Positions 1 through 33,296 of a DNA stretch of 33,296 bases are shown here, in pieces. The position numbers and the translations under genes are program-made. The stretch comes from Deltaproteobacteria bacterium. Lineage in GTDB: Bacteria > Myxococcota > XYA12-FULL-58-9 > JABJBS01. Each line of letters begins with the position of its first letter. The first letter of the stretch is position 1. Below the pieces are notes generated by a model. It searched no databases. It worked only from the letters and a program-made list of their open reading frames with translations, and was not told where the DNA came from. Location of the stretch: contig JABJBS010000417.1 in the NCBI GenBank assembly GCA_018668695.1, positions 1 through 33,296 on the forward strand, read 5' to 3'.

Positions 1-515
1 ATTTCTTTATTGAACCAGCCGCCCATTTGAACGCCCGAGTTACCAGCGGCCAGAGGCTCTAAACCAAACTTGCCGTAAAGCTCTCTCCACAATTCAAGCC
101 CACCGCCATAATGCAGCCAGCCGTTCATCTCTTGTGCAGTGAAGCCAAAAGGTACCGTGGTGAAAAATTGAGCTTCTGGAATCTTACCTTTCCAGTAGTA
201 CGCACCGCCATGACCAAGCTCTGCGGTGCCTCGTGAGACCGTGTCAAAAACTTCCATCGCCGGAACGAGTTCACCCGCTCCATAAACACGAACTTTCAAG
301 CGACCGTTACTCATGGCCTCAACATTCTTCGCGAAGCGCTCAGGCGCTGTTCCCAGAACCGGGAAATTCTTAGGCCACGTGGTAACCATTTTCCATTTGA
401 ATGTCTTTTGAGGAGCGGCTTCAACACCCTCAGCCGAAGTGGTTTGTTTCGGCGCGCATCCTGCGGCCAAGAGCCATACAACTAAAAGAGCCAGAGTAGA
501 GACCTGTCGAAGCAT
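1..515 (-). CDS. TRAP transporter solute-binding lipoprotein (DctP family), partial
   Basis: This is the extracytoplasmic solute receptor of a tripartite TRAP transporter; it would hand a carboxylate-type substrate to the membrane subunits encoded just upstream. The N-terminus is a lipoprotein signal with lipobox LAAGC (Cys20), so it should be anchored to a membrane facing the periplasm. The mature part starts with the family-typical WPKNFPVLG stretch and continues with ...NGRLKVRVYGAGELVPAMEVFD, here only partly quoted, as in the 2-oxoacid-binding TakP-like branch. The start ATG at 515 follows AAGGAC at a good distance and lies 10 bases after the large-permease stop. The gene runs off the window at base 1, so about 170 N-terminal residues are visible of a family length near 360. 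The family call is firm; the substrate is inferred. Confidence 0.9.
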   Translation of the reverse strand, partial: MLRQVSTLALLVVWLLAAGCAPKQTTSAEGVEAAPQKTFKWKMVTTWPKNFPVLGTAPERFAKNVEAMSNGRLKVRVYGAGELVPAMEVFDTVSRGTAELGHGGAYYWKGKIPEAQFFTTVPFGFTAQEMNGWLHYGGGLELWRELYGKFGLEPLAAGNSGVQMGGWFNKE

Positions 516-525
516 GTCTTCGTCC

Positions 526-1914
526 TTATTTATAAAGCTGCTGAGGCAGCCAAGTGGTTAATTCGGGCCATAAAGATAACGCTACGAGTAGCAGAATTTG
601 CATCGCAACATAAGGCACCACACCTTTGTAAATTGCCGAGGTGGGTACACTCTCGGGCGCTACGCCTCGCAGATAGAAAAGCGCAAAACCAAACGGTGGT
701 GTTAAAAATGAGGTCTGAAGATTCACGGCAATCATCACGCCAAGCCAAACCGGATCAAGCCCCATTCCCAGGAGTACCGGTGCAACGATAGGAACCACTA
801 CAAAAGTGATTTCAATAAAGTCTAAGATGAATCCCAAGAAGAAGATCACCACCATTACCGCGAGGGTGGCTCCAAACACATCTTCTGGACCTTGGGTAAA
901 AAGCTCTTGAATCAGCTCGTCACCGCCAAAGCCCCGAAAGACCAGTGAAAAAATAGCCGCGCCAACCAGAATCAAAAAGACCATGGAGGTAACGCTCATC
1001 GTATCCATCAACACCTGATGTAAGCGCTCCTTGGTGAGCTGCTTTTGAATCGCAGCCAAGCACATCGCGCCAAAGGACCCAACACCCGCTGCTTCAGTGG
1101 GCGTTGCAACTCCCAGCAAAATTGAACCTAGGACAGCCATGATAAGAAGTAACGGTGGCACCAGACCTCGAAGCATCTGCTGGGCAAAGCTCTGATCTTC
1201 TTTGCCCTCCATGATCTCTTCACGGCTCACACTGGGCGCAAGCTCAGGCTTCAAAGTTGCGAGAACGAAAATATAAATGATGTAGAACACGACCAATATA
1301 AGGCCGGGAATCATGGCTCCGGCGAAAAGGTCCCCGACCGAAACAGTTTTGGGCGAGTAAACACCCATATTAAGCTGAGCTTGCTGATAAGCGCTCGAGA
1401 GAACATCCCCCAGCAGAACCAAAGCAATCGAGGGAGGTATAATCTGACCCAAAGTACCCGTTGCACATATGGTTCCCGTGGCGAAGGCAGGATGATAGCC
1501 GCGCTTAAGCATAGTCGGCAAAGACAACACGCCCATGGTCACGACGGTTGCGCCCACAATGCCAGTGCTTGCGGCAAGCAACATACCCACCAACGTTACA
1601 GAGATGCCCAGCCCTCCTCGCAGACGACCCAGTAAAAGTGCCATCGCGTCGAGGAGATCTTCAGCCACCCGAGTTTTCTCAAGCATAACCCCCATGAGAA
1701 TGAAGAGAGGCACTGCAATCAGAGTTTGATTACTCATAATACCGTTGAGACGGCTCGGTGTTGCTAAGATAAATGCTTCGTCAAAAGTGCCGGTGGCTAT
1801 GCCAATGCCAGCGAAAATAAGCGCGGTCCCCCCAAGCGAGAAAGCAACAGGGTATCCAAGCATCAATACGATGCATACGCAGCCAAACATAACGAGAGGG
1901 ATAAACTCAATCAT
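526..1914 (-). CDS. dctM: TRAP transporter large permease subunit (DctM)
   Basis: Large integral membrane subunit that carries the ion-coupled transport path of a TRAP transporter. The protein of about 462 residues is almost wholly hydrophobic, with about a dozen membrane segments, and has the DctM-typical motifs near GATVVTMGVLSLP and LGQIIPPS, and TPTEAAGVG in the middle. I chose the ATG at 1914 (MIEFIPLV). It sits about six bases after GAGGGGG and overlaps the end of the small-permease gene by eight bases, as is common for dctQ-dctM. An in-frame upstream ATG at 1920 lies too close to that ribosome site, and the still longer reading from 1977 would put a hydrophilic tail ahead of the first membrane segment. 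It is followed 10 bases later by the receptor gene. Confidence 0.93.
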   Translation of the reverse strand: MIEFIPLVMFGCVCIVLMLGYPVAFSLGGTALIFAGIGIATGTFDEAFILATPSRLNGIMSNQTLIAVPLFILMGVMLEKTRVAEDLLDAMALLLGRLRGGLGISVTLVGMLLAASTGIVGATVVTMGVLSLPTMLKRGYHPAFATGTICATGTLGQIIPPSIALVLLGDVLSSAYQQAQLNMGVYSPKTVSVGDLFAGAMIPGLILVVFYIIYIFVLATLKPELAPSVSREEIMEGKEDQSFAQQMLRGLVPPLLLIMAVLGSILLGVATPTEAAGVGSFGAMCLAAIQKQLTKERLHQVLMDTMSVTSMVFLILVGAAIFSLVFRGFGGDELIQELFTQGPEDVFGATLAVMVVIFFLGFILDFIEITFVVVPIVAPVLLGMGLDPVWLGVMIAVNLQTSFLTPPFGFALFYLRGVAPESVPTSAIYKGVVPYVAMQILLLVALSLWPELTTWLPQQLYK

Positions 1915-2443
1915 GCTCATCCCCCTCACCAGCGGTCCAGCCAGCAATGACTGAAACCGAGCGCAGACATTCGGCAAAACCCTGCAGAAGAATCGTTCCG
2001 GTCATCATTAAAATAAGCGACTTGAGTAGAAATACGCCTGGAATTCCTCCGGCCTCAGCAGAAGTCTCGCGAATCGCCCAAGATGCCAGAACGTAGTCCC
2101 AGCTCACCCAAGTGATAAAGATGCAAACAGGAGCCAAGAGGAACAAAAACCCAAAGCAATTCACCAGAGCTTGTCCGCGTGGGGAGAAATTACGGTAGAA
2201 GACATCCACTCGCACATGACCGTCTTTTTGTAGGGTGTAAGACATACCCAACATGAAAATGATGGCGTGCAAATAGAGAACGGTTTCCTGCATAGCTATC
2301 CAGCCAATATCGAAACCGTATCGCAGAAATACGACGGTGACCGTCACCAACATCATCGCCAAACCGAGCCAGCTCAAAGCACTGCCCATCCGCTGCGTAA
2401 AACGGTCGATGGCTTTAATTATTGTCTCAATCGTCGTTCTCAT
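1907..2443 (-). CDS. dctQ: TRAP transporter small permease subunit (DctQ)
   Basis: Small membrane subunit that pairs with DctM in TRAP transporters. The 178-residue product has four hydrophobic segments (about residues 20-45, 50-70, 90-115 and 130-155) and the usual DctQ pattern of a first helix after a short amphipathic N-terminus, a charged cytoplasmic stretch ahead of the helix 2 turn, and a GQALVNCFGFLFLL-like third helix. Length fits the family (about 160-190). The ribosome site before ATG 2443 is weak. It overlaps dctM by eight bases, so the two are translationally coupled. The gene lies 167 bases downstream of ilvN on the same strand with no clear terminator between, so readthrough from the ilv/leu operon is possible. 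Confidence 0.9.
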   Translation of the reverse strand: MRTTIETIIKAIDRFTQRMGSALSWLGLAMMLVTVTVVFLRYGFDIGWIAMQETVLYLHAIIFMLGMSYTLQKDGHVRVDVFYRNFSPRGQALVNCFGFLFLLAPVCIFITWVSWDYVLASWAIRETSAEAGGIPGVFLLKSLILMMTGTILLQGFAECLRSVSVIAGWTAGEGDEHD

Positions 2444-2610
2444 CCCAACACCAATCGCAGACGAGATACTCCATTGTCTCCAAAGCTACAACTGGATAAA
2501 GAAAGACCAATGGATTTAGGCCATTAGAGAAGGCAAGTGCCCTACCAGAGGGGCCAGAAAGACCGCCTCGTGATAGGAAAACTGTCGAATTGAAGAGGAT
2601 TTAGAGAAGC
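2444..2610 (-). other. Spacer between ilvN and the TRAP operon
   Basis: This 167-base gap separates the end of the branched-chain amino acid operon from dctQ. I see no U-tract terminator hairpin on the minus strand, only short inverted segments such as GAAG/CTTC at the ilvN stop, and no convincing -35/-10 pair. It may let transcription continue from the biosynthetic operon into the transporter genes, but this is not proven by sequence. Confidence 0.4.
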
Positions 2611-3156
2611 TTAAACTTCTGGCTGAGCGTAGCGTGTGGTGGGAAATCTCGCTGAGGATGAACGCTCCAAAACGATTGCACCGGTTCGAATGATGTCCAT
2701 GACGCCGAATTGCGCTTCAAGCTCCATCGTAATCACGTTGAGTTCGTTGCGTGTTCCAACCACTTGATAGGTAACACTCGTTGGACCTTCATCCACGCGC
2801 TGACCCATCAAAGAGGACATCATAACTGCCAATTCGCCCCGCTTATGCTCTGGGCAACTTAAGCGAATCACTGCCAATTCACTCTCAACCACGCACTCGG
2901 TTGGGTATTCTCGAGCATCAATAACATCTACCAGCTTCTTGAGCTGACCAATGATGAGCTGGAGGGTTCGAGTATCTCCCTTGGCAACAATCGTACAACG
3001 TGAAAGCTGCCCATCAGGATCTGGCGAGACGGACAAGCTATCAATGTTCCACCCGCGTCTCGAGAACACCAAGACCAAGCGATTCAACACACCGGCTTTG
3101 TTGGCAACATAAAGACTGATGGTATGAGTTCGCATCACTACTTCTAAATTACTCAT
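2611..3156 (-). CDS. ilvN: Acetolactate synthase small (regulatory) subunit
   Basis: Regulatory subunit of acetohydroxyacid synthase; it binds valine through its ACT domain and stimulates and feedback-controls the large subunit. The ACT domain begins at about residue 9 (HTISLYVANKAGVLNRLV) and covers about 75 residues, followed by the C-terminal ALS-small domain; the total of 181 residues is close to the family's 160-175 plus a short tail. The glycine-containing loop typical of valine-binding ACT domains (NKAGVLNR) is intact, so feedback inhibition is expected. It overlaps the large-subunit gene by one base (TGATG), the tightest coupling possible and usual for a fixed subunit ratio. It is the last gene of the ilv/leu operon. 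Confidence 0.96.
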   Translation of the reverse strand: MSNLEVVMRTHTISLYVANKAGVLNRLVLVFSRRGWNIDSLSVSPDPDGQLSRCTIVAKGDTRTLQLIIGQLKKLVDVIDAREYPTECVVESELAVIRLSCPEHKRGELAVMMSSLMGQRVDEGPTSVTYQVVGTRNELNVITMELEAQFGVMDIIRTGAIVLERSSSARFPTTRYAQPEV

Positions 3157-5003
3157 CAGGTACTCCCTTCCGGCTTCTCAAGTTTCCCTACAGGTGGTCC
3201 AAGCAGCATATCTTTCAAGGCTGCGCCGGCCGGAATCATAGGATAAACGTTATCACCGCTTGCAACTTCAGCATGGATAAGAACAGGGCCTTCGTTGTAA
3301 TCGAGTGCCTCCTTCATCTTTTCCTGAAGCTCTTCTGGGTTGGAAATACGGACCCCCTTCACACCGTAGCCTTCTGCAACTTTGCAAAAGTCAGGGTTAC
3401 CGTTCATTTCAACGCCCGAAAGGCGGTTGTCGTAGAACAGGTGTTGCCACTGGCGAACCATACCCAAATACTTATTATCCAGAATGACGATTTTGATAGG
3501 CAATTTATGAATCGCCGCTGTTGCCAGCTCAGGCAGAGTCATCTGAAACCCACCGTCACCGCAAATTGCAGCCACCGTAGCGCTTGGACGAGCGAGCTGT
3601 GCTCCAATGGCGGCCGGAAAACCGTAACCCATCGTGCCTGCCCCACCAGAAGATAACCAAGAATCGGCATAATCGCATTTGAAGAATTGAGCGGCCCACA
3701 TCTGGTGTTGCCCAACGTCAGTTGAAACAATTGCTTTACCTTGCGTCTGCTTGAAAAGCTCGTCAATGACCGCTTGGGCACGCAACGGCCCATCTGATTC
3801 ATATCCAAGCGGAAATGCTTCCTTCCAATCTTGAATCTGGTCTATCCACGCTTCAGTTTTACCCGGAACGCATTCTTCAAGCAGGCACTCCATCACAGCG
3901 CGAGCATCACCAACAACAGAAACATCCGGGACAACCATTTTGCCCATCTCTGCCGGATCGATGTCGATGTGAATCTTCACAGCGTCGGTGCAAAACTCGC
4001 TAAGCTTACCTACAATGCGGTCATCCCAGCGAGAACCAACACTCATGATGAGGTCACAATCTACAACCGCTTTATTCGCATAAGCGGTTCCATGCATTCC
4101 CAACATACCTACCGAGAGTTTGTGGGTTTCAGGAAAACAACCTTTTCCTAAAAGTGTGTTCGTAACCGGAACACCCATCTTTTCAACAAAAGACATGAGG
4201 ACCTTGCCTGCCCCTGAAATCATCGCACCATGACCAACAAGCAAAAGAGGCTTCTTAGCTTCTTGAAATGCTCGAGAGATTTTCTTTACACCATCCATGT
4301 CAACGTTTGACGATACTGTGTAACCAGGAAGGTCGAACTGCGGATTGTAGTTCGGGACGAACTTAGCTGACGAGATATCTTTCGGGACATCAATCAGTAC
4401 AACACCTGGGCGGCCCGACTCTGCGATATGAAATGCCTCTTTGATGATTCGCGGCATCTCGCGAACATCTTTCACAAGGTAACTGTGCTTCACGATAGGC
4501 ATCGTTACACCCATCACATCAGCTTCCTGAAATGCATCCAGTCCAAGGTTTGCAGTAATGGTTTGTCCTGTGATGACGACCATCGGTACTGAATCCATTT
4601 GAGCTGTAAGAATTCCGGATACCGTATTCGTTGCTCCCGGTCCGGAAGTAACCAAAACAACACCAGCTTTACCCGTCACACGTGCATAGCCATCGGCCAT
4701 GTGTGTTCCGCCTTGCTCGTGGCGACATAAAACCAATTCAATTGGCGAATCGAGAATGGCATCAAAGATAGGAATGTTGGCACCACCTGGGTAACCAAAA
4801 ACCATAGGCACGCCATGTTGCTGAAAACATTCAATCAGAGCTTCAGCACCCGTGACTTCGTCTTCGTCAACCCAACCCGTTGCATCGGGTTCGTTGTAAA
4901 CCGAGACCTGCTCGGTTCGAAATTTTGTACTGGTGATTTGGTCATCATCAGTCTCTGAAGGCGGCGGCACCAATTCCAATCTGCGCGGCATTTGTGAATT
5001 CAT
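3156..5003 (-). CDS. ilvB: Acetolactate synthase large (catalytic) subunit
   Basis: ThDP-dependent enzyme that condenses two pyruvates to 2-acetolactate (valine and leucine) or pyruvate with 2-oxobutyrate to 2-aceto-2-hydroxybutyrate (isoleucine). Seen in the 615-residue product: the ThDP-activating glutamate in RHEQ (Glu96), the FAD-binding middle domain, and the ThDP motif GDGG (482-485) with its Asn about 28 residues on (DNKYLG). About 50 extra N-terminal residues precede the first ThDP domain, rich in acidic residues, a little longer than E. coli IlvI. I chose ATG 5003, which overlaps the leuD stop as ATGA with AGGATGG about eight bases upstream; an in-frame ATG at 5015 would overlap leuD by 16 bases and lacks a site at good spacing. 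Confidence 0.96.
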
Positions 5004-5608
5004 GATCTGGCCCATCCTGTATACGGGAGTTGTTCAAAAACTTGTTTCGTTTGATTTTCGCCATCTAGGAGCATTGCGAGCGGGTCCCATTCCCCAGCTA
5101 AAAATGCATCCTTGGCAGTTTGCGGTAAAGACATCGAGTACTTGGATTTCCCAATTTGAACCGTGCCCTCTTCCAACTGAATCACCACTCCGATTTCAGG
5201 ATCAGCTTCTACGGCCTTAGCAATTTCTTGCCGGTCTTCACGACTGACCGATACGCAAAGCATTCCAAGCGTAACAGAATTACCAAAAAATATCTCTGCA
5301 AAACTCTCGGCAATCACCGCTTTAAAACCTGCTCGAACCAAAGCTTGTGGTGCGTGCTCTCTAGAAGAACCACAACCGAAGTTGCTACCGCTAACCATCA
5401 CCGATGACCCAGTAAATTTCGTATCATTCAACGGGTGTGACTTGGCCTTACCCTCTGAATCAAATCGCTCATCATAAAAAACAGTCTCTCCGAGACCATC
5501 GAATGTGACGCAGCGAAGAAACCTGGCAGGAGTGATTCTGTCGGTATCAATGTCATCGCCCGGCACATGAACTGCTGAGCCTTTAACTTCTTTAATGACT
5601 TGTCCCAT
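5000..5608 (-). CDS. leuD: 3-isopropylmalate dehydratase small subunit
   Basis: Swivel-domain subunit that works with LeuC to isomerise 2-isopropylmalate to 3-isopropylmalate (leucine), and also citramalate to 3-methylmalate when a citramalate route is used. The 202-residue product has the substrate-binding signature [14 protein letters not shown] at 74-87 and the N-terminal [13 protein letters not shown] segment, matching the family's typical length. It starts one base after the leuC stop and ends in a four-base ATGA overlap with ilvB, so leuC-leuD-ilvB are coupled. Confidence 0.96.
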
Positions 5609-5609
5609 C

Positions 5610-7013
5610 TTAACCCTCCCCTCTCATCGAAAATACATCTCGTACATCTGCAACCTTACCAGCAATAGCGGAAGCTGCAACCGATGCGGGGCTCATCAAT
5701 ACGGTTCTTCCGGTTGTACTGCCCTGACGTCCTTTAAAATTCCGATTACTCGACGAGACACAGAGCTGATCACCCTCGAGTTTGTCCGGATTCATTGCCA
5801 AACACATCGAGCAGCCCGGTTTTCTCCATTCAAACCCCGCACCTACGATAATGTCGACAAGGCCTTCTTTTTCAGCCTCTTGAGCAATTAGGTGAGAACC
5901 TGGAACCACAAGTGCCTTGACCCGTTCGTGAACCTTATGGCCTTCGACCAGCCGAGCCACTTCACGAATATCGCTTAAGCGCCCATTGGTGCAGCTGCCG
6001 ATAAACGCAACATCCACCGGAGTTCCGGTAAGCGGGTTGCCATCTTTCAAAGCCATGTACTCCAGCGCCTCTTGGTGGGTGCTGTTATCCGGCAAAACTG
6101 GGATGGATTCCTGAATACCGATTGCTTGTCCTGGGTTGATTCCCCAGGTCACAGTAGGCGTAATCTCCTCACCGGCAAATGTAACTCGGTCGTCAAACTC
6201 AGCGTCTGGCCCGGAGGCCAAGCTGTCCCAATAGCTGCACGCCTTGTCCCAATCGTCTCCCGATGGCGAAAACTGACGTTCTTTAAGGTAGTCGTAGGTT
6301 TTTTGGTCTGGGTTACAGTAACCAACCCGTGCACCACCCTCGATGGCCATGTTGCAAACGGTCATACGCTCATCCATGCTCATCGAATCGATGACAGCGC
6401 CGCAAAACTCATAGGCATAACCAGCGCCGCCATTGACACCAAGCTCCCGGATAACATGTAAAATCACGTCCTTGGCGTAAACACCTGGGTTCAGTGAACC
6501 CGTGATTTCCACTCGGCGTACCTTCAAGGGCGACATCGCTAAAGTTTGGGTGGCCAACACATCTCTCACCGTGCTCGTACCAATACCAAAAGCGATGGAG
6601 CCAAATGCACCATGCGTTGAGGTGTGAGAATCACCGCAACAGATGGTCATTCCTGGCTGAGTCAGCCCCTGCTCTGGTCCCACGACATGAACGATACCTT
6701 GTTTACCGCTATCCATATCGAAGTATTCGATACCAAAGTCTTCGGTATTCTTTTGAAGCGCCACTATCATTTCTTCAGCAAGGCTATCCTTAAAAGGACG
6801 GGCCTGGTCGTGCGTGGGGATGATATGGTCAACCGTAGCAAACGTACGGTTTGGGTACTTCACGGGTAAGTTAAGCTCACGCAACATCCCAAAGGCCTGC
6901 GGACTTGTCACTTCATGAATGAGGTGGAGGCCTATAAAGAGCTGTGTACGACCATCACTCAGTGTTCGTACGGTATGGGCCTGCCAGACTTTCTCAAAAA
7001 GATTCTTTGTCAT
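5610..7013 (-). CDS. leuC: 3-isopropylmalate dehydratase large subunit
   Basis: Catalytic [4Fe-4S] subunit of isopropylmalate isomerase of the aconitase family. In the 467-residue product the three cluster cysteines are visible at Cys341 (GSCTNG), Cys401 and Cys404 (GCSMC), and the N-terminus [10 protein letters not shown] matches the usual start of LeuC. I chose ATG 7013 on that similarity; a GTG in frame at 7022 is an alternative and the ribosome site (AGGGAAG) does not decide between them. It sits about 15 bases after the malic enzyme stop. With LeuD it probably serves both the leucine and the citramalate-based isoleucine branch, because the operon encodes both first-step synthases. Confidence 0.96.
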
Positions 7014-7028
7014 GTTACTCACGCTTCC

Positions 7029-8846
7029 CTAGAACTTTCGTCCACCCTCATTCGCCAAACGTACCGGCAAATAATCCGGTCTCCATGTGCGGTCTTCAAC
7101 GTACTTCTCAATAGCCTCGTCTTGCACTTTATCGACAGTAGCCACACCGTCAACGAAAGCTCGGCGCATGACGGAAACCGCCACTGCTTTACTGGCATCC
7201 TTTAACCGGCTCAATTCAGGAAAAAGTCGTTCTTCTTCCCCGTAATGTAGCTCGGTAAATTCTGCCAAAGCGTATGCTGCTTCCCAAACCATATCGTCAC
7301 TGATGTAGGTTGCGCCGCTTAGAACAGTTCCCACTCCAACGCCGGGGAAAATAAATGCGTTATTTCCCTGATTCGCAAAATAGGTTTTCCCTGAAAGCTT
7401 AACATCGTCAAACGGACTGCCTGTCGCCACCAAAGCTTGTCCATCTGTCCAGCTAAGGAAGTCTTCCGGAGTGCCTTCGCTCAGCATCGTCGGGTTTGAC
7501 AATGCAAACACGATAGGACGGGTTGTATTCTTTGAAACGGCATCCACCCATTCACGTGTGAATGACCCGGGCTGACCGCTGAGTCCCAAAAGGCCGGTAA
7601 CGCCTGCTTGCTCAATGGTTTCTAAAACCGTAGGACTACTTCCCTCAATGTCCCAATCAGCAAAGTCGGAAGCCTTGCGAGCGAATGGCTTTTTATACTC
7701 AACCAAGTCTCGGTCATCACGAAGTACGCCTCGTGAATCGTATACAAACAAACGCTGCATGGCTTCATCGTGAGTGAGGCCCTCTCGCTTAAGAGCCTCT
7801 CTGATAGCCCATGCAACCCCGATACCACCGGCTCCTGCACCGTAGACCAAGAACTTCTGGTCAGTGATTTTTTCGCCCTTGAGGCGGCAAGCCCGTAAAA
7901 CACCCGCAAGTGCCACAGCACCCGTTCCTTGGATGTCGTCGTTAAAGGATGCCACTTTATCACGGTAGCGATGCAACACATGGAACGCCGCTTCCTTGGA
8001 AAGGTCCTCCCACTGAATCACAACCCGTGGCATTTTCTTTACAACACCGCTTACAAATTGGTCGATGAAATCGATGTAACTATCACCATGCATTCGAGTC
8101 TGGCGCGCACCAACATAGAGTGGGTCATCCAGTAAATGTTGCGTATCGGTTCCAACATCAAGACACACCGGCATACTGTGAAAAGGACTAATGCCTCCGC
8201 CCACGGTGTAGAGTGCGAGCTTGCCTATCGAAATTGCTAAACCACCGTAGCCCTGATCGCCGATACCTAGAATTGCCGATGAATCGGTCGCCACGATAAG
8301 CCGCGTATCCGTCAACGGATAATCTTCAAGCATCTGGTCGATGGCATCAATGTTATCCGGCGAGACCGATAGGCCGCGAGGGTTTTCATAAAGCTTACTG
8401 AAGTTGGCCACAGCATCGCCAACTGTAGGCGTATAGATGACCGGCATCATCTCTTCGAGATGCTTAGCAACCAATGCGTAAAATAGAATTTCATGCCGCT
8501 CTTGTAGCCCGCGCAAAAACTGATAACGCGCCAATGGGTCTGCTTGACGGCAATAACCATTGTATGCCCGCTCAATCTGTTCTTCCTGCGTGCAAACCTG
8601 CGAAGGCAAAAGGCCCTCAAGCCCAAGACTTCGGCGTTCTTCACGTGTGAACGCTGTGCCCTTATTGGTTAATACCAAACGCAAGAGCGCGATACCCCGG
8701 ACAAAGCTAACCATATACGGTGAGCCATCTTCATCCTGGCAAATGTCGAAGTAAGTACATACTGGTTTCGGATCAGGAACAAGTTCCAGTGAGCGAAATT
8801 CAGTTTGACCGTCTTTAGGCTTCTTTACAGCTTTAGCACCCGTCAT
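7029..8846 (-). CDS. maeA: Malic enzyme (oxaloacetate-decarboxylating, NAD type)
   Basis: Oxidatively decarboxylates malate to pyruvate and CO2 with reduction of NAD(P). The 605-residue product is the long form (E. coli MaeA is 565). It shows the catalytic tyrosine region PVIYTPTVG (Tyr138), the RGLSVSPDNID segment, the metal-binding and signature region FNDDIQGTG (301-309), and a Rossmann motif GAGAGGIG (336-343). The cofactor is inferred as NAD from the family branch. An N-terminal hydrophilic tail of about 30 residues is extra. Its ATG comes one base after the leuB stop (TAATATG) and leuC follows within 20 bases, so it is embedded in the leucine operon rather than adjacent to it. Its product pyruvate is the substrate of both IlvB and CimA. 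Confidence 0.94.
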   Translation of the reverse strand: MTGAKAVKKPKDGQTEFRSLELVPDPKPVCTYFDICQDEDGSPYMVSFVRGIALLRLVLTNKGTAFTREERRSLGLEGLLPSQVCTQEEQIERAYNGYCRQADPLARYQFLRGLQERHEILFYALVAKHLEEMMPVIYTPTVGDAVANFSKLYENPRGLSVSPDNIDAIDQMLEDYPLTDTRLIVATDSSAILGIGDQGYGGLAISIGKLALYTVGGGISPFHSMPVCLDVGTDTQHLLDDPLYVGARQTRMHGDSYIDFIDQFVSGVVKKMPRVVIQWEDLSKEAAFHVLHRYRDKVASFNDDIQGTGAVALAGVLRACRLKGEKITDQKFLVYGAGAGGIGVAWAIREALKREGLTHDEAMQRLFVYDSRGVLRDDRDLVEYKKPFARKASDFADWDIEGSSPTVLETIEQAGVTGLLGLSGQPGSFTREWVDAVSKNTTRPIVFALSNPTMLSEGTPEDFLSWTDGQALVATGSPFDDVKLSGKTYFANQGNNAFIFPGVGVGTVLSGATYISDDMVWEAAYALAEFTELHYGEEERLFPELSRLKDASKAVAVSVMRRAFVDGVATVDKVQDEAIEKYVEDRTWRPDYLPVRLANEGGRKF

Positions 8847-8847
8847 A

Positions 8848-9957
8848 TTAAGCGCATTCCTTTCGAGAACCCGTCAGTGTCTTTACTTGATGACCAACAG
8901 CTGCACCCATTTCTTCGGTGCCGACCATGCGTTCGTGCTCTTCGCCCGATGCGATATCACCTGTGCGAAGACCTTGCGCTAAAACCGCTTCAACCGCATC
9001 GTCGACCAAGCATCCAAGATCGGGACGTTGTGCCGAATGCGTTAGAAGCATTGAGACAGAAAGAATCGTAGCCAAAGGGTTTGCCTTACCCTGACCGGCA
9101 ATATCCGGCGCCGTCCCATGAACGGGCTCGTAGATACCGGGGCCATCACCCAATGAAGCTGAGGGTAGCATTCCAAGAGAACCTGTCAGTGCGGCTGATG
9201 CATCACTCAAAATATCCCCAAAGATATTACCCGTCACCAAGACATCGAATTGAGCTGGATTGGTCACCATTTGCATCGCACAGTTATCAACATACATGTG
9301 CGAGAGCTCTACCTCAGGATACTCCTTGGACAGATCTGTCATGACCTCACGCCATAACCTCTGCACTTCGAGAACATTCGCTTTATCTACGCTCAAGAGC
9401 TTTTTCTCTCGGCCCATAGCGGTCTCAAATGCCACACGACCAATTCGGCGAATTTCGTCTTCGTGGTAAATCATCGTGTTGCTACCCACACGGCCTGTGT
9501 CGGTTTCAACAATGCCGCGCGGCTCACCAAAGTAGATACCGCCAATCAGTTCGCGAACGGTTACAAAGTCCACATCCGATGTAAGGTCTGGTCGAAGCGG
9601 GCTCGCACCGCAAAGGCTGTCAAAAAAACGAGCCGGTCGCAGATTTGCATAGACCTCTAAAGAACCCCGCAAACTCAATAGGCCACGCTCTGGTCGCATG
9701 GCGCCAGTGAGTTCATCCCACTTCGGTCCGCCCACGGCACCTAGCAAAACAGCATCGCTTGCCTTTACCAGCCGCTCACATGAGTCAGGAAATGGATTGT
9801 TGGAGGAATCTATCGCAGCACCGCCAAAGTCAGCATGTTCAGTCTCGAAGGAAAAGTCGGTTTCTTGCGCCAACACATCCAGGACTTTTAAGGCCTCTTG
9901 AGTAACCTCCGGACCAATGCCATCACCGCTTAATACTGCCAGCTTTAGAGTGCTCAT
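8848..9957 (-). CDS. leuB: 3-isopropylmalate dehydrogenase
   Basis: NAD-dependent oxidative decarboxylase making 4-methyl-2-oxopentanoate (leucine precursor); in organisms with citramalate synthase it also converts 3-methylmalate to 2-oxobutyrate. The 369-residue product has the N-terminal SGDGIGPEV motif, the substrate arginine region LRPARFFD, and the signature GNIFGDILSDASAALTGSLG containing the metal-binding aspartates, then EPVHGTAPDIAG for NAD binding. ATG 9957 (MSTLKLAVL) lies one base after the leuA stop; the longer open reading from 10029 would overlap leuA by 71 bases and adds residues not seen in LeuB. Length equals the family norm (about 360). Confidence 0.96.
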   Translation of the reverse strand: MSTLKLAVLSGDGIGPEVTQEALKVLDVLAQETDFSFETEHADFGGAAIDSSNNPFPDSCERLVKASDAVLLGAVGGPKWDELTGAMRPERGLLSLRGSLEVYANLRPARFFDSLCGASPLRPDLTSDVDFVTVRELIGGIYFGEPRGIVETDTGRVGSNTMIYHEDEIRRIGRVAFETAMGREKKLLSVDKANVLEVQRLWREVMTDLSKEYPEVELSHMYVDNCAMQMVTNPAQFDVLVTGNIFGDILSDASAALTGSLGMLPSASLGDGPGIYEPVHGTAPDIAGQGKANPLATILSVSMLLTHSAQRPDLGCLVDDAVEAVLAQGLRTGDIASGEEHERMVGTEEMGAAVGHQVKTLTGSRKECA

Positions 9958-9958
9958 T

Positions 9959-11521
9959 TCAGGAAGCCTCTCTCTTCTTATCAGCTGCTTGAGCTGAGAC
10001 TTTAGGGTTATCACGGCGCCACGCTGCACGGTTTAAAGCGCTTACGAAAGCCTCTGCACTTGCAACAACAACATCCGTGTCGGTGCTCTGACCTTGAAAA
10101 TGCTCACCATCAGAATCGATCCGAACATTTACACGACCTTGGGCATCAGACCCGCCTGTGATGGCTGAGATCGAATAATCAAGTAAGGTCACGTTATCGA
10201 GGCCAGCACAGCGCTTCACCGCTTCAAGCGCAGCATTCACCGGACCATCGCCTGAAGAGTGTGCACTCACCTCAGCGCCATTTACATTCATCGTCACGGT
10301 TGCGCCGGGCTCCACTGAACTTCCGCCGTTAAATTCCACCGAAGTCAGCTCATAATATGCCTCGACCGCTGTGGCTGAAGAGCCTACCAACGTGTGCAAA
10401 TCTTCGTCGTAAATATTCTTTTTACGATCAGCCAAATCTTTGAAGTCTTTAAAGACAACTTTAAGCTCAGCGTCTGTAAGGCGGTAACCCAAAGTCTCCA
10501 GACGGTCGCGTAAAGCGTGACGCCCTGAATGCTTTCCAAGAACCAAGTTAGACTCGCTGATGCCAACGCTCTCTGGTGTCATGATTTCATAGGTACTTCG
10601 CTCTTCGAGAACACCATGCTGATGGATTCCGGCCTCATGAGCGAAAGCATTTCTACCAACAATCGCTTTATTAGGCTGGACCACCATACCAGTGACTTCA
10701 CTTACCAGGCGGCTAACACTGGTTAGCTGAGTGGCGTCGACCCGCGTTTGAACGTTCATGATGTCCGCACGTGTTCGAAGACTCATTACAATCTCTTCGA
10801 GCGCAGCATTACCAGCACGCTCACCCAGGCCATTGATACAACACTCAACTTGGCGAGCACCTGCCTTGACCGCTGCCAAGGAATTGGCAACCGCTAGACC
10901 AAGGTCGTTGTGACAATGCGCTGAAACAATCGCTTCTGTTCCCTCGGTAACTTTAACGACCTCACCAATCATGTGCTGAAACTCTTCAGGCATGGTGTAC
11001 CCAACCGTGTCCGGTACATTAAGAACAGTTGCCCCATTCTCAATCGCACACGCCATGGCTTCCTTTAGAAAACCGATGTCTGTTCGTGACGCATCCTCTG
11101 CAGAGAACTCTACCCGCTCACAAAGCGAGCGGCACATTCCCACGCCATACTTAATTTGTTCCAAGACCTCTTCACGGGTCATCTTCAACTTGTATTGCAA
11201 GTGAATATCGCTGGTTGCGATAAAAACATGAAAACGTGGCTTCTTAGCAAACTTTAAGGCTTCTTCCGCGGCGCGGATATCATTTTCCCGCGTTCGACAA
11301 AGGCCCGCAATCTCGGCGTTCACCGCAATTTGACTCAGCGCCTGCACCGAGCGGATTTCACCCGGACTTGCCGCTGGAAAACCTGCTTCAATAACATCGA
11401 CTCCCATTGCGTCTAACTTACGCGCAATACGGATTTTTTCATCCTGAGTCATTGTAGCGCCTGGTGACTGCTCACCGTCGCGCAATGTAGTATCGAAAAT
11501 TCGTACGAAATCTTGTGACAT
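9959..11521 (-). CDS. leuA: 2-isopropylmalate synthase
   Basis: Condenses acetyl-CoA with 2-oxoisovalerate to 2-isopropylmalate, the committed step of leucine synthesis. The 520-residue product has the DRE-TIM signature FDTTLRDGEQS (9-19), the metal-binding HCHNDLGLAVANS about residue 200, NGLGERAGNAALEE, and a C-terminal LeuA dimer/regulatory domain from about residue 390 that binds leucine for feedback inhibition in the family. AAGGGA lies eight bases before ATG 11521. It is 22 bases downstream of cimA. The two paralogues in tandem differ in their substrate regions; this one is the LeuA type. Confidence 0.96.
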   Translation of the reverse strand: MSQDFVRIFDTTLRDGEQSPGATMTQDEKIRIARKLDAMGVDVIEAGFPAASPGEIRSVQALSQIAVNAEIAGLCRTRENDIRAAEEALKFAKKPRFHVFIATSDIHLQYKLKMTREEVLEQIKYGVGMCRSLCERVEFSAEDASRTDIGFLKEAMACAIENGATVLNVPDTVGYTMPEEFQHMIGEVVKVTEGTEAIVSAHCHNDLGLAVANSLAAVKAGARQVECCINGLGERAGNAALEEIVMSLRTRADIMNVQTRVDATQLTSVSRLVSEVTGMVVQPNKAIVGRNAFAHEAGIHQHGVLEERSTYEIMTPESVGISESNLVLGKHSGRHALRDRLETLGYRLTDAELKVVFKDFKDLADRKKNIYDEDLHTLVGSSATAVEAYYELTSVEFNGGSSVEPGATVTMNVNGAEVSAHSSGDGPVNAALEAVKRCAGLDNVTLLDYSISAITGGSDAQGRVNVRIDSDGEHFQGQSTDTDVVVASAEAFVSALNRAAWRRDNPKVSAQAADKKREAS

Positions 11522-11543
11522 TAGATTATCCCTTTAACTCGGT

Positions 11544-13151
11544 TCAAGCTGTCGCTTTGACGCGCTGAACCTGAGCCCCCACTTTCATCAATTTATATTC
11601 AAAGGTATCCACAATAGCTTGACGGCTGGCTTCGACCACACTGGTGCTAACACCAACCGTACCCCAGACATCTCGTCCATCCGTCGCGCGAATCAAAACG
11701 CGAACAGTCGAGGCGAAACCCATTCCCTTGTTTAAAATACGAACTTTGTAATCAGTAAGTTTAACGTTGGCCAGTTCCGGATAACGTTTACCCAGCGGCT
11801 CTCTCAGCGCAGTTGCAATTGCGTGAACCGGACCGTTTCCTTCTGCCTCAGACTCATAGGCCTGTGAACCAATGGTCACTTTTAAGCTCGCTCGTGAACT
11901 ACCAGGAGTTTGTTCCTCAGTCGTTAAAGCGTCCATCGCCGTCGTAACCTGCGTTTCACCCAGCTCGAAATAACGCTCTCGTGTTCCTCGGGCTTCATGC
12001 ATCAATAAAAGCAGCGATGCTTCAGCACCCTCGAACTGATACCCGTCGTATTCCAGACTTTTAATCCGCTCTAAAACCTTTCGTGTCCAAGGGTCGTTAG
12101 GGTCAAGCTCTACGCCGAACTCACGCGCCTTAAAAATGATTGTAGAAAAGCCAGATAAATCTGAGGCTAAAATACGTCTGCGGTTACCAACATCGTGAGG
12201 CTGAACGTGCTCATAAGTTCCAGGGTCTTTCATCACTGCGTTGATGTGAACACCGCCCTTGTGTGAGAAAGCCCGGCGCCCAACATAAGGCTGTTGAGGC
12301 TGAGGGATGTAGTTGGTGATCTCGTCAACCGTGCGTGCTAGCTGGGTAAGCCGTGGCATTCGGCTCTCAGGAACACACCCGTAACCCATCTTGAGTTGCA
12401 AATTCGGAATCACGGTAACCAAATCAGCGTTACCACAACGTTCACCGTAGCCGTTCACGGTTCCTTGAACCATGGTCGCGCCAGACTGGACAGCAGCCAG
12501 GGAGTTTGCAACGGCAAGCCCTGCATCGTTGTGGGTATGAATACCAACCTTAGCTTCGAATCGCTCCGAAACGAGGCTGGTCAACCGAGAGATCTCCGCC
12601 GGCAGGCTTCCGCCGTTGGTATCACAAAGCACTAAAAAATCTGCGCCGCCCTGACTCGCGGCCTCGAGGACCTTCATCACATACTCTTCGTCTTCAGCCG
12701 CACCATCGAAAAAATGCTCGGCATCAAAGATGACTTCATCAACACGTGACTTTAAGTAACGAACGGTGTCGTGTACCAATTCAAGATTAACCTCAGGTTC
12801 CACACCCAATGCGGTGGTAGCCTGATACTTAGACGATTTACCAAAGATAGTGACGACAGGAGTATCCGCTTTAACCAAAGCCTGCACGCTGCTGTCTTCG
12901 TCACAAGTCAGCGTTGCTCGCCGAGTTGCGCCAAATGCAGCAATCCGTGCATGGCTCAGGTTAAGCGAACGAACTTCCTTGAAGAAAGCCTCATCACGCG
13001 GGTTAGAACCTGGCCAGCCACCCTCGATATAGGTAATCCCAAAATCGTCGAGTAACTCGGTAAGCATTAGCTTCTCAGGAACGGATACCTGAAAATCTTC
13101 TGACTGTGTTCCATCCCGCAATGTGGTGTCGTAAACGTATACTTTCTTCAT
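11544..13151 (-). CDS. cimA: (R)-citramalate synthase
   Basis: Condenses acetyl-CoA with pyruvate to (R)-citramalate, opening a threonine-independent route to 2-oxobutyrate and isoleucine that then uses LeuCD and LeuB. The 535-residue product belongs to the DRE-TIM metallolyases: DTTLRDGTQSED at 8-19, HTHNDAGLAVANS, NGYGERCGNADL, and a C-terminal regulatory domain. The GTQSEDFQVSVPEK and YIEGGWPGSNPRD segments are characteristic of the Geobacter-type CimA family rather than LeuA or homocitrate synthase. ATG 13151 follows GAGGGATCAC at good spacing; the upstream extension to 13205 is not supported. The call as CimA rather than a second LeuA rests on these segments and on the tandem leuA. Confidence 0.9.
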   Translation of the reverse strand: MKKVYVYDTTLRDGTQSEDFQVSVPEKLMLTELLDDFGITYIEGGWPGSNPRDEAFFKEVRSLNLSHARIAAFGATRRATLTCDEDSSVQALVKADTPVVTIFGKSSKYQATTALGVEPEVNLELVHDTVRYLKSRVDEVIFDAEHFFDGAAEDEEYVMKVLEAASQGGADFLVLCDTNGGSLPAEISRLTSLVSERFEAKVGIHTHNDAGLAVANSLAAVQSGATMVQGTVNGYGERCGNADLVTVIPNLQLKMGYGCVPESRMPRLTQLARTVDEITNYIPQPQQPYVGRRAFSHKGGVHINAVMKDPGTYEHVQPHDVGNRRRILASDLSGFSTIIFKAREFGVELDPNDPWTRKVLERIKSLEYDGYQFEGAEASLLLLMHEARGTRERYFELGETQVTTAMDALTTEEQTPGSSRASLKVTIGSQAYESEAEGNGPVHAIATALREPLGKRYPELANVKLTDYKVRILNKGMGFASTVRVLIRATDGRDVWGTVGVSTSVVEASRQAIVDTFEYKLMKVGAQVQRVKATA

Positions 13152-13205
13152 GTGATCCCTCGGCTGAGTCCTGGAAAGGACGCCGCCCCCCATCTTTAAT
13201 CTCAA

Positions 13206-14192
13206 TTAGTTCTTGCGCTTAAACAGTGCACGTACTTGACGGCCAACCACTTCAATCGGGTGCTTGCTCTCTTCTTCACGAAGGCGATTAAGCTCTGGCA
13301 TGCCTGACTCATATTCAGCCATCCAGTTCTTCGCGAATGTACCGTCTTGAACTTCTGTAAGAGCGCTCTTCATCGCTTTACGTGTGTCGTCTGTTACAAT
13401 CTTTGGTCCAACCATACGGCCACCGTATTCAGCGGTATTCGAGACAACGTCCCACATACGCTCCAGGCCTCCTTCATAAATCAGGTCTACAATGAGTTTC
13501 ATTTCGTGCAAGCACTCAAAGTAAGCCATCTCTGGTGGATAACCTGCCTCAACCAACGTCTCAAAACCGGCCTTAATAAGCTCCGCTGTGCCTCCGCAAA
13601 GAACAGCCTGCTCACCGAAAAGGTCTTCATAGGTCTCATCTGCAAATGTACATTCAAGTACACCTGAACGTGTGCAACCCAGTGCATGTGCCAACGCCAT
13701 TGCCTTGTCTCGTGCTTTACCCGAGGCATCTTGCTCAACAGCCACGAGGCCAGGAACACCAAAACCTTCGAGGTATGCTTTACGCTCTTCTGTACCTGGT
13801 GCTTTAGGGGCAACCAAAATGCAGTCTACGTCTTCTGGTGGAGTGACATATCCAAAAAGAACATTGAAACCATGCGAGAACGAAAGCGTCTTGCCTGCAG
13901 TAACGTGGCGGGCAATGTACTTTTGATAAACTTTGCTCTGAACCTCATCAGGGATCAGAATGTGGATGACCTCAGCAGCTTTGGCCGCCTCTTCGATGGT
14001 AGCAACCGGCAGACCATCTTCTTGTGCCAATTTCCATGAAGCTCCATCTTCGCGAACACCAACAGTTACATTGAGGCCTGAGTCTTTGAAACACTGAGCC
14101 TGTGCGCGCCCTTGAGCACCATAGCCAATTACTGCGATCGGCGTATCCTTAAGCGCGTCAATCGAAGTTTCATCTGCTGTTGTTACTTTCAT
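13206..14192 (-). CDS. ilvC: Ketol-acid reductoisomerase
   Basis: Mg- and NADPH-dependent enzyme converting acetolactate and acetohydroxybutyrate to dihydroxy acids. The 328-residue class I protein shows the Rossmann motif GYGAQGRAQA (23-32), the catalytic HGFN region, and the C-terminal knotted domain with the metal-binding residues Asp190, Glu194 (DLFGEQAVLCGG), Glu226 and Glu230. ATG 14192 (MKVTTADE) is preceded by AAGGAAAAGAAA; the longer open frame reaching 14240 would read through the U-tract of the attenuator and starts in a non-conserved tail, so I reject it. It is the first structural gene behind the attenuator and its expression is probably governed by it, together with the eight genes that follow. 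Confidence 0.96.
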   Translation of the reverse strand: MKVTTADETSIDALKDTPIAVIGYGAQGRAQAQCFKDSGLNVTVGVREDGASWKLAQEDGLPVATIEEAAKAAEVIHILIPDEVQSKVYQKYIARHVTAGKTLSFSHGFNVLFGYVTPPEDVDCILVAPKAPGTEERKAYLEGFGVPGLVAVEQDASGKARDKAMALAHALGCTRSGVLECTFADETYEDLFGEQAVLCGGTAELIKAGFETLVEAGYPPEMAYFECLHEMKLIVDLIYEGGLERMWDVVSNTAEYGGRMVGPKIVTDDTRKAMKSALTEVQDGTFAKNWMAEYESGMPELNRLREEESKHPIEVVGRQVRALFKRKN

Positions 14193-14221
14193 TTTCTTTT
14201 CCTTTTTCTTTCTAAATCCCC

Positions 14222-14263
14222 AAAAAAAAAGGCCGACCAACTCGGTTCTGAGTGGGTCGGCCT
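14222..14263 (-). terminator. Intrinsic terminator of the ilvC leader (attenuator)
   Basis: On the minus strand AGGCCGACC (14263-14255) pairs perfectly with GGTCGGCCT (14238-14230), extended by a second four-pair helix (CTCA/TGAG-type, 14253-14250 with 14243-14240) after one mismatch, with a hexaloop. It is followed directly by a run of nine T (14230-14222 as read on minus). This is a textbook Rho-independent terminator placed 30 bases before the ilvC start, so it would stop transcription before the operon unless an alternative fold forms. Confidence 0.92.
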
Positions 14264-14310
14264 ACGGGGTGATTCTTTTCGGTTAGTTACCTCAAAGCAC
14301 CTCGTAGGCC
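14259..14310 (-). promoter_or_regulatory. Antiterminator pairing of the ilvC attenuator
   Basis: The segment GGCCTACGAGGTG (14310-14298, minus strand, inside the end of the leader peptide gene) is complementary to CACCCCGTAGGCC (14271-14259) at 12 of 13 positions. The second segment includes the 5' half of the terminator stem, so antiterminator and terminator exclude each other. A third segment CCTCGGTAG (14341-14333) can pair with CTACGAGG (14307-14300) with one bulged G, giving the protector 1:2 stem. The Ile-Ile-Ile-Leu-Leu codons (14331-14317) lie in the loop between segments 1 and 2, where a stalled ribosome would mask segment 1 and free segment 2. Confidence 0.85.
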
Positions 14311-14451
14311 ACATCTGAGCAAAATAATAATGCTACCGAGGAGGCCTAGGAGATTGAGGCTGACGACAGTTCTGCGGACGACGAGACCAGAAACTCCACC
14401 GACTGCAGGGTGAACTGCGCTTCCGGTGTTATGTGCAAAATGAGATTGCAT
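14287..14451 (-). CDS. Branched-chain amino acid leader peptide (ilvL-like)
   Basis: A 54-residue reading frame between the promoter and the attenuator. Twenty of its residues are Val, Leu or Ile, clustered in VV (24-25), VV (29-30), LLGLL (34-38) and IIILL (41-45), and it ends CGLRGALR, similar in style to the end of the E. coli ilvGMEDA leader peptide. AAGAGG lies just before ATG 14451 at short spacing. The stop at 14287 places a terminating ribosome over antiterminator segment 2, which allows the terminator to form when charged tRNAs are plentiful. No enzymatic role is expected; translation itself is the sensor. The exact start is less certain than the stop. Confidence 0.85.
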   Translation of the reverse strand: MQSHFAHNTGSAVHPAVGGVSGLVVRRTVVSLNLLGLLGSIIILLRCGLRGALR

Positions 14452-14500
14452 GAGCCTCTTATCCGTTGTCTGTCTGCAGGTCTTTCTGCGACTTAGAGGA

Positions 14501-14529
14501 AGCCTAAGCCGCGATTTTTCCACGGTCAA
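14501..14529 (-). promoter_or_regulatory. Promoter of the ilvC leader and operon
   Basis: Minus strand TTGACC (14529-14524), 17-base spacer, TAGGCT (14506-14501). Transcription would start near 14494, giving about 43 bases before the leader peptide ATG. Five of six -35 bases and three to four -10 bases match the sigma-70 consensus. Confidence 0.75.
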
Positions 14530-14657
14530 GATAAAAATCACTGCAATGCGTCAATCATTACAAAAACTTTCCCTCACCGACGATCTCCTACATCTGACTA
14601 CCTATTGAACGTCAATGAACCTGAACCAGCACCATGGACAACCCACGAGCCGAATCA

Positions 14658-16328
14658 TTATCGACCTTTGCCAGAATAAAGCGAAGGAAAGCCGGTAACA
14701 GCCCCTTCTGACGCGGATGCCACGGTATGGATGTACTTTGCCATGGCGCCCTGGTGGTAGCGAGGCTCAGGTGCAGTCCACTCTTGTTCCCGTTCACTGA
14801 GATCGGCCAAGACGTCCAACGTACGTTTTTCAACGTCGATTCGGATTGTGTCGCCCTCTCGCACATGCGCGATGGGGCCGCCCACAGCAGCCTCCGGCGA
14901 TACGTGGCCAATCACAAAGCCGTGACTCGCACCGCTGAATCGGCCATCCGTCAATAGAGCCACATCACCAAGAATTCCGTGGCCCGCGAGAGCGGCAGTT
15001 ACGGCAAGCATTTCTCGCATACCCGGGCCGCCCTTGGGGCCCTCATAGCGAATCACGATGACATCCCCAGCTTTAATATCGCCGGACTGAACTGCCTCAA
15101 ACGCCAACTCTTCCTTATCGAAAACTCGTGCCGGCCCCTCGTGAAGTGCTCTTTCGGAACCACAAAGTTTAATAACGCAGCCCTCTGGTGCAAGGCTGCC
15201 TCGGAGAATAGCCAAACCACCACGTGGTTTCACCGGTTCTTGAACCGGCATCAAGACTTCCTGGCCGGGATTTTCATGCGCTGACTCAGCCTCCGCGCTT
15301 AACGATAAACCCGTGACCGTCTGTTCGTCAGTCATCAAGCCGGCGTCTAGAAGTCTCTTACAGACCAAGCGCACGCCCCCAGCCGCTTCCATATCTGGTG
15401 CGGTGAAACGACCCGTTGGCTTCAAGTCAGCGATGATTGGCGTTTTCGCCATCACTTCATCAATCACGTCGATGGCAAACTCAATTTCAAGCTCACGCGC
15501 AATCGCCAATAAGTGGAGTACAGAGTTGGTTGAGCCACCCGTGGCGGCTGTTGCAGCAATAGCATTGCGAAGAGACTGCTCTGTAATGATATCGCGTGGA
15601 CGACGATTGTGCTTATGAGCATCCATTACCAAGCGACCCACGTCGTAGGCCACCTGCTCTTTTCGGGGATCTACAGCCGGGACGTCATTGGCGCCCATCG
15701 GTGAAATTCCCATGGCCGTAAGCGCTGTTGCCATGGTGTTGGCGGTAAATTGACCACCACATGCACCGGCTCCAGGACACGCCTTCGACTCTAGGATTCG
15801 GAGTTCACCTTCAGTGATGCTTCCTGCAGCACAAGCACCGACTGCCTCAAACACATCTTGAATCGTCACATCAATTTCTTTGTGGCGCCCAGGCATAATC
15901 GAACCACCGTAGAGTGCTACGGATGGCAGGTTAAGCCTTGCTAAACCCATCACAACACCAGGAATCGTTTTATCGCAGCCACTCAAACCGACGACAGCGT
16001 CAAACATATGACCCCGCACGGCAAGCTCTAAGGAATCCGCAACCACTTCACGGCTCATCAAAGAGGCTTTCATGCCTTCTGTGCCCATACTGATACCATC
16101 AGAGACCACAATCGTGTTGAACTCGACAGGGGTACCACCAGCATCACGGATGCCGCGCTTCACGTGCTCCGCCAGCTTATTCAGGTGCATATTGCAGGGC
16201 GTAACTTCGGTCCAAGTATTGACCACCGCTACGAAGGGTTTTTCCAGGTCCTCGTCGGTGAGCCCGGTTGCTTTTAACATTGCACGAGCCGGCGCTCGCG
16301 ATACATCTGCTTTGTTATTGATACTCAT
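14658..16328 (-). CDS. ilvD: Dihydroxy-acid dehydratase
   Basis: Iron-sulfur enzyme that dehydrates 2,3-dihydroxy acids to 2-oxoisovalerate and 2-oxo-3-methylvalerate, the third common step of the valine/isoleucine pathway. The 556-residue product has Cys45 (EVTPCNMH), Cys118 (GCDKT) and Cys190 (GACGGQF), the three-cysteine arrangement of the family's cluster site, plus the [24 protein letters not shown]-terminal signature seen in part. Length is typical of IlvD. ATG 16328 shares its first base with the stop of the upstream GGDEF gene (TAATG), so translation is coupled. It lies upstream of the ilvC promoter on the same strand and is not under the ilvC attenuator. Confidence 0.96.
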
Positions 16329-17161
16329 TACTTATCCCAAATAAATTCGTGTTTCCTATCTCGAAACGAAACACGGAGCCTATCCAACAATGCCAACCCG
16401 GGAACTCCCGGTAACACGTCAGAATCCACACGTTCCCAGCGAATTTGAGGCCATGCCACAGGCGGTACGTACATAGCAACTGTCTGAAAGATATCTATAA
16501 CAGAAGCCGAGAGTCGCGCTGCTGCATCCGCTGGTGGTCGCACTTTCCCGCGCCTCGAAACCTTATCTTCATACATGCGTTGGTCTGCTAGCTCACAGAG
16601 CCCGCCAACCGTTACATGACCTTCGCCAGTGGTTGCCGCTCCCATGCTTAAGCGCAATGCCACTGGGAAATCTCCCTCATCGGGGCGGCAATGGTGGGCC
16701 AGACGCTCCATCAATTCCAAGCATGCAGTATGAGAACAATTGGGCAAGATAATCATGAATTCGTCGCCGCCCACTCGGCAGCAGGTGTCACCGTCTCGCA
16801 GGGCATCTTGCATTCGCGTGGCGAAGTGAACCAAGGCTCTGTCCCCTTCTGCATGGCCATAATCGTCATTAAGAAGTTTCAAATGGTCCATATCCAGAAC
16901 CACGACGCTTAACGGCTTATCGGGTTCACGCTCAGCTGAAGCCATGGCCTCACTCAAACGCTGCTCGAAGTAACGCCGGTTTGGCAGACCTGTGAGAGCG
17001 TCAATATATGCTATATTTCGAATTTCACGCAGCTCCGAGACTTCGCGCTTGAGCCTCGAGATTTCACCAAGGAGTTCGTCCACGCGAAACGACCCTGTGA
17101 TACTGTTATCATCTGATTGCGTTTTCATCATGCCCGCGACGTTTGGGTTGGAATCGGCCAC
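16328..17161 (-). CDS. GGDEF diguanylate cyclase, co-transcribed with ilvD
   Basis: Predicted cytosolic enzyme making cyclic di-GMP from GTP. Residues 25-50 look like a short coiled coil that would dimerise the catalytic domain; the GGDEF domain runs from about 50 to 205, with [10 protein letters not shown], an intact GGDEF (131-135), and an inhibitory I-site RDGD (122-125) exactly five residues before it. A C-terminal extension of about 70 residues (206-277) resembles nothing I recognise. There is no signal peptide, membrane helix or recognisable sensory domain. It starts with GTG at 17161 behind GGAGGGACCT, an excellent ribosome site. The stop overlaps the ilvD start by one base, an unusual partnership of a second-messenger enzyme with amino acid biosynthesis. 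Confidence 0.9.
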
Positions 17162-17232
17162 AGGTCCCTCCAGGTCCGGTTCCCAAATTGAGAAAGCAAC
17201 TTTCGCTACTTCCCCCCACTCTTCGAAGCTTG

Positions 17233-17261
17233 AGCCTACTGCCCGTGTCGCAGCGCGTCAA
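17233..17261 (-). promoter_or_regulatory. Promoter of the GGDEF-ilvD operon
   Basis: Minus strand TTGACG (17261-17256), 17-base spacer, TAGGCT (17238-17233), about 70 bases before the GTG start. The -10 and most of the -35 are the same as in the ilvC leader promoter. Confidence 0.7.
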
Positions 17262-17583
17262 CAGCTTAGTTTCGATAATATTGTGATTAGCTAAAAGAGT
17301 TGTAAAGCGGATCGGCCCTGGTATCGTAACAGAAGAAACCGGCTCACCAATCCTCTTGGTGGAATACAAAAGACCATTTTATAAGTATTTTCGTATAATT
17401 AGGGGCCTTGTGCTACCGCCACGTTCTAAACGCCGTCACCAAACCGTGCCATCAAACCGGCCTGACCACTTTTAAGTGCCCTCATACCGTTACCCAGCTA
17501 CTTGTCAGCCGGGCCCTGAACCATGATTTTTCTACACTCCACTCATTTTGAGATAAACAAGATGGCTCGTAAGGGTTGTGCAC
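17262..17583. other. Non-coding part of the divergent GGDEF/puuD spacer
   Basis: No convincing gene is seen. The stretch contains an AT-rich patch at about 17370-17400 and an imperfect inverted repeat, CCGGCCTGAC (17457-17466) against GTCAGCCGG (17504-17512), enclosing the small palindrome CACTTTTAAGTG (17467-17478). It could hold operator sites for the urate gene downstream, but nothing in it matches a regulator site I know. Confidence 0.35.
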
Positions 17584-17612
17584 TCGACATATTCGCCGCA
17601 ATCTCGTATAGT
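17584..17612 (+). promoter_or_regulatory. Promoter of puuD
   Basis: TCGACA (17584-17589), 17-base spacer, TATAGT (17607-17612), about 55 bases before the chosen ATG. The -10 matches five of six consensus bases, the -35 four of six. Confidence 0.6.
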
Positions 17613-17668
17613 ACGCGTCCGCGTTTTTTCCGGAAAACGAATGGCTCAATAGCGTTGGAGTGTTGCTC

Positions 17669-18853
17669 ATGGATCCTTATATTGCCGATTGGCTCAATCT
17701 TGTATTTCGGTGGATTCATATAATCGCAGGCGCAGCCTGGATTGGGGCATCCTTTTACTTCAACTGGCTCAACAACAGTATCCGCCCTCCAGAAGAAGCC
17801 ACGCCGGGAATTGCCGGCAATCTCATCGCTGTTCATGGCGGCGCCTTTTATGAGGTTCGTAAATACAGCGGTGCTCCCCATAAACTTCCTAAAACGCTTC
17901 ATTGGTTTAAGTGGGAAGCCTATCTTACTTGGCTCAGCGGCTTTCTTCTGCTTTTGGTCGTCTACTACCTCAACGCCGATGTTTACATGGTAGACAAAGA
18001 CGTAGCCAACATCACCGCCAATACGGCTCGTATCGTCGGTATTTCCAGCCTCGTCGGTGGTTGGTTCGTGTATGACCTACTTTGTAAAACACCACTGGTT
18101 GAACGCACCACTTGGTTTGCTCTCATCGGTTTTGGCCTGATGACCCTAAGCGCTTACACCCTCTGTAACCTTTTGGGCAGCCGAGCTGCCTACATTCACG
18201 TTGGCGCGATGATGGGTACGATGATGGCTGGCAACGTATTTTTTAATATCATCCCCAATCAAAAGCTCATGGTTGATGCACTGCTTGCGGGAAGAGCACC
18301 CGAACTCAAAAAGGGAAAAGAGGGAGCACTTCGCTCACTCCACAACAATTACCTTACCCTGCCCGTCCTCTTCATTATGATCAGCAATCACTTCCCCATG
18401 ACCTACGGGCACGAATCAAATTGGGCAGTCCTCGCCGCACTTGCGCTGATTGGAGCCGGTACGCGCCATTATTTTAACCTCGTCGGACAAGGTGAAAAGA
18501 AGGTCTGGATTCTTCCAGTTGCCGCGCTGGCTATGGTCGCCCTAGCACTCGTAACCAGACCCGTTACGCCGGAACCGATCCCGGGAATCACTGCAAATTT
18601 CTCAGAGGCTCAAGCCATCATTCAAACCCGGTGTTTACCCTGCCATGCAACAGAGCCAACACATCCGGCCTTTCCTGAACCACCCCTGGGAATCGTTTAC
18701 GACACCCCCGAAGACATCAAACGTTATGTTGATAAAATTCTAACGGTGGCGGTCCACAATAAGACCATGCCGTTAGGGAATTTAACCAAAATGACGGATG
18801 AAGAGCGGGCAAAGCTCGGCGCCTGGATAAGCGCCGGAGCTTCGTTAGATTAA
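17669..18853 (+). CDS. puuD: Membrane urate hydroxylase with C-terminal cytochrome c (PuuD)
   Basis: Oxidises urate to 5-hydroxyisourate at the inner membrane, passing electrons to the respiratory chain through a fused cytochrome c instead of producing H2O2. The 394-residue product starts with about eight membrane helices (HIIAGAAWIGASFYFNWLNN in helix 1, HVGAMMGTMMAGNVFFNIIP later) typical of the PuuD N-terminal domain. A C-terminal domain follows with heme site CLPCH (Cys322, His326) and a candidate axial Met in KTMPLGN. ATG 17669 is eight bases after GGAG; a GTG nine bases upstream is in frame but less likely. It converges on, and overlaps by three bases, the end of the urate operon on the opposite strand, which encodes the next steps. 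Confidence 0.92.
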   Translation: MDPYIADWLNLVFRWIHIIAGAAWIGASFYFNWLNNSIRPPEEATPGIAGNLIAVHGGAFYEVRKYSGAPHKLPKTLHWFKWEAYLTWLSGFLLLLVVYYLNADVYMVDKDVANITANTARIVGISSLVGGWFVYDLLCKTPLVERTTWFALIGFGLMTLSAYTLCNLLGSRAAYIHVGAMMGTMMAGNVFFNIIPNQKLMVDALLAGRAPELKKGKEGALRSLHNNYLTLPVLFIMISNHFPMTYGHESNWAVLAALALIGAGTRHYFNLVGQGEKKVWILPVAALAMVALALVTRPVTPEPIPGITANFSEAQAIIQTRCLPCHATEPTHPAFPEPPLGIVYDTPEDIKRYVDKILTVAVHNKTMPLGNLTKMTDEERAKLGAWISAGASLD

Positions 18854-20310
18854 GCTGAGATTCGCTTACGACGGGCTTCCAAGATTCTGCCGAAAGAGCG
18901 CATCTGAATCTCTTCCTGCGTGAGCCCCGTAACCGCCAGCTCATCAAGGGAGACGGCGCCACAATTGAGCGCTCGTAAAAAGTAATTCAAGAGACCTTGA
19001 CCAGTCGCCGCATCATCAAAAACATCCCCAACCAAAGTGGCCTGGGCCGCTTTGGAGACGAAGTTACTTAAACGCTCAGCCGCGGCGTTAAATCCCTCAA
19101 GAAAAAACGAATAACAGGCAGCATAACGCACAGGCAGTTGCCCCGGGTGTAAATCCCATCCTTGATAGATTCCGTTTTCCAAGGAGTGACGGGTATGTTC
19201 AAAAGCAAGCTTCCATGCTTGATGAACGACGGTCCGGTTTGCTGCTTGCTCTTCTGCATTCAGTTCAGAACCTTTCGCAGCTTTATGAGGCCCTACTGGC
19301 ATCACATTCGTAGCGCCATCACTCAAGAAAATCCCTGTACCTCCATAGGCATTGATCATCATGCTTCGAGCAAAATCACAGGCTGCATGGTCCATCGTTT
19401 GGTAGGCAGCCGTGATTGAGCACGAGGCCGTATAATCATAAGTGCCAAAATGCGCAGCGACGCAGCGGCCCTCAGCAGCATTAAAAAGTACTGGTAGGTG
19501 AGCGCGGCCCGTTGAATTAAACAGAGACTGAGTAACCTCTACCATCAGCTCAAGCTTTAAACTGCCATCTGATAGTCCTAAGCGGTGCTCGAGAACTTCA
19601 AACATACGTACGAGAGCAGTCACCTGTTCTGGAATCGTTACCTTAGGTAGAGTCACAACGAAGTTTTCAGGCAGTTTCCCACCCGTTGCCTCGATCAAAG
19701 TGCTTACGAAAATATCGAGAGTCCGCACGGCGCGATGTGTCAGTTCTTCGGTCAGCGTTTTGATTCGAATTCCGATAAAAGGAGGCGCTGTGTTTTCAGC
19801 CATTGCTCTTGCAAGTTCGCTGGCTGTTCGCAATGCCTCTGCATCCTCCTCATCATCGCTTCGAGTACCATAACCATCTTCAAAATCAATTCGGTAGTCT
19901 TCAACTGCTTCTTGCTTAATCTTATTTTCAACGCGTTCATAGACAGTTTGGGCGAGCCATGCACCAAAACAACTTTCACGCAGAGCATCAGGCGCTTGCG
20001 CATAGGTCTTCTCAAACTCTTTAAGCTCTTGAGCCGTAGTGTCCAAAGCTTCATGCCCCTGAAGTTCAAGAGCTTTGGCGAAAGTAAATGCATCCGGAGC
20101 ATCTTTCTTAAAGGCACGCATGGCCAGCTCACCAAGCTTGCTTGTTGTCTCGGCCTTATAAAGCTGGGCGCCACCGTACACGCTGTGAACAGGTTGCCGG
20201 TGGGGACTGTCTCCCGGAAATCGTCTCATGAAAATTTTATTAGCCCGGCTCAAATCAGCAAGAGCCGAAGACGTTTCCTGGGCTAAGTTACTCGTTATTG
20301 TATCTGTCAT
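18850..20310 (-). CDS. CitE/HpcH-like aldolase-lyase of the urate operon
   Basis: A 486-residue member of the HpcH/HpaI aldolase - citrate lyase beta superfamily, longer than CitE (about 300). Seen: an acidic metal site DFEDGYGTR (142-150), RIK (182-184), TLPK (220-223), LELMVE (253-258) and HFGTYDYTAS (287-296), in the order of the superfamily barrel strands. Similar proteins, annotated as aldolase or a domain of unknown function, are known to me in bacterial purine catabolism clusters, but I know of no proven reaction. The context suggests a role on glyoxylate or a related ureide product, for example a Claisen-type condensation with acetyl-CoA; this is inference. ATG 20310 is one base after the HIU hydrolase stop, the last gene of the operon. 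Confidence 0.8.
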   Translation of the reverse strand: MTDTITSNLAQETSSALADLSRANKIFMRRFPGDSPHRQPVHSVYGGAQLYKAETTSKLGELAMRAFKKDAPDAFTFAKALELQGHEALDTTAQELKEFEKTYAQAPDALRESCFGAWLAQTVYERVENKIKQEAVEDYRIDFEDGYGTRSDDEEDAEALRTASELARAMAENTAPPFIGIRIKTLTEELTHRAVRTLDIFVSTLIEATGGKLPENFVVTLPKVTIPEQVTALVRMFEVLEHRLGLSDGSLKLELMVEVTQSLFNSTGRAHLPVLFNAAEGRCVAAHFGTYDYTASCSITAAYQTMDHAACDFARSMMINAYGGTGIFLSDGATNVMPVGPHKAAKGSELNAEEQAANRTVVHQAWKLAFEHTRHSLENGIYQGWDLHPGQLPVRYAACYSFFLEGFNAAAERLSNFVSKAAQATLVGDVFDDAATGQGLLNYFLRALNCGAVSLDELAVTGLTQEEIQMRSFGRILEARRKRISA

Positions 20311-20311
20311 T

Positions 20312-20665
20312 TTAGCTGCCTCGGTAGGTCGAAAAACCGTAAGGGTTAAGAAGTAGCGGCACATGGTAATGCTCTTGTGCGTTCTTCACCTCAAACACGA
20401 TAGATGCCTCAGGATAAAAGGCTTCGCGCCCCTCTTCTTTAAAGTATGCACCTATCGCAAAATGAATGCGGTAAGTTCCTTCAACCAATTTCTCGCTGCT
20501 CATCAGATCGGCCACTCGGCCATCAGCATCAGTGACACCTTGGCCAATAGACTCCCAACTTTCAGTTTCACCGGTGCTTGATTTACGTTCCAAGCTCACC
20601 GTCACACCGGTCGCTGGTCGACCGATAGAGGTATCTAAAATATGGGTCGTTATAGGACTACTCAT
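20312..20665 (-). CDS. hiuH: 5-hydroxyisourate hydrolase
   Basis: Transthyretin-like enzyme that hydrolyses 5-hydroxyisourate, the product of PuuD, to OHCU. The 117-residue product matches the family: HILDTSIGRPA with the catalytic histidine at residue 8, the GRVADL and EGTYRIHF strands, the HYHVPLLLNPYGFSTYRGS end carrying the second histidine and the diagnostic C-terminal YRGS. There is no signal peptide, so it acts in the cytoplasm. The start overlaps the OHCU decarboxylase stop (ATGA). It lies between genes for the following and a later step. Confidence 0.95.
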   Translation of the reverse strand: MSSPITTHILDTSIGRPATGVTVSLERKSSTGETESWESIGQGVTDADGRVADLMSSEKLVEGTYRIHFAIGAYFKEEGREAFYPEASIVFEVKNAQEHYHVPLLLNPYGFSTYRGS

Positions 20666-21165
20666 AATACAATCTTCTCCAGTCTGAGCTGCGTTATCTT
20701 TGCTTGCTCATTGGCTGCTATCTTTAGCTCTGCGTCAATTTCGTTATTCATGCGCGATTCCAAAATTGCCAACATTTCAGCCGCGCTTTTTCCAGTGGCA
20801 CATACTATAAATATGTGGCCGTATCGGGTCTCGTACCTCTTATTGGCATCACGCAATGCTATCAGAGTCGACTCCGAGGCGGAGGCGACACTTGATTGCT
20901 CGGCCTCTGATAAGCCCGCCGTCTTAGAAAACTTTTTACGTAAAGCATCCAGATCTGCGCCAATTCTGGGGTGATGCTCAAAGGCCTCTAAGATGTCAGC
21001 TCGGTCCATTTTCGACCAGACAGTCTGCGCCGCTGTATTCAGCGCCCCACGATTCTGATAAGGCCGCGCCAAAAGCACACCCGCCACCCAACGCTTAGCG
21101 CCACAACACTTGGCTAAAACCTCACGCGCGTCGGTTTCGCTTAACGCATTCAAACCTTCAGTCAT
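20662..21165 (-). CDS. uraD: OHCU decarboxylase
   Basis: Decarboxylates 2-oxo-4-hydroxy-4-carboxy-5-ureidoimidazoline to S-allantoin. The 167-residue product carries the active-site HPRIG (His65), the SEAEQSS segment, and the RYGHIFIVCATGKSA motif of the family, at the usual length. It is coupled at both ends: one shared base with the allantoicase stop (TGATG) and a four-base ATGA overlap with hiuH. Together with PuuD and HiuH it completes the stereospecific route from urate to S-allantoin. Confidence 0.95.
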   Translation of the reverse strand: MTEGLNALSETDAREVLAKCCGAKRWVAGVLLARPYQNRGALNTAAQTVWSKMDRADILEAFEHHPRIGADLDALRKKFSKTAGLSEAEQSSVASASESTLIALRDANKRYETRYGHIFIVCATGKSAAEMLAILESRMNNEIDAELKIAANEQAKITQLRLEKIVL

Positions 21166-22196
21166 CAGTCGCTGACCTTACCATAGGCTCTGAATCTGCT
21201 GATTCCGCCATCTGGGTAAATATTAAGTCGTAAATGTGTCACGGTGCCGAGATCGATAAGCTCGTCTTGGACGAAGCGCCGGTCGTCGGCTTCTAATTTT
21301 AGAGGTTCTAAAATGGGCTTCCAGTCGGCAGTGAGTAAATCTGTCACACGCTCACCTGGAGCATGAATTGCCTCAATCATGCATGTATCGGGGTAATTGC
21401 CCTTGTAGTGATGCGTGCTTATTTCCATCCAGTGGATCTCTCCTGGATGACTAAGCCTGATAAGAACCCAATCAAAACCCGGACCTCTCCGGCGCCGAGT
21501 TTCCCAACCTTCGCCCATGTTGGCAGCTCGCCCTGGCAATATAAGGTTGTTCATTGAACTGAAGAACATATCGCTGCAGGCCAGCGCCAAACCACCATGG
21601 CGAGCCGCAACCAAATCGACCTCACCTGGTTTGCGTCGGCCTTTAATTTCTTCATCTAAGTCGTCGGTGGAATCACTCCAGTCGGTATGAACGTCTCCAA
21701 AAACACGAAACCTCGCCACTCCACCATCTGGGAAAATATTGAGTCGAACGTGAGTGGCAACCTCTTCACTTTGTACTGAAAACAAGTTTTGGGAACCTGC
21801 CCGCAAAGCCGATTGTGTGAGTATTTCTTTCCAAACCGCCTTCTCAATGCCCTCACCGGGTGCGAGAGTAGCCACTTCAACCGATGCATAGGGCGCATGA
21901 TTTCCAAGAAAATGATTGGTGTCGATATCTAGGCCACGGATGATTCCAGGGACCCCAAGCTCAAGTATGCACCAGTCGTACCCTGGTCCTCGTTTGCGTC
22001 GGCTCTCCCAACCATCCATCCATTTTCCGCGGTCGGTGTAGCGATCGGGATCAAAAATTCCACGACCCGGTTTAACCAAATTACTGGCTTCGGCGAAGAA
22101 CTCATCGTTGGTCGCGAGGGCTCGGCCGCCCATAGACTCACCCAGTAAATCTAATAAACCTGAAAATGTTGCGGTACCTGAATCGGCCTGGCTCAT
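21165..22196 (-). CDS. alc: Allantoicase
   Basis: Hydrolyses allantoate to ureidoglycolate and urea. The 343-residue product contains two homologous jelly-roll halves, seen as repeated motifs: WESRRKRGPGYDW with LRLNIFPDGG-like VRLNIFPDGGVARFR in the first half, and WETRRRRGPGFDW with LRLNIYPDGGISRFR in the second. Length is typical of bacterial allantoicase. ATG 22196 (MSQADSG) follows CGGGAGC at good spacing; the longer frame from 22220 lacks support. Allantoinase, which would link UraD's product to this enzyme, is not in the window, so the substrate must come from a gene elsewhere. Confidence 0.94.
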   Translation of the reverse strand: MSQADSGTATFSGLLDLLGESMGGRALATNDEFFAEASNLVKPGRGIFDPDRYTDRGKWMDGWESRRKRGPGYDWCILELGVPGIIRGLDIDTNHFLGNHAPYASVEVATLAPGEGIEKAVWKEILTQSALRAGSQNLFSVQSEEVATHVRLNIFPDGGVARFRVFGDVHTDWSDSTDDLDEEIKGRRKPGEVDLVAARHGGLALACSDMFFSSMNNLILPGRAANMGEGWETRRRRGPGFDWVLIRLSHPGEIHWMEISTHHYKGNYPDTCMIEAIHAPGERVTDLLTADWKPILEPLKLEADDRRFVQDELIDLGTVTHLRLNIYPDGGISRFRAYGKVSD

Positions 22197-22224
22197 GCGT
22201 TTGCTCCCGAGAAATCTCACAAAT

Positions 22225-22253
22225 ATTTTAAATATATTAACCGCTCAAGACAA
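22225..22253 (-). promoter_or_regulatory. Candidate promoter of the allantoicase operon
   Basis: Minus strand TTGTCT (22253-22248), 17-base spacer, TAAAAT (22230-22225), about 30 bases before the ATG. The area is a run of A and T with short inverted parts, so an overlapping operator is possible. Confidence 0.5.
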
Positions 22254-22292
22254 CAAGGCGGCCGGCCATTTAAGCCTATTCGCAAGGAAAGT

Positions 22293-22684
22293 TCAATCTT
22301 TTGTTATGTGAGGATAAGAAATACGCAGAAGAGGACCTCTGGCAAACTCGGGAATTTGTTGCCAGAAGCCCTCTTCTACGCTGAGCTCCCCCAAGCTCAA
22401 TTTCACCCCCCAAAGCAGGCGAATCGTACGTAGAAAACGCAGCGGTACATCAAGTTCCAAAGCCAATGATGTAAGAATCAGGGCAAATGGTTTGACGACT
22501 CGCTCGTAACATCGCCGAACTTGGCCGAAGCCGCATCATCAGCGATGGCCCCCAAAACATCAGCGATGCTGTGTTTGGTTATCCCTTGCCCGCCCCCAGG
22601 CAAAATGAGTTTTGCATTCTGAAGGTTCACTTGTAAAGACAAAACCGAATCTAAATTCAGGAAATAGCGATGTAGGACAAGCTC
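22293..22684 (-). pseudogene. Probable frameshifted gene remnant downstream of the CYTH gene
   Basis: Two neighbouring minus-strand frames read like protein but do not join. Frame A (22684-22478, 68 codons after a TAA, ending at TGA 22480-22478) contains LQNAKLILPGGGQGITKHS and DVLGAIADD. Frame B (22535-22293, 80 codons after a TGA) contains RCYERVVKPFALILTS, LRFLRTIRLLWGVKLS and GFWQQIPEFARGPLLRISYP. One lost base in the overlap around 22520-22540 would fuse them to a protein of roughly 130 residues. Neither has a good ATG and ribosome site. I do not recognise the family. It may be a decayed gene, a sequencing error in an intact gene, or chance; composition and hydrophobic patterning favour a former coding region. 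Confidence 0.5.
22327..22377. repeat. Long imperfect inverted repeat
   Basis: AGAAGAGG (22327-22334) pairs with CCTCTTCT (22370-22377) and CTGGCAA (22339-22345) with TTGCCAG (22359-22365), separated by four-base internal loops and a 13-base loop. There is no T-run on either side, so it is not an obvious intrinsic terminator. It falls inside the frame B remnant. Confidence 0.6.
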
Positions 22685-22721
22685 TTACACTCTTAGAGGG
22701 GAAATAAAAAGTCGCAAAATG

Positions 22722-23189
22722 CTACCAGCTCTTAAACGGTTGGGCGATTAAATTAGAGTTCAAATAGCGGGTGTCGTGACTAACTTCAGCCCCAACCCAA
22801 TCCGGCTTTTCAAAAGCTTCATCTTCACTCGTCAACTCAATTTCGGCGACAACCAATCCCTCATTCTCACCGGCGAAAACATCGATCTCCCAAGTATGAG
22901 GACCACACGTAAGCTTATGCCGTCGCTTCTCAATGGTGGGCTGCAAGCAAAGTTCGCGTAGCATCGTTTGAGCATCATCCAAGGGTATTTCGTATTCAAA
23001 TTCAGGACGACTTATTCCATCTCCCTTACCCTTAATCGTCACCACAGCTTTTTCACCCATTTGGCGAACTCTTACGACCCGCTCAGGTGTCGTAGAAAGG
23101 TAACCTTGATGATAATACTCCCCTGCATCAGCATCAGCTTGCCAAGAGTCACTCTGTAAAAGGAACTTACGCTCGATCTCTACACCCAT
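22722..23189 (-). CDS. CYTH-domain protein (triphosphate tunnel metalloenzyme)
   Basis: A stand-alone CYTH protein of 155 residues, a beta-tunnel enzyme that in bacteria usually hydrolyses inorganic tripolyphosphate and in a few cases makes cAMP or binds thiamine triphosphate. The metal-binding signature ExExK is at residues 4-8 (EIERK), followed by RVRQMGEKAVVTIKGKG and the basic and acidic tunnel strands EFEYEIP, TIEKRRHKL, WEIDVFAGEN and AEIEL. ATG 23189 sits seven bases after AAGGAG; the longer open frame to 23246 is not used. The short single-domain form without CHAD domain suits tripolyphosphatase. Substrate remains inferred. Confidence 0.9.
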   Translation of the reverse strand: MGVEIERKFLLQSDSWQADADAGEYYHQGYLSTTPERVVRVRQMGEKAVVTIKGKGDGISRPEFEYEIPLDDAQTMLRELCLQPTIEKRRHKLTCGPHTWEIDVFAGENEGLVVAEIELTSEDEAFEKPDWVGAEVSHDTRYLNSNLIAQPFKSW

Positions 23190-23248
23190 CTTTGAACTCC
23201 TTCTTCGACAATCCGCGGATTTTTGGTTGCGCAAGAGCGCGTCCATTG

Positions 23249-23277
23249 CCTATATCCACGTCCGATCCCTCACACAA
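23249..23277 (-). promoter_or_regulatory. Candidate promoter of the CYTH gene
   Basis: Minus strand TTGTGT (23277-23272), 17-base spacer, TATAGG (23254-23249), 60 bases before the ATG. It lies in the divergent spacer shared with mnmD; I found no equally good promoter for the plus strand there. Confidence 0.5.
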
Positions 23278-23371
23278 TGACAAGGTTCACCATGTACCCA
23301 AAATCTCAACGGCATAGGCCTAAGTTCATGGTATCTTGCTTCCCCGTTTATCCTACGCCCAAAAAACTATC

Positions 23372-24148
23372 ATGAACAACGTAGATGCAAGTGAAATTCA
23401 AATTGATGCATTAGAAATTGAATCCACTCTAGATGGCTCATCAACTTTAATCGACCGAGCCACTGGGATCACCTACCGCTCGCTCTTTGGCGCATATACC
23501 GAGTCTACCTATGTCTTTGTGGAAGGTAGCCGGGTCTTCTCCAAAAAAGGACCATGGAATATCTTAGAATTCGGTCTGGGCGGCGGCAGCAACTTAATGA
23601 GTACACTAAAGAGGTACAGAGAAAATCATTCGACTGCTGCGCTTCATTACCATGCCATTGAACGTGCTCCTGTTTTGCCTGCGATTGCGCAAGAGCTACA
23701 TAAAGCACACGGTTTCTACTCAGATTTAGAACTCTTGTTGAGTGCTTTGAATATGGCGCTAGAAATACCGAAGCAGCCCCTTTTCATGAAGCACCCATCT
23801 TTGAATATCACGCTTACTTTGTGGTTAGGCGACTTCCGAAGAGCCAAGCTTCCTCGAGCCACCTTCGACGCTGTTTACCACGACCCCTTCGACCCAAGGG
23901 TCAATCCCGACGGCTGGACCGACGCTTGGTTTTCCGCTGCCAGGCACGCTATGAAAGACGATGGCATTCTTACGACTTACAGCGCCGCCACTCCCACACG
24001 AAGAGCGATGGCAAAGGCAGGACTACACGTCGGTATTCAGCCCGGTGTTGGCGGCAAAAGAGAAATGACTGGCGCATCACCCAATCCAAAATCCCTCCAA
24101 GGCTACAAACTATTGCCAGCCCATAAGCAACCTGGGGCAACCCGATGA
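23372..24148 (+). CDS. mnmD: tRNA U34 aminomethyl methyltransferase, stand-alone MnmD
   Basis: SAM-dependent methyltransferase (DUF752) that methylates the 5-aminomethyl-(2-thio)uridine at the wobble position, equivalent to the N-terminal half of E. coli MnmC. The 258-residue protein shows the SAM loop EFGLGGGSN (66-74), an acidic end of the second strand HAIE (94-97), and the family motif DPFDPRVNP (171-179) in place of the usual catalytic loop. ATG 23372 is chosen because the protein then begins just before the conserved region; its ribosome site is weak and a TTG at 23336 is an alternative. The stop overlaps the start of the FAD gene by four bases (ATGA), so both halves of MnmC are coupled but separate here. 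Confidence 0.9.
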   Translation: MNNVDASEIQIDALEIESTLDGSSTLIDRATGITYRSLFGAYTESTYVFVEGSRVFSKKGPWNILEFGLGGGSNLMSTLKRYRENHSTAALHYHAIERAPVLPAIAQELHKAHGFYSDLELLLSALNMALEIPKQPLFMKHPSLNITLTLWLGDFRRAKLPRATFDAVYHDPFDPRVNPDGWTDAWFSAARHAMKDDGILTTYSAATPTRRAMAKAGLHVGIQPGVGGKREMTGASPNPKSLQGYKLLPAHKQPGATR

Positions 24149-25299
24149 CTAAAACCACTCTAATTATTGGTGGCGGAATTGCTGGACTCACATTGGCTCA
24201 AAGTCTTGTTCAAGCTGGCTACGACTCTAAGAATTTAGTCATCGTCCACCGACCGGTTACAGGTCAAACTGGGTCGACCAATCCGGGCGGACTCTTAAAT
24301 CCAGTCCCCGGAGCTTCACTTAATCCCAAGCCAGGAACCTTAAAAGCCTTTCGCTATACCATGAGCTGGATCGAGACATTCCCCTCAGCACTCCGGGCTC
24401 AATGCATCACCAACCTGAAACTGCTTCGACCCTTTAATCTCGAAATTCAGCCAGGGCGTAGGCTCCTCAAATCATTTCAGCAAAGCCAAGAGATTCTCAA
24501 CGAACATGTGGGCGTTCGTCAGCTCAGCACAGCCGAACTACAAGAGGTTTATCCTCATTTAAATGGGTGCGATGGCGCCATCGAATTCGCCGAGGCCGCC
24601 ACGCTGCCGATGAATGAAGTTAGTGATTACTTAACCCAGAAGCTCATCGAAGCTGGCGTATGTATAAAGACTTCTCAAGTGCTTAGGGTTTCCAATCTAC
24701 CCAATCATTGGCAAGTTGACCTTCACGGAGAATCGATTGAAGCCGAGCAAGTAGTATTTGCCACGGGGTCTGAGTTACTCCAATTTTTTCCGAACCTTCC
24801 CTTACGAAGCACGGCTGGGTACCTCGCACAGATCACGATGCCTTCGGCATTTCCAAAGACTCACGCTGTGAGTGGTAGAGGTCACCTTTGCCCCATGGCC
24901 GATGGTAGCTGGATCCTAGGAGCCACCTATCACCAAGAGAGTGCCCCGGAACCCGAAGACGATGCGGCCTTGCGGCAAATTCTTCTGAGTAAAATTGGCC
25001 AATGGGTGGGTGAGACTCATCAAAGTGAATGGCTAGGTTCATGGCGAGGAGTTCGTGCAGTCATCGCTCCCGAGAAACAACCGCTCATTGGAGCCATTCC
25101 AGGTTCCAGTGGCCTTTTCGTACTCGGTGGTTTCGCTTCCCGAGGGCTTCAGTGGGCCCCCTTTTGTTCTCAGCAACTCGCAACACACCTTATGGGCGCT
25201 CCGTTGGCATTACCTGAATCGATTTTAAGCAGTAGATTGAATGCAGAAACGTGGACACTAAACGCGCAGAAACAAGCTCACCAAACTTCGCCAAGCTGA
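24145..25299 (+). CDS. mnmC: FAD-dependent cmnm5U34 oxidoreductase, MnmC C-terminal-type
   Basis: FAD enzyme of the DAO family that would remove the carboxymethyl group from cmnm5(s2)U34 of tRNA, the step before MnmD. The 384-residue product begins with a dinucleotide-binding GGGIAGLTLAQ (9-19), contains TNPGGLLNPVPGASLNPKPG, close to the equivalent SGNRQGALYP-like region of MnmC, and ends with the DAO signature LFVLGGFASRGLQWAPFCSQ (split here in description). The identification rests on the fold plus its overlap with mnmD; without the partner it would be only a DAO-family oxidoreductase. Its last 22 bases overlap the convergent PilZ gene. Confidence 0.82.
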   Translation: MTKTTLIIGGGIAGLTLAQSLVQAGYDSKNLVIVHRPVTGQTGSTNPGGLLNPVPGASLNPKPGTLKAFRYTMSWIETFPSALRAQCITNLKLLRPFNLEIQPGRRLLKSFQQSQEILNEHVGVRQLSTAELQEVYPHLNGCDGAIEFAEAATLPMNEVSDYLTQKLIEAGVCIKTSQVLRVSNLPNHWQVDLHGESIEAEQVVFATGSELLQFFPNLPLRSTAGYLAQITMPSAFPKTHAVSGRGHLCPMADGSWILGATYHQESAPEPEDDAALRQILLSKIGQWVGETHQSEWLGSWRGVRAVIAPEKQPLIGAIPGSSGLFVLGGFASRGLQWAPFCSQQLATHLMGAPLALPESILSSRLNAETWTLNAQKQAHQTSPS

Positions 25300-25658
25300 G
25301 TCTCGAGGTAATCCCGAAGCTTCTCGGACTCTTCCCCTTTTTTCATTCCCAAGAACTTGATGGCAATCGCGCTCCATTTCACGCGAGATACCTTGCAGTC
25401 ACAATGCATTTCACCGCGTGGCAGCATTAATCGAAGTTTACCGTTCCAACCCGCAATCTCGGGGCTTAAGACGGTACCCTCTTCGACCTGAAGCAGTGCA
25501 CCTTCCAAGCTCACATCACTTGAGTAGCCCACATACTTGTTGTCGCCTACCTCAAGGGCAAAAGGAAGCTTCACTTCGGCACGTTCACGGTCACGCCTGC
25601 CTTCACTTTCGTCTTTTGCATTGCCACGCCCGATACCGAGCTTCTTTAACCAAGACAT
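25278..25658 (-). CDS. PilZ domain protein
   Basis: A 126-residue single-domain protein that should bind cyclic di-GMP. After a basic and glycine-rich N-terminal tail (MSWLKKLGIGRGNAKDE) comes the PilZ arginine motif RRDRERAE at about 23-30 and the second motif DVSLEGA in place of D/NxSxxG, then the six-stranded barrel to near residue 115. Both c-di-GMP contacts are therefore present, spaced about 30 residues apart as usual. ATG 25658 has GAGG six bases upstream. No output domain is fused, so it would act by binding a partner. The c-di-GMP made by the GGDEF enzyme encoded 9 kb away could be its ligand, but nothing links them directly. Confidence 0.85.
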   Translation of the reverse strand: MSWLKKLGIGRGNAKDESEGRRDRERAEVKLPFALEVGDNKYVGYSSDVSLEGALLQVEEGTVLSPEIAGWNGKLRLMLPRGEMHCDCKVSRVKWSAIAIKFLGMKKGEESEKLRDYLETQLGEVW

Positions 25659-25700
25659 TATCAACCTCGAGCCTTAAGAAAGGGTTTAAATCAAGATCAC

Positions 25701-25729
25701 AGAATAAATCGCCAGGCCGAATAGAGCAA
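25701..25729 (-). promoter_or_regulatory. Candidate promoter of the PilZ gene
   Basis: Minus strand TTGCTC (25729-25724), 17-base spacer, TATTCT (25706-25701), about 43 bases before the ATG. Confidence 0.5.
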
Positions 25730-25805
25730 CTCTAACCACTAATATGTTAAAAAATAAGAACATTTTTTTGGCGATTCCGACGGCTACGGTTATGGGTCTT
25801 AGGGT

Positions 25806-26234
25806 ATGGCCACCAAACAACTTTGTACGTTTCGCTTAGCCGACCATCTCTATGGAATAGGTCTCGAAGCACTACAGGAAGTTACGCGCCATATCCCGAT
25901 GACTCCTGTTCCCGCCAGTTCAGCCTGGGTGGCTGGTCTTTTAAGTTTACGAGGGCAAATCATAACCGCTTTAGACTTACGTACCAGACTGGCCTTGCCC
26001 CCACGTTCACGAGAACAAAACCCAATGAACGTCGTCGTTCTTCACGACAAAGAGCTGGTTTGCCTCTTAGTCGACTCTATCTCTGACATTATTTTCGTGG
26101 ATGAAGAAGATTTTTGCCTACCCCCAGCAACACTGGACCAAGAGATGCAATCTTTTATTATTGGCGCCTATAAGCTAGACAAAGAACTCGTCGTAGAGCT
26201 AGATCTCGAAGAAATCATTCATGCGGCCAGATAG
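25806..26234 (+). CDS. cheW: CheW-like chemotaxis coupling protein
   Basis: Single CheW domain of 142 residues that normally links chemoreceptors to a CheA kinase. It shows the two-barrel CheW pattern: LCTFRLADHLYGIGLEALQEVTRH here only partly quoted, VAGLLSLRGQIITALDLRTRL (receptor/kinase-binding arginine in the SLRGQ loop), and CLLVDSISDIIFVDEEDF in the second half. Start ATG 25806 follows AGGG at very short distance; a TTGGCG-N16-TTATGG upstream (25768-25795) would give an almost leaderless message. No cheA, receptor or cheY is nearby, so it is an orphan. Its end overlaps the next convergent gene by 16 bases. Confidence 0.88.
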   Translation: MATKQLCTFRLADHLYGIGLEALQEVTRHIPMTPVPASSAWVAGLLSLRGQIITALDLRTRLALPPRSREQNPMNVVVLHDKELVCLLVDSISDIIFVDEEDFCLPPATLDQEMQSFIIGAYKLDKELVVELDLEEIIHAAR

Positions 26235-26590
26235 GATGCAAGAGACTTGTCGCAAAGTGAGATAAGTGAATCCAACGTCGTGGCTTTGTTCATCTGCGAG
26301 TCATTCATCACTTGCTTCCACTCACCCGCCATCACCACAAAAGCCGCGGGAAGAGCCGTATCTTGAAGGTTTTCCGGCATGGTATCTTTGTAAAGAAAAC
26401 GTGTCTTGAACGGTAACCCCTTAAGGTACTTGGCCCAGCCGCGATGCATCCCAAGATTCCCGTAGGTCACACTGCACAAAGAGCAAGCGTAAGTATTTGG
26501 GGAAACTATCTTGTGAACGTAGTCTATGAGAGCGTGCCCCACTCCACTTTGCGCGTTGTAAATAAAGCAGAGTTCTCTTTCTTGTCGCAT
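26219..26590 (-). CDS. Conserved small protein with a CxxC motif, function unknown
   Basis: A 123-residue cytosolic protein without signal peptide or membrane segment. It begins with a strand-like CFIYNAQSGVGHAL, has CSLC at 36-39 followed by VTYGNLGMH, then a mixed helix and strand region rich in Lys and Asp. The family with an FIYNA...CxLCxLTYG pattern is one I recall as a widespread uncharacterised protein, but no biochemical role is known to me; the CxxC could bind metal or serve as a redox pair. The start has AGGA eight bases upstream (GGATGAACG ATG). It ends inside the cheW coding end on the opposite strand. Confidence 0.75.
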   Translation of the reverse strand: MRQERELCFIYNAQSGVGHALIDYVHKIVSPNTYACSLCSVTYGNLGMHRGWAKYLKGLPFKTRFLYKDTMPENLQDTALPAAFVVMAGEWKQVMNDSQMNKATTLDSLISLCDKSLASYLAA

Positions 26591-26658
26591 CGTTCATCCT
26601 AAGAGTTCCAGGAGCTTATCTCCGAATAAAACAATTCATCAAACCGCTCACGCAGAAC

Positions 26659-27495
26659 CTAGGGTCTCCCACTGAGTTCTTCATCCAATTGAGCGACTGC
26701 AGCCTTTAGCTTAGACAAACGCTCCTTGGACAGCGACAAACGTAGAGACTGTTGCTGCTTGGGCAACCGGAGGGCCTCGCGCAAAGGTTTGGTAAACGAA
26801 TCCATTACAACCAAGTAATGTTTGTCCTGAAAATGCCAGATATCGTCGGAGCCTGCCCTTGGAAGGTTCTTTTGGATTTCACCCAGGTGGTCGTTCATAT
26901 AAGCCAAAAACCAGTCCCGGCGCTTTTCGTAGGGATGAAACCGAGACAAGAATCGAGCCGACATGCGTAAACTCACCGTTCGAGCGAGTTCATCCTGATA
27001 GAAAACATTCCAACCGCCTTCTTTTTGAGCCTGCTTGCTCCGTAAGTTCAACTTATCGTGCAAGAGTGCCAGTTCGTTCTGCCAAGCATCACAGTGTTGT
27101 GAACCGACTAGAAAAGCTGTGGCTCGAAGAAAGGCGGGAATCATACGGCGACTCAATGCGCCCTGACGAATCCCCCCGTCGAAGTGTCCCTCGCATAAAT
27201 GCTCGAAAGGCTGAACCGTAAGTCTGCCCAAAAGATTTTGCCGACTGTCACCATCGGACCGGCGACCGAGCCACAACTCGAACTCCCGCACCAAACCGGC
27301 TAAACTAAGCGTTAATTCTCGCTTATCGCCAGAAACTTGGCGACACGCGGCCTGAATTTCCTCAAGTGTTAAACGCCCTCTTCGGTCTCTCGCGGCCTGA
27401 ATAAGATGCGTCTCCTGTTTACGCAAAAGCTCTTCCAGGCGAGTCACGTGCGCGAGGGCAAACTCTTCGAATAAAGCATCTCTAGTTTCAGACAT
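26659..27495 (-). CDS. Hypothetical protein, function unknown
   Basis: A 278-residue, charged and mostly helical protein that I do not recognise. There is no signal peptide and no membrane segment. Residues 1-65 look like a helical region (ALAHVTRLEELLRKQETHL), the middle contains SRRMIPAFLRATAFLVGSQHCD and GGWNVFYQDELARTV, and the last 40 residues form a basic amphipathic helix with coiled-coil-like repeats (LSKERLSKLKAAVAQLDEEL). Aromatic and arginine-rich segments (RFLSRFHPYEKRRDWFL) hint at binding nucleic acid or a partner, but this is speculation. The start ATG 27495 lacks a clear ribosome site. The gene is read convergently with cheW and divergently from the haemoglobin gene. Confidence 0.7.
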   Translation of the reverse strand: MSETRDALFEEFALAHVTRLEELLRKQETHLIQAARDRRGRLTLEEIQAACRQVSGDKRELTLSLAGLVREFELWLGRRSDGDSRQNLLGRLTVQPFEHLCEGHFDGGIRQGALSRRMIPAFLRATAFLVGSQHCDAWQNELALLHDKLNLRSKQAQKEGGWNVFYQDELARTVSLRMSARFLSRFHPYEKRRDWFLAYMNDHLGEIQKNLPRAGSDDIWHFQDKHYLVVMDSFTKPLREALRLPKQQQSLRLSLSKERLSKLKAAVAQLDEELSGRP

Positions 27496-27590
27496 GTTAG
27501 GAGTTTAGTCGCGGGTGGTTAAAGTGTCTAGAATATCTGCCATTGAATTACACTCTTTCCTATTATCGTCGGATGGGCTACGCACCTCAC

Positions 27591-27995
27591 ATGAGCGATG
27601 AGAAGAACATAAGCCTCTATGAAGCCCTTGGCGGCGAAGAACCTATCCGGCGAATTGTCGATGGATTCTACGATTTCATGGAAACCCTTCCGGAAGCTAA
27701 GGAGGTTCTTGAACTTCACCCCAAAAACCTCACCAGCAGCCGCGATAAATTTTATTGGTTCCTGGTTGGATGGATGGGTGGACCCGACCTTTTTGTGCAA
27801 CGATTTGGGCATCCAAGACTGCGCGCCCGGCATCTAACCTTTCGCATTGATACAGCTGCCCGGAATCAATGGATGTTGTGCATGGAAAAAACACTCGAAA
27901 AAGAAATAGCCGACGAGAACATTCGTCAGCAACTTCTCGGTGCGTTTGGTCGCCTAGCCGACCATATGCGTAATACACCGGACAACCCCAGCTAA
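27591..27995 (+). CDS. Group II truncated haemoglobin
   Basis: Small 2-on-2 globin that binds O2, NO or peroxide with a heme; roles in NO or oxidative protection are known for the group but not shown here. In the 134-residue product from ATG 27591 the proximal histidine is His81 in RARHLTF, the B10 tyrosine is Tyr27 (GFYDFME), and Trp94 (RNQWMLCM) is the G8 tryptophan diagnostic of group II. The N-terminus matches MSDEKNISLYEALGG of the family; in-frame upstream starts (27543, 27573) add unconserved residues. The ribosome site is weak, so the start is a similarity-based choice. It ends 22 bases before the proline iminopeptidase gene. Confidence 0.9.
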   Translation: MSDEKNISLYEALGGEEPIRRIVDGFYDFMETLPEAKEVLELHPKNLTSSRDKFYWFLVGWMGGPDLFVQRFGHPRLRARHLTFRIDTAARNQWMLCMEKTLEKEIADENIRQQLLGAFGRLADHMRNTPDNPS

Positions 27996-28017
27996 ACTCT
28001 TAAGAACGGGAAACCCA

Positions 28018-28968
28018 ATGCATTTAGATGACATTCTTTATCCCGCCATTGAGCCATTCGAATCTGGCATGCTCGAAGTTGAGGCGCCCCACAAGATTTA
28101 CTGGGAACGCAGCGGCAACCCACAAGGTAAACCCGTGGTTGTCATTCATGGTGGGCCTGGGGGCGGAAGCCAGCCCGGTTATCGTAGCTACTTCAACCCG
28201 CTCAAATACTGCATTGTCCAGTTCGACCAACGCAGCTGTGGTCATTCAACACCGCACGCCGAACTAAAAGACAACCACACCATGGCGTCGGTTAAAGACA
28301 TCGAAACCTTGCGTAAGCACTTTGGGACTGAGAAGTGGCAAGTTTTTGGTGGTTCTTGGGGCAGCACCCTTGGCTTGGTATACGCTCAAACTCATCCTGA
28401 AAGGGTCTCCGAACTTGTTTTGAGAGGTATCTTTCTCTGCCGTTCTAAAGAGTTACAATGGTTTTACCAGCACGGCGCCAGTGAAATGTTCCCTGATGCA
28501 TTTGCGCCTTATCGTGACCATATTCCCAAAAACGAACAAGGTGACCTCATTGGTGCTTATTACAAAAGGCTTACCAGTAACGATGAAACCACGCGCCTTG
28601 AAGCGGCAAAAAAGTGGACGGGCTGGGAAATGGCAACGAGCAAGCTGATTCCAGATTCTGATTATCTAGAGAAGGCTAACGATGCTCATTTTGCGCTGGC
28701 CTTCGCACGAATCGAATGCCACTACTTTATCAATAAGATCTTCTTGGAAGAAAACTTCATATTGAACAACGTTGAGAAAATCCAAAATATACCCGGTGTG
28801 ATTGTTCAAGGTAGATACGATGTGGTTTGCCCCCCAGTGAGTGCTTGGAACCTTCACCAAGTGTGGCCGAAAAGTGAACTTCACATGATTGCTGACGCTG
28901 GACACAGCGTGGGTGAAACTGGAATTGCGCAGGCTCTGGTAGAAGCAACCGACCGGTTTGGCGCCTGA
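28018..28968 (+). CDS. pip: Proline iminopeptidase
   Basis: Serine peptidase of family S33 (alpha/beta hydrolase) that releases N-terminal proline from peptides in the cytoplasm. The 316-residue product has the oxyanion-hole motif HGGPGGG (44-50), nucleophile motif GGSWGS (Ser113) and acid and base at Asp268 (GRYDVVCPP) and His296 (AGHS), all as in the classical Neisseria/Xanthomonas-type enzyme, and the expected length. The usual DQRGCGRS is DQRSCGHS here, a small deviation next to the active site. GGGAAACCC lies just before ATG 28018. It may be co-transcribed with the globin gene. Confidence 0.93.
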   Translation: MHLDDILYPAIEPFESGMLEVEAPHKIYWERSGNPQGKPVVVIHGGPGGGSQPGYRSYFNPLKYCIVQFDQRSCGHSTPHAELKDNHTMASVKDIETLRKHFGTEKWQVFGGSWGSTLGLVYAQTHPERVSELVLRGIFLCRSKELQWFYQHGASEMFPDAFAPYRDHIPKNEQGDLIGAYYKRLTSNDETTRLEAAKKWTGWEMATSKLIPDSDYLEKANDAHFALAFARIECHYFINKIFLEENFILNNVEKIQNIPGVIVQGRYDVVCPPVSAWNLHQVWPKSELHMIADAGHSVGETGIAQALVEATDRFGA

Positions 28969-29118
28969 GCACTGCGTCAGATCGCAACACCAGCCTTTTT
29001 GGTTCTTTAAAGGTACTTTTTTCAACAATTTAAGACTCGCCAGGACTCCATTGACTTGGATGCTTGAAAATTTTCGCATAATGAGCGCGTCCGATTTGGG
29101 TTCATGTTCAGGCACCAC

Positions 29119-29136
29119 CTGACTCTTCTGAGTCAG
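29119..29136. repeat. Perfect inverted repeat in the arginase 5' region
   Basis: CTGACTC (29119-29125), TTCT loop, GAGTCAG (29130-29136). It is flanked by GTTCAT (around 29099-29105) and ATGAAC (29144-29149), which can form an outer stem in the transcript. There is no T-run after it, so it is more likely an RNA or operator structure than a terminator. Confidence 0.6.
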
Positions 29137-29216
29137 CATCTTGATGAACTCTTAAGGACGACAGTTCTTCAAACCACAATCTGTGCTTTCAAACACAAGA
29201 ATGCAGGAGAAGTCCC

Positions 29217-30131
29217 ATGAGACTATCTATTACTAATGTTCACTTAGACCTTGGCGCTGGTAAGCGTGGAACCGATATGGGTCCATCCGCTATCCATTTA
29301 GCCGGACTCGTTCCAAAACTAGAATCAATGGGTCACACCATCGTTGACACCAAAAGCTGCGGCATTGGTCTAGCCGACGTAAATGACCCACGTTACCCCA
29401 AAGCCAGATTTCTCGACGAAATTCACGAGACCTGCGCCTTCATTGCCAATCGCGTGAAGCAGGCCACAGATGACGGACAAACACCACTGGTATTGGGCGG
29501 TGACCATTCTCAAGCCATTGGCACACTTTCGGGGATGACCAATCACTATAAAGCGAAAAATCAGGACATCGGCGTTATTTGGGTAGATGCCCACACAGAC
29601 ATGAATACTCCCGAATCAAGTCCATCTGGCAATATTCACGGTATGCCACTGGCAGCACTGCTAGGTCATGGCCCCAAGAAATTGGTCGAGCTGGCCGGCG
29701 ATAGCCCCGCTCTCAATCCAGAGAAAGTTGTTGTCTTTGGCGCTCGCGATGTGGACGCCACCGAAATCCCATTGGTTAAAGAACTCGGCGTTCGAGTTTA
29801 CACGATGCACGAAATCGACTCGCGGGGAACCAATATTTGCGTAGCAGAGGCCATTGAGCGTGCTTCTGACAATACTGCCGGTATTCACTTGAGCTTCGAC
29901 CTCGACGGCGTAGACCCAAGCCACGCTCCCGGTGTCGGCACGCCGGTCCCTGGCGGTTTAAGCTTACGAGAGTCTCATCTGCTCTGTGAAAGCATTGCGG
30001 CAACAGGCAAGCTCATCGGTATGGAGCTTGTGGAGCTTAACCCGGTCCTCGACAATAAGAATGTTACCGGTGAATTGGCGGTGTGGTTGATTCAATCAGC
30101 ACTTGGCAAAACCATTCTTGGTTTGCAGTAA
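29217..30131 (+). CDS. rocF: Arginase
   Basis: Mn-dependent ureohydrolase converting arginine to ornithine and urea. The 304-residue product carries the binuclear manganese ligands in GGDHS (His97), DAHTD (124-128) and SFDLDGVDP (226-234), and the substrate-loop SSPSGNIHGMPL that carries the arginine-binding serine/asparagine of true arginases, so I prefer arginase to agmatinase. ATG 29217 follows AGGAGAAGTCCC. The 248-base region upstream is unusually long and structured (see the repeat entry). With allantoicase, it is a second source of urea in the window, though no urease is seen. Confidence 0.93.
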   Translation: MRLSITNVHLDLGAGKRGTDMGPSAIHLAGLVPKLESMGHTIVDTKSCGIGLADVNDPRYPKARFLDEIHETCAFIANRVKQATDDGQTPLVLGGDHSQAIGTLSGMTNHYKAKNQDIGVIWVDAHTDMNTPESSPSGNIHGMPLAALLGHGPKKLVELAGDSPALNPEKVVVFGARDVDATEIPLVKELGVRVYTMHEIDSRGTNICVAEAIERASDNTAGIHLSFDLDGVDPSHAPGVGTPVPGGLSLRESHLLCESIAATGKLIGMELVELNPVLDNKNVTGELAVWLIQSALGKTILGLQ

Positions 30132-30198
30132 CACGGTAAACTGAGCTACGAGCGTATCTGGATAAAGCCCCACAAACTCATTGGGAGAAGCTTACAAG

Positions 30199-31488
30199 AT
30201 GTCGCCACGCCGTATCACATACCTCCGTACTTTCTTACTCAGCCTTACTTGGGTCATAACCGCTTGCTCGAGCCCATCAGAGCCGGAAGCGGTTAAGCCC
30301 AAAGCCGAGCAACCTTCAAGTGTTGCTCCCGCCAACCCTGGAGAGCAACCAACTTTACTGCTCTCTCAAGCTCAGTTTGCGTATAAGAGCTTACCCAACG
30401 GGAAAAAAATCCCTCAGCCTGGCGCGGCAAAATTAACAATGCTCTCATTCAACGGGAAGAGCTTTGACACCACAGTGCTTGAGGACGAAGAGAGCCGCGT
30501 CTTTCACAAGGCGCTCTGCATTAACAAGCCTGACCAACCAAGAAAAATACTCACGCTTGCGGCCACTGGGGCCCACCTTAAAACTTGGACTTCATCAGGC
30601 GGACAATGGACTGGCCAATCCCACTGGAAACCTGAGTTTGGTGGAAAATGGGACCGCTTACGTGATGTTGAAAGAGGCGATATCAATCACGATGGCAAAG
30701 AAGAGCTCGTTCTCGCCACTCACGATCAGGGTGTTATTGCTGTAGCGTCACCCACCCAAACGGGCTGGGATATCCAGGAAATATACAAGCAAAAGACGAC
30801 GTTCATTCACGAAATCGAAATTGGGGATGTAGATGGTGATGGAAGGCTCGAATTCTTCGCGACTCCCTCTCAGCCCAACCGAGCCAACTCATCACAAGGC
30901 GGCGCCGTCATTGGTTTTTTCTATGAGAATAAGACCTATCGTCAGGAAACAGTGGCCCAATTTCCAAAGCGCCACGCTAAAGAAATCTTTGTGGGTGACA
31001 TTGATGGTGATGGAACGGATGAACTCTACGCATCCGTTGAGGCACAAACACGCAAAAGCGTCTCTGGACCAAGCGTAGTCAAGCCTCTCGAAATCCGTCG
31101 CTACGATCGCCAGAAAAACGGTAAATGGACCGGCGTAACCATTTCTACCCTCGATGGAGGCATCCAAGCCCGGGTTATTCTAGGCGGCGATTTCATGAAT
31201 ACCGGGAAAAAGCAGCTTGTGGTGACCACGATGAAAGCTGGTATTTTCGTCTTGGAACACGGTGAGAAAGCTTGGACTCAACACCTCGTAGATGCCAATT
31301 CTTCGGGTTTTGAGCATGCTGCTGGGCTTTTCGACATCGACTCAGATGGCAAACCCGAGCTCTACGTAACTGCCGATGACCAGGATGTGGTGAAACGCTA
31401 TCGCCACACATCCACTGGCTTTCAAGGCGAGGTTATTGGCCAGCTGATGCCTCGAGACCTCACGTGGTCCATTGAGTTCTGTCCCTGA
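30199..31488 (+). CDS. Lipoprotein with FG-GAP/VCBS repeats
   Basis: Predicted secreted lipoprotein of 429 residues with a beta-propeller fold. The signal peptide ends in the lipobox VITAC (Cys23) and is followed by a low-complexity Pro/Ser/Glu linker to about residue 50. Calcium-type repeat loops are seen in order: DINHDGKEEL, DVDGDGRLEF, DIDGDGTDEL, a degenerate DFMNTGKKQL, and DIDSDGKPEL. Such repeats form a propeller similar to integrin FG-GAP domains and are frequent in surface proteins of myxobacterial relatives; the ligand is unknown. ATG 30199 is chosen for the signal peptide; a TTG at 30181 is in frame. It follows arginase by 67 bases but does not look functionally tied to it. Confidence 0.85.
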   Translation: MSPRRITYLRTFLLSLTWVITACSSPSEPEAVKPKAEQPSSVAPANPGEQPTLLLSQAQFAYKSLPNGKKIPQPGAAKLTMLSFNGKSFDTTVLEDEESRVFHKALCINKPDQPRKILTLAATGAHLKTWTSSGGQWTGQSHWKPEFGGKWDRLRDVERGDINHDGKEELVLATHDQGVIAVASPTQTGWDIQEIYKQKTTFIHEIEIGDVDGDGRLEFFATPSQPNRANSSQGGAVIGFFYENKTYRQETVAQFPKRHAKEIFVGDIDGDGTDELYASVEAQTRKSVSGPSVVKPLEIRRYDRQKNGKWTGVTISTLDGGIQARVILGGDFMNTGKKQLVVTTMKAGIFVLEHGEKAWTQHLVDANSSGFEHAAGLFDIDSDGKPELYVTADDQDVVKRYRHTSTGFQGEVIGQLMPRDLTWSIEFCP

Positions 31489-31495
31489 TATCATC

Positions 31496-31524
31496 TTGTA
31501 GAAACCTCAGTACCGGCCTATAGA
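31496..31524 (+). promoter_or_regulatory. Promoter of the thiC transcript
   Basis: TTGTAG (31496-31501), 17-base spacer, TATAGA (31519-31524), placed 50 bases before the riboswitch. Confidence 0.65.
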
Positions 31525-31532
31525 GAATGTCT

Positions 31533-31570
31533 CCGGGCTCTGCTGTGAATCAAATCGCAACAGAGCTCGG
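31533..31570 (+). other. Hairpin between promoter and TPP riboswitch
   Basis: CCGGGCTCTG (31533-31542) pairs with CAGAGCTCGG (31561-31570) over ten positions with one G-U pair and an 18-base loop. It is not part of the conserved TPP aptamer and has no T-run. Confidence 0.5.
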
Positions 31571-31573
31571 AAT

Positions 31574-33296
<1,723 letters not shown>

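Follow-up and report, generated by a model that had tools for sequence, protein, structure and literature searches.

A predicted leader-peptide attenuator upstream of an ilvC-headed operon in a Myxococcota genome

We analysed a 33,296-nt stretch of DNA from a member of the Myxococcota (the whole stretch is called the window; coordinates are positions in it, and features lie on the minus strand unless stated otherwise). In front of the gene series ilvC-cimA-leuA-leuB-malic enzyme-leuC-leuD-ilvB-ilvN, the window very probably carries a ribosome-mediated transcription attenuator that governs these genes by the charging of tRNA-Ile and tRNA-Leu. The mechanism is already known from attenuators of the ilv and leu type; what is new is the phylum, in which it seems to be undescribed.

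The leader reading frame and its hairpins

Direct translation gives a leader ORF (14287..14451) of 54 codons, running from an ATG at 14451 to a TAA at 14287 and encoding MQSHFAHNTGSAVHPAVGGVSGLVVRRTVVSLNLLGLLGSIIILLRCGLRGALR*. Twenty of its 54 residues are isoleucine, leucine or valine, in agreement with an earlier note on this DNA, whose coordinates all hold on direct reading. The putative control codons are V29, V30, L32, L34, L35, L37, L38, I41, I42, I43 and L44. The peptide contains a hydrophobic stretch, LNLLGLLGSIIILL, and its C-terminal end is RCGLRGALR. A ribosome-binding site read from the sequence, AAGAGG (14455..14460), was graded good and ends three bases 5' of the ATG; the frame is expected to be translated. 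Farther upstream, a weak candidate promoter (14501..14529) consists of TTGACC (14529-14524), a 17-nt spacer and TAGGCT (14506-14501). The motif pair that the earlier note had called sigma-70-like is present, but its likeness to the sigma-70 consensus is weak (8 of 12 positions) and a consensus promoter scan did not recover it. Transcription would start at this putative promoter, and transcripts from the upstream ilvD could also enter the leader.

Codon usage in the leader is biased. Eight of its 10 leucine codons are CTC or CTA, compared with 26% in neighbouring genes (p 5e-4), and GTC accounts for five of its seven valine codons (19% in neighbouring genes; p 4e-3). This is the kind of bias described for the attenuation leaders of E. 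coli, where selective charging of isoacceptors has been offered as the explanation (PMC1183508).

Segments 1 and 2 of the RNA both lie within the leader ORF and pair in a protector hairpin (1:2; 14289..14360; -29.7 kcal/mol) that is larger than a short stem; the control Ile codons sit towards its apex. Segment 2, the 5' strand of the antiterminator (GGCCUACGAGGUG; 14298..14310), is coded by the GLRG end of the leader. Segment 3, the 3' strand (CACCCCGUAGGCC; 14259..14271), contains a GGCC that doubles as the base of the terminator. When 14310-14298 is laid against 14271-14259, 12 of 13 positions form Watson-Crick pairs and a single A-C mismatch is left, bearing out the 13-base antiterminator described earlier. 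The intrinsic terminator hairpin (3:4; 14231..14262) reads GGCCGACC.CACTC...GAGT.GGTCGGCC from 14262 to 14231. It is followed, again as previously described, by a U-tract of nine T read from the sequence (14222..14230), and its energy of -21.9 kcal/mol drops to -9.5 without the GGCC base. The U-tract lies 30 nt from the ilvC start. Because the terminator stands so close to ilvC, transcription of this gene from any upstream promoter must cross it, and no space is left for a promoter after it.

Antiterminator and terminator are mutually exclusive, with an overlap of four bases only: the GGCC is exactly the part of the terminator that is common to the antiterminator. The computed energy of the antiterminator (2:3) is -26.3 kcal/mol, and its balance with protector and terminator is as expected of an attenuator. 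When the protector was left out, the full antiterminator (-38.8 kcal/mol) was 1.2 kcal/mol better than the full terminator (-37.6 kcal/mol). RNA folding, proposed in the earlier note as a check, gave z-scores of -3.87 (121 nt) and -4.40 (301 nt), the native sequence being more stable than all dinucleotide shuffles. The energy of the antiterminator duplex was reached by 260 of 20,000 synonymous recodings of the leader 3' end, a modest degree of significance (p about 0.013).

Ribosome position and predicted regulation

We modelled ribosome position by masking the RNA at each codon, with the downstream edge of the ribosome at 11, 13 or 15 nt, and computing the probability that the GGCC is paired in the antiterminator. 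The model is thermodynamic and leaves out polymerase speed and pausing. In the absence of a ribosome, the full-length RNA folds into protector plus terminator. The outer GGCC of the antiterminator was paired with a probability of 0.39-0.80 (mostly 0.69-0.80) for stalls at Ile41-43, 0.33-0.69 for stalls at Leu34-38 and about 0.05 for stalls at Val29/30. The value was 0 for a ribosome located from Arg46 to the stop or upstream of codon 27. On account of these pairing values, isoleucine is predicted to be sensed first, leucine next and valine little. Of the Val/Leu/Ile sensing suggested in the earlier note, the Ile and Leu parts are thus effective in the model but the Val part hardly is. The geometry proposed there, in which a stall masks segment 1 and a ribosome at the stop masks segment 2, agrees with the masking model. 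As the completed terminator is always favoured at equilibrium (P 1.00), antitermination would depend on timing.

In the mechanism that we propose, the operon would be expressed according to how much charged tRNA-Ile and tRNA-Leu is available, with a weak contribution of charged tRNA-Val. When amino acids are plentiful, the ribosome would reach the stop at 14287 and cover segment 2. This would leave segment 3 free, so that the terminator is completed beside nine U and transcription ends near 14222. A ribosome stalled at Leu34-38 or Ile41-44 would cover segment 1 and leave segment 2 free. The 2:3 pairing would then form first and keep the GGCC from closing the terminator against the U-tract, and the polymerase would continue into ilvC, derepressing the operon. 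If no ribosome is present, the 1:2 protector would sequester segment 2 and lead to termination.

The downstream operon and related leaders

The genes from ilvC to ilvN form a close-packed nine-gene series on the minus strand, and NCBIfam equivalog models confirmed the identities of all nine. The first structural gene is ilvC (ketol-acid reductoisomerase; 13206..14192; NF004017, TIGR00465). It is followed by cimA (citramalate synthase; 11544..13205; TIGR00977), leuA (2-isopropylmalate synthase; 9959..11521; NF002086, TIGR00973), leuB (3-isopropylmalate dehydrogenase; 8848..10029, with the start as listed, which may make it too long; TIGR00169) and a malic enzyme gene (oxaloacetate-decarboxylating malate dehydrogenase; 7029..8846; NF010052). 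Then come leuC (5610..7022; TIGR00170), leuD (5000..5608; TIGR00171), ilvB (acetolactate synthase large subunit; 3156..5015; TIGR00118) and, as the last gene, ilvN (acetolactate synthase small subunit; 2611..3156; TIGR00119). The upstream neighbour ilvD (14658..16328; TIGR00110) lies outside the attenuated unit. According to the equivalog matches, the operon genes belong to the pathways that make the sensed amino acids. CimA makes an isoleucine precursor from pyruvate; because this route starts from pyruvate, leuB, leuC and leuD serve isoleucine and leucine alike, and a single attenuator reading Ile and Leu codons therefore makes sense.

The gene order of this operon was not seen in any other locus compared. 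The malic enzyme gene, which interrupts the leu genes between leuB and leuC, possibly supplies pyruvate. The ilvC protein of the window is closest (59-65%) to genes of Woesearchaeota, Forterrea and Peregrinibacteria MAGs and shares at most 56% identity with ilvC of its own phylum; judged from sequence comparison, horizontal transfer or an odd lineage is probable. Elsewhere in the window, on the plus strand, there is a TPP riboswitch (31569-31673; Rfam RF00059, 72.1 bits).

No homologue of the leader DNA was found among 97 relatives; a 28-nt match in G002 was rejected, being of low complexity and at an unrelated gene. The leader peptide gave only chance-level matches (E at least 0.003) in 193 genomes. 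The readable operon heads of three order-mates (G001, G003 and G005) held no leader, nor did the regions upstream of ilvC in 80 genome-contig loci or in the phylum's 30 best loci. The ilvC-upstream scans had first suggested that the window's leader was unique. This idea was dropped after leaders appeared elsewhere in the phylum on scanning operon heads (ilvB, leuA) and weaker-ranked ilvC matches.

In 17 further genomes of the phylum, belonging to three families, operons that begin with ilvB, leuA or ilvC are preceded by the same architecture. Such leaders precede ilvC in G023 (L253) and G017 (L254), leuA in G084 and G090, and ilvB in G150, G147, G090, G084, G080, G145, G144, G143, G129, G142, G099, G096, G101, G105 and G106. 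The C-terminus of these leaders is G-x-GPP, mostly followed by F, and the terminator lies 50-70 nt after the leader stop (group loci L253, L254, L256, L263, L264, L273-L277, L279, L283, L285 and L293-L298). The codons of G-x-GPP (e.g. GGGUGCGGGCC) form the strand which pairs with the terminator's 5' arm (e.g. GGCCCCCGCACCC). A scan with strict criteria over 1.2 Mb of phylum DNA returned 16 matches (13 distinct), all at the heads of branched-chain amino acid operons. Operon-head scans found no leader in family f17, whose operon is mostly leuA-headed. The leuA gene is absent from many 9-13 Mb genomes of the phylum, and Myxococcus is auxotrophic for branched-chain amino acids.

Covariation was examined in an alignment of 18 sequences of the G-x-GPP group, the window's leader itself having no homologue to align. 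In the antiterminator, 90.9% of the cells were paired, versus at most 65.9% when the strands were slid. Covariation there consists of a U-A/G-C exchange (7 versus 8 sequences), which may reflect few events because it splits families. Terminator covariation in the phylum leaders is weak, since the 5' arm hardly varies and several rows of the alignment are shifted by one position. On the conservation in relatives that the earlier note had looked to, the outcome is divided but on balance favourable: the leader sequence is not conserved, but the architecture recurs at branched-chain operon heads and shows antiterminator covariation there. Like the G-x-GPP leaders, the window's leader codes an antiterminator strand with its last codons, has a terminator 50-70 nt beyond its stop and is followed by a branched-chain operon, and it shares ilvC as the first gene with L253 and L254. 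It differs in ending with RCGLRGALR in place of G-x-GPP, and its peptide identity to the group is only 17-31%; it appears to work alike and we do not count it as a member.

Ten stretches of the same genome around other amino acid genes held one further leader, MKQQFQHHLHHHGLWVG* (L191, G000:C144, 2692-2639, minus strand), with a terminator, GCCGACCATAGGGTCGGC. Its stop lies 142 nt before hisG (2497-1622 in L191), indicating that the lineage uses leader-peptide attenuation elsewhere too. This terminator has the base GCCGACC/GGTCGGC, similar to that of the ilv attenuator. No convincing Trp or Thr leader was found at the genome's trpE-like and homoserine dehydrogenase loci. About twenty relatives likewise have a His leader and a terminator in front of hisG (e.g. 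L205, L213-L229). We consider it moderately likely that branched-chain and histidine operons of this phylum are commonly under leader-peptide attenuators undescribed in Rfam and the papers searched, that their C-terminal peptide is dictated by the antiterminator RNA, and that the window's leader is an outlier which evolved or was replaced independently.

Two leaders were observed in MAGs of other affiliation. In a Neomarinimicrobiota MAG (L051, 1803-1946, plus strand), MTLIKISIKIAQLLRIMINMKAPRHILDIIIWIALIILLVDRGKGVF and a T9 terminator lie just 5' of ilvD in a cluster ordered ilvD-ilvB-ilvC-cimA-leuA-leuC-leuB, and its antiterminator pairing is strong (-20.5 versus -6.3 shuffled). A Clostridiales MAG (L080, 2068-2196, plus strand) has MLKAVPFIASIIIVLVLVIVLIIDSANKVLPKTGDCLTKRVK and a terminator before leuA-ilvB-ilvN-ilvC; no clear antiterminator was found for this leader.

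Alternative readings and known attenuators

With ilvD on the same strand and ending at 14658, the hairpin and its T9 might be an ordinary ilvD terminator and the Ile/Leu-rich frame an accident, a reading that the closest order-mates, devoid of any leader, would suit. We hold it to be very unlikely: the terminator stands about 400 nt past the ilvD stop and immediately before ilvC without promoter space between, and the antiterminator would be left unexplained. The combination is also rare by chance. A self-written scanner looked for an ORF that has I/L/V codons clustered towards its 3' end (at least nine I/L/V within 12 residues) and is followed by a terminator (dG <= -20). It returned a single case from 400 dinucleotide-shuffled copies of the window (13.3 Mb) and none from 5000 shuffled copies of the intergenic region. 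In the strict phylum scan, moreover, the arrangement recurs only at branched-chain operon heads.

Still less probable is control of the terminator by a riboswitch or T-box, that is, a metabolite- or tRNA-binding RNA, with the ORF incidental. A structured leader and terminator before a biosynthetic operon is the anatomy of these elements too, but no Rfam T-box or riboswitch matched the leader region at gathering or permissive thresholds. Furthermore, it is the coding region that is structured, with control codons where a ribosome would need to stall. (A mir-282 match, E 0.03, was discarded as meaningless, being far below its cut-off.) The hydrophobic stretch of the peptide might instead speak for a functional small protein of 54 residues beside a constitutive terminator that allows fixed read-through only. 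We give this just as little credence, as the peptide has no homologue in the genomes searched and its C-terminal residues follow the RNA pairing, like the G-x-GPP end in relatives.

Leader-peptide attenuation of the ilvC operon is thus the reading we prefer. It would extend the classical mechanism to a phylum for which we found no earlier report and place it before operons whose gene orders differ considerably (headed by ilvB, leuA or ilvC). It also offers a pattern for annotation: an I/L/V run, a short C-terminal motif coding an antiterminator strand, and a terminator 50-70 nt after the stop. In this citramalate-route organism, a shortage of isoleucine is predicted to be sensed more strongly than one of valine.

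Our literature search for leader peptides or attenuators in this phylum returned no report, which is weak evidence as most subscription journals lay outside it. In a 2010 survey, leader-peptide systems were said to have been shown, before its own Firmicutes finding, only in Proteobacteria and Actinobacteria (PMC2965389). A 2013 survey noted the absence of Ile/Val attenuators from Rfam and regarded gammaproteobacteria as the origin of amino acid attenuators (PMC3766115). None of the phylum's branched-chain and His leaders that we tested matched Rfam.

The attenuators of ilvGMEDA, ilvBN and leuABCD in E. coli and Salmonella share with the window's an Ile/Leu/Val-rich leader with biased codons, a set of protector, antiterminator and terminator, and a terminator before the first gene. 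By contrast, the leader in the window spans segments 1 and 2, has 54 codons (32 in E. coli ilvGMEDA), is matched by no covariance model of the Rfam amino acid leader families (Leu, Thr, His, Trp), and controls ilvC together with malic enzyme and cimA, the gene for a citramalate-type route to isoleucine. Corynebacterium ilvBNC is likewise a case of uORF-controlled ilv attenuation outside gammaproteobacteria with a three-hairpin model, differing in phylum, operon and leader (PMC10272879, PMC11857589). In Staphylococcus aureus, a Leu-rich attenuator peptide also controls a branched-chain operon, in another phylum, with another gene order and in combination with CodY (PMC5794164). The earlier note had described ilv attenuation as best known from gammaproteobacteria; leader-peptide attenuators are not confined there, occurring in Actinobacteria (PMC1262725), in Firmicutes (PMC5794164) and, as the leaders described here suggest, in this phylum as well.

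Follow-up and report, generated by a model that had tools for sequence, protein, structure and literature searches.

The window, the whole 33,296-nucleotide stretch analyzed here (positions 1-33,296 of contig JABJBS010000417.1, GCA_018668695.1), comes from a Deltaproteobacteria bacterium (Myxococcota) and carries a urate operon on its minus strand. This operon consists of alc, encoding allantoicase (21165..22220; PF03561 and TIGR02961), uraD, encoding OHCU decarboxylase (20662..21165; PF09349 and TIGR03180), hiuH, encoding 5-hydroxyisourate hydrolase (20312..20665; PF00576 and TIGR02962), and a final gene (18850..20310) for a CitE-like protein of 486 aa, assigned to DUF6986 (PF22484) from its ORF, its Pfam match, and a structure model. 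The first three proteins each score above a Pfam and a main NCBIfam cut-off. The DUF6986 ORF runs from an ATG at 20310 to a stop ending at 18850 (486 codons) and starts one base past the hiuH stop, with a GAGG about 9 bases upstream; the ORF listing also contains an in-frame ATG further upstream at 20364, which would give 504 aa. It is a real gene, and its place as the last gene of alc-uraD-hiuH, as given in the preliminary description, agrees with both the ORF coordinates and the Pfam and NCBIfam matches. Convergent to it on the plus strand lies a gene for a puuD-type membrane urate oxidase (17660..18853; PF06181 plus a sub-cut-off match to a cytochrome c domain), and the two stop ends overlap by 4 bases. 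Sequence scans of 17400-22800 gave 8 promoter-like sites against 4.6 expected (SD, 2.0) and 10 terminator-like sites against 6.6 expected (SD, 2.9).

The protein matches PF22484 over almost the entire profile (positions 2-407 of 408; 601 bits, E 1.2e-180, cut-off 27). In a literature search the term DUF6986 occurred in no paper, and the titles and abstract starts showed no work on the protein. The HpcH_HpaI profile reaches 23.3 bits on the window protein, under its cut-off of 25, and 31.4 bits on a Nocardia homologue. For the window protein, PF01274 (malate synthase) gave no match at E 1e-3, the Pfam scan gave no match to PF04115, and a single-sequence search gave no match in the PDB. Relatives score about 20 to 34 bits against PF01274, some of them above the cut-off of 26.4, and the gene coordinates in G199 and G203 place such a weak match inside the DUF6986 gene itself. 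Long ORFs around five homologues contain no second domain besides an overlapping HpcH_HpaI match. Profile comparison by hhalign yielded 97.4% against three CitE-like proteins, with FDDAAT aligned on MIDAAT, and 72% against eight malate synthase A-type proteins, suggesting that DUF6986 is closer to the former and that its link to malate synthase is weaker.

The structure model (pLDDT 93.5, pTM 0.90) is a TIM barrel of the malyl-CoA lyase/CitE type. Its best VIA match is Rhodobacter sphaeroides malyl-CoA lyase (4l9y; Z 28.0, rmsd 2.5, 291 aligned), and other matches include human CLYBL (Z 27.2), 5ugr (Z 26.3), Haloferax malate synthase (Z 24.6), Escherichia coli malate synthase A (Z 23.3), and CitE 1sgj (Z 23.2), with 928 of 1,000 aligned chains at a Z of at least 8. 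Fold, profile comparison, and catalytic residues together uphold the earlier assignment to the CitE/malyl-CoA lyase/malate synthase group.

In the excerpted text of PMC3832036, the catalytic and metal-binding set of malyl-CoA lyases and malate synthases comprises seven positions. The malyl-CoA lyase residues Asp42, Glu44, Asp45, Arg76, Glu141, Asp168, and Asp299 correspond to Asp142, Glu144, Asp145, Arg182, Glu258, Asp292, and Asp432 or Asp433 of DUF6986, the match of the lid acid being uncertain by one residue. This correspondence comes from HMM alignments; the metal ligands are consistent between alignments, the D-x-E-D motif and Arg182 derive from a weak alignment to 3r4i, and hhalign places Arg182 a few residues away from the CitE-like Arg. 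All 120 aligned homologues keep Asp142, Glu144, Asp145, Arg182, Glu258, Asp292, and Asp432, and at position 433 Asp is found in 115 of them and Glu in 5. The glyoxylate-site residues, whose absence the preliminary description had held would tell against its proposal, are thus present, with counterparts at all seven positions. As described in the same excerpts, the acyl-specificity position is occupied by Ala in malyl-CoA lyases, where the Ala before the metal Asp is 100% conserved in two clusters, by Leu454 in MSG, and by Trp277 in MSA (PMC3832036). DUF6986 has Tyr291 there (117 of the 120 homologues have Tyr and 3 have Phe), and so lacks the Ala of malyl-CoA lyases and carries a bulky residue, as malate synthases do. 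Strong conservation outside the shared set is found at Lys184 (119/120), Gln304 (119/120), and Asp386 (120/120).

Compared with R. sphaeroides malyl-CoA lyase (4l9y/4l9z), DUF6986 therefore shares the fold and has counterparts of the Mg2+ ligands, the Arg, the D-x-E-D motif, and the lid acid, but it differs in Tyr291, in length (486 aa versus 339 in the PDB chain, with 17% identity over the aligned part), and in its strongly conserved Lys184 and QGWD motif. Malate synthases A and G and the haloarchaeal malate synthase share the barrel (Z about 21 to 24.6), the catalytic set, and the bulky acyl-specificity residue, yet are set apart by the profile results above. CLYBL, 3qqw (Z 25.0), and 3r4i (Z 24.8) are alike in fold but show 18 to 20% identity and are shorter; 3qqw and 3r4i are uncharacterized CitE-like lyases, and the listing gives a reaction for neither.

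To place the gene in context, 80 homologous loci were compared, which were taken as the top matches to an alignment headed by the window protein and are hence biased toward its own kind. Ureide genes, called by best phmmer match to reference proteins with an NCBIfam check on representatives only, are found in 66 of these loci, and 51 have a co-directional ureide gene within 400 bp, so the arrangement is not due to chance. Two operon types carry DUF6986, allB-alc-uraD-hiuH and allB-allC-allE-uraD-hiuH. Both stop at ureidoglycolate, which allantoicase releases together with urea. Among neighbor families present in at least five loci, DUF6986 alone is without an assigned function, one unscanned 158-aa family (five loci) aside. 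A Gordonia homologue lies directly before urease genes, and at a SAR324 locus (L095) the upstream genes encode an aminotransferase, an unassigned product, FdrA/AllF, and AllH. An aldehyde dehydrogenase gene, of the MMSDH type by one scanned member, occurs near five loci. Homologues outside ureide loci adjoin genes for peptidases, Uma2, a RadA-like protein, a TonB receptor, MnmG, and others, or genes of no family, and these neighbors give no functional hint.

How ureidoglycolate is processed was followed through PF04115 in the genomes of 49 of the 80 loci, a non-random set made up mostly of those with long flanks and leaving out L096. Where the locus contains alc or allE (44 of the searched genomes), 42 genomes gave no PF04115 match, and the other two have partial matches (58.7 and 29.5 bits); the window genome has alc and no PF04115. 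Across Bacteroidota, Acidobacteriota, and other phyla, many genomes in the search lack a PF04115 enzyme for the last carbon step of urate and allantoin use. Two wider samples were also counted. In the Acidobacteriota-type sample, alc is present in 17 of 297 genomes, of which 14 have an intact DUF6986 gene, 1 has fragments, 1 has a doubtful match (25 bits, below cut-off), and 1 has none. PF04115 occurs in 2 of the 17, and the genome devoid of DUF6986 has a PF04115 gene directly after alc, a pattern that points toward anticorrelation, though too few of these genomes lack DUF6986 for it to serve as a statistical test. In the Myxococcota-type sample, where DUF6986 was counted at PF22484 matches of at least 300 bits (a threshold that excluded 22 of the 119 matching genomes, e.g., G026 with a contig-edge piece of 59 bits) and PF04115 matches of 41 and 34 bits in G191 and G142 were not accepted as ureidoglycolate lyase, no anticorrelation was found: both families occur together in 67 of 89 alc-positive genomes, and PF04115 is present in 67 of 77 with DUF6986 and 10 of 12 without it. 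DUF6986 also occurs in 20 Myxococcota-type genomes that lack alc and have no hiuH above cut-off, so the family extends beyond the urate-operon setting of the preliminary description.

The distribution of canonical enzymes narrows the role of DUF6986 in glyoxylate metabolism. With strong matches taken at about 190 bits or more for malate synthase and about 175 bits or more for isocitrate lyase (leaving out a 43.5-bit match in G205), 30 of the 49 DUF6986 genomes have no strong canonical malate synthase. Of the 18 genomes among these 49 that have isocitrate lyase, 17 also have canonical malate synthase, the exception being G225, a MAG (L091), and DUF6986 is therefore rejected as a general replacement for the malate synthase of the glyoxylate shunt. 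The window genome itself encodes malate synthase A (385 bits) and isocitrate lyase, so a second malate synthase is not needed for the shunt there. A strong malate synthase is also present in 18 of the 20 DUF6986 genomes lacking alc.

We favor, at about an even chance of being correct, the reading that DUF6986 condenses glyoxylate with acetyl-CoA and thereby acts on glyoxylate where the urate pathway ends. From the observed fold, residues, and gene context, the substrates, CoA binding, and thioester hydrolysis would be predicted as follows. Glu258 and Asp292, with Glu144 and Asp145 in the second shell, would hold Mg2+, which would chelate glyoxylate; Asp142 would orient Arg182, and Arg182 would polarize glyoxylate. 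The lid acid (Asp433, or its invariant neighbor Asp432) would take a proton from acetyl-CoA, and the resulting enolate would attack glyoxylate to give malyl-CoA, or malate after hydrolysis. The 20 genomes without alc and hiuH fit this reading, in which the role of DUF6986 is not limited to ureides, and so do the 30 genomes without a strong canonical malate synthase. Against it count the canonical malate synthase of the window genome and of 18 of those 20, the pairing of isocitrate lyase with canonical malate synthase, the closer resemblance to CitE-like proteins than to malate synthase, the weak alignment behind Arg182 and D-x-E-D, and the ureidoglycolate lyase gap, which it leaves to spontaneous decay or to an enzyme outside the search. 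Context and the bulky Tyr291 support the glyoxylate role proposed earlier; since most searched operon genomes have no PF04115 enzyme to convert ureidoglycolate to glyoxylate and urea, however, a glyoxylate-making function now competes with the glyoxylate-consuming one.

That competing function, the main rival and in our judgment rather unlikely, would make DUF6986 a non-homologous ureidoglycolate lyase on the CitE/malate synthase fold, filling the pathway position of AllA/DAL3 (PF04115) from a different sequence family. Mg2+ would bind ureidoglycolate through its carboxylate and hydroxyl groups, as it does malyl-CoA, and Arg182 would remove the hydroxyl proton, so that the C-N bond breaks to give glyoxylate and urea without CoA. 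The two operon types that stop at ureidoglycolate with DUF6986 as almost their only recurrent family lacking an assigned function, the scarcity of PF04115 in the searched genomes including that of the window, the Acidobacteriota-type counts, and the Gordonia gene next to urease all argue for such a lyase, but the Myxococcota-type genomes, with PF04115 equally frequent whether or not DUF6986 is present, and the 20 genomes without alc and hiuH argue against it. The kept lid acid would not obviously be needed by a C-N lyase. In addition, ureidoglycolate decays spontaneously, according to the excerpted text of PMC3793230, which means that no enzyme is strictly required at this step. In the boldest form of this proposal, DUF6986 would keep the glyoxylate for condensation with acetyl-CoA, so that a single active site converts ureidoglycolate into urea and malate. 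If true, this would account for the ureidoglycolate lyase missing from many genomes with a urate operon as well as for the occurrence of DUF6986 in genomes without alc or hiuH, where free glyoxylate alone would be at hand.

We consider it improbable that DUF6986 is a C-C lyase or synthase linked to glyoxylate whose partner is not acetyl-CoA; it might then use a 2-oxoacid or a different acyl-CoA, or supply glyoxylate by cleavage. According to the excerpts of PMC3832036, enzymes of the superfamily are promiscuous both in their partners and in the direction of reaction. The conserved Lys184, Gln304, and Asp386 may form a different second-substrate site, and the aminotransferase at the SAR324 locus might use glyoxylate as amino acceptor; bulky Tyr291, judged from the same excerpts, would argue against propionyl-CoA, and the lid acid against CoA-free HpcH/HpaI-type chemistry. 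Whichever applies, DUF6986 is a family without an assigned function, widespread across many phyla, with a recognizable active site, placed at this operon step, and its reaction, once established, would name the DUF and close the urate pathway.

Whether non-ureide members stand apart was considered on a quick tree of 113 rows, which has several long branches and leaves nine short loci unlabeled. Ureide and non-ureide labels interleave with 18 changes, at least 10 of them forced, and a separate non-ureide clade is rejected as a clean split; among 500 shufflings of the labels, counts as low as these came up just 3 times and once, indicating some clustering of labels. Eight of the 20 alc-less Myxococcota-type members were aligned, and of the positions at least 95% conserved among ureide members, none differs in more than half of these eight. 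Eleven alc-negative Acidobacteriota-type members carry Q261E (9/11), G332S (9/11), A333V (9/11), and G384S (8/11) at positions conserved elsewhere, and by these substitutions they may differ in function.

The 486-residue open reading frame (20310 to 18850, minus strand) is present as the preliminary description had it, the last gene of an alc-uraD-hiuH operon. On the same strand, alc (21165-22220), the first gene, overlaps uraD (20662-21165) by 1 base, uraD overlaps hiuH (20312-20665) by 4, and a gap of 1 base separates the hiuH stop from the 20310 start, which has a GAGG about 9 bases upstream. An alternative in-frame start at 20364 would give 504 residues and a 53-base overlap with hiuH. A convergent puuD-type urate oxidase gene (17660-18853, plus strand) overlaps the stop by 4 bases at its end. 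No allantoinase was found in the 25 window ORFs scanned against Pfam; the window has 58 ORFs of 90 residues or more. The protein matches PF22484 (DUF6986), a catalogued Pfam family without assigned function, at 601 bits and HpcH_HpaI at a sub-threshold 23.3 bits; zero NCBIfam models match it at E 1e-3. The term DUF6986 was absent from the literature searched, and related-term searches gave no work on this protein.

Used as the sole query, the protein had no match in a sequence search of the PDB. A profile of 77 DUF6986 homologues matched malyl-CoA lyases (5ugr, 2.9e-5; 4l9y, 0.0012), and reached malate synthase G at about 0.05. An AlphaFold2 model built from 72 sequences (pLDDT 93.5, pTM 0.90) gave 3qqw, a putative lyase, and 4l9y as top Foldseek matches. 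VIA-align placed the Rhodobacter sphaeroides malyl-CoA lyase 4l9y on top (Z 28.0, rmsd 2.5, 291 aligned residues, 17% identity), followed by CLYBL at Z 27.2 and the Chloroflexus malyl-CoA lyase at Z 26.7; among the malate synthases, that of Haloferax scored Z 24.6 and E. coli malate synthase A scored Z 23.3. The predicted fold and the profile matches thus firmly place DUF6986 in the CitE-like/malate synthase superfamily, upholding the earlier assignment to the citrate lyase beta superfamily. DUF6986 forms a distinct, largely ureide-linked branch of it.

Zarzycki and Kerfeld (PMC3832036) list catalytic residues common to malyl-CoA lyases, other CitE-like enzymes and malate synthases, given for the R. 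sphaeroides malyl-CoA lyase as Asp42, Glu44, Asp45, Arg76, Glu141, Asp168 and the lid acid Asp299. All of these positions appear to have counterparts in DUF6986, in line with the relationship first proposed. HMM alignments identify the metal ligands as Glu258 and Asp292, and a weak alignment to 3r4i together with chain order pairs the D-x-E-D motif (Asp142, Glu144, Asp145) and Arg182. The Arg182 pairing is the least certain, because hhalign places this residue slightly apart, by a few positions, from the equivalent Arg in CitE-like proteins. The lid acid would be Asp432 by HMMER alignment to the Chloroflexus malyl-CoA lyase or Asp433 by hhalign to CitE-like proteins (FDDAAT on MIDAAT). Asp142, Glu144, Asp145, Arg182, Glu258, Asp292 and Asp432 are invariant in 120 of 120 aligned homologues; at position 433, 115 of them have Asp and 5 have Glu.

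The residue preceding the metal Asp is described as likely limiting acyl size (PMC3832036), and malate synthase G has Leu454 at this position, E. coli malate synthase A has Trp277 and the haloarchaeal enzyme has Val191. Whereas malyl-CoA lyases have Ala there, DUF6986 has Tyr291 (Tyr in 117 and Phe in 3 of the 120 homologues), which makes propionyl-CoA an unlikely substrate and acetyl-CoA a possible one. The invariant Trp385 of a QGWD motif aligns with the Trp in KWAIHP, a motif of both malyl-CoA lyase and CitE-like proteins, and may contact glyoxylate. Of the 77 ureide-linked homologues, 27 have Asn at position 388 in place of the HP-motif His, which the other 43 homologues all have; this difference could indicate a sub-branch or an altered function.

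A scan of GTDB genomes confirmed 590 DUF6986 loci, and the best 80 were analysed. Among these 80, 66 loci contain one or more of the genes hiuH, uraD, alc, allB and allE, and in 51 a ureide gene lies within 400 bp on the same strand, mostly an upstream hiuH (42). There are two recurrent operon types: allB-alc-uraD-hiuH-DUF6986, with alc present in 38 of the 80 loci, and allB-allC-allE-uraD-hiuH-DUF6986, with allE present in 22, both alc and allE being scored in one locus; one representative each of the allC, allE, allB and uricase assignments was checked against NCBIfam. The allE type was found in Hymenobacter, Chitinophaga, Niastella and relatives. Both the alc and the allC-allE routes terminate at ureidoglycolate. 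Other neighbour families in at least 5 of the 80 loci are urate-pathway genes, a two-component kinase, an aldehyde dehydrogenase (5 loci) and a 158-residue family (5 loci). Gene context was obtained for three of five plasmid-borne actinobacterial homologues: one is flanked by guaD and an AllE-type gene, another by a polysaccharide deacetylase and an NCS1 permease, and the third lies immediately upstream of urease genes. In the SAR324 locus L095 (2532-9425), an aminotransferase, an unassigned gene, FdrA/AllF and AllH precede DUF6986, a set resembling the oxalurate branch of allantoin use; its close relative L093 has an alc-type operon instead.

Condensation of glyoxylate with acetyl-CoA would fit best as the role of DUF6986, because the active site is of the glyoxylate/acyl-CoA type with a bulky acyl-limiting residue, the gene is placed at the end of a glyoxylate-yielding pathway, and it is kept where alc and hiuH are absent. 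Alternatively, DUF6986 would itself make glyoxylate from ureidoglycolate, which accounts better for the missing ureidoglycolate lyase. In the 49 genomes searched from the best 80 of 590 loci, the known lyase family PF04115 matched in 4, once strongly (158 bits; Myxococcus qinghaiensis, where DUF6986 does not adjoin ureide genes) and three times weakly (58.7, 29.5 and 28.2 bits); 42 of the 44 searched genomes with alc or allE in the locus gave no match. The window's own genome has alc, and PF04115 was not found in it. In a sample of 297 Acidobacteriota-type genomes (the phylum of genome G203), 17 have alc above cut-off. Of these, 14 have an intact DUF6986; G374 has it as two fragments (88 and 72 bits), G359 has a doubtful match of 25 bits that falls below cut-off, and G395 lacks it and has a PF04115 gene directly after alc. 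Of the 17, the only other genome with PF04115 is G456, which also has DUF6986. This presence of DUF6986 in alc or allE genomes mostly without PF04115 makes the case for a ureidoglycolate-lyase role, but ureidoglycolate is described as decaying spontaneously (PMC3793230), which lessens the need for one.

The lyase reading accounts worse than condensation for genomes outside the ureide pathway. In the window's phylum, 97 of 195 genomes have DUF6986 at 300 bits or more and 89 have alc. The phylum is probably Myxococcota, since M. qinghaiensis (L114) and its member G124 show an identical PF04115 match with identical coordinates. The alc-positive genomes divide into 67 with both DUF6986 and PF04115, 10 with DUF6986 only, 10 with PF04115 only and 2 with neither, so in this phylum the two families are independent. 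In all, 77 genomes match PF04115 at 148 bits or more, every one alc-positive. DUF6986 occurs without alc in 20 genomes, 14 of them at least 93% complete, and hiuH was above cut-off in none of the 20 (one sub-threshold match). In the genus of M. qinghaiensis, all 27 genomes have DUF6986, and alc and PF04115 are found in the same 20. This occurrence without alc and hiuH counts against a ureide-only role. In sequences from 8 of the 20 alc-less genomes, none of the positions conserved to 95% or more among ureide-group members was altered in more than half. DUF6986 may also combine glyoxylate release with condensation.

In the Acidobacteriota-type sample, another 16 genomes match DUF6986 at 390 bits or more but lack alc; hiuH is present in two of their DUF6986 loci, L176 and L183. 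A RadA-like gene lies beside or near DUF6986 in seven alc-less loci (L170, L173, L174, L175, L177, L178 and L182; three representatives scanned). These seven and four further alc-negative members carry Q261E, G332S, A333V and G384S in 8 or 9 of 11, and the group possibly catalyses a different reaction.

Canonical malate synthase is strong in 19 of the 49 searched genomes, weakly matched in 18 and without a match in 12. Of the 18 with a strong isocitrate lyase, 17 also have malate synthase, and DUF6986 is therefore not the usual glyoxylate-shunt enzyme. Among the 44 ureide-route genomes searched for the malate synthase family, there are 27 in which DUF6986 could be the sole malate-synthase-like enzyme. 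Of the 20 alc-less genomes of the window's phylum, 18 have a strong canonical malate synthase, and 7 of 8 searched have isocitrate lyase.

Elsewhere in the window, Pfam and NCBIfam matches define a branched-chain amino acid cluster (2611-16328, minus strand) with acetolactate synthase subunits, leuCDB-like genes, an isopropylmalate-synthase-like gene, a citramalate synthase (TIGR00977), ilvC and ilvD; a malic enzyme within it (7029-8846, NF010052) looks out of place. MnmC appears to be split into two overlapping plus-strand genes (23336-24148 and 24145-25299), the methyltransferase MnmC2 and an FAD oxidoreductase like MnmC1, the latter below its model cut-off. About 7 kb away from the urate operon, an arginase gene (29217-30131, plus strand; TIGR01229, 293 bits) encodes a further enzyme that forms urea.
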